From Pseudomonas sp. MPC6 (lineage in GTDB: Bacteria; Pseudomonadota; Gammaproteobacteria; Pseudomonadales; Pseudomonadaceae): DNA of 64,000 nt. The translations under genes and the position numbers were made by a program. Every line of letters starts with the position of its first letter. Within the stretch, counting starts at the first letter, position 1. The notes below the pieces were generated by a model. The model ran no database searches. It was given only the letters and a program-made list of their open reading frames with translations, and was not told the origin of the DNA. The stretch is from positions 6,041,001 through 6,105,000 of the forward strand of contig NZ_CP034783.1 of assembly GCF_006094435.1 (NCBI RefSeq), read 5' to 3'. Shown piece after piece: positions 1 to 64,000 of this stretch.

Positions 1-93
1 TGCCAGGCCGATATGACCCAGCACCGGCAGCAGACCGATATGCAACAGCCACAGGCCGCCCACCCATAACATCTGGTTCAGCTGCCAAAGCAT
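1..93 (-). CDS. DUF4149-like small membrane protein, N-terminal part only
   Basis: The minus strand opens at an ATG (91-93) and stays open to the window edge, giving 31 residues beginning MLWQLNQMLWVGGLWLLHIG. This is a hydrophobic N-terminal membrane segment. In Pseudomonas a small DUF4149 membrane protein normally follows greA on this strand, and position and hydrophobicity fit. The rest of the gene lies outside the window, so the family call is inferred from synteny plus the short visible segment. Confidence 0.6.
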   Translation of the reverse strand, partial: MLWQLNQMLWVGGLWLLHIGLLPVLGHIGLA

Positions 94-95
94 GG

Positions 96-118
96 CGCCC
101 GCATGCAGCGGGCGCCTT
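96..118. terminator. GC-rich hairpin after greA
   Basis: A near-perfect GGCGCCCGC/GCGGGCGCC inverted repeat lies just past the greA stop codon. The T-rich side (TTCTTTC) is on the plus strand, so on the minus strand it is at best a weak terminator or a processing hairpin between greA and the next gene. Confidence 0.45.
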
Positions 119-121
119 CTT

Positions 122-594
122 TCAGATGTGACGAACTTCGACAATCTCGTACTCGATAACGCCGCCTGGCGTTTTCACGGCGACCACGTCACCCTCTTCC
201 TTGGCAATCAAGGCGCGAGCCAGTGGCGAACCCACCGAAATCTTGCCGAGTTTGAAGTCAGCCTCATCCTCACCCACGATGTGGTAAGTGACGCGTTCAT
301 CCGTCTCGACATTGGCGATTTCAACGGTGGTGCCGAAAATCACTTTGCCGGTGTGAGGAATGGTCGTGACATCGATGATGACCTGGTTCTGAATCCGGCC
401 TTCGATGTCACGAATCCGCGCCTCGACCATCCCCTGCTGCTCGCGGGCAGCGTGGTATTCGGCGTTTTCCTTCAAGTCACCCAGTTCGCGGGCCGTGCCG
501 ATGTCCTGGCTGAGCTTCGGACGGATGACCTTGGTCAGGTGAGCGTGTTCTTCTTCCAGGGCTTTGGCACCCTGGACAGTCATTGGGTACTTGA

Positions 595-598
<4 letters not shown>
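122..598 (-). CDS. greA: Transcription elongation factor GreA
   Basis: 158 aa, full length for GreA. The N-terminal half is the charged antiparallel coiled coil ([20 protein letters not shown]) that enters the RNA polymerase secondary channel with its acidic tip and stimulates cleavage of backtracked transcripts. The C-terminal half is the FKBP-like domain ([16 protein letters not shown]). The ATG overlaps the carB stop codon as ATGA, so greA is the distal, translationally coupled gene of a carA-carB-greA operon. This order is conserved in Pseudomonas. Confidence 0.97.
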
Positions 599-3816
<3,218 letters not shown>

Positions 3817-3933
3817 GGGTTGTCACTCAAATCCGCAGGTCAGTCGGCAAGCCGTCTTGTTCAATCTGTGAAGGCCTGAGGGGGTCGCCGGTGTCGGGAC
3901 CGCCCTCAAGCTTTGCTGCATCAAGGCGAGCGA

Positions 3934-5070
3934 TCAGCGTCGCTTGGCCATTTCGTTGATGAAGCGATCGAACAATGGCGCTACGTCGTTCGGGCCAGGG
4001 CTGGCTTCAGGGTGACCCTGGAAGCTGAAGGCGCTCTTGTCGGTAAGCTCGATGCCTTGCAGTGTGCCGTCGAACAGCGATTTGTGGATCGCGCGGACGT
4101 TGCCTGGCAGGGTCGCGTCGTCTACCGCGAAGCCGTGGTTCTGACTGGTGATCATCACCACACCGCTGTCCAGGTCCTGGACCGGGTGGTTGGCGCCGTG
4201 GTGGCCGTGCCCCATTTTCAGGGTCTTGGCGCCGGCGGCCAGGGCCAGCAGCTGGTGACCGAGGCAGATGCCGAACACCGGGATGTCGGTTTCCAGCACG
4301 TCCTTGATCGCCTGGATCGCGTAGTCGCAAGGCTCGGGGTCACCGGGGCCGTTGGACAGGAACACGCCATCCGGATTGAGCGCCAACACGTCAGCCGCTG
4401 GCGTTTGCGCCGGCACCACGGTTACGCGGCAACCGCGCGCCACCAGCATGCGCAGGATGTTCAGCTTGACGCCGTAGTCGTAGGCAACCACGTGGTACGG
4501 CAGCTCGGAGGCATCGATGGTCGCATGGCTGTCGGTTTTCAGATCCCAGACCGTCGAGCGCCATTCGTATTGCTCTTTGGTGCTGACGACTTTCGCCAGG
4601 TCCATGCCCTTGAGGCCAGGGAAACCTTGCGCGGCGGCGATGGCCGCTTCTTCGGAAATGTTGTCACCGGCCATGATGCAGCCGTTCTGCGCGCCTTTCT
4701 CACGCAGGATGCGCGTCAGTCGGCGAGTGTCGATACCGGCGATTGCCACCACATTGTTGGCTTTCAGGTAATCGGACAGCGACAGCTTGTTACGCCAGTT
4801 GCTCGCCACCAGTGGCAGGTCACGGATGACCAGGCCAGCGGACCAGACGCGATCGGACTCGGCGTCTTCCGGCGTGGTGCCGGTATTGCCGATGTGCGGG
4901 TAAGTCAGGGTAACGATCTGTTGGGCGTAGGAAGGATCGGTAAGGATTTCCTGATAGCCGGTCATGGCGGTGTTGAACACCACCTCACCAACGGTTTGAC
5001 CGTCGGCTCCAATGGCTTCGCCGCGAAAAATGCTGCCATCAGCAAGGGCGAGTATGGCTGGCTTAGTCAA
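3934..5070 (-). CDS. carA: Carbamoyl-phosphate synthase small (glutaminase) subunit
   Basis: 378 aa. Hydrolyses glutamine and channels ammonia to CarB. The C-terminal class I amidotransferase domain shows the nucleophile elbow [10 protein letters not shown] (Cys about 270) and the [11 protein letters not shown]is/Glu pair near the end. The start [12 protein letters not shown] is a TTG codon (5068-5070) preceded by a strong GGGAGGT ribosome site, with no ATG alternative nearby. The TTG overlaps the stop of an upstream leader reading frame (TTGA), and an attenuator-like hairpin lies just upstream. Confidence 0.97.
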
Positions 5071-5219
5071 GAAGACCTCCCGTAAATAAAGCCTGAAAGG
5101 GCGATCGCAGGTTGTAAAAAAGCGGAGTGACGTATGGACACGTCACCCCGCTTCTTCACCGAATAATTCTGCGCGCTTTTAGTGGACACACTAAAGCTGT
5201 AGCTTACAGAAAAAGGCAT
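5067..5219 (-). CDS. Possible carA leader peptide, 50 aa
   Basis: The carA leader holds an ATG-initiated frame of 50 codons ([20 protein letters not shown]...) that runs through the attenuator hairpin and stops at TGA overlapping the carA TTG start (TTGA). The opening codons are rich in pyrimidines (CCT TTT TCT ... TAC AGC TTT). That composition is compatible with pyrimidine-sensed attenuation, but no strong ribosome site precedes this ATG. It could be a chance frame. Confidence 0.3.
5116..5152 (-). terminator. Attenuator-like intrinsic terminator in the carA leader
   Basis: On the minus strand an AGCGGGGTGACGT/ACGTCACTCCGCT stem of 13 pairs (one mismatch) with a 6-nt loop is followed directly by TTTTTT. 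It sits about 45 nt upstream of the carA start, after a leader of more than 60 nt. The structure is a good Rho-independent terminator placed where an attenuator would be. Confidence 0.7.
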
Positions 5220-5283
5220 TTTTGGTCTACCGCCAATGAGCCAAAAAGGCCGGAGAATGCGACAGGACGTCGCTTGGCGGGGT

Positions 5284-5315
5284 AAAACCGGGTCCAAACG
5301 CTGAGTCCGGACCCG
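5284..5315 (-). terminator. Terminator after dapB
   Basis: Downstream of the dapB stop on the minus strand, CGGGTCC pairs with GGACCCG and is followed by GGTTTTACC. This would separate dapB transcription from carA. Confidence 0.5.
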
Positions 5316-5329
5316 ATTTCGGGCGCATC

Positions 5330-7268
<1,939 letters not shown>

Positions 7269-7491
7269 AAGTCTTTGCACTCTTAAGGACGTTCGGCAAA
7301 CCCCTCCTGAGCCTCGCCAAACTCGTTGAGCCCCAATACAGGCCCGGACCCAACTCACGTCAATTCAACGATCCTGGTCTTTGATTCGATGCGGTACTTG
7401 CGGCTCGAAAAGCAGGAGCATCCTCGGCCATACCATCAGCGTCCGAACGTTGTCGCACGCTGTAAAAATTCGCTAACTCCAGACACGCCAA

Positions 7492-7511
7492 CGCGGGAGC
7501 AAGCTCCCGCG
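7492..7511. repeat. REP-like palindrome between dnaK and dnaJ
   Basis: CGCGGGAGC-aa-GCTCCCGCG is a perfect 9-bp inverted repeat in the 297-nt dnaK-dnaJ spacer. It resembles the short palindromic cores of Pseudomonas REP sequences and may set relative mRNA stability of the two cistrons. Nothing else is recognised in this spacer. Confidence 0.55.
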
Positions 7512-7565
7512 CGGCGACATCCTACCAGTCACCGCCTGAAGGCAGTCAACCGGGCGACCAACAAC

Positions 7566-9482
7566 TTACTTGTGGTCTTTGACTTCTTCGAACTCGGCAT
7601 CCACGACGTCGTCGGCTTTTTCAGCTTTTTCGTCGTTCGGTGCCGCGCCTTCAGCCGGCTGAGCCTGCTCGGCGTACATTTTCTGAGCCACTGGCGCGGA
7701 GACTTTGGACAGCTCTTCAACCTTGGCGTCGATAGCAGCCTTGTCGTCGCCTTTGATGGCGGCTTCCAGGGCAACTACTGCAGCTTCGATAGCAGTCTTC
7801 TCTTCAGCGGTCACTTTGTCGCCGGCATCAGCGACCATTTTACGCGTCGAGTGCACCAGGGCGTCGCCCTGGTTGCGGGCACTGGCCAGCTCTTCGAACT
7901 TGCGGTCTTCCTCGGCGTTCACTTCAGCATCACGAACCATCTGCTGAATTTCTTCCTCGGACAGACCGGAGTTGGCCTTGATCACGATCGACTGAGTCTT
8001 GCCGGTGGCCTTGTCTTTCGCGCCGACGTGCAGGATGCCGTTGGCGTCGATGTCGAAGGTCACTTCGATTTGTGGCACGCCACGTGGTGCTGGTGGAATC
8101 TCGGCCAGGTCGAACTTGCCCAGGGACTTGTTCTGGGCGGCTTGCTTGCGCTCACCTTGCAGCACGTGAATGGTCACCGCGCCCTGGTTGTCGTCGGCCG
8201 TCGAGAACACTTGCGATTTCTTGGTAGGAATCGTGGTGTTTTTCTCGATCAGCGCAGTCATCACGCCACCCATGGTTTCGATACCCAGGGTCAGCGGGCT
8301 GACGTCGAGCAGCAGCACGTCTTTCACGTCGCCGGCCAATACCGCACCCTGGATAGCAGCACCCATGGCAACGGCTTCGTCAGGGTTGACGTCTTTACGT
8401 GCTTCTTTACCGAAGAAATCGGTAACCAGCTTCTGAACCAGTGGCATACGGGTCTGACCGCCGACCAGGATCACGTCGTTGATCGCGCCAATTTCGATAC
8501 CGGCGTCTTTCATTGCAATGCGGCAAGGTTCGATGGTGCGTTGAACCAGGTCTTCAACCAGCGCTTCCAGCTTGGAACGCGAGATTTTCACGTTCAAGTG
8601 CTTTGGACCGGTCGCGTCTGCGGTGATGTACGGCAGGTTCACGTCGGTCGACTGGCTCGAGGACAGTTCGATCTTGGCTTTTTCAGCCGCTTCTTTCAGG
8701 CGCTGCATCGCCAGCGGATCACCTTTGAGGTTCATGCCGCTTTCTTTCTTGAATTCGTCGACGAGGTAGTCGATCAGACGAATGTCAAAGTCTTCACCGC
8801 CCAGGAACGTGTCGCCGTTGGTGGCCAACACTTCGAACTGGTGCTCGCCATCGACTTCAGCGATTTCGATCACGGAAACGTCGAAAGTACCGCCGCCCAA
8901 GTCATAAACGATCACGGTGTGATCGCCCTTGGCCTTGTCCATACCGTAAGCCAGCGCAGCTGCGGTCGGTTCGTTGATGATACGTTTAACGTCCAGGCCC
9001 GCGATGCGGCCGGCATCCTTGGTGGCTTGACGCTGGCTGTCGTTGAAGTAGGCCGGAACGGTGATCACCGCTTCAGTCACTGGCTCGCCGAGGTAGTCTT
9101 CGGCGGTCTTCTTCATCTTCTTCAGAATTTCAGCCGAGATTTGTGGCGGTGCCATTTTCTGGCCGTTCACTTCAACCCAGGCGTCGTTGTTGTCAGCCTT
9201 GACGATCTTGTAAGGGACCATCTGGATGTCTTTCTGCACGACTTCTTCGTCGAAACGACGACCGATCAAACGCTTCACCGCATACAGGGTGTTGTGCGGA
9301 TTGGTCACTGCCTGACGCTTGGCGGACTGGCCAACCAGGATTTCGCCATCGTTGGCATACGCCACGATCGAAGGGGTGGTACGCGTGCCTTCGGCGTTTT
9401 CGATGACTTTGGCTTTGCCGTTTTCAAGAATGGAGACGCAGGAGTTGGTAGTCCCCAGGTCGATACCGATAATTTTGCCCAT
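7566..9482 (-). CDS. dnaK: Chaperone protein DnaK (Hsp70)
   Basis: 638 aa from the ATG at 9482 ([16 protein letters not shown]). A GTG two codons upstream is in frame, but the GGGAGAG ribosome site is better spaced for the ATG. The ATPase domain shows [10 protein letters not shown], the [12 protein letters not shown] phosphate motif and the LVGGQTRMP adenosine motif. The substrate-binding domain follows, then a C-terminal lid ending in the acidic [11 protein letters not shown] tail typical of bacterial DnaK. Works with GrpE (upstream) and DnaJ (downstream). Confidence 0.98.
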
Positions 9483-9584
9483 GTTCACTCTCCCGAAATT
9501 TTGGATTTGGATGCCGCAGCAGTGGTGGCTAACTGCGGTAGCACTTAAACGCTTGACTTCTAAATGGGGGCCTTGCGGCTAATT

Positions 9585-10148
9585 TCAAGCCTGCTCGTCA
9601 ATAGAAGGCGAAACTGGCGCAGGCACTTTGCTGACCACAACCATGGCCGGGCGCAGCAGGCGGCCGTTGAGCTGATAGCCCTTCTGAAACACCTTGAGCA
9701 CGCTGTTCGGCTCGACGTCGGCGCTTTCCTGCATGGCCATTGCCTGATGCTGCGATGCATTGAAGGGCTCGCCTTCAGGGTCGATCACTTCCAGCTGATA
9801 ACGCTTCAGGGTGTCCTGGAACATTTTCAGGGTCAGTTCGATACCTTCACGCATCGGACGAATGTTTTCGTCGTCAGGGCTGGACAACTCCAGGCCACGC
9901 TCGAGGCTGTCGATGATCGGCAGCAGGTCACCGGCGAATTTCTCCAGGGCGAACTTGTGAGCCTTCTCTACATCCTGCTCGGCGCGACGGCGGACGTTCT
10001 GCAGATCAGCCGCTACACGCAAAGCCTGATCATGCGCACCAGCCAATTGCTCTTCGAGCACTTGTACACGAGCCGCCAGCTCATCACCCTCCTGGGCAGC
10101 CTGGTCGGCGTCTAGATTTTGCGTATCCACTGTCTGTTCGTCAGCCAT
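9585..10148 (-). CDS. grpE: Nucleotide exchange factor GrpE
   Basis: 187 aa. The N-terminal half is a long coiled coil ([20 protein letters not shown] through [12 protein letters not shown]), followed by the four-helix bundle and a beta domain ending in [11 protein letters not shown]. It releases ADP from DnaK. First gene of the chaperone operon: an AGGAG ribosome site precedes the ATG and a sigma-32 promoter lies about 55-80 nt upstream. Confidence 0.97.
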
Positions 10149-10200
10149 AGATTTCTCCTTTCAATATCGTCCGCGAGCTCAACTCGCGCTTCTGTCCCGG

Positions 10201-10230
10201 TATATGGGGCCGCAAATTCGAGCTTCAAGG
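10201..10230 (-). promoter_or_regulatory. Sigma-32 heat-shock promoter of grpE-dnaK-dnaJ
   Basis: On the minus strand, CCTTGAA is followed after a 14-nt spacer by CCCCATATA. This is an almost perfect match to the RpoH consensus (CTTGAA, 13-15 nt, CCCCATnTA). It is correctly oriented towards grpE. A small hairpin (CGCGAGttgaGCTCGCG-like, 10171-10187) lies in the transcribed leader. Confidence 0.88.
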
Positions 10231-10349
10231 GCCGCTCACTGATTAACCCTACAAAAAACAGCTGCATTGTCATTCCCGGTCGCACTAAGGATTTCGTCGG
10301 TCCAAGCAAATCGAGCTAACGAGGGCCATTGTCAGCCAGAATCAAAACA

Positions 10350-10365
10350 CTGTATAAATAACCAG
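10350..10365 (+). promoter_or_regulatory. LexA (SOS) box of recN
   Basis: CTGTATAAATAACCAG fits the CTG-N10-CAG LexA operator with an AT-rich centre. It ends 24 nt before the recN ATG. recN is a classical SOS gene, so the site fits its neighbour. Confidence 0.82.
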
Positions 10366-10389
10366 ACCTAATGCCTGGGAGCGGCCTTT

Positions 10390-12063
10390 ATGCTGGTGCA
10401 CCTGTCCGTACACAACTACGCCATCGTTGAACATCTCGATCTCGAACTCGATCGCGGGATGAGCGTGATCACAGGGGAAACCGGCGCCGGCAAGTCGATC
10501 ATGCTCGACGCCCTGGGCCTGACCCTGGGCGATCGCGCCGACAGCGGCGTGGTCCGCCCCGGCGCCGACAAGGCCGATATCCTGGCCACCTTCGACCTGG
10601 TCGACATTCCGGAAGCCAGCACCTGGCTGGCCGAGCGCGACCTGGAGAGCGACGGCCCGTGCATCCTGCGCCGGGTGATCACTGCCGAAGGACGCTCGCG
10701 GGGCTACATCAACGGCACCCCCTGCCCGCTTGGCGACCTCAAGGCCCTGGGCGAGTTGCTGATCGATATCCACAGCCAGCACGAACACCAGTCCTTGCTC
10801 AAGACCGACACCCACCGCCGCCTGCTCGACGAGTACGCCGGCGCGACGGACCTTGCCCGCCAGGTGCAACTGGCCGCCCAACGCTGGCGCCAGACGCGCC
10901 AGGAACGGGATCGCCTGTCCAACTCCGGCGACGAGCAGCGCGCTCGTCACCAGCTGCTCAGTTATCAACTCGAGGAGCTGGAAAACCTCGGCCTCGGTGA
11001 AAACGAGCTGGAGCAACTCGAGCAAGAGCACAAGAACCTGACCAACGCCGAGACGCTGCTGGGCATCTGCCGGCAGGTGGTCGAACAATGCAGCGAAAGT
11101 GATTCAGGCAATGTCCTGAACGCGCTCACCGCCAGCCTCAACCGCCTGTCGAGCGTGAACAACTCGATCGGCGCCCTGGGTGAAGCCAGCAGCCTGCTGA
11201 CCAGCGCACAGATCCAGGTCGAGGAAGCCGTGGGTGAACTGAACCGCTTCCTGGATAACTTCGACGCCGACCCGGCGCGTCTTCAGTACCTGGAAGAACG
11301 GCTCGACGCGATTTACACCATGGCGCGCAAACATCGCATTCAACCGACCGAGGTCGCGGAGATGCAACAGCGCCTGCTGGATGAAATCGAAACCCTGAAT
11401 GCCAACGACGAATCCATCGAACGACTGAGCGATGAGCTGGCGTCCTACGCCCGTCATTATCAGGAGAAGGCCCGGGAACTGAGCGACCTGCGCCATCAAG
11501 CCTCAAGCAGCCTGGCCAGCGCCGTGGAGCAGGAAATCCAGCGACTGGGCATGCCGGGGGGGCGCTTTACCATCGAACTGCGGCCCAACAGCAGCGATGA
11601 ATTGCTGCCCAACGGTCTCGAACAGGTAGAACTGCTGGTGAGCGCCAACCCGGGGCAGCCGCTCAAAGCCCTGGCAAAAGTGGCCTCCGGTGGCGAGCTG
11701 TCACGAATCAGCCTGGCGATTCAGGTCATCACCGCGCAAACCTCGCGCGTACCGACCCTGGTCTTCGACGAAGTGGACGTGGGTATTGGCGGCCCGACTG
11801 CCGAGATTGTCGGCCAGTTGCTGCGTCGTCTCGGTGAACGTGGGCAGGTGCTGACAGTGACCCACTTGCCGCAGGTAGCGGCGCAAGGTCATCAACATCT
11901 ATTCGTGCACAAGGTGCGCGGCGAGGACGCAACCCGCACGGCGGTCTCCAAGCTGAACAAGAATGATCGTATCGAAGAAGTGGCGCGAATGCTGGGCGGT
12001 ATCGATCTGACCAAGGAATCCTTGGCTCACGCGAAAAAAATGGTCGTCATTGCAAAGATTTAG
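10390..12063 (+). CDS. recN: DNA repair protein RecN
   Basis: 557 aa. SMC-like ATPase of double-strand-break repair. Walker A GETGAGKS lies at residues 29-36. Long coiled-coil arms (about 150-390) flank a central hinge. The C-terminal ABC signature (VASGGELSRISLA) and Walker B (TLVFDEVDVGIGG) follow. The SOS box upstream indicates DNA-damage induction. It converges on fur. Confidence 0.97.
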   Translation: MLVHLSVHNYAIVEHLDLELDRGMSVITGETGAGKSIMLDALGLTLGDRADSGVVRPGADKADILATFDLVDIPEASTWLAERDLESDGPCILRRVITAEGRSRGYINGTPCPLGDLKALGELLIDIHSQHEHQSLLKTDTHRRLLDEYAGATDLARQVQLAAQRWRQTRQERDRLSNSGDEQRARHQLLSYQLEELENLGLGENELEQLEQEHKNLTNAETLLGICRQVVEQCSESDSGNVLNALTASLNRLSSVNNSIGALGEASSLLTSAQIQVEEAVGELNRFLDNFDADPARLQYLEERLDAIYTMARKHRIQPTEVAEMQQRLLDEIETLNANDESIERLSDELASYARHYQEKARELSDLRHQASSSLASAVEQEIQRLGMPGGRFTIELRPNSSDELLPNGLEQVELLVSANPGQPLKALAKVASGGELSRISLAIQVITAQTSRVPTLVFDEVDVGIGGPTAEIVGQLLRRLGERGQVLTVTHLPQVAAQGHQHLFVHKVRGEDATRTAVSKLNKNDRIEEVARMLGGIDLTKESLAHAKKMVVIAKI

Positions 12064-12078
12064 CCATGGCAGATAGCA

Positions 12079-12104
12079 CGAAGGCGACCCTGGGGTCGCC
12101 TTCG
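12079..12104. terminator. Hairpin between convergent recN and fur
   Basis: CGAAGGCGACC and GGTCGCCTTCG form an 11-bp stem with a 4-nt loop right after recN. There is no real T-run (TTCGTTT on the plus strand), so termination strength is uncertain. Confidence 0.5.
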
Positions 12105-12138
12105 TTCGTTTCGCGAACCTCAAGTTCGCGCGACATGC

Positions 12139-12543
12139 TTACTTTTTCTTGCGCACGTACAGTACAAGGTTGTGATCAACCATCTCGAAGCCATACTTGT
12201 CGACGATTGCCTTCTGCAGTCGCTCGATTTCTTCATCGAAGAATTCGATCACTTCGCTGGTTTCGACGTTGACCATATGGTCGTGATGCTTGCCGTCATC
12301 CAGCTCGAAGACCGCATGGCCTCCGTCGAAGTTGTGCCGCACCACAAGGCCAGCTGCCTCGAACTGGGTCAGAACACGGTAAACCGTGGCCAGACCGACG
12401 TCCTCACCAGCTTCCATCAGTGCCTTGTAGACGTCCTCGGCACTCATGTGGCGTTGCTCGGTGGAATCGAGCATTTGCAGAATCTTGACCCGTGGAAGGG
12501 TCACTTTGAGGCCGGCTTTGCGTAGTTCGCTATTTTCAACCAT
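12139..12543 (-). CDS. fur: Ferric uptake regulator Fur
   Basis: 134 aa, the Pseudomonas length. Iron-responsive repressor: an N-terminal winged helix (residues 1-80) and a C-terminal dimerisation/metal domain with the HHDHMVNVETSEVIEF segment that supplies His, Glu and Asp ligands. It is divergent from bamE across a 97-nt spacer, the usual Pseudomonas arrangement. Confidence 0.97.
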   Translation of the reverse strand: MVENSELRKAGLKVTLPRVKILQMLDSTEQRHMSAEDVYKALMEAGEDVGLATVYRVLTQFEAAGLVVRHNFDGGHAVFELDDGKHHDHMVNVETSEVIEFFDEEIERLQKAIVDKYGFEMVDHNLVLYVRKKK

Positions 12544-12640
12544 GGTCAGCTTTCTCGCGATGCTGCTTCGCAGCTTCTCTTAATGCGGGTATGATCGGCG
12601 TTTACGTTGTCCCAGCCAAGATAGTGGAAGTCGCCCACCG

Positions 12641-13168
12641 ATGCAAAACACCAAGCTCTTGCTAACCAGTTTCACCTTTGTGGGACTGCTCGCACTCGCC
12701 GGTTGTTCATTCCCCGGGGTTTACAAAATCGACATCCAGCAGGGCAATGTCGTCACGCAGGACATGATAGACCAGTTACGCCCGGGAATGACCCGTCGGC
12801 AAGTACGGTTTATCATGGGCAACCCTCTGCTGACTGACACGTTCCATGCCGATCGCTGGGATTATCTCTATAGCCTGCAACCGGGTGGCGGTGAACGCCA
12901 ACAGGAACGCATTAGCGTTATCTTCAACCCAAATGACCAACTTGTCAGCCTCTCCGGTGATTTCATGCCGGGCATGAGCCGAGACGAAGCCATTCTTGGC
13001 AAGGACAGCGGCACCAGCGTGACCGCACCTGCAGAAAATGCCGAGAAGCCGAAACCGGAAAAACCAGTCAAGCCAGGCTCGTTGCTGGATCAGATCCAGA
13101 AGGACGTCGACGGCGTAGAAACCGTTCCGGTCCCGACGCCACAACCGCTGGACACCTCGCCGCAATAA
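12641..13168 (+). CDS. bamE: Outer-membrane protein assembly lipoprotein BamE (OmlA/SmpA)
   Basis: 175 aa. A signal peptide ends in the lipobox LALAGC (Cys about 22). The BamE fold follows ([26 protein letters not shown], then DRWDYLYSL). Part of the BAM complex that inserts beta-barrel proteins. The C-terminal 50 residues are a low-complexity Pro/Lys-rich tail ([11 protein letters not shown]) longer than in E. coli BamE. Confidence 0.95.
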
Positions 13169-13183
13169 TAATTGCGAGGCAAT

Positions 13184-13210
13184 AAAAAACCCGGCATGTC
13201 CGGGTTTTTT
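13184..13210. terminator. Bidirectional terminator between bamE and rnfH
   Basis: AAAAAACCCGG-catgt-CCGGGTTTTTT is a symmetrical intrinsic terminator with A- and T-runs on either side. It serves the converging bamE and rnfH units. Confidence 0.9.
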
Positions 13211-13231
13211 ATTGCCTGGCGTTTATCCGCG

Positions 13232-13546
13232 TCACTGATTCCGCGTCTTGGCCTCGGCCGCCTTGGCGGCGCGCAGCCGACGAATTTCTTTCGGATCGGC
13301 CAGCAGCGGCCGATAAATTTCGATGCGATCCCCTGCCTGAACTGCACGACTGTCCGGATCGAGGATCACCTTTGCGAAGATCCCCACAGGACAATTGGCC
13401 AGATCCAGTTCCGGAAACTCCTCGCCGACACCCGACTTCTGCAAAGCTGCTCGCACTGTAGTCCCCGCAGGCACCGTCACAGCGAGCAGCACCTGACGAT
13501 CAACGGCGGCATACACCACCTCGACCTCGATCATTGCCTCAACCAT
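13232..13546 (-). CDS. rnfH: RnfH/RatB-family small protein (UPF0125)
   Basis: 104 aa from MVEAMIEVEV; an internal ATG at 13534 with a GAGG site 5 nt upstream would give 100 aa, and the choice is open. It has the beta-grasp pattern of the family (VEVVYAAVDRQVLLAVTVPAG, then DRIEIYRPLLADPKEIRRLRAA). The biochemical role is unsettled. It forms a pair with ratA, whose stop it overlaps by 8 nt at the longer start. Confidence 0.88.
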   Translation of the reverse strand: MVEAMIEVEVVYAAVDRQVLLAVTVPAGTTVRAALQKSGVGEEFPELDLANCPVGIFAKVILDPDSRAVQAGDRIEIYRPLLADPKEIRRLRAAKAAEAKTRNQ

Positions 13547-13973
13547 GCATCTGCCTGGCCCGCTGGCAGAACGCATCCACCAGCGTATTGGCCGCCTGAT
13601 TGAACAACGGCCCCAAGGTCGCGCGAATGATCGGCCCGGCGTAATCGAACGACAGATCCAGGCTGATCTTGCACGCCTTCTCGCCCAGCGGCTTGAACAC
13701 CCACACGCCGTGCAACTGAGTGAACGGACCTTTTTCAAGGTTCATTTCGATCGACTGTCCAGGCACCAGGGTATTGCGCGTCACAAAGTGCTGACTGAGC
13801 CCGCCCTTGGCTACGCCCACACTGGCGCGCATGTGCTCGGGGGAGCTTTCAAGGACTTCGGCCGACGAGCACCACGGCAGGAACTCCGGGTAACTCGCTA
13901 CGTCGTTGACCAGGTCATACAGCGCTTGCGCGGGGTACGGCAGCAGGGCCGAACGTTGAATGTGTGTCGTCAT
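13539..13973 (-). CDS. ratA: RatA-type START/polyketide-cyclase-like protein
   Basis: 144 aa from the ATG at 13973 (MTTHIQRSALLPYP). The START-fold pattern is clear: YDLVNDVASYPEFLPWCSSAEV at the N-terminus and FNQAANTLVDAFCQRA helix at the C-terminus. In E. coli RatA interferes with ribosomal subunit association, and the family also includes coenzyme Q-binding Coq10. Which role applies here cannot be told from sequence. It follows the transporter gene by 7 nt and overlaps rnfH. Confidence 0.9.
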   Translation of the reverse strand: MTTHIQRSALLPYPAQALYDLVNDVASYPEFLPWCSSAEVLESSPEHMRASVGVAKGGLSQHFVTRNTLVPGQSIEMNLEKGPFTQLHGVWVFKPLGEKACKISLDLSFDYAGPIIRATLGPLFNQAANTLVDAFCQRARQMHG

Positions 13974-13980
13974 GTCAGCG

Positions 13981-15384
13981 TCACTTCCACAGCTGGGCGG
14001 CAAACACTACGAGAATGCCGATGGGCGCCACATAGCGCATCAAGAACAGGGACAGGGCGAACAACGTCGGGCTGCGGATCGACAATTCGTCGCGTACCGC
14101 TTCCCGACCCATCACCCATCCCGCAAACACCACGAAACATAATCCACCGAGTGGCAACATGATTCGCGAGGTGAAGAAATCGATCACACCAAAGAAGTCC
14201 AGGCCACCGGCCGCACCCCATTGGTAGAGATGGAACATCCCGCCTTCGTTCACGAAAAACTTGGCTTGCTTCCAGATATTGAAGGAAAAGACCGTGCCCA
14301 GGCCGACAAACCAGCAAGTGAATGCCAACCAGAACGTCACCCAGGCGCGCCTGACTTTAGTGCGCTCAACCAGGTAAGCCACCATCGGTTCGAGCAAGGA
14401 AATCGCCGAACTCCAGGCGGCAATCGCCACCAGTACGAAGAACACTACGCCCATCAACTGGCCGAAGGCTACGTTGCCAAAGGCAAATGGCAGGCTGACG
14501 AACATCAGCCCCGGCCCTTCGCTCGGGTTCAGGCCCGCGGCAAACACAATCGGAAACAACGCCAGGCCCGCGACCAGGGAAACGAACGTATCCAGCAGCG
14601 CCACGCCGACGATGGTGCCGGAAATAGACGAATCCTTCGGCATATAGGCGCCATAGATCATGATCGAACCAACGCCCACGCTCAGGGAAAAGAACGCGTG
14701 TCCCATGGCCGGCAGCAAGCCGTCCAGGACTTTTTCCGGGTGGAAGTCGAACATGAAATGCACGCCCTCCATGAAATGGCCGGTGGTCATGCTGTAGCCC
14801 AGCAACACCAGAATCATCACGAACAGCAGCGGCATCATGATGCGCAGGCTGCGCTCGAGGCCGGCCACCACGCCCTTGGCGATCACGATGGCGGACAGCA
14901 GCATGAAAATCGTGTGCCAAAGTGTCAGGCGCCATGGATCGGCGATCACATTGCCGAAATACGCGCCAACCTGGTCTGCCGTCGCCCCCTGAAAATCACC
15001 GCGCCCCATGTCGATGATGTAATCCAGCGACCAGCCGCCGACCACACTATAGAACGACAGGATCAGCAGCGCCGTGATCATCCCGGCGAAAGCCCCCCAG
15101 GACCACTTCGCCGAATGCCCCGCTTCGAGCGCCAACACCTTCAAGGCATTGGCCGGGCTCTGCCGGGCGCGACGGCCGATCAGGGTTTCCGCCAGCATGA
15201 CCGGCACACCGATCAGCGCGATACAGGCCAGGAACATCAGCACGAAGGCGCCGCCGCCGTAGACGCCGACCATGTACGGGAATTTCCAGATACTACCCAG
15301 GCCCACGGCCGAACCGGTCGCGGCGAGTATGAAGACCCAGCGGCTAGCCCAACTGCCGTGGACAGAAACCTTGTCTGTCGACAT
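13981..15384 (-). CDS. Sodium-dependent (NSS/SNF family) transporter
   Basis: 467 aa from the ATG at 15384 (MSTDKVSVHGSWASRW); the longer upstream frame is not family-like. The N-terminal GSAVGLGSIWKFPYMVGVYGG motif is the substrate/Na+ site of LeuT-fold NSS carriers. About 11 membrane segments follow. It is a Na+ symporter for an amino acid or amine whose substrate is not predictable. It is 7 nt upstream of ratA, so ratA-rnfH is likely co-transcribed. Confidence 0.9.
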   Translation of the reverse strand: MSTDKVSVHGSWASRWVFILAATGSAVGLGSIWKFPYMVGVYGGGAFVLMFLACIALIGVPVMLAETLIGRRARQSPANALKVLALEAGHSAKWSWGAFAGMITALLILSFYSVVGGWSLDYIIDMGRGDFQGATADQVGAYFGNVIADPWRLTLWHTIFMLLSAIVIAKGVVAGLERSLRIMMPLLFVMILVLLGYSMTTGHFMEGVHFMFDFHPEKVLDGLLPAMGHAFFSLSVGVGSIMIYGAYMPKDSSISGTIVGVALLDTFVSLVAGLALFPIVFAAGLNPSEGPGLMFVSLPFAFGNVAFGQLMGVVFFVLVAIAAWSSAISLLEPMVAYLVERTKVRRAWVTFWLAFTCWFVGLGTVFSFNIWKQAKFFVNEGGMFHLYQWGAAGGLDFFGVIDFFTSRIMLPLGGLCFVVFAGWVMGREAVRDELSIRSPTLFALSLFLMRYVAPIGILVVFAAQLWK

Positions 15385-15502
15385 CGTTATCACGCCCAAG
15401 CGTTCAAAAAAGAGGCCGCATTGTCCGGGATTCAATCAACCTGCTCAAGCACGTAGCGATACCGTAGCCGACTAGCGAGTAACTCCCTATAATGCCGCCC
15501 CT

Positions 15503-15985
15503 ATGGCTAAACAGAAGAAACACCCAACAGGGACCATCGCGCAAAATAAAAAGGCGCGACACGATTACTTCATCGAGCATAAGTTCGAGGCTGGTCTGGT
15601 CCTGGCCGGCTGGGAAGTAAAAAGTCTGCGGGCAAGCAAGCTGCAACTGGTTGACAGTTACGTGCTGCTCAAGGATGGCGAAGCCTGGCTGCTTGGCAGC
15701 CACATTACGCCGCTGATGACCGCCAGCACCCACGTCATCGCCGATCCGACCCGCACCCGTAAATTGCTGCTCAACCGACGCGAGCTGGAAAAGCTGGCCT
15801 CGGCCGTGCAGCAGAAAGGCTACGCCTGCGTGTGCCTGTCCTGGTACTGGAGCAAGCACATGGTCAAGTGCGAGATCGCTCTGGGCAAGGGCAAGAAGGA
15901 ATACGACAAGCGTGATACCGAACGCGAACGCGACGCCGGTCGCGAGTTGCAGCGTGCGGTGCGGAACAAGGGCAAGGAAGATTGA
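15503..15985 (+). CDS. smpB: SsrA-binding protein SmpB
   Basis: 160 aa. RNA-binding beta barrel plus the basic C-terminal tail ([19 protein letters not shown]) that mimics a codon-anticodon in the ribosome during trans-translation. Signature [19 protein letters not shown] and [11 protein letters not shown] are intact. It works with the tmRNA at 25.8 kb. Confidence 0.97.
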
Positions 15986-16007
15986 TCTTCCAGCCTTGAG
16001 GTCCCCA

Positions 16008-16095
16008 TCGCGGGCAAGCCCGCTCCCACAGGGTTCCGGGTTTGCCGCAAACATATCGGCGTCCACGGACCTTGTGGGAGCGGGCTTGCCCGCGA
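16008..16095. repeat. REPIN: paired inverted REP sequences
   Basis: Two 23-nt REP copies in inverted orientation (16008-16030 and 16073-16095) share the core GCGGGCAAGCCCGCTCCCAC and its complement. Each contains its own GCGGGC/GCCCGC palindrome. This is the REP doublet spread by RAYT transposases in fluorescent pseudomonads. It fills the smpB-lldR convergent spacer. Confidence 0.88.
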
Positions 16096-16128
16096 ATGCA
16101 ATCGCATAAACGATACAAAACCCACTGA

Positions 16129-16896
16129 CTACATCCCCTTGCGCCGCTCCGCCCGAGCCATGCGCTGCACTTCCTGACGCACCTCCTCCAGCACTTCCTG
16201 CACATACAAAATGTGCCGACTGGAGACTTCCCGCGCCTGCTCCGCCCTGCCTTCGATAATCGCCAGGTACAACTCCCGATGCTGTGAAATCAGCATGTCG
16301 CGGGTTTCGGTGCGTTGCTTGTACATCCCGCCGATGTTGGTCACCACATTGCGCTTGAGCAGATCGAACAGCCCGCGAATCGTGTGCAGCAACACCGCGT
16401 TGTGACTGGCTTCAGCGATCGCCAGATGGAATTTCGCATCCGCTGCGCCCTCTTCCGCACGGCTCACCTCATCGTGGCGCGTGTAGCAGTCCTGCAATTC
16501 GTTGAACGCCGTAGCCAGCCGTTCGCGATCGACATCCGTGGCACGCAACGCTGCGTAATAGGCGCAGGACGCTTCCAGGGTGTGACGAAACTCCAGCAGG
16601 TCGCGCTGGGCTTCAGGGTTGCTTTCCAGCAGATGCAGCAGCGGATCACTGAACGTCGATCCCAGCGACTCCACCACATAGTTGCCGCCGCCCTGGCGAC
16701 TGACCAGCAAACCCTTGGCCGCCAGTTTTTGAATCGCTTCACGCAACGAAGGGCGTGACACACCAAACTGCTCGGCCAACGTCCGTTCGGCCGGCAGACG
16801 CTCGCCCGCCTTCAGCGTGCCCTCGAGGATCATCCCCTCGAGCCGCTCGACAATATCGTCAGACAAACGGCGCTGACGTATCTGATCAAACCCCAT
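16129..16896 (-). CDS. lldR: Lactate-responsive FadR-type GntR regulator LldR
   Basis: 255 aa. N-terminal winged helix (LPAERTLAEQFGVSRPSLREAIQKLAAKGLL) and C-terminal all-helical FCD effector domain with metal-ligand style residues (FHLAIAEASHN, QHRELYLAI). It is divergent from lldP, with a palindromic TGGT-ACCA operator in the 263-nt spacer. By family it represses the lactate operon until lactate binds. Confidence 0.9.
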   Translation of the reverse strand: MGFDQIRQRRLSDDIVERLEGMILEGTLKAGERLPAERTLAEQFGVSRPSLREAIQKLAAKGLLVSRQGGGNYVVESLGSTFSDPLLHLLESNPEAQRDLLEFRHTLEASCAYYAALRATDVDRERLATAFNELQDCYTRHDEVSRAEEGAADAKFHLAIAEASHNAVLLHTIRGLFDLLKRNVVTNIGGMYKQRTETRDMLISQHRELYLAIIEGRAEQAREVSSRHILYVQEVLEEVRQEVQRMARAERRKGM

Positions 16897-17090
16897 AACT
16901 CACTTCTCCACGATCCCGGCAGCTCGCCGAGCCTTCTATTCTGGCCGATCAGCGCTGAGTCGGCACCCTGGCAGATGGCATTGGACCGACCGCATCAGAC
17001 GACCTGCGCGCCGGGTATTCGACAAAAGTTGCAGGGTGACAAATTGACACGCCGCCCATAAGGCTTTTACCCTAGCCAACAGCGATTGTA

Positions 17091-17107
17091 AATTGGTATT
17101 ACCAATT
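17091..17107 (+). promoter_or_regulatory. Probable LldR operator
   Basis: AATTGGTATTACCAATT is a perfect palindrome (8-nt arms around a central base) of the TGGTnnnACCA type bound by FadR-family regulators. It lies 53 nt before lldP, between lldR and its likely target operon. Confidence 0.75.
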
Positions 17108-17159
17108 AACCAAGAACGCTGACCAGTGCCTGACCAACAACAATTAGGGGCCACCCCAT

Positions 17160-18854
17160 ATGCAAACCTGGCAACAGCTCTATAGTCCGCTCGGCAGTCT
17201 CGGTCTTTCCGCGCTCGCCGCCGTTATCCCCATCGTATTTTTCTTCCTGGCCTTGGCCGTGTTCCGCCTCAAAGGCCATGTGGCCGGCAGCATCACCCTG
17301 GCCTTGTCCATTGCCGTGGCCATCTTCGCGTTCCAGATGCCGGTCGACATGGCGTTCGCTGCCGCCGGCTACGGGTTCGCCTATGGCCTGTGGCCGATTG
17401 CCTGGATCATCGTCGCGGCGGTGTTCCTCTACAAACTCACGGTCAAGAGCGGCCAGTTCGAAGTGATCCGCAGCTCGGTGCTGTCGATTACCGATGACCA
17501 GCGCCTGCAAGTGCTGTTGATCGGCTTCTGCTTCGGTGCGTTCCTGGAAGGTGCCGCCGGTTTCGGTGCGCCGGTCGCGATTACCGCCGCACTGCTGGTG
17601 GGACTGGGTTTCAACCCGCTGTACGCCGCAGGCCTGTGCCTGATCGCCAATACCGCACCGGTCGCATTTGGTGCCCTGGGGATCCCGATCATCGTCGCCG
17701 GGCAAGTCACCGGCATCGATGCGTTCAAGATCGGCGCCATGACCGGCCGTCAATTGCCGCTGCTGTCGCTGTTCGTGCCGTTCTGGCTGGTGTTCATGAT
17801 GGACGGCTTGCGCGGCGTGCGGGAAACCTGGCCGGCAGCGCTGGTGGCGGGCCTGAGCTTTGCCATCACCCAGTACTTCACCTCCAACTTCATTGGCCCG
17901 GAACTGCCGGACATCACCTCGGCCCTGGCCAGCCTGATATCCCTGACCCTGTTCCTGAAAGTCTGGCAGCCGAAACGTGCCGCTGGCCAACACATCGTCG
18001 GCGCCGTCTCGGCTTCGGTGGTGAGCGCCAGCGCCGGCGGTTTCGGCCTGCCGCGCAGCACCGTGGCGTCGCCCTACAGCTTCGGTGAAATCCTCAAGGC
18101 CTGGTCGCCGTTCCTGATCCTCACCGTGCTGGTCACCATCTGGACATTGAAACCGTTCAAGGCAATGTTCGCCGCTGGCGGCTCGATGTACAGCTGGGTG
18201 TTTAACATCGCCATCCCCCACCTGGATCAGTTGGTGATCAAGGTCGCACCGATCGTGACCGCCCCGACGGCCCTGCCGGCGGTGTTCAAGCTCGACCCGA
18301 TTTCCGCGACCGGTACAGCGATCTTCTTCTCGGCGCTGATCTCGATGCTGGTGCTGAATATCAATGTCAGAACTGGTCTGACCACTTTGAAAGAGACCTT
18401 CTATGAGCTGCGCTGGCCGATTCTGTCCATCGGCATGGTGTTGGCGTTTGCCTTCGTCACCAACTACTCGGGCATGTCCTCGACCATGGCCCTGGTACTG
18501 GCAGGCACCGGCGCGGCGTTCCCGTTCTTCTCGCCGTTCCTCGGCTGGCTGGGCGTGTTCCTGACCGGTTCCGACACTTCGTCCAACGCCCTGTTCAGTT
18601 CGCTGCAAGCGACCACTGCGCACCAGATCGGCGTCAGCGATGTGTTGCTGGTTGCGGCGAACACCAGCGGTGGCGTGACCGGCAAGATGATCTCGCCACA
18701 ATCGATCGCCGTCGCCTGCGCCGCGACCGGGCTGGTGGGCAAGGAATCGGATCTGTTCCGTTTCACCCTCAAGCACAGCCTGTTCTTCGCAACGATCGTC
18801 GGCCTGATTACCTACATCCAGGCCTATTGGCTCACCGGCATGCTGGTGCACTAA
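17160..18854 (+). CDS. lldP: L-lactate permease
   Basis: 564 aa, normal for LldP/GlcA. About 12-14 membrane helices. The hallmark [24 protein letters not shown] and [17 protein letters not shown] motifs are intact. Proton-coupled import of lactate (glycolate is also used by some homologs). First gene of the lldP-lutABC-dld unit. Confidence 0.96.
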
Positions 18855-18879
18855 GTACTACACGAAAAAAGCAAAAACC

Positions 18880-18904
18880 GACGCCGGACCACGATTCCGG
18901 CGTC
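18880..18904. other. Stem-loop between lldP and lutA
   Basis: GACGCCGG pairs with CCGGCGTC across a 9-nt loop, directly after lldP. No T-run follows on the plus strand, while an A-rich run (AAAAAAGCAAAAA) precedes it. It may protect the lldP mRNA end or cause partial termination before the lut genes. Confidence 0.5.
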
Positions 18905-19004
18905 AGCTATTCACAACCCGGTCTGTAAGGCTGCTGAAAGCTTGCCTCTCTATATTCAGCAGCCTCAACAGACGGATAACCGGGACCACCCGGAGACACG
19001 CCTG

Positions 19005-19829
19005 ATGAGCGAGCTTTTTTACAACGCTGTGCCGAATGCGACCCGCGTCGCCCCGCCACTGTCCGAGCCTCGGCAATACCCCAGCGAGAAACCATCACGG
19101 GTCTACCTGTTCGGGACCTGCGTGGTGGATTTGTTCTACCCCGAAGCCGGGATGGATGCGATCCACTTGCTGGAACGCGAAGGCATTCGTGTCGAGTATC
19201 CGCAAGGGCAAAGCTGCTGCGGACAGCCGGCCTACACCTCGGGTTACACCGAGCAGGCGAGGACCGTGGCACGCTCGCAACTGGCGTTGTTTGCCGGGGA
19301 TTATCCGGTGGTGGTGCCGTCAGGCTCTTGTGCGGGCATGTTGCGCGAACATTACGCCGACTTGTTCAAGGACGAGCCGGACACGCTGAAACAGGTTAAG
19401 GCCCTGGCCGCCCGGACTTATGAACTGGCCGAATTCCTGTTGTTTGTCTGCAAGGTGCAGCTCAAGGACAGTGGCGAGCCAGTCAAAGTCGCGTTGCACA
19501 CCTCGTGTTCGGCGCGGCGTGAGATGAACACCCACCTGCATGGCCGCGAGCTGTTGGCGCAGCTAGGCAATGTGGAGCGAGTCGATCACAGCCACGAAAG
19601 CGAATGCTGTGGCTTCGGTGGGACTTTCAGCGTCCGTATGCCAGACATTTCCGGCGCGATGGTGGCTGACAAGACCCGCTCGTTGAAGGAATCCGGCGCG
19701 CATCAGGTACTCAGTGCCGACTGCGGTTGCCTGATGAACATCAACGGCTCGCTGGAGAAACAGCAGGAAGCGTTGCGCGGCCAACACCTGGCCAGCTTCC
19801 TTTGGCAGCGAACCGGAGGTGTTCTATGA
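19005..19829 (+). CDS. lutA: L-lactate utilization protein LutA (LldE), CCG domain subunit
   Basis: 274 aa from the ATG at 19005 (MSELFYNAVPN) with GGAGA upstream. Two CCG cysteine-rich domains are visible: LFGTCVVDLFYPEAG...QSCCGQPAYTSG and ALHTSCSARREMNTH...SECCGFGGTFSVRMP. Subunit of the LutABC L-lactate oxidase complex that feeds electrons to the respiratory chain. The stop overlaps lutB (ATGA). Confidence 0.93.
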   Translation: MSELFYNAVPNATRVAPPLSEPRQYPSEKPSRVYLFGTCVVDLFYPEAGMDAIHLLEREGIRVEYPQGQSCCGQPAYTSGYTEQARTVARSQLALFAGDYPVVVPSGSCAGMLREHYADLFKDEPDTLKQVKALAARTYELAEFLLFVCKVQLKDSGEPVKVALHTSCSARREMNTHLHGRELLAQLGNVERVDHSHESECCGFGGTFSVRMPDISGAMVADKTRSLKESGAHQVLSADCGCLMNINGSLEKQQEALRGQHLASFLWQRTGGVL

Positions 19830-21280
19830 ACGCCTCCGCGATTATTCCTACGGTCGCCGTAGAAGAAGATTTTCGCACCCGCGCTCACGAGGCTTTGGGT
19901 GACAAGCAATTGCGAAACAACTTTCGCACGGCGATGGATTCGCTGATGACCAAACGGGCAGCGTCCTTCAGCGATGCCCATGAAAGAGAACACTTGCGAG
20001 CGCTGGGCAATGCCGTCCGCGCCCGTGCGTTATCCAAGTTGCCCGACCTGCTCGAGCAGCTTGAACAAAACCTGACCCGCAACGGTGTGACAGTGCACTG
20101 GGCGGAAACGGTGGACGAGGCCAATGGCATCGTCCTCTCGATCATCCGCGCTCACGAGGGGCGGCAAGTGATCAAGGGCAAATCGATGGTCAGCGAAGAG
20201 ATGGAGATGAACCATGTCCTCGCTGAACAGGGCATTGAATGCCTGGAATCGGACATGGGCGAGTACATCGTCCAGCTCGACCACGAGAAGCCTTCACACA
20301 TTATTATGCCGGCGATTCACAAGAACGCCGGTCAGGTCGCGTCCTTGTTCCACGACAAACTTGGCGTGGAGTACACCAAGGACGTTGACCAACTCATTCA
20401 GATCGGGCGCAAAGTCTTGCGCCAGAAATTCTTCGAAGCGGACATCGGCGTCTCCGGCGTCAACTTCGCCGTGGCCGAAACCGGCACCCTGCTGCTGGTG
20501 GAAAACGAAGGCAACGGACGCATGACCACTACGGTGCCGCCGGTGCACATCGCCGTCACCGGCATCGAAAAAGTCGTGGAAAACCTGCGCGATGTCGTGC
20601 CGCTCTTGTCGCTGCTGACCCGCTCGGCCCTCGGCCAGCCGATCACCACCTACGTCAACATGATCTCCGGCCCGCGCAAGGAACACGAACTCGACGGCCC
20701 GCAGGAAGTGCATTTGGTCCTGCTGGACAACGGTCGCAGCCAGGCGTTTGCCGACAGTGAATTGCGCCAGACCCTGAACTGCATCCGCTGCGGCGCCTGC
20801 ATGAATCATTGCCCGGTCTACACTCGAATCGGCGGTCACGCCTATGGCGAGGTTTACCCAGGGCCTATCGGAAAAATCATCACCCCGCACATGGTCGGCC
20901 TGGCGAAAGTCCCCGATCACCCGAGCGCGTCGTCCCTGTGCGGTGCCTGTGGTGAAGTCTGCCCGGTGAAAATCCCGATCCCCGCCTTGCTGCGACGCCT
21001 GCGGGAAGAGAACGTCAAAGCGCCGGACAGCCCGCATCAAGTCATGCGCGGCCAGGGCAGCAAGTACTCGCGCAAGGAACGCTTTATCTGGAACGCCTGG
21101 GCCAGGCTCAACAGTTCGCCGACGCTCTATCGCCTGTTCGGCTTCTTCGCCACTCGCTTGCGCGCCCTCGCGCCGAGCAACGTCGGTCCGTGGACGCAAA
21201 ATCACAGCGCACCGAAACCCGCTGCCCGCTCACTGCATGACATGGCCCGCGAGCATCTGGCCAAACAGGGAGACCGTTGA
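19826..21280 (+). CDS. lutB: L-lactate utilization iron-sulfur protein LutB (LldF)
   Basis: 484 aa. The N-terminal LUD domain (about 70-300) is followed by a dicluster ferredoxin region, CIRCGACMNHCPVY and LCGACGEVCPVKIP, carrying two [4Fe-4S] clusters. Electron-transfer subunit of the LutABC complex. It overlaps both neighbours by a few nt, so translation is coupled. Confidence 0.94.
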   Translation: MNASAIIPTVAVEEDFRTRAHEALGDKQLRNNFRTAMDSLMTKRAASFSDAHEREHLRALGNAVRARALSKLPDLLEQLEQNLTRNGVTVHWAETVDEANGIVLSIIRAHEGRQVIKGKSMVSEEMEMNHVLAEQGIECLESDMGEYIVQLDHEKPSHIIMPAIHKNAGQVASLFHDKLGVEYTKDVDQLIQIGRKVLRQKFFEADIGVSGVNFAVAETGTLLLVENEGNGRMTTTVPPVHIAVTGIEKVVENLRDVVPLLSLLTRSALGQPITTYVNMISGPRKEHELDGPQEVHLVLLDNGRSQAFADSELRQTLNCIRCGACMNHCPVYTRIGGHAYGEVYPGPIGKIITPHMVGLAKVPDHPSASSLCGACGEVCPVKIPIPALLRRLREENVKAPDSPHQVMRGQGSKYSRKERFIWNAWARLNSSPTLYRLFGFFATRLRALAPSNVGPWTQNHSAPKPAARSLHDMAREHLAKQGDR

Positions 21281-21951
21281 TGAGCGCCAAGCAAACTATC
21301 CTCGCCAAGCTGCGCAAAAGTCTGACAGGCACCACGCCGGTGCCTGACGAGTTCGACGTCGAACTGGTGACCCAGCCCTACACCTACACGCCCGAACAAC
21401 GCATCCCGCAACTGCGCAAACTGATGGAAGCGGTGCACACGGAAATCCATCTCACGACCGACGCCAGTTGGCCCGAATTGCTGGCCCAATTGCTGCGGGA
21501 GCGTCAGCTGCCGAACCTGCTGATCGCGCCGACTACGCCCCATGGTCAAAAGGTCACTCAACACTGGGCGAAAAATCCCGGGCTGCCGACACTCAAGTCC
21601 TACGACCGTCCGGTTGAAGAATGGAAAGCCGAGCTGTTCAACGACACCGCGGCCAGCCTGACCACCACCCTCGGCGCCATCGCCGCGACCGGCAGCCTGA
21701 TCCTCTGGCCGACGCGGGAAGAACCGCGCCTGATGAGCCTGGTGCCGCCGGTGCATTTTGCCCTGCTCAAGGCCAGTGAAATCCGCGACAACTTCTATCA
21801 GGTGCAGCAGGAATTCCAATGGGCCCAAGGCATGCCGACCAACGCGCTGCTGGTGTCCGGCCCATCGAAAACCGCTGACATCGAACAGGTCCTGGCTTAC
21901 GGCGCCCACGGCCCGAAAGACCTTGTGGTGCTGATCCTGGAGGACCAATGA
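21280..21951 (+). CDS. lutC: L-lactate utilization protein LutC (LldG)
   Basis: 223 aa from the ATG at 21280; a TTG one codon upstream is also in frame. LUD-domain protein ending in the VLAYGAHGPKDLVVLILED family C-terminus. Third subunit of the LutABC complex. The start is nested in the lutB stop and the stop overlaps the next gene (ATGA). Confidence 0.92.
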   Translation: MSAKQTILAKLRKSLTGTTPVPDEFDVELVTQPYTYTPEQRIPQLRKLMEAVHTEIHLTTDASWPELLAQLLRERQLPNLLIAPTTPHGQKVTQHWAKNPGLPTLKSYDRPVEEWKAELFNDTAASLTTTLGAIAATGSLILWPTREEPRLMSLVPPVHFALLKASEIRDNFYQVQQEFQWAQGMPTNALLVSGPSKTADIEQVLAYGAHGPKDLVVLILEDQ

Positions 21952-24758
21952 GTCTACCGACGGCTTTTCTGCGAGATGCACAGCAACTGATTCCCCAGGC
22001 ACGCCGTTTCGACGACCCGTTGTCGACCCTGGCCTTCGGCACTGACGCCAGTTTCTATCGGCTGATTCCGCAACTGGTGATTCGTGTCGAGTCCGAAGAC
22101 GAAGTGGTGGCGCTGCTCAGGCTCGCGCAACGGGATCAGGTCCCGGTGACCTTTCGCGCCGCGGGTACCAGCCTGTCCGGCCAGGCCATCAGCGATTCGG
22201 TGCTGATCGTGCTGGGGGATAACTGGAATGGTCGCGAAATCCGTGATCAGGGCATGCAAATCCGCCTGCAACCGGGCGTGATCGGCGCTCAGGCCAACGC
22301 CTGGCTGGCACCGTTCGGCCGCAAGATCGGCCCGGACCCGGCCTCGATCAACGCCTGCAAAATCGGCGGCATCGTCGCCAACAATGCCAGCGGCATGTGC
22401 TGCGGCACCGCGCAAAACACCTATCACACCCTGGCCGGCATTCGCCTGGTGCTGGCCGACGGCAGTCGGCTCGACACCGAAGATGCGGCCAGTGTTGCCG
22501 CGTTTCGCGACAGCCACGCTTCGCTGCTTGAACGCTTGGGGGCTTTGGGCCGCGAGACCCGCGCCAACGCCGAATTGGCCGCGAGAATCCGCCACAAATA
22601 CCGTCTGAAAAATACCACCGGCCTGTCACTCAACGCCCTGGTGGATTTCGACGAGCCTGTGGATATCTTGAGCCACTTGCTGGTCGGTTCCGAAGGCACC
22701 CTCGGCTTCATCAGCGCGGTGACCTACGACACCGTGATCGATCACCCGAACAAGGCGTCGGCGCTGATTGTGTTCCCGGACGTGGAAACCTGCTGTAACG
22801 CGGTGACTGTGCTGAAAAGCCAGCCGGTGTCCGCCGTGGAACTGCTGGACCGCCGCAGCCTGCGTTCGGTGCAGGACAAACCCGGCATGCCGGCTTTCGT
22901 ACAACACCTGTCGAACAATGCCTGCGCGTTGCTGATCGAATCCCGCGCCGCCTCGTCCACCTTGCTGCACGAACAACTGACGCAAATCATGGCGTCGTTG
23001 ACCTCGTTCCCTGTGGAGAAACAAGTCGACTTCACCGAAGACCCGGTGGAAAACGCCCGGCTCTGGGCGATCCGCAAGGACACCTTCCCCGCCGTCGGCG
23101 CCGTGCGTAAAACCGGGACCACGGTGATCATCGAAGACGTGACCTTCCCCGTGGAACAACTCGCCGCCGGCGTCAACCGCTTGATCGAGCTGTTCGACAA
23201 ACACCACTACGACGAAGCGATCCTTTTCGGACACGCCCTGGAAGGCAATCTGCACTTCGTCTTCACCCAGGGCTTCAACAACCCGGAAGAAGTCGCACGC
23301 TATCAGGCGTTCATGGACGACGTGGCGCAGTTGGTGGCAGTGGAGTTCGGTGGTTCGCTGAAGGCTGAACACGGCACCGGCCGCAACATGGCGCCCTTCG
23401 TCGAACTGGAGTGGGGCAGCGACGCATACCAATTGATGTGGCAGCTCAAACGCCTGCTCGATCCCAACGGCATTCTCAACCCGGACGTGGTGCTCAGTGA
23501 AGATCCGCAGATCCACCTCAAGCACCTGAAGCCACTGCCGGCCGCCGACGAGATTGTGGACAAGTGCATCGAGTGCGGCTTCTGCGAGCCGGTCTGCCCC
23601 TCGAAAGGCCTGACCCTGAGCCCGCGCCAGCGCATCGTCATCTGGCGGGACATCCAGGCGAAGAAACGTGCCGGGGTGGACACCACAGAACTTGAAGCGG
23701 CCTACGAATACCAGGGCATCGACACCTGCGCCGCGACCGGTCTCTGCGCGCAACGTTGCCCTGTCGGCATCAATACCGGCGACCTGGTGAAAAAGCTGCG
23801 CAGCCGTAACGCGACCCATACGAAAACCGCCAACTGGCTCGAAGGCAATTTCGCCAGCGCACTGCAAGGCGCACGTTTCACCCTGCACGTGGCCAACGGC
23901 GCGCGGATGCTGTTGGGCGCGCCACGACTGGCGAAACTCTCGGCCACGCTGACGCGATTATCCAAAGGCCAGGTCCCGCAATGGACCAACGCCATGCCGC
24001 AACCGGAAAAGGCCATTCGCTTCAGCCCGAGCGTGTCGGACCAGCGCCCGCGGGTGGTGTACCTGGCGGCCTGCGTGTCACGGGTCATGGGGCCCGCGGC
24101 CGGTGATCAAGAGCAGATGTCGTTGTACGACAAAACCCGTGGCTTACTGGAAAAAGCCGGTTACCAAGTGGTGTTTCCAGACAACCAGGACAGCCTCTGC
24201 TGCGGTCAGCCCTTCGCCTCCAAAGGCTACGCCGAGCAGGCCGAACACAAACGCCAGGAGCTGATCGGCGCGTTGCTGCACGCCAGTCGTGGCGGGCTCG
24301 ACCCGATCTACTGCGACACCAGCCCCTGCACCTTGCGCCTGGTTCAGGACCTGGGCGAAGTTCGGCTGGACCTGTACGACCCGGTGCGTTTCATCCGCAC
24401 GCACCTGATGGATCGCCTGGACTTCACCCCCCAGGAAGCGCCGATCGCGGTGCATGTCACCTGCAGCACCCAGCACCTGGGCGAAAGCCAGGCACTGATC
24501 GATCTGGCACGCAAATGCAGCCGGAACGTGGTCATTCCCGAAGGCATTCACTGCTGCGGATTTGCCGGTGACAAGGGCTTCAGCACACCGGAGCTGAACG
24601 CTCACGCCTTGCGTACGCTCAAGGATGCCGTGCAGCACTGCAGCGAGGGGATTTCTACCAGCCGCACCTGCGAAATAGGCCTGACCCAACACGGCGGAAT
24701 CGACTACCACGGGCTGGTGTACCTGGTGGACCGGGTCACCCGGGCGAAGGCGACCTGA
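21948..24758 (+). CDS. dld: FAD and Fe-S D-lactate dehydrogenase (Dld-II type)
   Basis: 936 aa. An N-terminal FAD-linked oxidase domain (VTFRAAGTSLSGQAISDSV, GRKIGPDPASI, VGSEGTLGFISAVT) precedes two ferredoxin-type clusters (CIECGFCEPVCPSKG, CAATGLCAQRCPVG). Two CCG domains follow (SLCCGQPFASKG, IHCCGFAGDKG). A respiratory, NAD-independent 2-hydroxyacid dehydrogenase. Together with LutABC it lets the cell use both lactate enantiomers. Glycolate activity cannot be excluded. Confidence 0.9.
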   Translation: MSLPTAFLRDAQQLIPQARRFDDPLSTLAFGTDASFYRLIPQLVIRVESEDEVVALLRLAQRDQVPVTFRAAGTSLSGQAISDSVLIVLGDNWNGREIRDQGMQIRLQPGVIGAQANAWLAPFGRKIGPDPASINACKIGGIVANNASGMCCGTAQNTYHTLAGIRLVLADGSRLDTEDAASVAAFRDSHASLLERLGALGRETRANAELAARIRHKYRLKNTTGLSLNALVDFDEPVDILSHLLVGSEGTLGFISAVTYDTVIDHPNKASALIVFPDVETCCNAVTVLKSQPVSAVELLDRRSLRSVQDKPGMPAFVQHLSNNACALLIESRAASSTLLHEQLTQIMASLTSFPVEKQVDFTEDPVENARLWAIRKDTFPAVGAVRKTGTTVIIEDVTFPVEQLAAGVNRLIELFDKHHYDEAILFGHALEGNLHFVFTQGFNNPEEVARYQAFMDDVAQLVAVEFGGSLKAEHGTGRNMAPFVELEWGSDAYQLMWQLKRLLDPNGILNPDVVLSEDPQIHLKHLKPLPAADEIVDKCIECGFCEPVCPSKGLTLSPRQRIVIWRDIQAKKRAGVDTTELEAAYEYQGIDTCAATGLCAQRCPVGINTGDLVKKLRSRNATHTKTANWLEGNFASALQGARFTLHVANGARMLLGAPRLAKLSATLTRLSKGQVPQWTNAMPQPEKAIRFSPSVSDQRPRVVYLAACVSRVMGPAAGDQEQMSLYDKTRGLLEKAGYQVVFPDNQDSLCCGQPFASKGYAEQAEHKRQELIGALLHASRGGLDPIYCDTSPCTLRLVQDLGEVRLDLYDPVRFIRTHLMDRLDFTPQEAPIAVHVTCSTQHLGESQALIDLARKCSRNVVIPEGIHCCGFAGDKGFSTPELNAHALRTLKDAVQHCSEGISTSRTCEIGLTQHGGIDYHGLVYLVDRVTRAKAT

Positions 24759-24887
24759 AGAAAAAATAGAACCCTGACGCACCGCCGCAGTCCACTGATC
24801 AAGCCCCGCAAAACGCGGGTCTTCCCCACACTCGGCAGCCCGTCCTGATGGCCAGCGAGACTGGACCCTCAGCTCAAGGAGATACAC

Positions 24888-25163
24888 ATGAAACGTTCTG
24901 TACTGTTAGGTCTGTTCGTTACTGCTTCCATGATGGCGTCCACCTCGTTTGCCGCTGAAGACCTCTGTGCGGTCAACTTGAAAACCATCGAAAATGCCAA
25001 GGCACAGATTTCTCCAGAGATGACTGACCAGGTGGCGGCCTCCGTCAAGAAAGCCCAAGCCGACCACGCATTGGGCACCAAGAAAGGCACTGAAGATTGC
25101 ATCGCCGAGACTACTCAGACCATTCAGGATATTCAGAAGTCCAGTGACGGTGGCAAACAATAA
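24888..25163 (+). CDS. Small secreted protein, paralog 1
   Basis: 91 aa with a Sec signal peptide ending TSFAAED. The mature part is about 70 residues with two Cys, mostly helical and polar. Function unknown. The leader CTCAAGGAGAT, the MKRxxLxGLF signal start and the trailing hairpin are shared with the gene at 25461, so the two are tandem duplicates. Confidence 0.85.
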   Translation: MKRSVLLGLFVTASMMASTSFAAEDLCAVNLKTIENAKAQISPEMTDQVAASVKKAQADHALGTKKGTEDCIAETTQTIQDIQKSSDGGKQ

Positions 25164-25174
25164 CCCAGCAAAAT

Positions 25175-25192
25175 GCCAACCTTCGGGTTGGC
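25175..25192 (+). terminator. Hairpin after small paralog 1
   Basis: GCCAACC-ttcg-GGTTGGC is an extra-stable UUCG tetraloop stem right after the stop codon, followed by CTTATG. The same stem-loop follows paralog 2 at 25748. Confidence 0.55.
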
Positions 25193-25233
25193 CTTATGGG
25201 AATTGTTGGCTCTACCCAGATACGAAGCACACC

Positions 25234-25260
25234 AAAACCCGCCAATTTGCGGGTTTTGTT
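25234..25260 (+). terminator. Second, intrinsic terminator after small paralog 1
   Basis: AAAACCCGC-caattt-GCGGGTTTTGTT is a classic stem with a T-rich tail. It isolates paralog 1 from paralog 2. Apart from these two hairpins the 297-nt spacer shows nothing recognisable. Confidence 0.75.
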
Positions 25261-25460
25261 GCATCTGGGGGTTGGGTAATCCTCTATAGTGCCATTGCGC
25301 CTATCAAACAGCTTTTTCATAGCCCCTTTTTCAACAACCGAATTCCTGCGCAGCGCCGTAGTCTTTTAAGTAGGCCCCATCAATCGTGGCTGGTTTTCCG
25401 ACCTCGGCCGAGCCCCCGCCCATACGGCAGCACCGAGACCATCAGCTCAAGGAGATCTCC

Positions 25461-25739
25461 ATGAAACGTACCGCACTCGCTGGTCTGTTCATTTCTGCTG
25501 CAATGTTGGCCGCTCCCGTATTTGCTGCAGACAACAACCTGTGTACGAGCAAGCTGCAAGAGCTCAAAAGCAAAGTGAATTCACTGCCAGCGAACTCCAA
25601 CAGCACCACAATGGAGATCAAGCGACTGATGTCCAGCGCCGAAGCGTCCCAAGCCGCCGGGGACGACAAAAAATGCGTCACCGAGGCCACCCAGGCATCG
25701 GCACTCGCCGACCAAGTGCGCAACCAGCCCACCCCATAA
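25461..25739 (+). CDS. Small secreted protein, paralog 2
   Basis: 92 aa from the ATG at 25461, behind CTCAAGGAG. Signal peptide MKRTALAGLFISAAMLAAPVFAAD, then a polar helical mature part with two Cys (LCTSKLQELKSKV, DDKKCVTEATQAS). No function recognised. The paralog at 24888 has the same layout, Cys spacing and flanking hairpin. Confidence 0.85.
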   Translation: MKRTALAGLFISAAMLAAPVFAADNNLCTSKLQELKSKVNSLPANSNSTTMEIKRLMSSAEASQAAGDDKKCVTEATQASALADQVRNQPTP

Positions 25740-25747
25740 TCTGCGGT

Positions 25748-25767
25748 GGCCAACCTTCGGGTTGGCC
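25748..25767 (+). terminator. Hairpin after small paralog 2, overlapping the ssrA -35 region
   Basis: GGCCAACC-ttcg-GGTTGGCC followed by TTCTCG. It is the same tetraloop stem as after paralog 1. Its right arm overlaps the candidate tmRNA -35 box (TTGGCC). Confidence 0.55.
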
Positions 25768-25791
25768 TTCTCGCGCGCGTTGGCGTACACT
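25762..25791 (+). promoter_or_regulatory. Candidate ssrA promoter
   Basis: TTGGCC, an 18-nt spacer and TACACT lie about 44 nt upstream of the mature tmRNA 5' end. The match to sigma-70 is moderate; the position is the main support. Confidence 0.4.
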
Positions 25792-25834
25792 ACGCAGGCT
25801 TGTTGCTCACCATGATTCACAGAGCAACAGGCTC

Positions 25835-26228
25835 GGGGCCGTTTAGGATTCGACGCCGGTTGCGAAACTTTAGGTGCATGCCGAGTTGGTAACAGAACTC
25901 GTAAATCCACTGTTGCAACTTTCTATAGTTGCCAATGACGAAACCTACGGGGAATACGCTCTCGCTGCGTAAGCAGCCTTAGCCCTTCCCTCCTGGTACC
26001 TTCGGGTCCAGCAATCATCAGGGGATGTCTGTAAACCCAAAGTGATTGTCATATAGAACAGAATCGCCGTGCAGTACGTTGTGGACGAAGCGGCTAAAAC
26101 TTACACAACTCGCCCAATGCACCCTGCCCTTCGGGTCGCTGAGGGTTAACTTAATAGAAACGGCTACGCATGTAGTACCGACAGCGGAGTACTGGCGGAC
26201 GGGGGTTCAAATCCCCCCGGCTCCACCA
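25835..26228 (+). ncRNA. ssrA: Transfer-messenger RNA (tmRNA)
   Basis: 394 nt. The 5' GGGGCCG pairs with 3' CGGCUCC before ACCA to form the tRNA-like acceptor stem. The T-arm GGGGGTTCAAATCCCCC is intact. The tag frame starts at GCC 25931 and reads ANDETYGEYALAA, then TAA (25970-25972); the LAA tail directs proteolysis by ClpXP. It rescues stalled ribosomes with SmpB. The 3' end is a known integration hotspot, and an integrase gene starts 190 nt downstream. Confidence 0.97.
26209..26228 (+). other. Presumed left attachment site (attL) in the tmRNA 3' end
   Basis: The T-arm to CCA segment of ssrA is the usual crossover region for integrases of this class, and it directly abuts the island. An imperfect copy occurs at 63843-63864. 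Confidence 0.5.
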
Positions 26229-26239
26229 CTTCATCATCT

Positions 26240-26265
26240 AAAGACGTCCACGGACGTCTTTTTTT
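26240..26265 (+). terminator. tmRNA terminator
   Basis: AAAGACGTCC-ac-GGACGTCTTT followed by TTTTG forms a strong intrinsic terminator 12 nt after the CCA end. Confidence 0.85.
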
Positions 26266-26342
26266 GTGCCTGAAATCCAGCGAAATCAAGGGTTTCCAGC
26301 GCTTCTGGGGGCCAACGAGGTTTTTGGAGTTCCAGACAGTTT

Positions 26343-26391
26343 GGTATCCCAGGTGGTATCCCGGGCTACCCGGTGCTATTTTTAGGATACC
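26343..26391. promoter_or_regulatory. Repeated GGTATCC motifs before the integrase
   Basis: GGTATCCC occurs at 26343 and 26355, and its inverted form GGATACC at 26385. All fall within 50 nt of the integrase start. Such clusters upstream of integrase genes are typical arm-type recombinase or excisionase binding sites, or the integrase's own operator. Confidence 0.45.
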
Positions 26392-26415
26392 AAAACGGTG
26401 CCCGAGGTAGCTCCC

Positions 26416-27672
26416 ATGCCTACTCAAGCAAGCCGTCTCTCCGATCGCCAGCTCAAGGCGGTCAAGGCAACTGGTAAAGACTTCGTCCTTAGTGACGGCG
26501 ACGGCCTACAGCTTCGAGTACGCGCCAGCGGCTCGATGATGTGGAATTTCAATTACCGCGAACCGTTGACCAGAAGCCGAATCAATATGGCACTCGGTCC
26601 ATACCCCGACCTCTCGTTAGCCAACGCCCGGAAGAAAGCCGCAGAAGCGCGTGAGTTGCTCGCTCTGGGTATTGACCCCAAAGCTCAACGCGATGAGGTA
26701 AGGCAAGCCAAACTCGCTGAGACCGAGCACACCTTCGAGAAGGTGGCCACCGCCTGGTTCGAGCTAAAGAAGGACTCCGTGACGCCGGCATATGCCGAAG
26801 ACATTTGGCGCTCGCTAACGCTGCATGTTTTTCCCGACTTGAAAACAACGCCTCTCTCGCAGATCAGCGCCCCGATGGTTATCAAGCTCCTTCGCCCCAT
26901 CGAAGCCAAAGGCAGTCTCGAGACAGTGAAGCGACTGAGCCAACGGCTCAACGAGATCATGACCTATGGGGTAAACTCCGGGCTGATTTTCTCTAACCCC
27001 CTCAGTGGTATTCGAGCGGTATTCAAGAAGCCCAAGAAAGAGAACATGGCCGCGCTACGACCAGAAGAGCTTTCCGAGCTCATGATCGAAATCGCGAATG
27101 CCAGCATCAAGCGGATCACCCGCTGCCTGATCGAATGGCAACTGCACACCATGACCCGTCCTGCCGAAGCGGCTACCACCCGATGGGCAGATATCGACTT
27201 CGACAAACGCATCTGGACCATCCCGCCGGAGCGCATGAAAAAGCGTCGTCCGCATACCATCCCACTGACCGAACAGGCACTCGCGTTACTGGAGGCGCTC
27301 AAGCCCCACAGTGGTCACAGGGAATACGTGTTCCCGGCAGATAGAAATCCGCGCACCCACGCCAACAGTCAGACCGCCAACATGGCGTTGAAACGCATGG
27401 GCTTCCAGGACCGCTTGGTCAGCCATGGCATGCGCTCCATGGCCAGCACCATCCTGAACGAGCATGGCTGGGATCCGGAGCTGATCGAAGTCGCGCTGGC
27501 GCATGTCGACAAGGACGAAGTCCGAAGTGCTTACAACCGAGCGGACTACATCGAACGCCGGAGACCGATGATGGCTTGGTGGAGTGAGCACATCCAGAAA
27601 GCGGCCACTGGCAACCTGTCGGTATCTGCGATCAATCAAACCAGGGACCACAACGTCGTGCCGATACGGTGA
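26416..27672 (+). CDS. P4-type tyrosine integrase
   Basis: About 418 aa from the ATG at 26416 (MPTQASRLSDRQLKAVKATGKD), preferred over the GTG at 26398 because GAGG is well spaced. An N-terminal DUF4102-type arm-binding domain (VLSDGDGLQLRVRASGSMMWNF) is followed by a core-binding SAM-like domain and the catalytic domain. Visible catalytic residues: Arg in HTMTRPAEAATTRW, HGMRS (HxxR), LAHVD and the Tyr in RSAYNRADY. Integrates the island at ssrA. It appears intact. Confidence 0.95.
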   Translation: MPTQASRLSDRQLKAVKATGKDFVLSDGDGLQLRVRASGSMMWNFNYREPLTRSRINMALGPYPDLSLANARKKAAEARELLALGIDPKAQRDEVRQAKLAETEHTFEKVATAWFELKKDSVTPAYAEDIWRSLTLHVFPDLKTTPLSQISAPMVIKLLRPIEAKGSLETVKRLSQRLNEIMTYGVNSGLIFSNPLSGIRAVFKKPKKENMAALRPEELSELMIEIANASIKRITRCLIEWQLHTMTRPAEAATTRWADIDFDKRIWTIPPERMKKRRPHTIPLTEQALALLEALKPHSGHREYVFPADRNPRTHANSQTANMALKRMGFQDRLVSHGMRSMASTILNEHGWDPELIEVALAHVDKDEVRSAYNRADYIERRRPMMAWWSEHIQKAATGNLSVSAINQTRDHNVVPIR

Positions 27673-27733
27673 GCGCTCACCGGACGCAGCCGGTAACCGA
27701 AAATGACTCCCCAGATGGAGTGATGGTTGATTT

Positions 27734-27810
27734 GGCGACACCGGCGACACCGGCGACAACCCGCGCAAAACCTGGCCTGCAGCATGGCGACAGAAGTGGC
27801 GACTGTCGCC
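27734..27810 (-). repeat. Degenerate inverted copy of the TGTCGCC repeat tract
   Basis: GGCGACA repeats occur at 27734, 27743, 27752 and 27786. Read on the minus strand they give TGTCGCC units and the stretch GCGGGTTGTCGCC. The same stretch occurs inside the small repeat gene at about 35523. It looks like the remnant of a second, oppositely oriented copy of that module. Confidence 0.5.
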
Positions 27811-27908
27811 GTTGCAAGCCTCACTCTTGGGGCTTTCTCGGCCAAGCCCACGCGAGCGGGAAGGCTCCGCATTCCCACTCGCATGGGCTCCACGTAATTG
27901 AATCTCAC

Positions 27909-27963
27909 TTGACCACCTAATTGGATTGCCACTGACCAGTTGTTTGCATTCGCGCTGACCAGC
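27909..27963 (+). mobile_element. IS21-like terminal repeat remnant, left
   Basis: TTGACCACC...GCCACTGACCAG...GCATTCGCGCTGACCAG shows the spaced TGACCA motifs of IS21-family ends. No transposase is attached. A related tract lies in the opposite orientation at 33137-33188. Confidence 0.45.
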
Positions 27964-28194
27964 CGTTTGCAGTTGATGGGTGTCAGCGGGTGCCACTCAG
28001 CGCGAGTGTGTCAGCCAAGCACTGAAGGACTGCAACCGACCGATTGTGTTGAAAAAGTCGGCCGTGTTTTCGAAAGCAGAAAAGTACCCGTCGGAGATTG
28101 AAATCCTGAATGTCCGCAGAGCCTTCTAGGTGTTGCCGCTGACCGAAAACTGACCCAGTAAAGGCTGTTCTGCCGAAGAAAACCCAGTGCGAGT

Positions 28195-28500
28195 GGTCGA
28201 CGTTTCGTAGATGAACTCTCGGGTGCACTTGGGTTTGTAGGTGTTGATCCTGCTGCAACGGGGTGTCCGGCCTAACCTTCCCGCAATCTTGTTGAAGATC
28301 TATATCTACGGCTATCTCAATCGGATTCATTCCAGTCGCAGGCTTGAACGTGAGGCCGAGTGCAACGTCGAGTTGATGTGGCTGACGGGGCATTTGGCTC
28401 CTGATTTCCAAAGCATCGCCGACTTTCGCAAAGACAACGGCAAATCCATTCGCAGCGTCGCCGTCAGTTCAGGCAACTCTTCTACAATCCTGACGTGCCT
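28195..28500 (+). pseudogene. Broken IS1182-family transposase fragment
   Basis: After in-frame stops and shifts, the conceptual product reads VDV...LGFVGVDPAATG, then ILLKIYIYGYLNR, SSRRLERE, NVELMWLTG and DFRKDNGKSIRSV. This is the N-terminal third of IS1182-type transposases. The first part lies in a different frame with stops near 28209 and 28242. The catalytic part is absent. The rest of the 27673-28618 interval holds only such remnants and no intact gene. Confidence 0.8.
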
Positions 28501-28618
28501 AAAATCATCGAGCCAGAGGGCATGCGCTTGTATAATAATTGTGCCCACCGGTTCGCCGTGAATGCCACGGTATCAGCCATTTCTAATGGCGAACCGTCTG
28601 CCGCCGGGACGGATCTAT

Positions 28619-30070
28619 CTAAAGAGCTACATCACTAGCAATATGACCTTTTCGGTTGTTAAATAGCGCCGAAAGGTAGCCATAAGCAAACATCCCCAGA
28701 ATCAGTAGCTGGAGCCAAATCCCTGAACCCGGCTCGCCATTGGTTAGTAGATGAAAATTCACTGTCGTCATGAGCGTAAAACCAGCGATGCCGATAAGAG
28801 CAAGCAGTGGGCATACGGTAGTTTTGAAGCTAAAAGCTCTACGCTTGATAAAAAAGTAAAGAACCGCGCCGCTAGTCAAACTCATAAGAATAAGCATTGC
28901 ATATGTACCAACACCACCAACTTGGGCGTACAGGACAGAGGGGTCGGCTTTGATAAAAATCGTGGTAGCAATCGCCCAGCCCACTGTGCATGTTAAACTA
29001 GCTACGTGAGGTGACATGTGCTTAGGATGGACTTGGCTAAATTTACGGTGGATCGCACCGTTTCGACTTAACGAATAGATGTAGCGGGCTAACGCATTGT
29101 GCAGCGAAAGCAAACAGGCTATCGCAGAAAGGATAAGTACACCTCGTGTGATGTCGACGCTAGTTTTGCCCATATAGGTAGCCATGGCATTCAGAAATAG
29201 GCTTGATGCATCTTTAGATGCGGCAGACATAACCTCCTCTGTCCCATACGCCGCAATCGTCATCCAAGCGCTAAAAGCGTAGAAAATACCGATAAATAGT
29301 ACCGCAGCATAAGTAACGAAGGGAATCGTCTTTTTGGCGTTATGTACTTCATCTCGGTAGACAGCTGTCGATTCAAAGCCAATAAAAATGATAATTGAAA
29401 ATAGGAAGGCCACAGTAAAGTCCCCATCAAATAGGTGGGTAGGCGAAAGCGGCGCCAAAGAAATATTGGTTACTCCTTGTGTGATAGGGACAATTAAATT
29501 AAACGCAAGGACCAATGCAATCTCTACGAACATGGTAATAGTTAGCACCTTTGCGGATAGGTCAATCCGGAGGTAGGATAATACACCGCTGGTTGCAAAG
29601 GCGAGTACGCTGCCTATATACCAAGGTATACCTGTAATGCCAAATACGTCAGAAAGAAAACTCGAAAGCACTGGGCCAATTAGGGCAATGGTACAGAAAC
29701 CTAGCGTAAAATAAGCAAATATGGCGACGAACGCCGTACCTTGTCCTATATTGACCCCGCATGCATGGGTCACATAAGCATAGAAAGCTCCAGGCCTATA
29801 AACATATCCAGACATCGCTACAAAACCAATACTAAACATCAGCATTAAGACTGTAGCGGCAAGAATGAGAGCGGGGGCGCCGATTCCGCCGCCTTGGATT
29901 ACAAATGGAATCAAGCTGGTTACCGAAGTTACCGGTGCGGCAAATGCCAGAACTGAGCAAAGCAGCTCCCAGCTCGACATCTTTCCTTTTAGCTGCTTAG
30001 TCTCAGGTGCGTATTGTTCACGCTCTGCCATTGCATTTATGGGCAGTCTGGTCCCGTCTGAAGTTGTCAT
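28619..30070 (-). CDS. APC-family amino acid/amine permease
   Basis: About 483 aa from MTTSDGTRLP (30070); ATGs at 30076 and 30082 would add up to 4 residues. Roughly 12 membrane helices with the APC N-terminal pattern (ELLCSVLAFAAPVTSVTSLIPFVI) and a conserved FIGFESTAVYRDEV segment. Substrate unknown, probably an amino acid or amine. The base composition is clearly more AT-rich than the surrounding Pseudomonas genes, suggesting transfer. It lies on the same strand as the luxR-type gene 220 nt upstream. Confidence 0.88.
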   Translation of the reverse strand: MTTSDGTRLPINAMAEREQYAPETKQLKGKMSSWELLCSVLAFAAPVTSVTSLIPFVIQGGGIGAPALILAATVLMLMFSIGFVAMSGYVYRPGAFYAYVTHACGVNIGQGTAFVAIFAYFTLGFCTIALIGPVLSSFLSDVFGITGIPWYIGSVLAFATSGVLSYLRIDLSAKVLTITMFVEIALVLAFNLIVPITQGVTNISLAPLSPTHLFDGDFTVAFLFSIIIFIGFESTAVYRDEVHNAKKTIPFVTYAAVLFIGIFYAFSAWMTIAAYGTEEVMSAASKDASSLFLNAMATYMGKTSVDITRGVLILSAIACLLSLHNALARYIYSLSRNGAIHRKFSQVHPKHMSPHVASLTCTVGWAIATTIFIKADPSVLYAQVGGVGTYAMLILMSLTSGAVLYFFIKRRAFSFKTTVCPLLALIGIAGFTLMTTVNFHLLTNGEPGSGIWLQLLILGMFAYGYLSALFNNRKGHIASDVAL

Positions 30071-30290
30071 TAGCATCACCATCGATTATGCACGAAAACT
30101 GGCAGCGTTGGTATGTGGAGTAAACCGCTTTAGAAGAATAGTTGTATAAGCGAACCATCATGCCGTCAGATGACTATCCGTGCTTTTGCTCTACGCCACA
30201 TCAACCTTAGGGATGAGATGACTTACAAGATGACCTATCCAGCTAGCGCTGCCCATTTTCTATTGCCTACAGCCGTACAGGCGTTCAACT

Positions 30291-30983
30291 TCATTGCACA
30301 CCGCTTAACAGTGCAATTGCCTTAGCTCTACTTTCAACTTGAAGTTTTTGAAATATGTGCAATACATGCGTTTTTGCCGTTGGCAACTCCATATCAAGCC
30401 GGGAAGCTATAGCTTTATTCGGCTCGCCCGCAACCATCAACTCGGCTACCGCCCTCTCTTTAGGTGTAAGCTTATATCGTAACTCCAGCTCACTATTTAA
30501 ATTTAAGAGCCGGACTGCTGGCAGAATGGAAAAGGTATACTGTAGATAATTGTAGACCTCTCTAAGATATGGGGGATTCAATCTGTGCCCATCCTCTTGT
30601 TGAAGCAACGCAGCGGAAGCAACGGCTGTTCCGCCGGCCCAGAAAATTAAATCCATTTCCTCATGGATGTTATATTTATGAAGAAATGGCTGATATTCTT
30701 CTAGAAGATATTGATCGTGGGTTGTTTTGGCATTGGAAAGCGTTTCAAAACAGCTGGAGCTCTGAATTAATAATTCTGCACGGAGAGGATCTGCGCCGTG
30801 GTAGCGATCATAATACTCGGTGATCATGCGTTCGTCAGCACCAGCTTGCACATGTGGGGGCTTGGTTTTGTGATTTTCATACCAAGTAAAGACGACGGCG
30901 GTGCAGCCACTTGTGTTCTTTAGGAAAGAGACAGTTTTCTGAGCAAAATCATGACATCTTGTACCGAACTCTGCCTTCTGCAT
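30291..30983 (-). CDS. LuxR-family transcriptional regulator
   Basis: 230 aa. The C-terminal GerE/LuxR helix-turn-helix (about 165-228) reads LTPKERAVAELMVAGEPNKAIASRL, then LQVESRAKAIALL. The N-terminal 160 residues look like a ligand-binding domain (FTWYENH, YYDRYHGADPL) of the size of an autoinducer-binding domain, but I cannot identify the ligand. No cognate synthase is nearby, so it would be an orphan receptor or respond to a metabolite. It is divergent from the PhyH gene across a palindrome-bearing spacer. Confidence 0.85.
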   Translation of the reverse strand: MQKAEFGTRCHDFAQKTVSFLKNTSGCTAVVFTWYENHKTKPPHVQAGADERMITEYYDRYHGADPLRAELLIQSSSCFETLSNAKTTHDQYLLEEYQPFLHKYNIHEEMDLIFWAGGTAVASAALLQQEDGHRLNPPYLREVYNYLQYTFSILPAVRLLNLNSELELRYKLTPKERAVAELMVAGEPNKAIASRLDMELPTAKTHVLHIFQKLQVESRAKAIALLSGVQ

Positions 30984-31164
30984 TCTAACACCTCAATATA
31001 TTGCACGGTTTTGGGGCGCAGCGTAAGCGCTTGCCTTATTATGGAGCTTAATCGCTGCGTTATGTATTGCAGTCTTTAGCTTATGAAGGTAAGCACAACC
31101 CGTGCCATTCGATGAGTATTAATATTGCCTCCTCATCCTTTAGGTTGATGTATCACGTAACATG

Positions 31165-31195
31165 TTCACATAGGCTTATCAACAGCTTATGTGAA
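31165..31195. promoter_or_regulatory. Inverted repeat between luxR-type and PhyH genes
   Basis: TTCACATAGGCT and AGCTTATGTGAA are 12-nt arms (11 of 12 matching) separated by 7 nt. They sit 40 nt before the PhyH ATG in the divergent spacer, a natural operator for the LuxR-type protein. Confidence 0.55.
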
Positions 31196-31234
31196 AATTC
31201 AAATATACGTCATTTTTAGAACTTCGGAGAAGTT

Positions 31235-32137
31235 ATGTCTCTTATCCACCTCCCTGCAAACTGCTCCATTGATGAAGTAATAAACTGTTTAGATTCGGAT
31301 GGGTATTGCATTATCGACAATGCCGTAAGCGATGAAATCGTAGATACAGTTAATGATCAAATCCAGCCGTATCTAGAACGCACACCCGAGGGAGAGAATA
31401 ATGCTGTAGGCAAACTCACGCGTCGCTGCGGTGCCGTTCCTGGAAGATCAACAGCATCTCACGCGATGGTCATGCACCCCACCGTACTCGGCGCAACTAG
31501 GAAATTTTTGTGCAGAAACTCGTCTAACATCCAACTCAATCTCACACAGGTCATTTGCATAGATCCTGGACAGAAAGCGCAGTTTTTGCACCGAGATGAG
31601 GGCGCGTGGGACTGGTATGATCATTTTCCTGTGAACTTCCATATTGAAGTAAGTACAATCTGGGCGATGGACGATTTCACTGAGGAAAATGGCGCCACCC
31701 GGGTTATACCAGGTAGCCACAAGCATAATTTGCTTCCACTTAGTTTCACACAAGCCGACTCGCTTGCTGCCGAGATGAAGAAAGGCTCTGTATTGGTTTA
31801 TACCGGTAAAACTATTCACGGGGGCGGAGAAAACAAATCCAAGGCAAGCCGCCGAGCGCTGAACATTGATTACTGCGTCGGCTGGGTTCGTCAAGAGGAG
31901 AACCAATATCTTTCAATCCCAATAGAGGTTGCTAAGACCTTTCCCGATGACCTTCAGCGATTAATTGGCTACGAAATGGGTGCGGCAAGTATGGGCTACG
32001 TTAGGGAGTTTGAGGATCCGCGTGTAGCGCTTTATCCTGAAGAACCATTTGATCAGAAATTCTTTATTGAACTTCTGGAAAAAAGCTCACATTTTTCTAA
32101 CATTGCGAAAAGCGTATATAATTACGTTAAAAAATAA
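31235..32137 (+). CDS. Phytanoyl-CoA dioxygenase (PhyH) family Fe(II)/2-oxoglutarate oxygenase
   Basis: 300 aa. The 2-His-1-carboxylate facial triad is visible: H119 and D121 in FLHRDEGAW and H195 in KTIHGGGEN. Arg206/207 (SRRALNID) is the likely 2-oxoglutarate anchor. VIPGSHKHN is a further family motif. It probably hydroxylates a small molecule; with an APC permease next door this could be an amino acid or amine. AT-rich like its two partners. Distinct enough from ectoine hydroxylase that I do not assign a substrate. Confidence 0.87.
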   Translation: MSLIHLPANCSIDEVINCLDSDGYCIIDNAVSDEIVDTVNDQIQPYLERTPEGENNAVGKLTRRCGAVPGRSTASHAMVMHPTVLGATRKFLCRNSSNIQLNLTQVICIDPGQKAQFLHRDEGAWDWYDHFPVNFHIEVSTIWAMDDFTEENGATRVIPGSHKHNLLPLSFTQADSLAAEMKKGSVLVYTGKTIHGGGENKSKASRRALNIDYCVGWVRQEENQYLSIPIEVAKTFPDDLQRLIGYEMGAASMGYVREFEDPRVALYPEEPFDQKFFIELLEKSSHFSNIAKSVYNYVKK

Positions 32138-32185
32138 GCAGTCGTTAGTGACGGTAGCGCCGGTTAAATGTGGCATGGCAATAAG

Positions 32186-32203
32186 CTCGGGGGTATAAGT
32201 CCC
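32186..32203. other. Hairpin after the PhyH gene
   Basis: CGGGGG-tataag-TCCCCC within the 260 nt after the stop codon. No T-run, so it may be a weak terminator or chance. Confidence 0.3.
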
Positions 32204-32399
32204 CCATTTGAGCTCGACGGTAGCGAGCGCACGCAGATCCCCTGGAGATGGTTTCAATTCGGGGTATTGATGTGCTGAATTACACTTGGTTTTGGCGAAG
32301 AAATCTCGCGTTTCCGACCTCAATTCACCGAGCTAATGCGCGGGCCATCGGCCTCGACGTGCATGACATGGATGTCGGTGCTTGGTGCAATGTTGTAGC

Positions 32400-32984
32400 G
32401 TTGGATATTGACCTCTTCATTTTGATGCCACTTGGAAGCGGGTCGGAAGATCATTGTTGAACGGCTGGACGAAGCCGCACTTCCTCTACCGCTTTTCATT
32501 GGCTGCATCCTTACGCAGCCTTCCCATCGTGTACAAGGCACGGCGGTGTTTCTTACGGCCAGGGCCGAAGCCGTTCCGCATGCGCTGCTGCACAACCGGC
32601 TTCATAACCAGGTTTTGCAGGAGCAAGTGGTGTCGCTCACTCTGATGTCTGAAGACAGCCCTCGTGTCAGTGCTCACCGTCGGTTTGAGGTTGAAACGTA
32701 TGGCGAAGGGTTCTTACGGGTCAGTCTGCACTTTGGCGTTATCGAGGAGTCCGATGTCCCCTTGGCGTTGAGTCTCTGCCCCTTGGCTGAACTGGACTTC
32801 GGTCCGATGCGCACGACCTACTTCCCTCAGTCGAGAAGCGGTGATCCCGACCAAGCGCGTCGGTATGGCCCGCTGGCGAGAAAGCCTGTTCGCCTTTTTA
32901 CTCAAGAACGCCAACAGCGACCTGAAGTACTTCAATTTGCCGTTGAATCAGGTGATAGAACTGGGCACACAGGTCGAAATGTAA
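32400..32984 (+). pseudogene. kup: C-terminal remnant of a Kup potassium transporter
   Basis: The frame from about 32430 reads [60 protein letters not shown] and [13 protein letters not shown]. This is the cytoplasmic tail of Kup. A frameshift near 32835 moves the end into another frame, which continues [16 protein letters not shown] and [18 protein letters not shown] to a TAA at 32982-32984. The whole membrane part is missing and a further break precedes 32430. Non-functional debris. Confidence 0.85.
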
Positions 32985-33136
32985 GGAACTGACAAGGCCG
33001 CACTGGTGGTCTTGTTTGTACGCAGAGCAAGAGGCATGAAGACCACTGTGATCAGCATCTGTTTCATCAGTTGATCCCGGCCATTATGAATGTCAACTCC
33101 TGGCCCGTTCTCCGCCGGTCGTCACTACGGCGTGTG

Positions 33137-33188
33137 CTGGTCAGGTCGAATGCAATTCGACTGGTCAGTGACAATGCAAATGGTCAAG
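33137..33188 (-). mobile_element. IS21-like terminal repeat remnant, right
   Basis: On the minus strand this reads TTGACCATTTGCATTG, CACTGACCAGTCGA and ATTGCATTCGACCTGACCAG. It matches the spaced TGACCA motifs at 27909-27963 in inverted orientation. A further ACCACCTGACCATGGAAAGCC motif in plus orientation lies at about 33230. No transposase gene remains. Confidence 0.45.
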
Positions 33189-33259
33189 TCCATGCAACTA
33201 CGCAGGCTCACATTAAAAACCGACGAACGACCACCTGACCATGGAAAGCCACCGGATTC

Positions 33260-34006
33260 CAAGGTTTTCTAGCACTACCGATTGGCGCAAGAGTCGCCCC
33301 TAAAATACTGTTGACCGCGAGCAGAACGAGCGCTAAACCAGAACTGTACAAGCGCTGTCCTCGACAGCACCCAGGTAGCCAGAACCTTTGAGGCTACGCC
33401 ACATTGTGGTGGTTCACCCCAAGTGCGATTAGCGTTCGGCGGCTCGCACGGTCACAGCCATGTGATGGATGCCACTTCTTCCAGAATGCCCACTGCGGCA
33501 ACTCATGTCCCCTCCTGGCTGCTCTGCAGCAACTTATCGACTTGGCCATTTCTTGCGCCAACCTTTTGCCCGTCTCTTTGCCCCCTAAAGAGACGGGCGC
33601 TCGTACGGTTGCTGCAGCCCAACTCGTACAAGGCTTTTCGGCATTCCCCCTCGTGACAATCGGCGTGACAAACACCGAAGTCACCAGCAACAGCGATGCC
33701 GATGACGGTGCCGCAGCCCAAGGAATGGACTGCACCTGACTGACAGTCAGGCATGCCCCGGTCATCGCCTCACTGCCTTCACCCGACTCAGGATCTCGCC
33801 GCACCGGTCTCGTCAGCCAGTGCAGCCTCCACCCGCCCACTTCTTCGGAAGTGCTCAGGAGGCCAGATCATGAGATGCCCAAGCTCTCGGTCGTAAGGAG
33901 CCGTCAGTCCCGCGCTAGCGGACAACCCTCACAGGTCGCAGGGGCCTTGATCCCTGATAACACTCAACAACCGTGGCGGGATGAGTGAGGACGAAGTCGA
34001 TAATCT
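33260..34006. other. Stretch without a recognisable gene
   Basis: About 750 nt with long overlapping open frames on both strands (33404-33739 plus, 33394-33840 minus). Neither has a convincing ribosome site, known domain or neighbour logic. High GC alone could explain the open frames. It may be decayed conjugative-element DNA, but I cannot support that from sequence. Confidence 0.4.
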
Positions 34007-34019
34007 CAGGAGAATAGCG

Positions 34020-35420
34020 ATGCAACTGTGCGAAGCGTTCGAGCCACCACAACCCTTGCTGGAGTACCAGCAGGCACCACTGCCCTACCCGGTCGAAGCA
34101 CTCGGGGATCTGTTGGGTCTTGCGGTCGAACGACTGGCCGAGGTGATCGGCGTGCCCTGCGCCATGGCTGCACAATCGGTGCTGGCCAGCGCTGCCCTGG
34201 TAAGCCAGGGTCATGCCAATGTTCAACTCGACGGTCGAACCTATCCGCTGTCCCTCTACCTACTGACGGTGGCGTCCTCGGGTGATCGCAAAAGTGCAGT
34301 GGATCAGCTCGCACTGAAAGCGGCGCGCGACTGGGAACGACAGCAGTGGGCCCTGTATGCGGAAAAGCTCAAAGCCTATCGCGCAGCCAGCAGCATCATG
34401 GCCAAACCCACAACCGCAAAGAGACACGCGGCGGCGGAAGGCAGCGAACTATCCGAGCCGGTACCGCCAAGGCTGATCATTGCCGAGCCCACCATTGAGG
34501 CCCTAATCAAAAGTCTGTGCCATGGCTTGCCCAGCATGGGCTTGTTCAATGATGAAGGCGGCCAGTTCTTGGGCAGTAGCACCATGGGCAAAGAGAATCT
34601 GCTCAAGGCAATCACCACCTTGTCGCTGCTGTGGGACGGCAGCCCGATCGACCGGGCCCGCTCCATGACCGGCGAAAGCCTACGGGCCTATGATCGCCGC
34701 CTCAGCCTGCATCTGATGCTGCAGCCCTACCTGGCCAACCAGCTGCTCAAAGACCCGGTGATCAATGGTCAAGGCATTCTGGGCCGTTGCCTGATCAGTT
34801 GGCCCGAGCGCCTGGCCGGCCAGCGACTCTACAAGGCGATCGACCTGACCCGGGATGCCCGAGTCCAGCGCTACCAACAAAGGATCACGGCCTTGCTGCA
34901 AAAGCCCTGGTCGCTTCACCAGGATGGCTCACTCAATCCAGCAACACTGGAGCTGACTGCCCGGGCCCGTCGTGCCTGGATTGATATTCACGACACCATC
35001 GAGTGCCAGTCCGGCGAGTTCGGCGAACTGGCCGGCGTCCAGCCGGTCGCGAGCAAGGCCGCGGCGAATGTACTGCGTATCGCGGGCGTGCTGGCCATGG
35101 TTGAAGAGGCCAGTGCGTTGGACGAAGCACACATCCAGCGCGCCTCCACGTTGATGGATTACTACCTGGCCGAGATACAGCGCTTGACCGAACAAGCGCC
35201 GGTCAATAGCCGACGCGAGGAAGCGGATCGGCTGCTGCGCTGGTTGGTGCAGAAAGGCTGGACCCACTTCACCGTCCGCGACGTCAATCGCAATGGTCCT
35301 CGTTTTGCCCGCAAGAGCGCTGACCATACCGCCTCTTTATTGGTCGAGCTGATCACGCATCGCTGGCTGAACAGCCGCGACGGAAAAACGTTCGAGGTCC
35401 GCCATGTTTCGCCTCAATGA
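34020..35420 (+). CDS. DUF3987 (YfjI-like) mobile-element protein
   Basis: 466 aa from the ATG at 34020, chosen because AGGAGAA sits 7 nt upstream; an in-frame ATG at 33981 lacks a good site. The DUF3987 pattern is visible: PYPVEALGDLLGLAVERLAEVIGVPC, LLTVASSGDRKSAVDQL (P-loop-like), RLIIAEPTIEALI, GLFNDEGGQFLG, ILGRCLISWPERLAG. The family is common in plasmids and islands and is related to primase/helicase-type proteins, but activity is unproven. It overlaps the next gene by 17 nt. Confidence 0.85.
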   Translation: MQLCEAFEPPQPLLEYQQAPLPYPVEALGDLLGLAVERLAEVIGVPCAMAAQSVLASAALVSQGHANVQLDGRTYPLSLYLLTVASSGDRKSAVDQLALKAARDWERQQWALYAEKLKAYRAASSIMAKPTTAKRHAAAEGSELSEPVPPRLIIAEPTIEALIKSLCHGLPSMGLFNDEGGQFLGSSTMGKENLLKAITTLSLLWDGSPIDRARSMTGESLRAYDRRLSLHLMLQPYLANQLLKDPVINGQGILGRCLISWPERLAGQRLYKAIDLTRDARVQRYQQRITALLQKPWSLHQDGSLNPATLELTARARRAWIDIHDTIECQSGEFGELAGVQPVASKAAANVLRIAGVLAMVEEASALDEAHIQRASTLMDYYLAEIQRLTEQAPVNSRREEADRLLRWLVQKGWTHFTVRDVNRNGPRFARKSADHTASLLVELITHRWLNSRDGKTFEVRHVSPQ

Positions 35421-35763
35421 CGCGGTGCGCCGCTACCAGGCACAACATCAATTACAGCCAGAATCGCGGCGTGTCGCCACCGCTGTCGCCACCCTGTCGC
35501 CACGCGCCAGGCCAGCGACGACGCGGGTTGTCGCCACTGTCGCCGCTGTCGCCACATCACCCCTGGACCCTACCCACATCGCCCGACTGATCGAGCAATT
35601 GCGTGGGGAAGGAGCACTGCTGCAACACCATGAGAACACCCTCCTGGTCCGCCCGACACATTGGCAGCAGGTGGACAGGCTCAGCCCCCACTGGAAAGCC
35701 CTGCTGCTCTTTCTACAAACAAACGAAAACGGTGATGAAGATGGCTCTGATCGGTCGGCGTGA
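35404..35763 (+). CDS. Small repeat-containing protein of the DUF3987-recombinase module
   Basis: 119 aa. A VAT-rich tract (RVATAVATLSP, VVATVAAVATSP) encoded by six TGTCGCC(A/G)C repeats is followed by a compact domain (IARLIEQLRGEGALL, LLVRPTHWQQVDRLSPHWKALLLFL). No known family recognised. It overlaps the DUF3987 gene and the recombinase gene (by 23 nt), so the three are translated as one block. Confidence 0.7.
   Translation: MFRLNDAVRRYQAQHQLQPESRRVATAVATLSPRARPATTRVVATVAAVATSPLDPTHIARLIEQLRGEGALLQHHENTLLVRPTHWQQVDRLSPHWKALLLFLQTNENGDEDGSDRSA
35472..35555 (+). repeat. TGTCGCCAC tandem-like repeats inside a gene
   Basis: TGTCGCCAC occurs at 35472, 35484, 35495, 35529 and 35547, with a variant TGTCGCCGC at 35538. 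It encodes the VAT tract of the small protein and resembles an iteron array. A degenerate inverted copy lies at 27734-27810. Confidence 0.7.
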
Positions 35764-36721
35764 GGGTCGCAACTTTGGTTACGGCCGCCAGCTAAGCTAC
35801 GCCGGCCCACAAGCGCTCAAGGATCTGTTTGCCGGCGGCCACTTCGCCACGGTCAAAGCGCATAGCGATCGCTGGCAAGCATTCGTGCGTTGGTGTCGGT
35901 CAGAGGACGGTCCGGGTTACAACGATGCACGCCAGATCGATCGACACACGCTGCACGACTACGCCGCGTATCTGCGCCAGCAGATCCAACAAGGTGAACT
36001 GGGCATCGCCACCGCGCAGAACCGCCTGAGCAGCGTCAACCGCACCCTCGCTGCGCTGCGCGGTGATCAGGACGTGAGGATCGCCAGTCCGAGCCAGGCG
36101 TTAGGACAGCAGCGCTCGAGCGTACGCACCCGCGCACCGGATGGCCAAGACCAACAACAGGTGCGGCGAGTACTCGAGGCGCTTGGCGAACAGCAACACG
36201 AGCGGGTGGCCGCGATTGTCCTGTTGGCCCGAACAACCGGTATGCGCTTGCGCGAAGCAATCCTGGCTGACCTGCCACGCTTGCACCGCGAAGCCGAACA
36301 CTTAGGCCGCATCAACATCCAGGACGGCACCAAAGGCGGCCGTTCAGGGGCATCGGCGCCGCGATGGGTTGTGGCCAATGAAGCGGTGAAAGCGGCCCTG
36401 CAGTTGGCTCGTCAGGCGTCGCCGCCCCATAGCCGCAACTTGCTAGCCCGCGACGAAAGCTATGCCGCGTTCCTGCAACAGACCGTGCTCCCTGCCCGCG
36501 AAACGCTGCATGAACACGGGCTGAAGGGCTTTCATGAACTGCGCGCGGCCTACGCCTGTGAGCGCTACGAACAGCTCACGGGCCACGCCGCACCAGTCAA
36601 TGGTGGCCACGGCTATCGCATTGACCGCGACCTGGATCGACAGGCGCGACAACAGATCAGCGCTGAACTCGGGCATAACCGGATTAATGTGGTGTCGGCC
36701 TACATTGGTGGTCGAGCGTGA
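35741..36721 (+). CDS. Tyrosine recombinase, Phage_int_SAM_2/Integrase_1 type
   Basis: 326 aa from the ATG at 35741 (MALIGRREGRNFGYGRQLSY). An N-terminal SAM-like domain (FATVKAHSDRWQAFVRWC) is followed by the catalytic domain, with Arg in LARTTGMRLREAIL, FHELRAAYACERYEQLTG (HxxR), ELGHNRINVVSAYIGG (GH and Tyr). Catalytic residues look intact. A second recombinase within the island besides the P4-type integrase. It overlaps neighbours on both sides. Confidence 0.87.
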   Translation: MALIGRREGRNFGYGRQLSYAGPQALKDLFAGGHFATVKAHSDRWQAFVRWCRSEDGPGYNDARQIDRHTLHDYAAYLRQQIQQGELGIATAQNRLSSVNRTLAALRGDQDVRIASPSQALGQQRSSVRTRAPDGQDQQQVRRVLEALGEQQHERVAAIVLLARTTGMRLREAILADLPRLHREAEHLGRINIQDGTKGGRSGASAPRWVVANEAVKAALQLARQASPPHSRNLLARDESYAAFLQQTVLPARETLHEHGLKGFHELRAAYACERYEQLTGHAAPVNGGHGYRIDRDLDRQARQQISAELGHNRINVVSAYIGGRA

Positions 36722-36993
36722 CCAAACCGTTCGATATGGCGCTGTTCCTGAGCGGCGTACTGACTGGGTCGAAGGTCACCCAGCAACGCCACCTCCGGCA
36801 AGCCCGAATCATGCAAGCGGCCATTCAACAACGCTGGCAGCGAGACAATCCCTGGACCTGGCAGCTCAAGCATGTGCGCTGGTTTCTTACTCAGCACCTG
36901 AAAAACCACTCCGACGCCACTCGGTATTACTATCGGCTAACCATCCTATTGATCTGGAAACGATTAGGGGATGACCGAGAAATGCTGGTCTAA
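36718..36993 (+). CDS. Small companion protein of the recombinase
   Basis: 91 aa from a GTG that overlaps the recombinase stop (GTGA). Basic and Gln/Arg-rich (SKVTQQRHLRQARIMQAAIQQRW), with a possible helical DNA-binding character (KHVRWFLTQHLKNHSDATRYYY). No family recognised. The coupling suggests it acts with the recombinase. Confidence 0.65.
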   Translation: MTKPFDMALFLSGVLTGSKVTQQRHLRQARIMQAAIQQRWQRDNPWTWQLKHVRWFLTQHLKNHSDATRYYYRLTILLIWKRLGDDREMLV

Positions 36994-37423
36994 CTCTCGA
37001 ATCATGGATACGCAACCGTCCAGGCGCACTTATCCGCCTTCATCTATCTCAGCATGAATATTCTCTTGCGGATAAACCTGCTCGAAAACACCACCGCAAT
37101 GACAGAAAACGGCCGTTTCTGTTGAGAACAGTCGACTCGGCTTAAATATCCAGATGGGTAAGCGGTGGGGAGGCCTTTTCCGCACGCTGTTACGTCAAAT
37201 CTGAGCCCAGAACCTTTTGCGTAAACACACGGATTTCAATTTCAGACGCGTGCTTTCTACAGCGAAAATCCAATCTAACTATTTCAACAGAATCGGCCAA
37301 TAGCAGCCACTCAATGCATTTACGAAGCCCGCATAGGTGATTTACGGTTCAAGTTATTTCCATAACCATTTCAATGAGAGTGTTCACGATTACTACCAGC
37401 CATAGTTCTCTCTCTTATTTTTT
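36994..37423. other. 430-nt spacer with no recognised feature
   Basis: It separates the recombinase module from the aromatic catabolic cluster. More AT-rich than flanking genes. No ORF with family support, no tRNA and no clear copy of the tmRNA 3' end is visible here. Confidence 0.5.
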
Positions 37424-38806
37424 CTAAACCTTACGCGGTAAACGCAAGAACAGCAGTGTTGACATAATGGTTAACGCACCCAGACTGAGATAAGCCATGG
37501 AGAAGGCATCCATGACACTCGGTTGTGCCAACGCCCCCTCACCCGGATTAAATGCCACCAACAATCCACCAGCCATCGAAACAGCCAGGCCAATCGACAG
37601 TTGGATAGTTACCGACATCAAGCCGGTGCCGCTGCTTGCCTGATGATCACCCAGTTCGGTCAGGGTCACAGTGCCCATGGCCGTAAACTGGATGTAGTTA
37701 GCGACACCGATCAGCGACAGCAGAGCGATAATCAGCCACAGCGATGTTTGCGGGCCGACAAGTGCCATGCTGCAAATCAGCCCCCCTTGAGCCAGGGTGT
37801 TGCAACTGAGCACCGCACGATAACCGAAACGCCGAATCATCCCGCTCATAAACGGCTTGGTGGCCATACCGGTCAAGGTCAGCGGGATCATGCTCATCCC
37901 CGCCACCGAGGGCGAATGGCCCAGGCCCACTTGCATCATCAACGGCGTCAGAAACGGCATCGCCCCACTGCCCAAACGCGACATCAGGGTGCCGCTGATA
38001 CCGACGGAAAAGCTGCGCAGGCGAAACAGCGACAGAGCAAAAAGCGGGTGTTTGCTGCGTGAGGCATGCAGCGAATACAGCGTCAGCGCGGCCACCGCAA
38101 TGCCAAGCAACCAGCCCGGAGCTAGTAGCGAATCCTGGGACAGGCTTTCAATACCAAGAATGATCGACAGGGTGAATGCACCGAACAGTACGAAGCCTGC
38201 CACATCAAAGCGCGGACGCTTGGCTGGGCGAAAATCCGGCATCAGCTTGCGAGTGGCGTAGGCGCCAAGCAAACCGATGGGCAGGTTGATGGCAAATATC
38301 CAGCGCCAGCTGGCGTACTCCACCAGCCATCCGCCGATGGTTGGGCCAATCAGCGGACCGACCAGTCCAGGCAGTGTGACAAAGCTCATGACCCGCACCA
38401 GGTCGCTGCGCGGATAGGCGCGCAATACCACCAGCCGCCCAACGGGCATCATCAGCGCTCCGCCCACAGCCTGGATGATGCGCGCAATGATCAGCGAATC
38501 CAGAGTATCGACCTGGGTGCACAGCAACGAGCCTAGGCAAAACAACATGATCGCCGTATAAAAAATCTTGCGGCTACCAAAGCGGTCTGCCAACCAACCC
38601 GAAGCCGGGATCAGTATGGCCACGGTAATTAGATAGGCGATCAACACGCCATGCATGCGCAGCGGGTTTTCTCCCAAGTCGATGGCCATTATCGGCAATG
38701 CGGTGTTGAGAATAGTGCCATCCAATGCTTGCATAAAGAACGCCACCGCCACCAACCAAGGCAGTAAGCGTGCTGTACGAGGGTCGAGCACAGCCTGTGT
38801 GGTCAC
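37424..38806 (-). CDS. DHA2-type MFS drug/aromatic exporter
   Basis: 460 aa from a GTG start (AAGGTGATAA just upstream). About 14 membrane helices with the DHA motifs (FMQALDGTILNTALPIMA, GWLADRFGSRK) and motif C (PGLVGPLIGPTIGGWLVEY). Likely a proton-driven exporter relieving aromatic or intermediate stress, or a cluster-specific carrier. Last gene of the leftward catabolic operon, 93 nt after the aldolase. Confidence 0.88.
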   Translation of the reverse strand: MTTQAVLDPRTARLLPWLVAVAFFMQALDGTILNTALPIMAIDLGENPLRMHGVLIAYLITVAILIPASGWLADRFGSRKIFYTAIMLFCLGSLLCTQVDTLDSLIIARIIQAVGGALMMPVGRLVVLRAYPRSDLVRVMSFVTLPGLVGPLIGPTIGGWLVEYASWRWIFAINLPIGLLGAYATRKLMPDFRPAKRPRFDVAGFVLFGAFTLSIILGIESLSQDSLLAPGWLLGIAVAALTLYSLHASRSKHPLFALSLFRLRSFSVGISGTLMSRLGSGAMPFLTPLMMQVGLGHSPSVAGMSMIPLTLTGMATKPFMSGMIRRFGYRAVLSCNTLAQGGLICSMALVGPQTSLWLIIALLSLIGVANYIQFTAMGTVTLTELGDHQASSGTGLMSVTIQLSIGLAVSMAGGLLVAFNPGEGALAQPSVMDAFSMAYLSLGALTIMSTLLFLRLPRKV

Positions 38807-38899
38807 TTATCACCTTTGTGTGTTTTATTACCGTCGGTAAAAGCGAAACAGGCCACGCACCATTAGAGTTGCGTGGCCTGCGATTAGCGCAGCGGCGTC

Positions 38900-39736
38900 T
38901 TAATAACCGGAACTGGATACCGGTGTTATTGGCGCGACATCTTTGAACTTCGCCAGCAAACCTTTGGCGGCGGCGTTGAGCAGCGAAGTATCGACGCCCA
39001 CGGCTACAAACTGCGCGCCGAGCTCAAGGTAGTGTTTGGCGAGCTCTTCATTGGCGCAGAGGATACCCACGGCCTTACCTGCTTTACGGATACGTCCAAT
39101 AGCCTCGTCGATAACCGCACAGACCTGTGGGTGTGACGTTTGGCCAACGAAACCCATGGATGCCGACAGATCCGCCGGACCGATAAACACGCCATCCACC
39201 CCTGGAGTCGCCGCGATCGCATCAAGGTTGGCGATGGCCTCGCAGGTCTCCACCTGCACCAGTAGACAGACCTGCTCGTTGGCCTCGCTGACATAGTTGC
39301 TAAAGCGGTGCCAGCGCGAAGATCGGGAAATTCCACTGCCCATCCCACGAATGCCTTCTGGCGGGTAGCGCATATAACTCACGGCGTCAGCAGCCTGTTC
39401 GGCCGTATCGATCATCGGCAGCAGTAGGGTCTGCGCGCCAATATCCAGGTACTGCTTGACCAAGGTGGCATCGGCCACCGGCAGACGTACGACCGGATGA
39501 CTATCAACGCTACCAGGAACCGCATGCACCGCGCTGGCAATGCCCTGCATCTGAGCCAGCGACGTGCGCAGGTCATTGGGCACATGCTCATTGTCGATCA
39601 GCAGCCAGTCATAACCAACACCACCGAGCAGTTCGGCTGCATACGCATCGGCCAGACCGACCCACAACCCGATTTGCGGTTTGCCGTCGCGCAGGGCTTG
39701 CTTGAACGCATTATGTAACCGTGGCACTTGGCTCAT
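38900..39736 (-). CDS. HpcH/HpaI-family 4-hydroxy-2-oxo acid aldolase
   Basis: 278 aa class II aldolase. Metal/substrate motifs are present: WLLIDNEHVPND, VRLPVADATLVKQYLDIGAQTLLLPMIDTAEQA, QVETCEAI, VDGVFIGPADLSASMG. HpaI homologs cleave 4-hydroxy-2-oxoheptanedioate to pyruvate and succinate semialdehyde. The succinate-semialdehyde-type dehydrogenase at 50786 would take the product. It lies 12 nt after the hydratase gene on the same strand. Confidence 0.9.
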   Translation of the reverse strand: MSQVPRLHNAFKQALRDGKPQIGLWVGLADAYAAELLGGVGYDWLLIDNEHVPNDLRTSLAQMQGIASAVHAVPGSVDSHPVVRLPVADATLVKQYLDIGAQTLLLPMIDTAEQAADAVSYMRYPPEGIRGMGSGISRSSRWHRFSNYVSEANEQVCLLVQVETCEAIANLDAIAATPGVDGVFIGPADLSASMGFVGQTSHPQVCAVIDEAIGRIRKAGKAVGILCANEELAKHYLELGAQFVAVGVDTSLLNAAAKGLLAKFKDVAPITPVSSSGY

Positions 39737-39748
39737 GCTTCACCTGAC

Positions 39749-40552
39749 TTAAACAAAGCGGAAGGAAATGCTGCCCAGCGGACCGTAGTCAGCGTGGATG
39801 TGGTCACCCGCAACGCAGCCAATCGGACGGGTAAAGGAACCTGCCAACACCACCTGCCCTGCTTCCAGGCTCTCGCCGTAAGCTGCGAGTTTGTTGGCAA
39901 GCCATGCCACACCGGTCGCGGGGTGGTTCAGCACGGCCGCTGACACACCGGATTCTTCGATCACGGCGTTTTTGTACAACAGTGCGCTGACCCAGCGCAG
40001 ATCGACGGCATCGGGTTTGACCGGGCGACCTCCGAGGACGATGCCAGCGTTAGCCGCGTTGTCGGAGATGGTGTCAAACACCTTGCGCGGTGCTTTGGTG
40101 TGGCGATCGAACTGCTCGATACGCGAGTCGATGATTTCCAGCGCCGGAACCACATAGTCAGTGGCAGCCAGCACGTCGAACATGGTCAGATTCGGACCTT
40201 TCAGCGGCTTGGCCAGGATAAAGGCGAGCTCCACTTCAACCCGCGGGGCAATAAAACGCGAAACGGGAATGTCGCTACCTTGGGAGAAGAACATGTCATC
40301 CAGCAGAGTGCCAAAATCCGGTTCGCTGATCTGGCTACTGATCTGCATGGCACGCGAGGTCAGACCGATTTTGTGGCCTTTGATCACGCGGCCTTCAGCT
40401 AACTTGAGTTTGACCCACTCACGGGAGATGGCATAACCGTCTTCGACGGTCATCTCCGGGAAACGCTTGGAGAAGTGTTCGATTTGCACGCGGCTTTGCT
40501 CGGCACGGTGCAGCTCGGAGGCCAGTTCGATAATCAGTGCTGGATTCAACAT
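39749..40552 (-). CDS. HpaH-like 2-oxo-hept-ene-dioate hydratase
   Basis: 267 aa of the fumarylacetoacetase-fold hydratase family (HpaH/MhpD/XylJ). Visible motifs: [36 protein letters not shown] (metal-binding Glu), [22 protein letters not shown]. It is closer to the HpaH pattern than the cluster's own MhpD at 47770, in keeping with the HpaI-type aldolase next to it. Hydrates a dienoate before retro-aldol cleavage. Confidence 0.88.
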
Positions 40553-40599
40553 GGTTCTTATCCTTATTACGCCCGCAACTCGGTGGGGGCGGGAAATAA

Positions 40600-41463
40600 T
40601 CAGGCTGTTAAAAATGCGATTACAGCGCTATGGAAGGCTTCAGGCTGCTCGAAGTGCGCCCAAATACGGCATTCAGGGATTTCTACCAGCGAGGCGTTCG
40701 GCGCGATCTCGGCGATCTTTCGCGCATTGTCGACAAACATGTGCTGGATGCTTGACGCTGCGATAACCAGTATCGGGGTTTGCAGAGCGCGCCACTCGTC
40801 GTGGCTCAAGAACTGCTCCGGTTGCGCCGAGGACATCATGTTGGCCATGCGGGTTTTCAGATTGTCGCCTTGGTAGCACTCCAAACGCGTGCTGACCATA
40901 TCGGGCATGAGGCTTTTTTCTGGATTGAAATACAGCGCCGAAACGATCTTCTCGACGTTTTCCCAAGTAAGGCTTTCAGTAGCAGCACCACGGCGCTCTT
41001 TCACCCCGGAGATAAACTGGCCGACTTCGGCCTCATTCACCACAATGGCGCCCGGAGACACCATCACGACTTTCTCCACCCTTTCCGGAAAGTGATGAGC
41101 CAGGTGAATGGCAATCGCCGACCCCAAGGCCACACCGATGAAACTGGCACGCTCGATCTGCATGGCATCCATGAAATTGCGCACGTGATGGCGGTATACG
41201 CTTGGGGTGTAGGGGTAATCCGGTGCTTCGCTCAGACCATTGCCCATCATGTCCAAGGCGATCACTCGGAAGTGCTCAGCCAGCGGCGCTATGTTGGCGC
41301 AGAAATACTCCAGGCTGCCGGTAGCACCGTGCAACAGGATGAGTGCCGGGGCGTCTGGCTTGCCAGCTTCCAGATAACGCGTACTGACGCCATCGACGTC
41401 GATCCATGCCAAGCGATGCGGTGTGCGGAACAGGTGTTTCCAGATGCTTTGGTAATCCGTCAT
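40600..41463 (-). CDS. MhpC-like alpha/beta-hydrolase with a lost catalytic triad
   Basis: 287 aa with a full alpha/beta-hydrolase fold ([14 protein letters not shown] oxyanion region, [14 protein letters not shown]). The nucleophile elbow is GVALG, with Ala112 (GCC codon, 41128-41130) in place of Ser. The histidine block reads CRIWAHFEQ where the neighbour at 42104 has CDHWAQFEQ. So both catalytic Ser and His are gone while the frame is open and conserved. It overlaps the VOC gene (ATGA). Likely non-hydrolytic: a scaffold, a binding protein or a new chemistry. Confidence 0.85.
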
Positions 41464-42035
41464 TTTTTATTCTCATTCACCATCGGCACACTTCGCGCAT
41501 TCAAGCTCGCCAGCATTTCACTGGACCACTCGGAACGTAGTCGTGTACCCGGCGTTTCCTGGATAAGGGCCTGGGTTTTGGCAAAAAGGATCGCGGCCTC
41601 ATCGGTCAATAAATCCAGCGACCACCAGGTCGGCTGGCTAACATGCCAAGGCGTTGGGCAATAGAGTTCCAGCCGGTTGCCTTCTGGATCGGCAACATAA
41701 AAGCTCCATGCGTTGCCATGATCCTTCTGTTCAATAATCGTCACGTCAGCGGCGTGCATTTCCCGCGCAAGCAAGACCAACTGCTCCAGGCTGTCGATGC
41801 GGAACGACACCTGGTTAAAGGCCGACAACGCTGTATTTCGACCACTGATGAGCGCGATCTGATGGTGCTCATCGGCGTCTATCGTCAGGTAAACCACCTG
41901 AGCACCGGATGAAGCGATTCCGTGGTCGGAGATCAACATGCCGAACCAACGTTGATAAAAAGGCACGATCAGGTCTAGTCGGTAACAGTAGATACCCACA
42001 TGAGTCAGGCGGGGCCGTGTATTCCATTGGCTCAC
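41460..42035 (-). CDS. VOC-family single-domain protein A (possible extradiol dioxygenase)
   Basis: 191 aa, one VOC module pair. The three metal ligands of type I extradiol dioxygenases are in place: H12 (THVGIYCY), H58 (DEHHQIAL) and E123 (EGNRLELYCPTPW). Half the length of BphC-type enzymes, so a small class I ring-cleavage enzyme or an isomerase/epimerase are both possible. Translationally coupled (ATGA) to the pseudo-hydrolase downstream. Related to the VOC gene at 55636 (shared DEHHQI, QKDHGN and PTWW motifs). Confidence 0.82.
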   Translation of the reverse strand: MSQWNTRPRLTHVGIYCYRLDLIVPFYQRWFGMLISDHGIASSGAQVVYLTIDADEHHQIALISGRNTALSAFNQVSFRIDSLEQLVLLAREMHAADVTIIEQKDHGNAWSFYVADPEGNRLELYCPTPWHVSQPTWWSLDLLTDEAAILFAKTQALIQETPGTRLRSEWSSEMLASLNARSVPMVNENKK

Positions 42036-42103
42036 TGGGTGTGTCCTAAATCAGGTAAATAAATGCCACGCTGGCACAACTCGGGCAAGCAAACGACGAC
42101 TGA

Positions 42104-42964
42104 TCAGGCCAGCAAGAATTCAATACTGATCTTATTGAACGCCTCAGGCTGTTCGAATTGTGCCCAGTGATCACAGCCCTGCATTTCCACCAAGGTGACG
42201 TTAGGTGCGGTCTCTGCAATAGCGTATGCATTGCGCAGGAACATATTCGGCGCTTCGACTGCGGCGATGCTCAGAATGGGCAATTGCAGAGCTCGCCACT
42301 GTTCAATGGACAGATCCTGGCCACCGAGGCAGAAGGCCAGCAGATGAGGCATGGCGGCCTGCATACGGGGGTCTTGGTAGATGTCCAGACGAATACCGAT
42401 CAGGTCGTCGATCAAGTCGTCCGGCTTGAGCATCAACCCACCCATGGCGGCACGCACGGTTTCCCACGTTGGACTGCTAGCGGCCACGCTGCGGCGCTTA
42501 CGTACGCCTTCAGCCACACGGCGCTCTTCTTCGGCATCAACAATTATTCCGGCCGGAGCGACCATGACGAGTTTCTCAATGAGCTCCGGATATGTTTGTG
42601 CAACGGCTGCACCCACCCAAGACCCCAACGACACCCCCACAATGGAGGCACGGCCGATGCCTTTGGCCTGCATAAAACCTTCTACATGTGCGGCGTAGTG
42701 TTCGATCAGGTAATCATGGTCAGGCTTGTCAGTGGCCCCGCAGCCCAACATATCAATCCCAAACACATGGAAATGCTCGGCATAGGCTTGATAGTTGGCG
42801 CAAAAATTTTCCAGGCTGCCGGCAGTGCCATGCAGCAGAATCAATACCGGAGCACCTGCCTTACCTGCTTCCAGATAACGGGTGCCGACCCCATTGACAT
42901 CAACCCAATCCAGACGATGAGGGGTTCGAAACAGGTATTTCCAAACGCTTTTATAATTATTCAT
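42104..42964 (-). CDS. MhpC-like alpha/beta-hydrolase (meta-cleavage product type)
   Basis: 286 aa from the ATG at 42964 ([20 protein letters not shown]). Nucleophile elbow GVSLG and catalytic His in GCDHWAQFEQ are intact. The acid residue is not obvious; AAVEAPN offers a Glu where MhpC has Asp. Probably a C-C bond hydrolase acting on a ring-cleavage product. First gene of the leftward operon, behind a GTGCAC palindrome and a TTGCTT/TACTGT promoter. Confidence 0.88.
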   Translation of the reverse strand: MNNYKSVWKYLFRTPHRLDWVDVNGVGTRYLEAGKAGAPVLILLHGTAGSLENFCANYQAYAEHFHVFGIDMLGCGATDKPDHDYLIEHYAAHVEGFMQAKGIGRASIVGVSLGSWVGAAVAQTYPELIEKLVMVAPAGIIVDAEEERRVAEGVRKRRSVAASSPTWETVRAAMGGLMLKPDDLIDDLIGIRLDIYQDPRMQAAMPHLLAFCLGGQDLSIEQWRALQLPILSIAAVEAPNMFLRNAYAIAETAPNVTLVEMQGCDHWAQFEQPEAFNKISIEFLLA

Positions 42965-43054
42965 TCTGCACCTTGAGAGGAGCGGGCTAACCATTTTCTT
43001 GGAGTGGAAACGGCCTCGTTAGATCGAGACAAGTACCACTGAAACCAGGCTTCA

Positions 43055-43084
43055 ACAGTAGCCAATCGCGGTTTGCAGAAGCAA
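43055..43084 (-). promoter_or_regulatory. Promoter of the leftward catabolic operon
   Basis: On the minus strand TTGCTT (43084-43079), an 18-nt spacer and TACTGT (43060-43055). The -35 begins 25 nt from the centre of the palindrome at 43102-43116, the same geometry as at three other sites in the cluster. Confidence 0.55.
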
Positions 43085-43101
43085 CGGAAAACGACAATGT
43101 C

Positions 43102-43116
43102 GTGCACTAAGTGCAC
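43102..43116. promoter_or_regulatory. IclR-type operator copy 1
   Basis: GTGCACTAAGTGCAC, a perfect GTGCAC/GTGCAC palindrome between the IclR gene and the hydrolase operon. The predicted position is about -61 relative to transcription, typical of an activator site. Confidence 0.75.
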
Positions 43117-43124
43117 ACAGGGTC

Positions 43125-43955
43125 TTAGGGAGCCAAGATCAAAGCCGACGGGTCACCCGCCTCAAACTGCCTCCAGCGCGTTTCGATCTGGTCAACGGTT
43201 TCACGCATCATGGGTAAATAGCGCTTTGCTGCCTCCTGAATAGGCATGGCTTTGGCGATGTAGACCAGACCGAGACAGCCCAAGAGATGTTCCTGGTTGT
43301 GAATGGGCAGAGCGATAGCCGCAATACGATTTTCTACCCGCCAGTGTGCGTAGTTTTCCCCGTATCCCGCCTTTCGCGTGTGATCCATCAACCGGTTGAT
43401 ATAGCTGCGGTCTCTGGCCAACGCGCCCTCCTCATCGTCGCGCGCGGCCAAGAGTTTCAGAATATTTTCGCGTTCTTCATCCGGACAAAAGGCCAGATAA
43501 GCCCGACCCACGGAGGTATGAAGCATTGGCAGTCGACGCCCGACCATCGCACTGTGAAACGACAGTCGACTAAATTTATGAGTGGTTTCGCGTATCAGCA
43601 TGGCGTCACCGTCCAGGGTGCATAAGTCAGTAGGCCAGAGCACCTTCTGCAAAAGATTACCCAGCAGCGGCGCCGCCAACGCCGAGATCCACTGCTCATC
43701 ACGAAAACCTTCGCTCAGCTCACGCACCCTCAATGTCAGCTGGTAAAGACTACTGTCTGAGCTGTTGCGCTGTATGTAGCCCTCTTGCTGAAGGGTTTCC
43801 AGCAATCGGCGCACAGTCGTGCGGTGCAAACCACTCTGCTGTGACAGTTGATTAATGCTCAATTCACCGCCGCTGTGGCTCAGCGTATTGATTAACGCCA
43901 GTCCACGGATAAGCCCGCGTACCGCCTTGTATTCCGTTTCTTTTTCTTGGGTCAT
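43125..43955 (-). CDS. IclR-family regulator of the aromatic cluster (MhpR-like)
   Basis: 276 aa. N-terminal winged helix (LALINTLSHSGGELSINQLSQQSGLHRTTVRRLLETLQ) and a C-terminal GAF-like effector domain (RLPMLHTSVGRAYLAFCPDEER, IAALPIHNQEHLLGCLGLVYI region). It lies between the two divergent catabolic operons, like MhpR in E. coli, and the GTGCAC palindromes flank it on both sides. Most likely an activator responding to a hydroxyphenylpropionate-type effector and controlling at least four promoters. Confidence 0.88.
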   Translation of the reverse strand: MTQEKETEYKAVRGLIRGLALINTLSHSGGELSINQLSQQSGLHRTTVRRLLETLQQEGYIQRNSSDSSLYQLTLRVRELSEGFRDEQWISALAAPLLGNLLQKVLWPTDLCTLDGDAMLIRETTHKFSRLSFHSAMVGRRLPMLHTSVGRAYLAFCPDEERENILKLLAARDDEEGALARDRSYINRLMDHTRKAGYGENYAHWRVENRIAAIALPIHNQEHLLGCLGLVYIAKAMPIQEAAKRYLPMMRETVDQIETRWRQFEAGDPSALILAP

Positions 43956-43978
43956 GGAATTTACGGCCTCATGCTGAT

Positions 43979-43993
43979 GTGCACTCAGTGCAC
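43979..43993. promoter_or_regulatory. IclR-type operator copy 2
   Basis: GTGCACTCAGTGCAC upstream of both the IclR gene and mhpA. Its centre is 25 nt before the mhpA -35 element. My recollection is that the E. coli MhpR operator has a similar GTGCAC core; this needs checking. Confidence 0.75.
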
Positions 43994-44010
43994 ACGAAAT
44001 AGCTTTCCCA

Positions 44011-44040
44011 TTGCTGGCAGTTTTTTCTTATTCCTATACT
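44011..44040 (+). promoter_or_regulatory. mhpA operon promoter
   Basis: TTGCTG, an 18-nt spacer and TATACT, followed about 165 nt later by the mhpA ATG. The -35 is weak and the -10 good, as expected for an activator-dependent promoter. Confidence 0.55.
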
Positions 44041-44135
44041 CGATCACACAAAAAAACAACGGCAATCGTTAATTGACGCGGTGTTTTATTTAAAACGCGC
44101 AGCACTTGCAGCTATGGGGTTAACACCTGAATCAG

Positions 44136-44150
44136 GTGCAAGGAGTGCAC
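44136..44150. promoter_or_regulatory. Imperfect operator-like sequence in the mhpA leader
   Basis: GTGCAAGGAGTGCAC matches the cluster palindrome in its outer GTGCA/TGCAC parts but not in the centre. It lies downstream of the predicted start site, so it would be an auxiliary site if real. Confidence 0.35.
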
Positions 44151-44205
44151 AAGCTAGCGGCCTAAATCCCGGCGGAGCTTAATTTCAAGATGGCGGAGAC
44201 CACAC

Positions 44206-45879
44206 ATGACAACAACACCCAACGAAACTACCGCTCACGCGCAAACCATCGACTACCAAGCCGATGTCGTTGTGATAGGGGCTGGCCCCGTTGGCTTGGC
44301 TATCAGCAATTACCTTGGTCAAATGGGTGTTGAAGTCCTGGTGATCGAAAAGCTCGACAGCTTGATCGACTACCCGCGCGCCATTGGTATCGACGATGAG
44401 TCGTTGCGTACCATCCAGGCGTTCGGCCTGGTCGATCAGGTGCTGCCGCACACTACGCCTTGGCACGCGATGCGCTTCCTGACCCCTAAAGGCCGTTGCT
44501 TCGCCGACATACAACCGATGACAGAGGAGTTCGGCTGGTCGCGCCGCAACGCCTTCATTCAGCCGCAAGTAGACGGCGTCATGTTCAAAGGCCTGCAGCG
44601 CTTTGCCAACGTGCGCACACTGTTCTCCCGCGACCTGATCGATTTCAGCCAAACCGGTGATGGCGTCAGCCTGCGCATGAAAAAAGCCGACGGTAGCGAA
44701 GAAACCGTGCGGGCCGGTTACATGGTCGCTTGCGACGGCGGTAACAGCTACGTACGCCGCACCCTTAACATCAGCTTTGACGGTAAAACGGCGCCGAATC
44801 AGTGGATTGTCGTCGACATTGCCAACGACCCTCTGAGCACGCCCCATATCTACCTGTGCTGCGACCCAGTGCGTCCTTATGTCTCCGCTGCCCTGCCTCA
44901 TGGTGTGCGCCGTTTCGAATTCATGGTCATGCCCGGCGAAACGGAAGCTGAGCTGAGCAAACCGGAGAACATGCGCAAGCTGTTGGCCAAGGTGCTGCCC
45001 AACCCCGATCGCATAGAACTGATCCGCAGCCGCGTCTATACCCACAACGCACGCCTGGCCGGTCAATTCCGTCAGGGGCGGGTGCTGCTGGCTGGCGATG
45101 CCGCGCACATCATGCCGGTATGGCAAGGCCAGGGTTACAACAGCGGGATGCGGGATGCCAGCAACCTGGCCTGGAAGCTCGCGTTGGTCGTTAAAGGACT
45201 GGCAGGGCCAAGCTTGTTGGACACCTATGAAGTGGAACGGCGTGATCACGCAAAAGCGATGATCGATCTTTCTGTACTCGCCGGGCACGTCCTGGCGCCA
45301 CCCAAGCGCTGGCAGGGCACCTTGCGTGACGGCGTGTCGTGGCTGCTCAATTATTTGCCGCCGGTTAAGCGCTACTTCCTGGAAATGCGTTTCAAACCGA
45401 TGCCCAAATACACCAAAGGCGTGGTGGTCAGTGACGAGATCAAAAACTCGCCAGTGGGCCGCATGTTTATTCAGCCAATGGTTGAACTCGAAGACGGCCG
45501 CAAGGTACTGCTTGATGAAGTGATTGGCGCGAACTTCGCAGTGCTGTCTTGGGGCAGCAATCCAAAGTGGGGACTGACGCAAGAGCAAATCGCGGCCTAC
45601 GAGCAACTGGGTACCCGTTTTATCCAGGTTCTGCCTGCCGTCCAACTGAAAGCACAGCGCCCTCGGGTGGAAGGGGTGATCAGTGTCGGCGACTTCAACA
45701 ACAGTCTGAAAACATGGTTCGCACAGTACCCCGCCTCGGTGGTGGTGCTACGTCCTGATCGTTTCATCGCCAGCCTCTGTATCCCGCAGACATTGGGCAA
45801 GGCCAGCACGCTAGTACTGAGCAAGTTAAGCGCCACCCCGGTGGCCGTTAAGAGCCCAGCACAAAGCGAGGTGGCCTGA
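44206..45879 (+). CDS. mhpA: 3-(3-hydroxyphenyl)propionate/3-hydroxycinnamate hydroxylase
   Basis: 557 aa class A flavoprotein monooxygenase. FAD motif GAGPVG (25-30), the DG motif [13 protein letters not shown] and the second FAD motif [21 protein letters not shown] are all present. Converts 3-(3-hydroxyphenyl)propionate to the 2,3-dihydroxy compound with NADH and O2. First gene of mhpABCDFE, 1 nt before mhpB. Confidence 0.94.
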
Positions 45880-45880
45880 C

Positions 45881-46822
45881 ATGACTGTGCTGCTGGAGTG
45901 TTTGTCGCACACCCCGCTGGTCGGTCATGTCGACCCGAACCAGGATGTGCTGGATGAGGTCGACGTGGTAGTGAAGGCTGCGCGTGAACGTATCGCCACC
46001 TTCGATCCAGAGCTGGTCATTCTGTTCTCGCCCGATCATTACAATGGCTTTTTCTATGACGTGATGCCGTCGTTTTGCATTGGTATGGGTGCCCACGCCA
46101 TCGGCGATTTCGGCACCCTGGCCGGCAATCTCAACGTGCCCCAAGTGCTGGCCGAGGACTGCGCCAGCTTTGTGCTCGAGTCCGGGGTTGATGCCGCGGT
46201 GTCTTACGATATGCAGCTCGACCACGGCGCGGCACAACCGCTGGAGTTTTTCTTTGGTGCGCTAAATAAATGCCCGGTGATCCCGGTGTTTATCAACTCG
46301 GTCGCCGTTCCGCTACCTAGCTTCCAGCGCGCACGCCTGCTCGGCCAGGCGATTGGCCAGTGGGCGAGCACTCTGAACCAACGGGTATTGATCATCGGTT
46401 CGGGCGGGCTGTCGCATCAACCTCCGGTGCCTGAGTTGGCCACCGCCAATGCCCATATGGCCGATCGCCTGAAGGGCAGCGGCCGTGTCCTTCCGGAGGA
46501 TGAACGTGAAGCGCGCACCCAGCGGGTGATTCAAGCGGCACGGCGTTTTGTCGAAGATCAGAACTCGCTGCACCCGCTCAACCCCGAGTGGGATCAGCAG
46601 TTCCTTGACACGTTGAGCCGCGGCGAACTGGCCGAGCTCGATAGTGTGAGTAACGCTCACCTCTCGGCCCTGGCCGGCAAGTCCACTCACGAAGTCAAAA
46701 CCTGGGTCGCCGCGTTCTCCGCCCTTCAAGCCTTTGGCCCTTACGAGGCCAGCAACCGTTATTACCGCGAAATCCCGGAGTGGATCGCCGGCTTTGGCGC
46801 CCTGAGCGCCCGCCTGCGTTAG
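45881..46822 (+). CDS. mhpB: 3-carboxyethylcatechol 2,3-dioxygenase
   Basis: 313 aa LigB-type (class III) extradiol dioxygenase. Family motifs [36 protein letters not shown] and [15 protein letters not shown] supply the active-site histidines. Opens the ring of 2,3-dihydroxyphenylpropionate. Tightly spaced after mhpA. Confidence 0.95.
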
Positions 46823-46861
46823 GACCCACCGGTTTACGCATCCCATTTAGAGGACACTTTG

Positions 46862-47719
46862 ATGAGCCGCTTCAACGAAGAAAACACCAGCCATTTCGTT
46901 AACATTGAAGACGCAGGCCGCACGCTAAACATCCATTACAACGATATCGGCGACGGTAACAACGTGGTGGTCATGCTGCACGGCTCTGGCCCCGGCGCCA
47001 CCGGCTGGGCCAATTTCAACCGCAACATCGATCCACTGATCGACGCCGGTTTTCGCGTATTGCTGATCAACTGCCCGGGCTGGGGCAAGACCGACACGGT
47101 CGTCTGCGCCGAGTCGCGCTCCGAGCTCAACGGCCGCGTGGTCAAGGCCGTGATCGACCAACTGGGCATCAACAAGATCTCCCTGCTCGGCAACTCCATG
47201 GGCGGCCACAGCGCCGTGGCCTTTGCCTTGGCCAACCCGGACAACGTCGACAAGCTGGTCCTGATGGGCGGCGGCACCGGCGGCGTGAGCTCGTTCGTGC
47301 CGATGCCGACCGAAGGCATCAAGCTGATCGGCGCGCTGTACCGAGAACCGACGCTGGAAAACCTCAAGCGCATGATGAACGTGTTCGTCTACGACGCCAG
47401 CGACCTGACCGAAGACCTGATGCAAGCGCGCCTGACCAACCTGCTGGCTCGCCCGGACCATCTGGAAAACTTCGTCAAGAGCCTCCAGGCGCATCCCAAG
47501 CAGTTCCCCGACCAGAGCGCGCGCCTGGATGAAATCAACGCCGAAACCCTGATCGTTTGGGGCCGTAACGACCGCTTTGTACCGGTCGATACAGGCTATC
47601 GCTTGAACGCCGGCATCCTCAATTCGCAACTGCACGTGTTCAACAAATGTGGTCACTGGGCGCAGTGGGAGCACGCCGAGAAGTTCAACCGCCTGGTGCT
47701 CGACTTCCTGACCCACTAA
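46862..47719 (+). CDS. mhpC: 2-hydroxy-6-oxonona-2,4-dienedioate hydrolase
   Basis: 285 aa from the ATG at 46862 (a TTG one codon upstream is also in frame). Triad visible: Ser in [12 protein letters not shown], Asp in [11 protein letters not shown], His in [15 protein letters not shown] hydrolase releasing succinate and 2-hydroxypenta-2,4-dienoate. Its intact triad contrasts with the degenerate paralog at 40600. Confidence 0.95.
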
Positions 47720-47769
47720 TCCATAAGTTGTCGGCCTGACAGGCTTCTCGTCAGGCCTCCGAGGTGAAC

Positions 47770-48564
47770 ATGAGCGTATCGAAAAAAACCATAGAATCAC
47801 TCGCCGCGGCCCTTCGCAGCGCCGAAGCCAGCGGCTTGGGCATTGCTCCGCTGCGTGAAGAGATTGGTATTGAGTCGGCGGATGCCGCTTACGCCATTCA
47901 GCGCTTGAACGTGGCGGTGGCACAAGCCGAGGGACGCCGCATCGTCGGCCGAAAGATCGGCCTGACCAACAAGAAAGTCCAGGCTCAACTGGGTGTGGAT
48001 CAGCCGGACTTCGGCACCTTGTTTGCCGACATGTGCTACGGCGACGGCGATACAGTGCCCTTTGGCCGCGTGATGCAGCCCAAGATCGAAGCGGAAATTG
48101 CTTTGGTTTTGAATAAGGACTTGCCGTCTAGCGACACCACCTTCCTTGACGTACTGGCCGCCACCGGCTGGGTGCTGCCGTCGTTGGAAATTGTCGGTTC
48201 GCGCGTTAAAGACTGGAACATCCGCTTCGTCGACACCGTGGCTGACAACGCCTCCAGCGGCTGCTTTGTGCTCGGTGGCCCGGCGCGGCGACTCGAAGGC
48301 ATCGACCTGCGCAATGCACGCATGAGCATGACCCGTAATGGCGAAGTGGTTTCTGAAGGCACCGGTGCCGAATGCCTGGGCCATCCGTTGAACGCTGCCG
48401 CCTGGTTGGCCTCGACCATGGCACGCCTGGGCACGCCATTGAAGGCCGGAGACGTGATTTTGACCGGCGCCTTGGGCCCGATGGTACCGGTTGCGGCGGG
48501 CGATCATTTTGAAGCCTTGATCAGCGGGATTGGCCAAGTCGCCGTGCAGTTCAACGCTGAGTAA
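47770..48564 (+). CDS. mhpD: 2-keto-4-pentenoate hydratase
   Basis: 264 aa from the ATG at 47770, with a GAGGTG site upstream. Hydratase motifs [37 protein letters not shown] and [14 protein letters not shown]. Makes 4-hydroxy-2-oxovalerate from 2-hydroxypentadienoate. Fourth gene of the mhp operon. Confidence 0.94.
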
Positions 48565-48596
48565 TCAGCATCACGCGAGAACAAGAGAACAACACC

Positions 48597-49532
48597 ATGA
48601 AAAAACTCAAAGTCGCGATCATCGGTCCGGGCAACATCGGTACCGATCTAATGATCAAAGTGATGCGCAACGCCAAGTACCTGGAAATGGGTGCCATGGT
48701 CGGTATCGACCCCAAGTCCGACGGTCTGGCCCGCGCTCAGCGCCTGGGCGTGGCAACCACTGCTGAAGGCGTACAAGGCCTGATCGATTTGCCCGAATTT
48801 GCTGACATCGACTTCGTCTTCGATGCCACCAGCGCTGGCGCACACGTGCAAAACGACGCCTTGCTGCGCGCCGCCAAGCCCGGTATCCGCTTGATCGACC
48901 TGACGCCTGCGGCCATCGGCCCCTATTGCGTGCCAGTGGTTAACCTGGAACAGAACCTGAATCAGTTGAACGTCAACATGGTCACCTGCGGTGGCCAGGC
49001 AACCATCCCGATGGTCGCTGCAGTATCCCGCGTGGCCAAGGTTCACTACGCCGAAATCATCGCCTCGATCGCCTCCAAATCGGCCGGCCCTGGCACGCGT
49101 GCCAACATCGACGAATTCACCGAAACCACCTCCCAGGCGATTGAAGCCGTGGGTGGCGCCGCCAAGGGTAAGGCGATCATCGTCATGAACCCGGCCGAAC
49201 CGCCGCTGATGATGCGCGACACTGTGTTCGTGCTGTCTGAAGCCGCCGATCAGGCGAAGGTTGAAGCCAGCATCGAAGAAATGGCCGCCGCGGTTAAGGC
49301 TTACGTGCCGGGCTATCGCCTCAAGCAAAAAGTGCAGTTTGACGTCATCCCTGAAGACGCGCCGCTGAACATTCCGGGCCACGGCAAGTTCTCGGGCTTG
49401 AAAACCTCGATCTTTCTGGAAGTTGAAGGCGCCGCCCACTACCTGCCTGCTTACGCGGGCAACCTGGACATCATGACCTCTGCCGCGCTGGCTACCGCCG
49501 AGCGTATGGCTATCTCGATGATCAACGGCTGA
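48597..49532 (+). CDS. mhpF: Acetaldehyde dehydrogenase (acylating)
   Basis: 311 aa. NAD-binding [19 protein letters not shown] at the N-terminus and the catalytic Cys in [18 protein letters not shown]. Converts acetaldehyde, channelled from the partner aldolase, to acetyl-CoA. Directly precedes mhpE (10-nt gap), with which it forms the usual complex. Confidence 0.96.
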
Positions 49533-49542
49533 GAACACGACC

Positions 49543-50565
49543 ATGATTTTTGATCCAAGCAAAAAAATCTACATTTCCGACGTCACCTTGCGCGACGGGA
49601 GCCATGCAGTTCGCCACCAGTATTCGATCCAGAACGTGCAGGACATCGCCCGCGCCCTCGACCAGGCCAACGTGGACTCTATTGAAGTCACTCACGGTGA
49701 TGGTCTGCAAGGTTCAAGCTTCAACTACGGCTTTGGCGCCCACACCGATCTGGAATGGATCGAAGCGGCGGCCGATGTGATTGAAAATGCCAAGATCACC
49801 GTATTGCTGCTGCCCGGTATCGGAACGGTTCATGACCTCAAGGCCGCTTACGACGCTGGCGCTCGCTCCGTGCGCGTGGCCACCCACTGCACCGAAGCCG
49901 ACGTGTCCAGACAGCACATCGAATACGCGCGCTCGCTGGGCATGGACACCGTCGGTTTCCTGATGATGAGTCATATGATCCCGGCCGAACAGCTAGCCGC
50001 CCAAGGCAAGTTGATGGAAAGCTACGGTGCCGAGTGCATCTACATGGCCGACTCCGGTGGCGCTATGAGCATGAACGACATCCGTGACCGCATGCGGGCC
50101 TTCAAGGCCATGCTGAACGCTGAAACACAGACCGGCATGCACGCCCACCACAACTTGAGCCTGGGCGTGGCCAACTCCATTGTCGCGGTCGAGGAAGGCT
50201 GTGACCGTGTCGATGCCAGCCTGGCCGGTATGGGTGCAGGTGCTGGCAACGCGCCCCTGGAAGTATTCATCGCTGCCGCGGAGCGCATGGGCTGGAACCA
50301 CGGCACCGACCTGTATCGCCTGATGGATGCTGCCGACGATCTGGTACGTCCGCTGCAAGACCGCCCGGTAAGGGTTGACCGTGAAACCCTCGGTCTCGGT
50401 TACGCAGGCGTGTACTCCAGCTTCTTGCGTCACGCCGAAATGGCTGCGGCCAAGTACGGCCTCAAGACCCTGGATATCCTGGTTGAACTGGGACGCCGCC
50501 GCATGGTGGGTGGCCAGGAAGACATGATCGTCGACGTGGCGCTGGATCTGCTCAAACAACGTTAA
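49543..50565 (+). CDS. mhpE: 4-hydroxy-2-oxovalerate aldolase
   Basis: 340 aa of the DmpG/HMGL-like family. TIM-barrel start [14 protein letters not shown] (catalytic Arg-Asp) and metal-binding [13 protein letters not shown] are present. Splits 4-hydroxy-2-oxovalerate into pyruvate and acetaldehyde, closing the mhp pathway. Confidence 0.96.
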
Positions 50566-50785
50566 TCCCCTGGCTTACTCCGTAGCGGGCCAGCTGCAAA
50601 AGGGCCAGGTCTTCAGTGCCGGGGCAAGTTGGCTTTGGCGCCAGGAAATGTCATCGCCTCGCAGGAGATTTTTTCCTGGTCCCTCGGCGCAGCCACCCTT
50701 CTACTGATTAACCCTTCGCCCCCCCGTTACGTCGAGCCTGTCACGACTTTTTCTATCTGCAGGGATACCTGCGCGCTGGAGTCTG

Positions 50786-52237
50786 ATGATGCAATTGATA
50801 GACCCTTCACTGTTCCGCCAGCAAGCCTATATCGACGGCGCATGGGCTGATGCCGACAACGACCAGACCCTCAACGTCAATAACCCGGCGACCGGTGAGA
50901 TACTTGGTAGCGTGCCGAAAATGGGTCGTGCCGAAACCGCTCGCGCCATTGAAGCGGCCAACCGCGCCCTGCCGTCCTGGCGTGCCCTGACCGCCAAAGA
51001 GCGTGGTGCCAAATTGCGCCGCTGGTACGAGCTTATGCTCGAACACAAAGACGATCTGGGCCGTCTGATGACCCTGGAGCAAGGCAAGCCGCTGCATGAG
51101 TCAGTGGGCGAAGTGGTGTATGCCGCCTCCTTCTTCGAGTGGTTCGCCGAAGAAGCCAAGCGCGTCTACGGTGACACCATTCCAGGGCACCAGGTCGACA
51201 AGCGTCTGCTGGTTATCAAGCAGCCTATCGGCGTGACAGCGGCCATAACACCGTGGAACTTCCCTTGCGCGATGATTACCCGCAAAGCCGGTCCAGCGCT
51301 GGCCGCCGGTTGCACCATGGTGCTCAAACCTGCCTCGCAAACCCCCTACTCGGCCCTGGCACTGGCCGAATTGGCTGAACGGGCTGGTATCCCCGCAGGC
51401 GTGTTCAACGTGGTCACCGGCAGCGCTGGCGAAGTTGGCGGCGAACTGACCGGCAACCCGATCGTGCGCAAGCTCAGCTTCACCGGCTCCACCGAAATCG
51501 GCCGCCAGCTGATGGCTGAGTGCGCCAAGGATATTAAAAAGGTGTCGCTTGAACTGGGCGGCAACGCGCCCTTTATCGTGTTCGACGACGCCGATCTGGA
51601 CGCTGCCGTTGAGGGCGCGCTGATCAGCAAATTCCGCAACAACGGCCAGACCTGCGTATGCGCCAACCGCTTGTATGTGCAGGACGGCGTATACGAACTT
51701 TTCGTAACCAAGCTAGCCGTGGCGGTGGCCAAACTGCAGATCGGTAACGGCCTGCACAGCGGCACCAGCACCGGCCCGCTGATCGACGCAAAGGCCGTGG
51801 CTAAAGTGCAGGAGCACATTGATGACGCAGTCGCCAAGGGTGCGCGTGTGCTACTGGGTGGTAAACCTCACGCCCTGGGTGGGAGCTTCTTCGAGCCGAC
51901 CATCCTGGTCGACGTACCGCATCACGCCTTGGTGTCAAAGGATGAAACCTTTGGCCCACTGGCCCCGGTATTCCGCTTCAAGGACGAAGCTGAAGTTATC
52001 GAACGCGCCAATGACACCGAGTTCGGCCTGGCTTCGTATTTCTACTCCCGTGACATTAGCCGCGTGTTCCGGGTGGGTGAAGCCCTGGAATACGGCATGG
52101 TCGGTGTCAACACGGGGCTGATCTCAAACGAAGTGGCGCCGTTCGGCGGCATCAAAGCGTCGGGTCTGGGCCGTGAAGGCTCCAAGTACGGTATCGAGGA
52201 CTACCTGGAAATCAAATACATGTGCCTTTCGATATAA
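50786..52237 (+). CDS. NAD(P)-dependent succinate-semialdehyde dehydrogenase-like ALDH
   Basis: 483 aa aldehyde dehydrogenase. Catalytic Glu in VSLELGGNAPFIVFDDAD, catalytic Cys in NNGQTCVCANR, and TPWNFPCAMITRKAGPALAAGC all fit GabD-type enzymes. Best explained as oxidising succinate semialdehyde made by the HpaI-type aldolase at 38900. The 220-nt gap after mhpE suggests either read-through or a separate promoter; I see no GTGCAC palindrome in it. Confidence 0.88.
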   Translation: MMQLIDPSLFRQQAYIDGAWADADNDQTLNVNNPATGEILGSVPKMGRAETARAIEAANRALPSWRALTAKERGAKLRRWYELMLEHKDDLGRLMTLEQGKPLHESVGEVVYAASFFEWFAEEAKRVYGDTIPGHQVDKRLLVIKQPIGVTAAITPWNFPCAMITRKAGPALAAGCTMVLKPASQTPYSALALAELAERAGIPAGVFNVVTGSAGEVGGELTGNPIVRKLSFTGSTEIGRQLMAECAKDIKKVSLELGGNAPFIVFDDADLDAAVEGALISKFRNNGQTCVCANRLYVQDGVYELFVTKLAVAVAKLQIGNGLHSGTSTGPLIDAKAVAKVQEHIDDAVAKGARVLLGGKPHALGGSFFEPTILVDVPHHALVSKDETFGPLAPVFRFKDEAEVIERANDTEFGLASYFYSRDISRVFRVGEALEYGMVGVNTGLISNEVAPFGGIKASGLGREGSKYGIEDYLEIKYMCLSI

Positions 52238-52250
52238 GCGCAAAGGCAAC

Positions 52251-52279
52251 AAAAAACCCGCACTGGTTGCGGGTTTTTT
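52251..52279. terminator. Terminator after the ALDH gene
   Basis: AAAAAACCCGC-actggtt-GCGGGTTTTTT, symmetric with A/T runs on both sides. It ends both the rightward ALDH unit and the leftward MFS unit. Confidence 0.9.
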
Positions 52280-52299
52280 GATGCGCGCTGTTTGAACGC

Positions 52300-53718
52300 T
52301 TAACGCGCTAAGGTAGGTTGCGGGTCTGCTTGTTGAAATTTGGCTTCAGTTGCGGCCGCTTCATCATATTCCCGGGCTACCTTGTCCATCTCCGGACGCA
52401 GGTAGCGCAGGGAGAAACCCAACACCAAGATCGCCAGAACTACACTGGTAGCCGAAACACTGACAAGTGAATAGCCAAGCATGGCCTGATCCTTGAACAC
52501 GTGCTCGGTAATGATCGCTACCAATGTCGGAGAAATGGTCGGCGCCACAGTACCCACTACAAGAATGAACATACCCATGACTCGCCCACGCAAGTGGCTA
52601 GGCGCCATTAGTTGAATGGTTGCCGAAACGTAGAACACCGAGTTCAGCAGGATGATATCCAGTACCGCATAAGCAACAACAAACACATTAAAGTCATTGG
52701 TGGTAAAAGCAACGCCCATGGCAGGCAGCGAAAGGACGAGGATAAAGGTGTAGAAACGGATATGCGCGTCCTTGTAACCGCGCTTGACCATCCAGTCAAT
52801 GAACAGTCCTTTGAGGATCATTGAGAAAGCCCCGACGGCGTATAGCATGCTCAAAGCTGGAGCATACTCCTTGGGAGACAACCCAAAATGGCGGGTAATA
52901 TATGTCGGGCCCCAAGCCAGAGATGCCATTGCCGCCAGGGTAGTGCAGGAAAAACCCAGAAGCAGCAAACTGTACAAGCCCTTTCGTTGCGTTACATAGT
53001 CTTTAAAGGCGATCTCGCCTACTTTGCACGCGACGTTTTTTACTCGCAGGCTGACATCCGAGGCACCTTTACGCAGCGGTTCGGAAAAACTGAATACCAG
53101 CAACGCCAGCAGTACACCCGGCGCCCCTAGCAGAATGAGCGCCGAACGCCACGCATTCATTTCACCAAGCAATGGAAAATTTATGCTGCCGACGCTGGCG
53201 GTATAAGCGATGACCCAGCCACCAACACCGAACGCAAAGGCATTGCCCAATTTGGGCCCCATGCCGAAAATCGACATGGCCGTGGTCATGCGGTGGCGCG
53301 GCACACGGTCGGCAATCATCGAATACGCCGCAGGCATCAATGATGCCTCTGCAGCACCGACAGCTACCCGGCTGGCAAACAGGGCCGGAAAGGATTTGGA
53401 CAGACCTGCACACACGGTAGCTATCGACCAGATAGCGAAGCCGCCGAATAGCACCTTGCGTCTAGAAAAACGGTCACAGGCCCAGCCCAGCGGGTAAGCA
53501 AATAAACCGTGGGCGACGGCAAACGCTGGTCCGATAATCAGGCTTATTTGCACATCGGTAAAACCCATGTCCTGTTGGATCGGCACCACCAGCATGTTCA
53601 GCACCAGTCGATCAAGTATCGACATGACGTAAAACATCAGCAATACAAGCACCATCCACCAAGGCTCGATCCTTTCCCACCAGTGCGTGGAAAATCGATT
53701 GGTATTTATCATGTTCAT
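52300..53718 (-). CDS. Spinster-like MFS transporter, paralog 1
   Basis: 472 aa, about 12 membrane helices. N-terminal IEPWWMVLVLLMFYVMSILD, then PLGWACDRFSRRKV (motif A) and FGMGPKLGNAFAFGVGGWVI. Likely uptake of an aromatic acid. Clearly paralogous to the carrier at 58255. Divergent from the PrpD-family gene. Confidence 0.9.
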   Translation of the reverse strand: MNMINTNRFSTHWWERIEPWWMVLVLLMFYVMSILDRLVLNMLVVPIQQDMGFTDVQISLIIGPAFAVAHGLFAYPLGWACDRFSRRKVLFGGFAIWSIATVCAGLSKSFPALFASRVAVGAAEASLMPAAYSMIADRVPRHRMTTAMSIFGMGPKLGNAFAFGVGGWVIAYTASVGSINFPLLGEMNAWRSALILLGAPGVLLALLVFSFSEPLRKGASDVSLRVKNVACKVGEIAFKDYVTQRKGLYSLLLLGFSCTTLAAMASLAWGPTYITRHFGLSPKEYAPALSMLYAVGAFSMILKGLFIDWMVKRGYKDAHIRFYTFILVLSLPAMGVAFTTNDFNVFVVAYAVLDIILLNSVFYVSATIQLMAPSHLRGRVMGMFILVVGTVAPTISPTLVAIITEHVFKDQAMLGYSLVSVSATSVVLAILVLGFSLRYLRPEMDKVAREYDEAAATEAKFQQADPQPTLAR

Positions 53719-53827
53719 CAGCAGTCACCATTTTTTTATTTATTAAGTGGTGTTGAAGGAAGGCCCTCATTTGGCTTGCTGATTTAAGCGGCGTTTTTCA
53801 AGAAACGATAGGACCAACTGCCATCTC

Positions 53828-53842
53828 GTGCACTGAGTGCTC
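53828..53842. promoter_or_regulatory. IclR-type operator copy 3
   Basis: GTGCACTGAGTGCTC, one mismatch from the palindrome (CTC for CAC). Its centre is 25 nt from TTGCGA at 53860. Confidence 0.65.
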
Positions 53843-53859
53843 CTCCATGCATTACTGCC

Positions 53860-53889
53860 TTGCGACGAAGCGCGGACAATCGCTAATTT
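53860..53889 (+). promoter_or_regulatory. Promoter of the PrpD-family gene
   Basis: TTGCGA, an 18-nt spacer and TAATTT, placed 36 nt before the ATG at 53925. Same operator-to-promoter spacing as the other cluster promoters. Confidence 0.5.
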
Positions 53890-53924
53890 AGGTCGTCCTT
53901 AAAAAAACAACACAGAGGCCTCCC

Positions 53925-55298
53925 ATGCTTGTTCGCCGAATCGCTCGTCACATCCTCGATACCCGCTATGAAAACCTCCCGCACGGAGTGATCCATGCCG
54001 CTAAGTTGCGGCTGATTGATGCACTGAGCTGTACCGTGGGAGGGCATGTATCACCCAGCAATGCCATTTATTTGAATTTGTTCAAAAGTTGGGGAGGTGC
54101 GCCGCAGGCCAGTGTTCTGGGTTTCGGGGAGAAACTTCCGTTGCCCCAAGCAGCACTAATCAACTGCCTGAGTACCCGCTCATTTGATTTCGAGGTAACA
54201 GGCCCGGAAGCCGAAGGTATCAACAAAGGCAAGATGGTAGGTCACGTCTGCAGCACCACGGACCCTACCGCGCTGAGTGTGGCTGAGTTCATGAACAGCA
54301 GTGGCCAGGAGCTTTTGGTCGCAGTGGTATTAGGCGGGGATGTGGGCGCACGCTTGGCCGTTTCAGAAGAGTTCAACTTCGATAAATGCTTTGAGGTTTG
54401 CGGAACCGCCAACGCTATTGGCGCCTTGGCAGTTGTTGCCCGATTGATGAAACTGGACGAAGACCAGATCGTCAATGCCTTCGGCATTTTGCTGCACATG
54501 ATGTCAGGCTCGTACCAGTCCCTTTGGGATGGCGCCGACACCTTTAAACTACCCGGCGCCCTGGCTGCATACAACGCGGTGACCGCGGCGCAGTTGAGCC
54601 TGGGAAGTTTCGGCGGAGTAAAAGATGCGCTCACCAGCAAACTGGGGTATTACAACCTCTATTCCTATAATGCGTCGCCGGAGAATTTCGCTGCGGATCT
54701 GGGCACTACCTTCTACGTTCAAGGTATGCACAAGCTGCACCCATCCTGCTACGGCAATCACAACCCAATCGAATGCGCGCTGGAACTTGTAAACGCCCAT
54801 CACTTCACGGCAGATGATGTGGAAACGATCACCGTGGATGTGCCGCCTCACCGGGTCAATCATTTCCTCAACCAGACCATGAGCGCTGAGGATGGCCAGG
54901 CCCGCGCACTGTTCAGCATCCCTTACGGCATTGCCAATGCACTGGTGAATAAAGAAGTGCGAATCGAGCATTACACCTCGGCCCACATTCATGACCCAAT
55001 AGTCATGGCCTTGACCGAGCGCGTGGTTCTGCAGGCGGCCGAAGACGTCAACATCAACCAGTTGATGCGCCTGGCCATTCACCTTAAAGATGGCCGAGTC
55101 TTGAAATCTGAACGTGACAAACTGCCCCTCGGCTGGGCGGCCAACCCGGTCTCCGACCAGGACATCGTGAACAAATTTTGGCGCAACATTCATTTCGCGA
55201 AGAATGTCAGTGACGAGCGCGCCCAGCGCGCCCTAGAGGCAATTCAGAATCTCGAACAACTGGACAGCGTCGTGGCAATTACAGACAACCTCCGATAA
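53925..55298 (+). CDS. MmgE/PrpD-family protein
   Basis: 457 aa, the full family length. Motifs KLRLIDALSCTVGGH, DFEVTGPEAEGINKGKMVGHV and LHPSCYGNHNPIECALEL. The family includes 2-methylcitrate dehydratase, cis-aconitate decarboxylase and iminodisuccinate epimerase, so a dehydratase/decarboxylase acting on a carboxylic intermediate is likely, but the exact reaction is not clear. A GTGCAC operator puts it in the mhp regulon. Confidence 0.85.
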   Translation: MLVRRIARHILDTRYENLPHGVIHAAKLRLIDALSCTVGGHVSPSNAIYLNLFKSWGGAPQASVLGFGEKLPLPQAALINCLSTRSFDFEVTGPEAEGINKGKMVGHVCSTTDPTALSVAEFMNSSGQELLVAVVLGGDVGARLAVSEEFNFDKCFEVCGTANAIGALAVVARLMKLDEDQIVNAFGILLHMMSGSYQSLWDGADTFKLPGALAAYNAVTAAQLSLGSFGGVKDALTSKLGYYNLYSYNASPENFAADLGTTFYVQGMHKLHPSCYGNHNPIECALELVNAHHFTADDVETITVDVPPHRVNHFLNQTMSAEDGQARALFSIPYGIANALVNKEVRIEHYTSAHIHDPIVMALTERVVLQAAEDVNINQLMRLAIHLKDGRVLKSERDKLPLGWAANPVSDQDIVNKFWRNIHFAKNVSDERAQRALEAIQNLEQLDSVVAITDNLR

Positions 55299-55590
55299 TC
55301 ACTGCTCACTCCGTTGCCAAAGCAGGTCCACCCAGGAGGGCCTGTTCGGCATCGTGACACGCTTATGGCGTGTTCCTAGAGCGCGGACAAGCGCTTTTAA
55401 ATACCACTCCAGTGAAAACAGATGTCTTCTCATCGCGACGATCGGCAGGGGGCCAACCTCTATGAGAGCTGATTCTGCTCGACTTGGAAAACCAATCAGG
55501 TAATCGATAATCTGCGAGTTCCAGGCATGCCTTCGACTGTTAAAGACCTGACTTCAATACAGGACTGAACTGTTAAGGGCCAGAGCACGA
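55299..55590. other. Spacer with no recognised feature
   Basis: About 290 nt between the PrpD-family gene and the terminator of the leftward VOC gene. No ORF with family support and no operator copy seen. Confidence 0.45.
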
Positions 55591-55594
55591 CAAA

Positions 55595-55620
55595 GCCCCA
55601 CCCCGTTACCGGGATGGGGC
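55595..55620 (-). terminator. Terminator of VOC gene B
   Basis: On the minus strand GCCCCATCCCG-gtaa-CGGGGTGGGGC followed by TTTG. Strong stem directly after the VOC stop codon. Confidence 0.75.
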
Positions 55621-55635
55621 GTGGGTGCAACAGCT

Positions 55636-56190
55636 TTAGAATGCTTCGAGATTAGCTTTCACACCCGCGCGAATTCGCGCCTGCCATTCCTCACGACTGC
55701 AGAAGCCCGGCTGCGTTTTGGCCTTCTCCTCAGTGCGGGTATAGATTTGCTCTACCGATTCGGTGACCAGGTCGACATCCCACCAGGTAGGCTGCTGCAC
55801 GTACCAAGGCGACGGGGTGTAGCATTCAATACGGTTACCCTCTGGGTCCGAGATGTAAATACTCCAGGTGTTGCCGTGATCCTTTTGCTGCAAAATCGGA
55901 ACCCCAGCTTTATGGAACTCAACCGCCATCTGCTTGAGCTCCTCAAGGCTGTCGTAGACAAAGGAAATCTGCTGCATACCGGGATGACCTTCACGACGCA
56001 GATTGGCAAACGCAATCTGGTGATGCTCATCAGGATCACCGGTCATGAATACCACGCGGGCACCATCCGCACGTCCAGTACCGGTGTCAGATATTACGAA
56101 TCCAAACCAACGAGTGTAAAACTTACCCAGCTCATCTGGTTGGAATGCGGGAACGCCAATGTGGCGGAATCGGCCTTGAGGAAGCGGCAT
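55636..56190 (-). CDS. VOC-family single-domain protein B (possible extradiol dioxygenase)
   Basis: 184 aa from the ATG at 56190 (AAGAGG upstream). Ligand residues H10 (RHIGVP), H57 (DEHHQIAF) and E122 (EGNRIECYTPSPW) are in place. Paralog of the VOC gene at 41460, with the same QKDHGN and PTWW motifs. Possibly a one-domain extradiol dioxygenase for a different substituted catechol. A lone gene flanked by oppositely oriented neighbours. Confidence 0.82.
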   Translation of the reverse strand: MPLPQGRFRHIGVPAFQPDELGKFYTRWFGFVISDTGTGRADGARVVFMTGDPDEHHQIAFANLRREGHPGMQQISFVYDSLEELKQMAVEFHKAGVPILQQKDHGNTWSIYISDPEGNRIECYTPSPWYVQQPTWWDVDLVTESVEQIYTRTEEKAKTQPGFCSREEWQARIRAGVKANLEAF

Positions 56191-56621
56191 GGTATTAAAC
56201 CTCTTGTTAAGGTGGATAGGTGCAGTCATCAGTATCCGAGACACCGATATTCAGTCTTTGCCCAAACGAGCAATAATGGTGCACCCAGCGCTCATATTTG
56301 AGCTTTTGCACGGTGCACCTGATTGAAAAAAGCCCTTAGTTTGCATGCAGCCGTTACCCAGGCATTCACTCGCTATTGGCTCAGCACAAAGCCGCATTCC
56401 AAATGAGATCACCGCCTGAAATCGGCCTTTGTAAGTCCCTCTACAGCCGACAATCGACTTCTCATTCTCGCTCCGACAAACGCCGACCAAGCCCCCCGCA
56501 TCCCATCGGGGTTTTCCCGCTGACCAGCGCTCTTCAAAAAATGGAAGCTCGTGGGAGCATCGATTGCCTGAGTGTATTGATATCAGTTCATGGCGATAAT
56601 GAAGCAAAATTTCGAAACCGC
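56191..56621. other. Spacer between VOC gene B and the porin operator
   Basis: About 430 nt with no supported gene. It holds a damaged operator-like TTTGCACGGTGCAC at about 56306, two bases short of the cluster consensus. Confidence 0.4.
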
Positions 56622-56636
56622 GTGCACTTGGTGCAC
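56622..56636. promoter_or_regulatory. IclR-type operator copy 4
   Basis: GTGCACTTGGTGCAC, perfect palindrome, centre 25 nt from TTGCGC at 56654. Confidence 0.75.
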
Positions 56637-56653
56637 GCAACGCGAGCTTTCCG

Positions 56654-56682
56654 TTGCGCTTCTCTGGGGCGCTTTTGATACT
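56654..56682 (+). promoter_or_regulatory. Promoter of the OprD-porin gene
   Basis: TTGCGC, 17-nt spacer and GATACT, placed 82 nt before the porin ATG. Same layout as the other cluster promoters. Confidence 0.5.
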
Positions 56683-56764
56683 TAGCCCATGCCCTCCGCT
56701 TGCATTGTCAGGGCCAGCCGGAATCCAGATTCCGAAGCACAATTACAAAAACAAGAGATCAAAC

Positions 56765-58177
56765 ATGTCCAGCACTAAGCCGTCGCTTGGAAGAGTATTG
56801 CTGTTCGCCTCCATGAACGCAGCACCTCTGCTTTGCGCCACAACGCAAGTGGTTGCCGCGCAGGGTTTTTTAGAAGACTCCAAAGCCACACTTCGTATGC
56901 GGAACCTTTATTACGATAATGACTTTCGCTCTGGACCGGGCGTGTCGCGCCTCACCGAGTGGGGACAGGGTTTCGCACTCAATGCACAATCGGGATTCAC
57001 CCAGGGAACCGTTGGTTTTGGCGTTGATTTATTAGCGTTTTATGGACTGAAACTTGATTCCGGTGGCAAGGTTGGTGATCCTAACTCCTCTCGTCAACCC
57101 GCACTCCTATTTCCCCGTGCATCCGATGAAAGTTCTGTCGACAATTTTTCCTGGGCTTATTTGAACCCAAAGATTCGCTTCTCGAAAACTCAGATAAGTT
57201 ATGGCGCTCATCTACCGCGCATGCCGATTGTCCAAGCCTCTACTGGCAGCATTGCCCCCCAGTTATTTGAGGGCACAGTGGTTACGTCCAACGAAATCGA
57301 AGGCCTGACCCTGATGAGTGGGCTGTACGAGCACTCTAAAGGCCGCGCGTCTAGCGATGGCATTTCCATGTCCATTAGCGCCTCGTCACCTGCACGAGGC
57401 CCTGGTAATCCTTATAACCGAGCGGTCTACGGCGCGAATATGCCAGGCACACCACAAGACAGTAATCACTTCTGGTTCTTCGGCAGCGAGTACGCCCTGA
57501 CCCCCGGCCTGACCCTGCGTTACTACTACGGCGAGCTGGAAGAGTTCTACCAGCAGCACATGATTGGGGCGTTGACACAAATGCCTCTCGGTGCAGGCAA
57601 ACTGTCTGGCGACTTCCGGTATTACGACAGCTCTGGCAATGGCAAAAACAGCAGCTTTGCCGGACGCAAAGAGGGCTACCTCGCAAGCGGCTACTATGGC
57701 AATGGCGTCACTGTGGGTGAAGTCGATAATCGGCTGAGCAGCGCATTATTCAGCTACAAGTACGGTGCCCACACCTTCGGTTTCGGCTACCAATATACCG
57801 AAGGCAAAAGCGACTTCGTATGGCTGAACCAAGGTGATGGCAGCATTGCACCCATCACAAGTGATATTCAAGTTAACAAGTTCACTCGGGCTGGCGAGCG
57901 CACCACGCAAGTGCGTTACGGTTACGACTTTGTTGCTCTTGGCATACCTGGGCTGGAAGCAAACTGGATCTATCTGAAAGGGCGAAATGCCCGCTCAGTT
58001 CAAGGGCCGAAAGAGGAAAATGTGCAAATCGTTTCGCTGAATTACGCAATTCAAAGCGGAGCGCTCAAGGGACTCGCCTTTCGCTTCGATAAAGGCATTC
58101 TCCACAGTGATGTGCCTGGTGTACGCGATATGACCGAAACGCGCCTGATCACCGAATACAGCATTCCACTGTTCTAG
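56765..58177 (+). CDS. OprD-family outer-membrane porin
   Basis: 470 aa from the ATG at 56765 (MSSTKPSLGRVLLF). A signal peptide ends near VVAAQG. The OprD start GFLEDSKATLRMRNLYYDNDF is followed by alternating beta strands and a C-terminal Phe (EYSIPLF) for BAM recognition. Specific channel for small carboxylates or aromatics (Opd/OpdK class). Operator copy 4 places it in the mhp regulon; the MFS gene follows 77 nt downstream. Confidence 0.92.
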   Translation: MSSTKPSLGRVLLFASMNAAPLLCATTQVVAAQGFLEDSKATLRMRNLYYDNDFRSGPGVSRLTEWGQGFALNAQSGFTQGTVGFGVDLLAFYGLKLDSGGKVGDPNSSRQPALLFPRASDESSVDNFSWAYLNPKIRFSKTQISYGAHLPRMPIVQASTGSIAPQLFEGTVVTSNEIEGLTLMSGLYEHSKGRASSDGISMSISASSPARGPGNPYNRAVYGANMPGTPQDSNHFWFFGSEYALTPGLTLRYYYGELEEFYQQHMIGALTQMPLGAGKLSGDFRYYDSSGNGKNSSFAGRKEGYLASGYYGNGVTVGEVDNRLSSALFSYKYGAHTFGFGYQYTEGKSDFVWLNQGDGSIAPITSDIQVNKFTRAGERTTQVRYGYDFVALGIPGLEANWIYLKGRNARSVQGPKEENVQIVSLNYAIQSGALKGLAFRFDKGILHSDVPGVRDMTETRLITEYSIPLF

Positions 58178-58254
58178 CACTGTTTACATTGGGCAACGCT
58201 GCCGCAACTCGAAGGGCTCTGGTCCCGCAATAATTACAATTCAGGAGATGTCCC

Positions 58255-59622
58255 ATGCCTAACAAACCGTTGCCCCTTCTACACAATACCTGGTGGTCAA
58301 GGATCGAGCCTTGGTGGATGGTAGGGGTACTGTTGTTATTTTACGTGATTTCGATTCTGGATCGCCTGGTCATCAATATGCTGGTGATTCCGATTCAGAA
58401 GGATCTGGGCCTGACCGACTTTCAGATCAGCCTGTTGCTGGGTCCTGCATTCGCGATCTGCTTTGGCCTGTGCGGCTATCCATTGGGCTGGGCAACGGAT
58501 CGCTTTTCCCGCCGTCGCGTCATATTCGGCGGTATCGTGTTCTGGTCCATAGCCACCTTGGCAACCGGCCTGGCGAAGTCGTTCCCGATGTTGTTTGCAG
58601 CACGCATGGGCGTTGGGGCCGGTGAAGCCGGTCTGCAACCTGCAGCCTACTCACTGATTGCAGATAAGTTTCCGAAAGAGCGCATGACTACGGCTCTATC
58701 AATTTTCGGCATGGGGCCAAAAGTCGGTACTGCGCTGGCCTTCGCCGTGGGTGGCTGGGTAATAGCCTACTCTGCCGCCCATGAGGGCCTGGTACTGCCG
58801 CTGATTGGTGAAGTCAACTCATGGCGGCTTGCCATGATCTTGATTGGCACTCCGGGCATCTTGTTAGCGCTTCTTGCCTTCAGCTTTTCCGAGCCATCAC
58901 GCAAAAATCACGTAAAACCAGCGGCTTCCGATGTCAGCGTATTTGCCTATATGGGTCAAAACAAACCGCTGTTCGTTAGCCTGTTGCTGGGTTTTGCCTG
59001 TGCTGCTGTGGCTGCTGCGAGCCTGGTCAGTTGGGTACCAACGTACATCACCCGCGAGTTCGGGTGGACGCCGAAGGAATATGCGCCAATCATGGGCGTG
59101 GTCAACGTCATTAGCGCTTCGAGTATCATATTTAAAGGTATCATTATCGATTGGCTGTACAAGCGCGGCATCCGCGATGCTCACGTACGTTTCTATACCT
59201 GGTTACTGGCTATCACTCCGCCGCTGGCCATCCTGGCTTTCAGCGTTTCCAGCCCTTACTGGTTCATGGGCGTGTATGCTGTGGTCGATGTCGTGCTGGT
59301 TTCCTTCCTGCTTTACATCGCCGCGACCGTACAGCTGCTAGTACCCAACCGCATGCGCGGACAGACTACGGCGATTTTCATGTTCGTCACGGCAACGATC
59401 GCCGCAGGGATTGCCCCAACCATCGTCGCGTCCCTCACTGACTTCCTGTTCCAAGACCAAAAGCAGTTGGGCAAGTCGCTTATGCTGGTGACCACCACTG
59501 CCAGTCTGGTGGCTTTCATTGTCCTACGGTACTCGCTGCGACACCTGCGACCTGCGCTGGAACGACAGGACCTGGCTCAGCGCCAATCGGAATCCTCGAA
59601 CTCACAACTTAACCCGGCCTGA
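58255..59622 (+). CDS. Spinster-like MFS transporter, paralog 2
   Basis: 455 aa, 12 membrane helices. Shares IEPWWMVGVLLLFYVISILD, PLGWATDRFSRRRV and FGMGPKVGTALAFAVGGWVI with the carrier at 52300, so the two are duplicates that have diverged. Follows the OprD porin: a paired outer- and inner-membrane uptake route. Confidence 0.9.
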   Translation: MPNKPLPLLHNTWWSRIEPWWMVGVLLLFYVISILDRLVINMLVIPIQKDLGLTDFQISLLLGPAFAICFGLCGYPLGWATDRFSRRRVIFGGIVFWSIATLATGLAKSFPMLFAARMGVGAGEAGLQPAAYSLIADKFPKERMTTALSIFGMGPKVGTALAFAVGGWVIAYSAAHEGLVLPLIGEVNSWRLAMILIGTPGILLALLAFSFSEPSRKNHVKPAASDVSVFAYMGQNKPLFVSLLLGFACAAVAAASLVSWVPTYITREFGWTPKEYAPIMGVVNVISASSIIFKGIIIDWLYKRGIRDAHVRFYTWLLAITPPLAILAFSVSSPYWFMGVYAVVDVVLVSFLLYIAATVQLLVPNRMRGQTTAIFMFVTATIAAGIAPTIVASLTDFLFQDQKQLGKSLMLVTTTASLVAFIVLRYSLRHLRPALERQDLAQRQSESSNSQLNPA

Positions 59623-59713
59623 AGGCCGCCCAGGTCGCCGACGCCCCCTCGGCATTGCCCAGGGGCGTTTTGCTTACATTGTAGTTGTGACTTGGGCAAC
59701 GGTATGATGCCCC

Positions 59714-60646
59714 ATGGATCGATTACCCTCTCTAAACGCCATCCGCAGTTTTGTGGCAGCTGCACGCTCACAAAGCTTCACTGCCGCCGCGCAGGAGCTG
59801 CATGTCACCCAAGGTGCGGTTAGTCGCATGGTGCAGGCGCTAGAACTTGAGTTGGGTATCCAGTTGTTCAACCGCAACGGACGTTTTATTACTCTCACCC
59901 AAGCTGGACAGACTTATTACCAAGAGGTGAGTCTGGCATTGCAGCGAATCTCCGACGCCACTCGCAAAATCCGCCAGGAAGAAGCAGGGCAGGCACTGCA
60001 GCTAGTGGTGAACTCAGGATTCGCCATACGCTGGCTCATGCCACGCCTGCCTGCTTTTCAACAGCAATACCCTAATATTGAAGTGCACATCCTGGGTGGC
60101 GAGACCGACACGGCCAATACAACCGACAATGCTCAACTGATTATTCGTTACGGTAACGGCGTCTGGCCGGGGATGAATGCAGATGCACTGCCGGTAGGAA
60201 CCTTAATGGGTGTGATCTGCTCACCTCAGCTTAAAGCCTCCCGCGAGCTCAACCGCCCGGCGGATCTGCTACAGGGACCGCTGCTCACTCACACTGCAAC
60301 TGCACGGAGCGGATTTTGGGGAGACTATTTTGCATCCTTCGGCCTGCCCCAGCCTCAGCTGGATTTGGCTCCCCGCTTCTATCAGCTGTTGCTATTGGCT
60401 GAAGCAGCCATGGGCGGGTTGGGTTTTGCCTTGGTGCCGTTATTTCTGTTCCAGCCCGAGCTTGAAAGTGGGCGCTTGGTTAAGGCTATCCCCCACACCT
60501 TCACATCAACCCGTGGTTATTACGCCACTTATCCTCCCGGCGCCGATCACGACCTTAAGGTCAATGTGTTCAAGCGCTGGCTAATGCAGCAAGCCGAACA
60601 GTCTCGCCTGCATACCGAAGCGCTATGGCGCTATCCTGAGCAGTAA
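59714..60646 (+). CDS. LysR-family regulator (GcvA-like)
   Basis: 310 aa. N-terminal winged helix (LPSLNAIRSFVAAARSQSFTAAAQELHVTQGAVSRMVQALE) and C-terminal periplasmic-binding-like effector domain. The GcvA-like start LPSLNAIRSF is typical. Probably controls the monooxygenase genes that converge on it, or the upstream transport genes. Its own start has no GTGCAC motif nearby. Confidence 0.9.
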   Translation: MDRLPSLNAIRSFVAAARSQSFTAAAQELHVTQGAVSRMVQALELELGIQLFNRNGRFITLTQAGQTYYQEVSLALQRISDATRKIRQEEAGQALQLVVNSGFAIRWLMPRLPAFQQQYPNIEVHILGGETDTANTTDNAQLIIRYGNGVWPGMNADALPVGTLMGVICSPQLKASRELNRPADLLQGPLLTHTATARSGFWGDYFASFGLPQPQLDLAPRFYQLLLLAEAAMGGLGFALVPLFLFQPELESGRLVKAIPHTFTSTRGYYATYPPGADHDLKVNVFKRWLMQQAEQSRLHTEALWRYPEQ

Positions 60647-60682
60647 GATGGCCTGAAATCGAGGACCGAAGAGCAAGAACAG

Positions 60683-60706
60683 AAAAGGCCCTGGAAAGGG
60701 CCTTTT
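60683..60706. terminator. Bidirectional terminator between LysR and reductase genes
   Basis: AAAAGGCCC-tggaaa-GGGCCTTTT with A/T flanks on either side, between the convergent genes. Confidence 0.85.
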
Positions 60707-60740
60707 AATACAATCGCAACTGAACGCGACCGCAAATGCC

Positions 60741-61703
60741 TCAATGCCCCAATAGCTTTTGCAGTACTCTACTGGCCGCCGCAATATCGGCATCCGAAAC
60801 ACCTGCCAGTTGCTCTGCGGTGAACTCCTTGGCTCGAGCAGTCAACGCCTGACGCTTCTGTAAACCTGACTCAGTAAGCGAATAATCGCCGCTGTTGAGC
60901 TGAACGAAGCCCTGATTTTTCAACTCATTCAATGCATCTTCGATCGCGCCTCGGCCAAGCAGTGAGTCATGCTCCAGCGAATCGATCGTCGCCGCGCCCT
61001 GCGCCAGATGGCTAAGCACCCGAGAGGTCGCCATCGTGACCCCAAGTGCTTGCCTATGCGCCTGGAAGAGCCGCGACATATGCTGGCTGGTACTGGTCAG
61101 CAGACTGGTAAACAGTGGATCTTCAAGGGTAGGTTTCGAGGTTGCACCCTTTTGTACACCGACGGCCACTTGTGGATGATTCTGCGTAACGGCGTACTGC
61201 CCTTGAGAAAAAACCAAGGGCTCACCGGCAAAACGCGCGTAATGCTCGACTTGCCCCACCAGGATCCAGTGATCACCACCTTCGTAGACCTTGGCCAAAC
61301 GGCATTGCAAGTGGGCGATGGCGCCTTTGATCAGCGGAGCCCCTGCGGCATCCGGCAACCATTGCACCAGCTTGAAACGATCCTCATGACCGGAGCCAAA
61401 CAGCTGAGATACCTCCACTTGGTCCGCCGCCAGGACGCTAATAGCGAAGTGACTGGCCTCGATAAAAGTGGCAGCACTGGCGGATTCACAGCGGATTGAC
61501 CACAACACCAATGCAGGATCGAGAGACACGGCTGCGAAAGAATTGACGGCCATCCCGACCCGCTTATCGCCCTGCTGGGCAGTAATGATCGATACGCCTG
61601 TGGGATACTGGCCCAAGCAGCGTCGGAAGGCCCGACCATCGATGAGAGGATCACCCTGTTCAAGCAAGCTTGAATCATCCTCGTACATGTTTGAATTTGT
61701 CAT
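60741..61703 (-). CDS. Flavin reductase with MarR-like C-terminal domain (two-component monooxygenase reductase)
   Basis: 320 aa. N-terminal flavin-reductase domain (FRRCLGQYPTGVSIITAQ, VGMAVNSFAAVSLDPALVLW, DHWILVGQVEHYARF), residues 25-175. A winged-helix MarR-like domain follows (about 200-310). This layout and length match the C1 reductase of p-hydroxyphenylacetate 3-hydroxylase, whose C-terminal domain makes flavin reduction substrate-responsive. Downstream of the oxygenase gene on the same strand. Confidence 0.85.
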   Translation of the reverse strand: MTNSNMYEDDSSLLEQGDPLIDGRAFRRCLGQYPTGVSIITAQQGDKRVGMAVNSFAAVSLDPALVLWSIRCESASAATFIEASHFAISVLAADQVEVSQLFGSGHEDRFKLVQWLPDAAGAPLIKGAIAHLQCRLAKVYEGGDHWILVGQVEHYARFAGEPLVFSQGQYAVTQNHPQVAVGVQKGATSKPTLEDPLFTSLLTSTSQHMSRLFQAHRQALGVTMATSRVLSHLAQGAATIDSLEHDSLLGRGAIEDALNELKNQGFVQLNSGDYSLTESGLQKRQALTARAKEFTAEQLAGVSDADIAAASRVLQKLLGH

Positions 61704-61821
61704 CTGTATACCCTAGCTCTGCTCAGAGCCGATTCATTTAATTTAGGTAGTTGACGCCTACGCACGAGACGAGCGATGTCAACGAGGAGGCGCCCTGTTC
61801 GGCGCCCCCAATTAGGCTGAG

Positions 61822-63078
61822 CTACTTGTAGTAGGCGAGAGTACCGAAATCACTGAATGGAGCGGGCTCCATACCAAACATGGTCTTGATGTACTGACCG
61901 GCAGCCAATTCACGTCCGGCGGAGCCATGGTTACGAGCCGCCATCAGATCGCGGAAAACCTGCTGCAAAATGTTGTCCGAGGCAGATGCCGCCGCGCCAG
62001 CGATCGGCCACAGTGAAGCAATGCTTTCAAAACAGGTGGCATTCCCATCCGCCGATTCGAAGCGCACGCGCATTCGATCCAAAGGGGTCGACACTTCGCC
62101 TTGGCACGCCGTGTCGAACAAGGTCTTCCAATTGTTCAGATGACGCTCACGCACACCGCCAACCTTGGTCAATACATCGGCCAACTTCAAATGTAGGAAC
62201 GGATTCTGCGCAATTGGCGCGCCTGTGCCCTGACGGGTAAGACGGACTCGGGACTGCTCGATAAAGGTATTGATGCCGCACATTGCAGTGCCAATTACGG
62301 TGTTGGTCGCAGTTGAGTTGAAAATTCCGAGAAATGACATCCAGTACAGCGGACGGTTGTTGACCTCCCAACCAGGGTTGGCGTCGTTGTACGTATCGAC
62401 TAGCTCATGGATACGGTAGCTTGGTACAAATACATCCCTCAATGTAACGGCCTTGCTGCCTGTACCTTTCAAGCCTGATACATCCCAGCTTCCGTGATCG
62501 ATACTGACGTCGCTAACCGGCACTACAAAATTACGCGCAGCTCCGCCGAGAATGACCCACTGAGCATGGTCCACACCACTGGAAAAAGTCCAGGTTCCAT
62601 TGAGCAGGTAACCGCCTTCTACCTTTTCAGGCCTACCAATTGGAGCATAGGAACTCGAAGCACGAGTGTCCGGACCGTTGGCCCAGAATTCGTCCTGCAT
62701 GCGCTTATCCATCAAGGCAATTTCGAATGCATGGCAGTTCAGTTGGCCGGCGATCCAAGCAGCCGAACTGTCAGCTTCACCAACCTTCATGATGCCTTCG
62801 AAGAACGATGCTGGGTCAATTTCCAGGCCTCCGTACTGCATTGGAGTAAATGTACGGAACACTCCCGCATCGACCATGGCTTGAACTGTGGCATCAGGTA
62901 CGCGCCCTAATGATTCGGACTCGAAACGTCTTTGTCGTATCGCTGGAACCGCCTCATCGACAGCTTTGATAAACGCCTTACCTGCATTCAAGGCGCGCTC
63001 GCGATAGTCATACCAGCACGCCTTGCGAACATTAGAAGAATCGGAAACTGGCAGTTGAAGATTCGCTGATGTGGGCAT
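61822..63078 (-). CDS. Acyl-CoA-dehydrogenase-fold flavin monooxygenase (HPAH C2/HsaA type)
   Basis: 418 aa, group D flavin monooxygenase. An acyl-CoA-dehydrogenase-like fold (RVPDATVQAMVDAGVFRTFTPMQYGG, SSAAWIAGQLNCHAFE, GYLLNGTWTFSSGVDHAQWVILGG) with a C-terminal His in AARNHGSAG as in p-hydroxyphenylacetate C2. Uses reduced FMN from the C1-type partner to hydroxylate a phenol, probably at the ortho position. It could supply the catechol for the VOC/hydrolase branch. No CoA-handling residues are evident. Confidence 0.87.
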   Translation of the reverse strand: MPTSANLQLPVSDSSNVRKACWYDYRERALNAGKAFIKAVDEAVPAIRQRRFESESLGRVPDATVQAMVDAGVFRTFTPMQYGGLEIDPASFFEGIMKVGEADSSAAWIAGQLNCHAFEIALMDKRMQDEFWANGPDTRASSSYAPIGRPEKVEGGYLLNGTWTFSSGVDHAQWVILGGAARNFVVPVSDVSIDHGSWDVSGLKGTGSKAVTLRDVFVPSYRIHELVDTYNDANPGWEVNNRPLYWMSFLGIFNSTATNTVIGTAMCGINTFIEQSRVRLTRQGTGAPIAQNPFLHLKLADVLTKVGGVRERHLNNWKTLFDTACQGEVSTPLDRMRVRFESADGNATCFESIASLWPIAGAAASASDNILQQVFRDLMAARNHGSAGRELAAGQYIKTMFGMEPAPFSDFGTLAYYK

Positions 63079-63842
63079 GAAGCTGTACCTCAGGTTGTTT
63101 TTGTATGCGCAGAATTTATGCGCAGCACCCGAGCCTTCTCAAACCATATTTATGAACTGTCCATGAGGTGAAGTCATGCTGGTCCGGAAGTGCATACACG
63201 ACGAGTCGAAACCAAGTTGATTGCCACCTGTAGCGTGGGGCTGCAATGGAACGTTCGTAGCGTGAGCACATGTGTTGCGGTGTCGCGGAGATCCGCCGCG
63301 CCACATCACGCACCCCTTCGTGGACGCTAAGGGCGATTTTCCGGAACGAAGTATTCGGGAAACAAGCGCTCTTTCATCGAGCATTCAGCGCAGTCGATCT
63401 GCCGTGATCGAAAGAGGATGGTGTCGACTTTCGTGACATGTGAGCGCCGGTTCTTGCAAGCACGCCTCTCGCTGCGAAGGGCATATTCAGTGGGGCAGCG
63501 ATACTCCTGCTTCTCTTCGTTCTATTGAAAATCGCTACTCGATAGACTGTTATTCTCGCGCTCGATTTTCCCTAACTATCACATGTGGCTCGGAATCTTT
63601 TTCGTCCACCATCCAGGCAACACCGGCGCGGTCCCATAAGCAGTATCTTCTCGATAAAATCTACCGATTGCCAGTTGTCGCTACCGACAGCTACTGAAAA
63701 CTCTCTCTCGATCATGATGCTGGTCGAATCAAATACAATCGGGCGGTCCGCTGGAGAATAACTTCGCACGGCATTCCAATTGGTATTCCAACCAAAAATA
63801 GAAACAGTTATTGATGTTACATATCAATAATTTACCAAACCG
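63079..63842. other. Stretch without a recognisable gene
   Basis: About 760 nt after the monooxygenase start, more AT-rich towards 63.8 kb. An 85-codon frame at 63440-63697 has no family match or convincing ribosome site. Looks like decayed or junction DNA. Confidence 0.45.
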
Positions 63843-63864
63843 ATTCAAATTACCCCGGCCCACC
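63843..63864 (+). other. Degraded tmRNA 3'-end-like sequence (candidate attR)
   Basis: TTCAAATTACCCCGGCCCAC followed by CA matches the tmRNA 3' end (TTCAAATCCCCCCGGCTCCA then CCA, ending at 26228) at 20 of 23 positions with one gap, in the same orientation. This would be the other end of a tmRNA-integrated island. The pairing half of the T-arm is absent, so it is not a functional tmRNA end. Confidence 0.4.
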
Positions 63865-64000
63865 AGATTTGACGGTGGGGTCATCGCTGGATCGCACGGG
63901 TGGTTTGGGAGTGAGGCTTTTCAAGCACACCGTGACCCTGGATGAACTACAGCAGATCTAGTGTCGGGATGCTTGGCGCTACCCTCTCTATGCTGCTGTC
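63865..64000. other. Right edge, no supported feature
   Basis: Only short frames (for example a 16-codon frame ending at a TAG near 63960). Content continues beyond the window. Confidence 0.3.

Follow-up and report, generated by a model that had tools for sequence, protein, structure and literature searches.

The four GTGCAC-N3-GTGCAC palindromes in the window, i.e., the 64,000-nucleotide stretch of the Pseudomonas sp. MPC6 genome analysed here, are most probably operators of MhpR, which would activate four transcription units from a fixed promoter geometry; this reading is drawn from sequence comparisons. Three of the operators are exact (GTGCACTNNGTGCAC), and the one at 53828 (GTGCACTGAGTGCTC) carries one mismatch. 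The features are collected in Table 1.

Regulator, operators and promoter geometry

The protein encoded at 43125 scored 346 bits against NCBIfam PRK09834.1-3 (cut-off 269), a model named just DNA-binding transcriptional regulator, which we take to be MhpR. Its gene is divergent from mhpA, and it is the sole close MhpR relative in the genome, as the other matches reach at most 29% identity, with the exception of a single 32-residue piece (53%). Eleven of the 12 positions of its recognition segment HRTTVRRLLETL are invariant in 52 aligned sequences, and the remaining position is at least 90% conserved. The half-sites in the window are those of the E. coli MhpR operator GGTGCACCTGGTGCACA, quoted from Torres et al. 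2003 in Table 1 of PMC8222616: both GTGCAC copies are present at sites 1, 2 and 4, and site 3 has one mismatch. In E. coli, MhpR is described as activated by 3-hydroxyphenylpropionate or phenylpropionate, and phenylpropionates stimulate its binding (PMC11237407).

The gap between operator and TTGC is 17 nt at all four sites, and the palindrome centre always lies 25 nt from the first base of TTGC, as the sequence-only reading had claimed. The coordinates it gave for the four palindromes were also right, with the one mismatch at 53828 as a correction. The -10-like hexamers, which it had placed 17-18 nt past the -35 element, lie at 16-18 nt by best match; those of mhpA and oprD are good, and those of the hydrolase operon and the PrpD-family gene are weak. 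A generic sigma-70 scan flagged none of the four promoters, which fits activator-dependent promoters.

Table 1. Features of the proposed MhpR regulon in the window
Feature	Position	Strand	Remarks
MFS transporter	37424..38806	-	probable last gene of leftward operon; family matches
hpaI-like 4-hydroxy-2-oxoheptanedioate aldolase	38900..39736	-	TIGR02311, 363.2 bits, just below cut-off 368.8
hpaH-like 2-oxohept-4-ene-1,7-dioate hydratase	39749..40552	-	TIGR02312, 458.6 bits vs 351.5
alpha/beta hydrolase 2	40600..41463	-	hydrolase 1 paralogue; lacks nucleophile Ser and His
single-domain VOC protein 1, extradiol-dioxygenase-like	41460..42035	-	Glyoxalase/dioxygenase PF00903; partial TIGR03211 below cut-off
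alpha/beta hydrolase 1	42104..42994	-	first gene of leftward operon; Abhydrolase_1; best solved relatives BphD/HsaD-type meta-cleavage-product hydrolases
-35-like TTGCTT	43079..43084	-	17 nt past operator 1; weak -10: GCTACT 43057-43062 or TACTGT 43055-43060
operator 1, GTGCACTTAGTGCAC (read on -)	43102..43116	-	exact; for leftward hydrolase operon; kept at same place in L049, L050
mhpR, IclR-family regulator, 276 aa	43125..43955	-	Pfam HTH_IclR (PF09339) and IclR_C (PF01614)
operator 2, GTGCACTCAGTGCAC	43979..43993	+	exact; for mhpA; 23 nt upstream of opposite-strand mhpR start
mhpA promoter	44011..44040	+	TTGCTG, 18 nt, TATACT
mhpA, mhpB, mhpC, mhpD, mhpF, mhpE	44206..50565	+	A, B, D, F, E above an NCBIfam cut-off
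succinate-semialdehyde dehydrogenase (SSADH)	50786..52237	+	probable last mhp-operon gene; PRK11241.1, 978.5 bits vs 828
MFS transporter	52300..53718	-	divergent from PrpD-family gene; family matches
operator 3, GTGCACTGAGTGCTC	53828..53842	+	one mismatch; for PrpD-family gene; L171, L172 same place, one mismatch each
prpD-like gene promoter	53860..53889	+	TTGCGA; weak -10 GCTAAT or TAATTT
MmgE/PrpD-family protein	53925..55298	+	nearest solved relatives IDS-epimerase, IRG1-type decarboxylase
operator 4, GTGCACTTGGTGCAC	56622..56636	+	exact; for OprD porin; L171 identical, L172 one mismatch
oprD promoter	56654..56682	+	TTGCGC, 17 nt, GATACT
OprD-family porin	56765..58177	+	PF03573, 358.5 bits; nearest solved relative OprE
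MFS transporter	58255..59622	+	77 nt past oprD, probably in one operon with it; family matches

MhpR might instead bind all four sites and repress at some of them, e.g., at the hydrolase operon or at mhpR itself. Operator 2 lies upstream of mhpR, at a distance of 23 nt from its start, which would suit such a role. However, all four operators lie upstream of the predicted -35 elements at the spacing of mhpA promoters, and the promoters are poor by the generic scan, which makes repression unlikely. Repressor sites more often overlap the promoter.

That the common spacing is a coincidence is scarcely credible. The genome does contain other GTGCAC-rich palindromes, which lack the spacing: the operator alone, with at most one mismatch, gave 37 strand-matches vs 16 in the reversed control and is much less specific, and in the window, with at most three mismatches, it gave 38 matches vs a shuffle mean of 26.8, a count reached by 4 of 100 shuffles. 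However, TTGC at +17 is the only 4-mer common to all four downstream regions at one offset (0-40), and of 200,000 quadruples drawn at random from the window, 2 shared any 4-mer at a common offset. The search of the whole genome (7.22 Mb) with operator+N17+TTGC and up to three mismatches returned 28 matches vs 13 in the reversed control: three with no mismatch, one with one, none with two and 24 with three. The best four are the window sites, and no other place has two mismatches or fewer to the full pattern. These results agree with the earlier view that an identical spacing is hard to obtain by chance, and relatives have the same spacing (see below).

With the looser pattern GTGCACYNRGTGCAC+N17+TTGC and at most two mismatches, the same genome gave 7 matches, known as a count without places, vs 0 in the reversed control; this is a point against the uniqueness of the four sites. 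The mhpA leader contains a fifth candidate operator (44136-44150), with one mismatch on the minus strand. It was rejected: there is no TTG at +17 towards mhpA, and the mhpA leaders of L049 and L050 contain no palindrome with at most one mismatch besides operator 2.

Spacing and gene cluster in other genomes

The analysis of other mhp loci was performed on the best 80 of 331 mhpB relatives. An mhpA match was present in 53 loci. One of these stops at a contig end; the other 52, among them that of E. coli, all have a site in the mhpA promoter with TTG at +17, and they include closely related species. Of the 27 loci that lack an mhpA match, 25 contain no palindrome with at most one mismatch, and in the other two (L121 and L127) the palindrome precedes mhpB, with TTG at +17. 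Likewise, a further 20 promoters, hand-picked from palindromes (at most one mismatch) upstream of genes, all have TTG at +17; they include the four of the window and stand before several unrelated gene families. When no selection was applied, the 80 loci contained 73 palindromes with at most one mismatch. Of these, 65 have TTG at +17 on one or both strands; the other eight, three of them exact, have it on neither. The -35 to -10 distance across the compared promoters is 15-18 nt by best match. The compared promoters often come from related species and are hence not independent. Since every mhpA promoter with a site has it (52 of 52), the spacing belongs to the normal layout of MhpR promoters, which makes it less peculiar to this genome and stronger evidence of MhpR control.

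In 398 genomes of the genus, a set that overlaps with the mhpB-relative loci (several contigs in common), the exact operator+N17+TTG pattern had 33 matches vs 0 in the reversed control. These comprise 27 sites before mhpA, two before an amidohydrolase gene beside an MhpR-like gene, the hydrolase and oprD sites of the window, and two without any window homologue nearby. In the spacing control on the same genomes, counted by eye, TTG followed after 14, 15, 16, 17, 18, 19 and 20 nt in 2, 7, 4, 33, 1, 52 and 0 cases, respectively, with about 8 in the reversed control. At first sight the 52 matches at 19 nt tell against the 17-nt spacing as a unique signal, but one recurring sequence accounts for 46 of them; it is probably coding, since two overlapping open frames, 211 and 339 aa long, enclose its copy in the MPC6 genome (C4:5439576-5439612, in L001). 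The genome scan proposed in the sequence-only reading gave no crowd of unrelated matches with the same spacing, either in the own genome or in the genus.

Among the best 80 of 331 mhpB relatives, a near-full cluster was found in only two other Pseudomonas species, and in both each of the four positions has an operator followed by TTG; the cluster proteins are 68-94% identical to those of the window, and the sequence that separates operator from TTG is different. L049 and L050 are loci of genomes G398 and G399. VOC protein 1 was not seen in their leftward operons, and L050 has about 3 kb extra between the SSADH and MFS genes; its oprD operator is degenerate (GTGCATAGGGTGCAC) and followed by TTGA. 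A search of the G398 genome with at most two mismatches recovered all four sites of the cluster plus 2 further matches at two mismatches (reversed control 1). In G399 it recovered three sites of the cluster, one of them also in its reverse reading, plus 2 further matches at two mismatches (reversed control 0), the oprD site being too degenerate for the pattern.

The conservation also bears on the possibility that the mhpA site alone works, the others being relics or bound by another IclR-type protein. The imperfect operator 3 and the two weak -10 hexamers speak for it; operator and TTG are nevertheless kept in the two other species, at the protein identities given above, though the intervening nucleotides differ, and the genome holds no second close MhpR relative. 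We consider this explanation very unlikely. The weak -10 hexamers of the hydrolase and PrpD-family promoters, and the mismatch of operator 3 in the window and in both relatives, are points against the regulon, as are the degenerate oprD operator of L050 and the eight palindromes without TTG at +17. On the reverse strand of operator 3, the +17 position reads TTCC in L172 and TACC in L171, both with TAGTAT further on, and TATC in the window; operator 3 perhaps serves the divergent MFS gene too.

The extended cluster is rare in the sampled genomes, as searches with the PrpD-family protein (E 1e-100, 1 of 398 genus genomes) and with hydrolase 1 (E 1e-80, 1 of 293 order genomes) found the own genome alone, and all 384 plasmid records matching the PrpD-family protein are <60% identical (ten listed, 27-30%).

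Proposed regulon and catabolic branch

Given the identity of the operators, the single close MhpR relative, the general +17 spacing and the conservation in two species, MhpR very probably controls the four transcription units in the window. The earlier assignment of all four sites to the IclR gene at 43125 is borne out by its likeness to MhpR, by the MhpR operator and by the geometry kept before the same genes in two other species. In the proposed mechanism, MhpR would bind each operator when an aromatic effector is present and recruit RNA polymerase from a fixed face, composed of the operator, a 17-nt gap that includes a T-rich stretch, and TTG. This would switch on (1) the ring-cleavage operon mhpABCDFE-SSADH; (2) the leftward operon with two hydrolases, the extradiol-like VOC protein, the HpaH-type hydratase, the HpaI-type aldolase and an MFS transporter; (3) the MmgE/PrpD-family gene and perhaps the MFS gene divergent from it; and (4) the OprD porin with an MFS transporter. 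Operator 2 probably regulates mhpR as well. We infer binding by the 43125 protein, activation and not repression, the effector and the operon extents, as well as what the extra branch acts on and HpaI-made succinate semialdehyde as the SSADH substrate. The substrate may be other than 3-(3-hydroxyphenyl)propionate alone.

The SSADH gene follows mhpE after 220 nt, with no terminator-like match listed inside the gap. MhpC is below all cut-offs among the matches listed, the best being BphD-type (364.4 bits vs 462), and hydrolase 1 reached no NCBIfam cut-off among the 25 families listed. The MmgE/PrpD-family protein has the superfamily domains, and it did not reach the NCBIfam equivalog cut-offs of 2-methylcitrate dehydratase PrpD (TIGR02330, 23.8 bits vs 458; PRK09425.1, 31.4 vs 575).

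A broader joint reading is that MhpR promoters are a rigid module that bacteria repeatedly put before unrelated genes, and that a second breakdown branch was recruited here. In that branch, hydrolase 1, the HpaH-type hydratase, the HpaI-type aldolase and SSADH would turn a seven-carbon dienedioate into pyruvate and succinate, and the aromatic substrate would lie outside the standard mhp pathway. We offer this combination tentatively and, on balance, lean slightly against it as a whole. Beside MhpR-type sites in several genera there are uptake systems (OprD, DcaP-like porin, MFS, TRAP) and extra enzymes; the TRAP assignment at L099 is based on a layout identical to L096, and the loci scanned were L096, L095 and L108.

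Known systems and significance

The operator and the activator are already known in kind. In E. coli, an IclR-type regulator is likewise divergent from mhpABCDFE with GTGCAC half-sites, and the locus (L119) has the arrangement operator, 17 nt, TTGTAG, 16 nt and TATACT. The E. coli mhpA promoter also needs CRP. The target described for E. coli MhpR is the mhp operon (PMC11237407), whereas in the window a site also stands before the hydrolase operon, the PrpD-family gene and the porin gene. Pseudomonas putida W619 likewise carries mhpR and a full mhp operon (mhpRABCDFET); it differs in that the transporter gene mhpT lies inside the operon, and the passages that describe it mention neither a hydrolase operon nor any PrpD-family or porin gene as a member (PMC3056050). 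The hcdABC genes for 7-hydroxycoumarin degradation in Pseudomonas mandelii similarly include a flavin hydroxylase, an extradiol dioxygenase and a hydrolase acting on a dihydroxyphenylpropionate; a term search of the main text gave no match for IclR, regulator, porin or succinic semialdehyde, and so no regulon to compare (PMC6222606). No account of an extended MhpR regulon was found in literature searches that excluded regulon databases such as RegPrecise, supplements and most subscription papers.

Operator+N17+TTG is a spacing rule with few false matches: once the hydrolase and oprD sites of the window are set aside, the 398 genus genomes have 31 exact matches, 29 of which precede mhpA or have an MhpR-like gene as neighbour. 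Moreover, the results would show MhpR recruiting uptake systems and extra enzymes in several genera, and they point to a breakdown branch for which no description was found in the literature searched. The fixed distance from operator to -35 element, combined with a varying -35 to -10 distance, gives a clear prediction for the contact of an IclR-type activator with RNA polymerase. If MhpR promoters are indeed such a rigid module, the MhpR regulon would be readable from DNA alone in any genome.

Operators and promoter geometry in the genome of Pseudomonas sp. MPC6

The palindrome GTGCAC-N3-GTGCAC proposed by the sequence-only reading is present in four copies in the window, exact at three of them and with one mismatch before the PrpD-family gene. 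The distance of 25 nt claimed between the palindrome centre and the first base of TTGC was seen at all four and equals 17 nt between operator and TTGC, read towards the served gene (hereafter +17). The only 4-mer common to all four downstream stretches at one offset within 0–40 was TTGC at +17, while any 4-mer at a common offset occurred in 2 of 200,000 random quadruples drawn from the window. The -10-like hexamers, placed by the same reading 17–18 nt after the -35 element, are present, but lie 16–18 nt after it by best match and are good at mhpA and oprD only. A generic promoter scan scored the four promoters poorly, as expected of an activated set.

Coordinates of the analysed features (in the window unless stated otherwise)
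Feature	Position	Strand	Remark
Operator 1	43102		before the leftward hydrolase operon
Operator 2	43979		before mhpA
Operator 3	53828		before the PrpD-family gene
Operator 4	56622		before oprD
Degenerate operator	44136-44150	-	mhpA leader; one mismatch; not seen in the relatives L049 and L050
mhpR	43125-43955		IclR-family regulator gene, divergent from mhpA
Hydrolase 1	42104-42994	-	
Hydrolase 2	40600-41463	-	
Second VOC protein	55636-56244	-	single-domain; between the PrpD-family gene and oprD
Flavin reductase domain protein	60741-61703	-	C-terminal winged-helix-like stretch (weak TrmB match)
Recurring 19-nt-spacing palindrome	C4:5439576-5439612 (L001, own genome)		within two overlapping open frames
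Overlapping palindromes	L058 16230-16253 (Oceanisphaera)		two GTGCAC-N3-GTGCAC, offset by 9 nt, upstream of a gene for a DcaP-like porin

Matches to the mhpR product elsewhere in its own genome reach at most 29% identity, save one 32-residue piece. Its recognition segment, HRTTVRRLLETL, is invariant at 11 of 12 positions among 52 aligned relatives, including that of E. coli (L119), and the twelfth position is kept in at least 90%. The E. coli MhpR operator is given as GGTGCACCTGGTGCACA in Table 1 of PMC8222616, and an excerpt of PMC11237407 states that phenylpropionates stimulate the binding of MhpR to its operator in E. coli. The winged-helix-like stretch of the flavin reductase domain protein also weakly matches MhpR.

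A scan of the 7.22 Mb genome with the spacing included, a check suggested by the sequence-only reading, returned the four window sites as the best four matches. Operator+N17+TTGC gave 28 matches at up to 3 mismatches (three exact, one with a single mismatch, none with 2 and 24 with 3, two of the last being sites 3 and 4 read in reverse), and its reversed control gave 13. A looser pattern, counted without positions, matched 7 times when up to 2 mismatches were allowed, against 0 in the control. The operator without the spacing is unspecific (37 versus 16 in the control, up to 1 mismatch).

Conservation of the spacing across genera

Exact operator+N17+TTG was found 33 times in 29 of 398 genus genomes, with no match for the reversed control. 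Most matches (27, own genome counted) stand before mhpA; two belong to the window itself (hydrolase and oprD), two precede an amidohydrolase adjoining an MhpR-like gene (genomes G347 and G172), and around the remaining two (L133, L150) there is no window homologue. Genome G172, from a Pseudomonas, holds two MhpR-like genes (loci L175 and L176); mhpA neighbours one of them and an amidohydrolase gene the other, and both loci carry an operator followed by TTG at +17. In the series of spacings from 14 to 20 nt, counted by eye in the 398 genomes, there were 2 matches at 14 nt, 7 at 15, 4 at 16, 1 at 18, 0 at 20 and 52 at 19, 46 of the last being one recurring sequence that is probably coding.

The surroundings of mhpB relatives (best 80 of 331) were also compared. 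An mhpA match was present in 53 of the 80 loci, with an operator (up to 2 mismatches) in 52; the other locus ends at a contig end, 140 nt being examined. TTG at +17 was found in all 52, from genera including Pseudomonas, Oceanisphaera, Zobellella, Vibrio, Marinobacter, Nitrincola, Escherichia, Klebsiella and Serratia; in E. coli the operator is followed by 17 nt, TTGTAG and then TATACT. An mhpA match was lacking in 27 loci; the palindrome (up to 1 mismatch) is absent from 25 of these, which makes a useful negative control. In the other two, L121 and L127 (Marinobacter), it stands before mhpB, with TTG at +17.

A further 20 promoters were picked by hand among palindromes that lie ahead of genes: four belong to the window, six to its two relatives and ten to other loci. 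TTG stands at +17 in all 20. The ten precede a DcaP-like porin gene in Oceanisphaera, an MFS transporter gene in Zobellella, TRAP binding protein genes at four loci, of which three were scanned, mhpB in two cases and amidohydrolase genes in two Pseudomonas genomes. Among unselected palindromes of the 80 loci (up to 1 mismatch), TTG at +17 was present on at least one strand in 65 of 73 and absent in 8. This spacing is the layout of MhpR promoters in general.

Across 72 promoters, T occupies +11 in 68, +12 in 68, +13 in 47 and +14 in 62, and the best-match distance from -35 to -10 is 15 nt in 1, 16 in 10, 17 in 34 and 18 in 27. Since the operator-to--35 distance is fixed and the -10 distance slightly variable, a contact of MhpR with RNA polymerase near -35 is suggested; the alpha subunit may sit on the T-rich stretch between operator and -35.

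The extended cluster and its possible pathway

Pseudomonas sp. TTU2014-080ASC (L049) and Pseudomonas sp. 5P_3.1_Bac2 (L050) have nearly the gene order of the window: MFS, HpaI, HpaH, two hydrolases, mhpR, mhpABCDFE, succinate-semialdehyde dehydrogenase (SSADH), MFS, PrpD-family, VOC, OprD, MFS and LysR. Their leftward operons are without VOC protein 1, and L050 has about 3 kb extra after SSADH; the proteins are 68–94% identical to those of the window, VOC matches excluded. In each, an operator and TTG at +17 precede the hydrolase, mhpA, PrpD-family and oprD genes, the oprD operator of L050 being degenerate (GTGCATAGGGTGCAC) and both oprD promoters having TTGA in place of TTGC. At up to 2 mismatches, the whole genomes hold just two places each besides the cluster, all at 2 mismatches.

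HpaH and HpaI would convert 2-oxohept-4-ene-1,7-dioate to pyruvate and succinate semialdehyde, and the latter would be oxidised by the SSADH whose gene closes the mhp operon. Such a route ties the leftward and mhp operons and fits joint control. Candidates for the source of the seven-carbon acid are hydrolase 1 and the VOC proteins. Caution is due for the hydrolases because, in all three species compared, hydrolase 1 keeps Ser and His and lacks Asp at the MhpC position, while in its paralogue hydrolase 2 (49% identical) Ala replaces the nucleophile Ser (GVALG) and the catalytic His is changed to Ile; hydrolase 2 is probably a conserved non-hydrolytic member. The second VOC protein, with counterparts in the relatives' loci L171 and L172, has conserved H, H and E residues of the extradiol type. 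Tested against NCBIfam, the PrpD-family protein does not qualify as a PrpD; its nearest solved structures are IDS-epimerase and IRG1-type enzymes. The OprD and MFS proteins would fit an uptake role.

Within the reach of sequence evidence, the observation of the palindromes and their main interpretation as an MhpR regulon stand. No report of an extended MhpR regulon was found in the excerpts of the literature searched. Operators, regulators and promoter plans of this kind are already known; what is new is the predicted extension of the regulon and the strictness of its spacing across genera.
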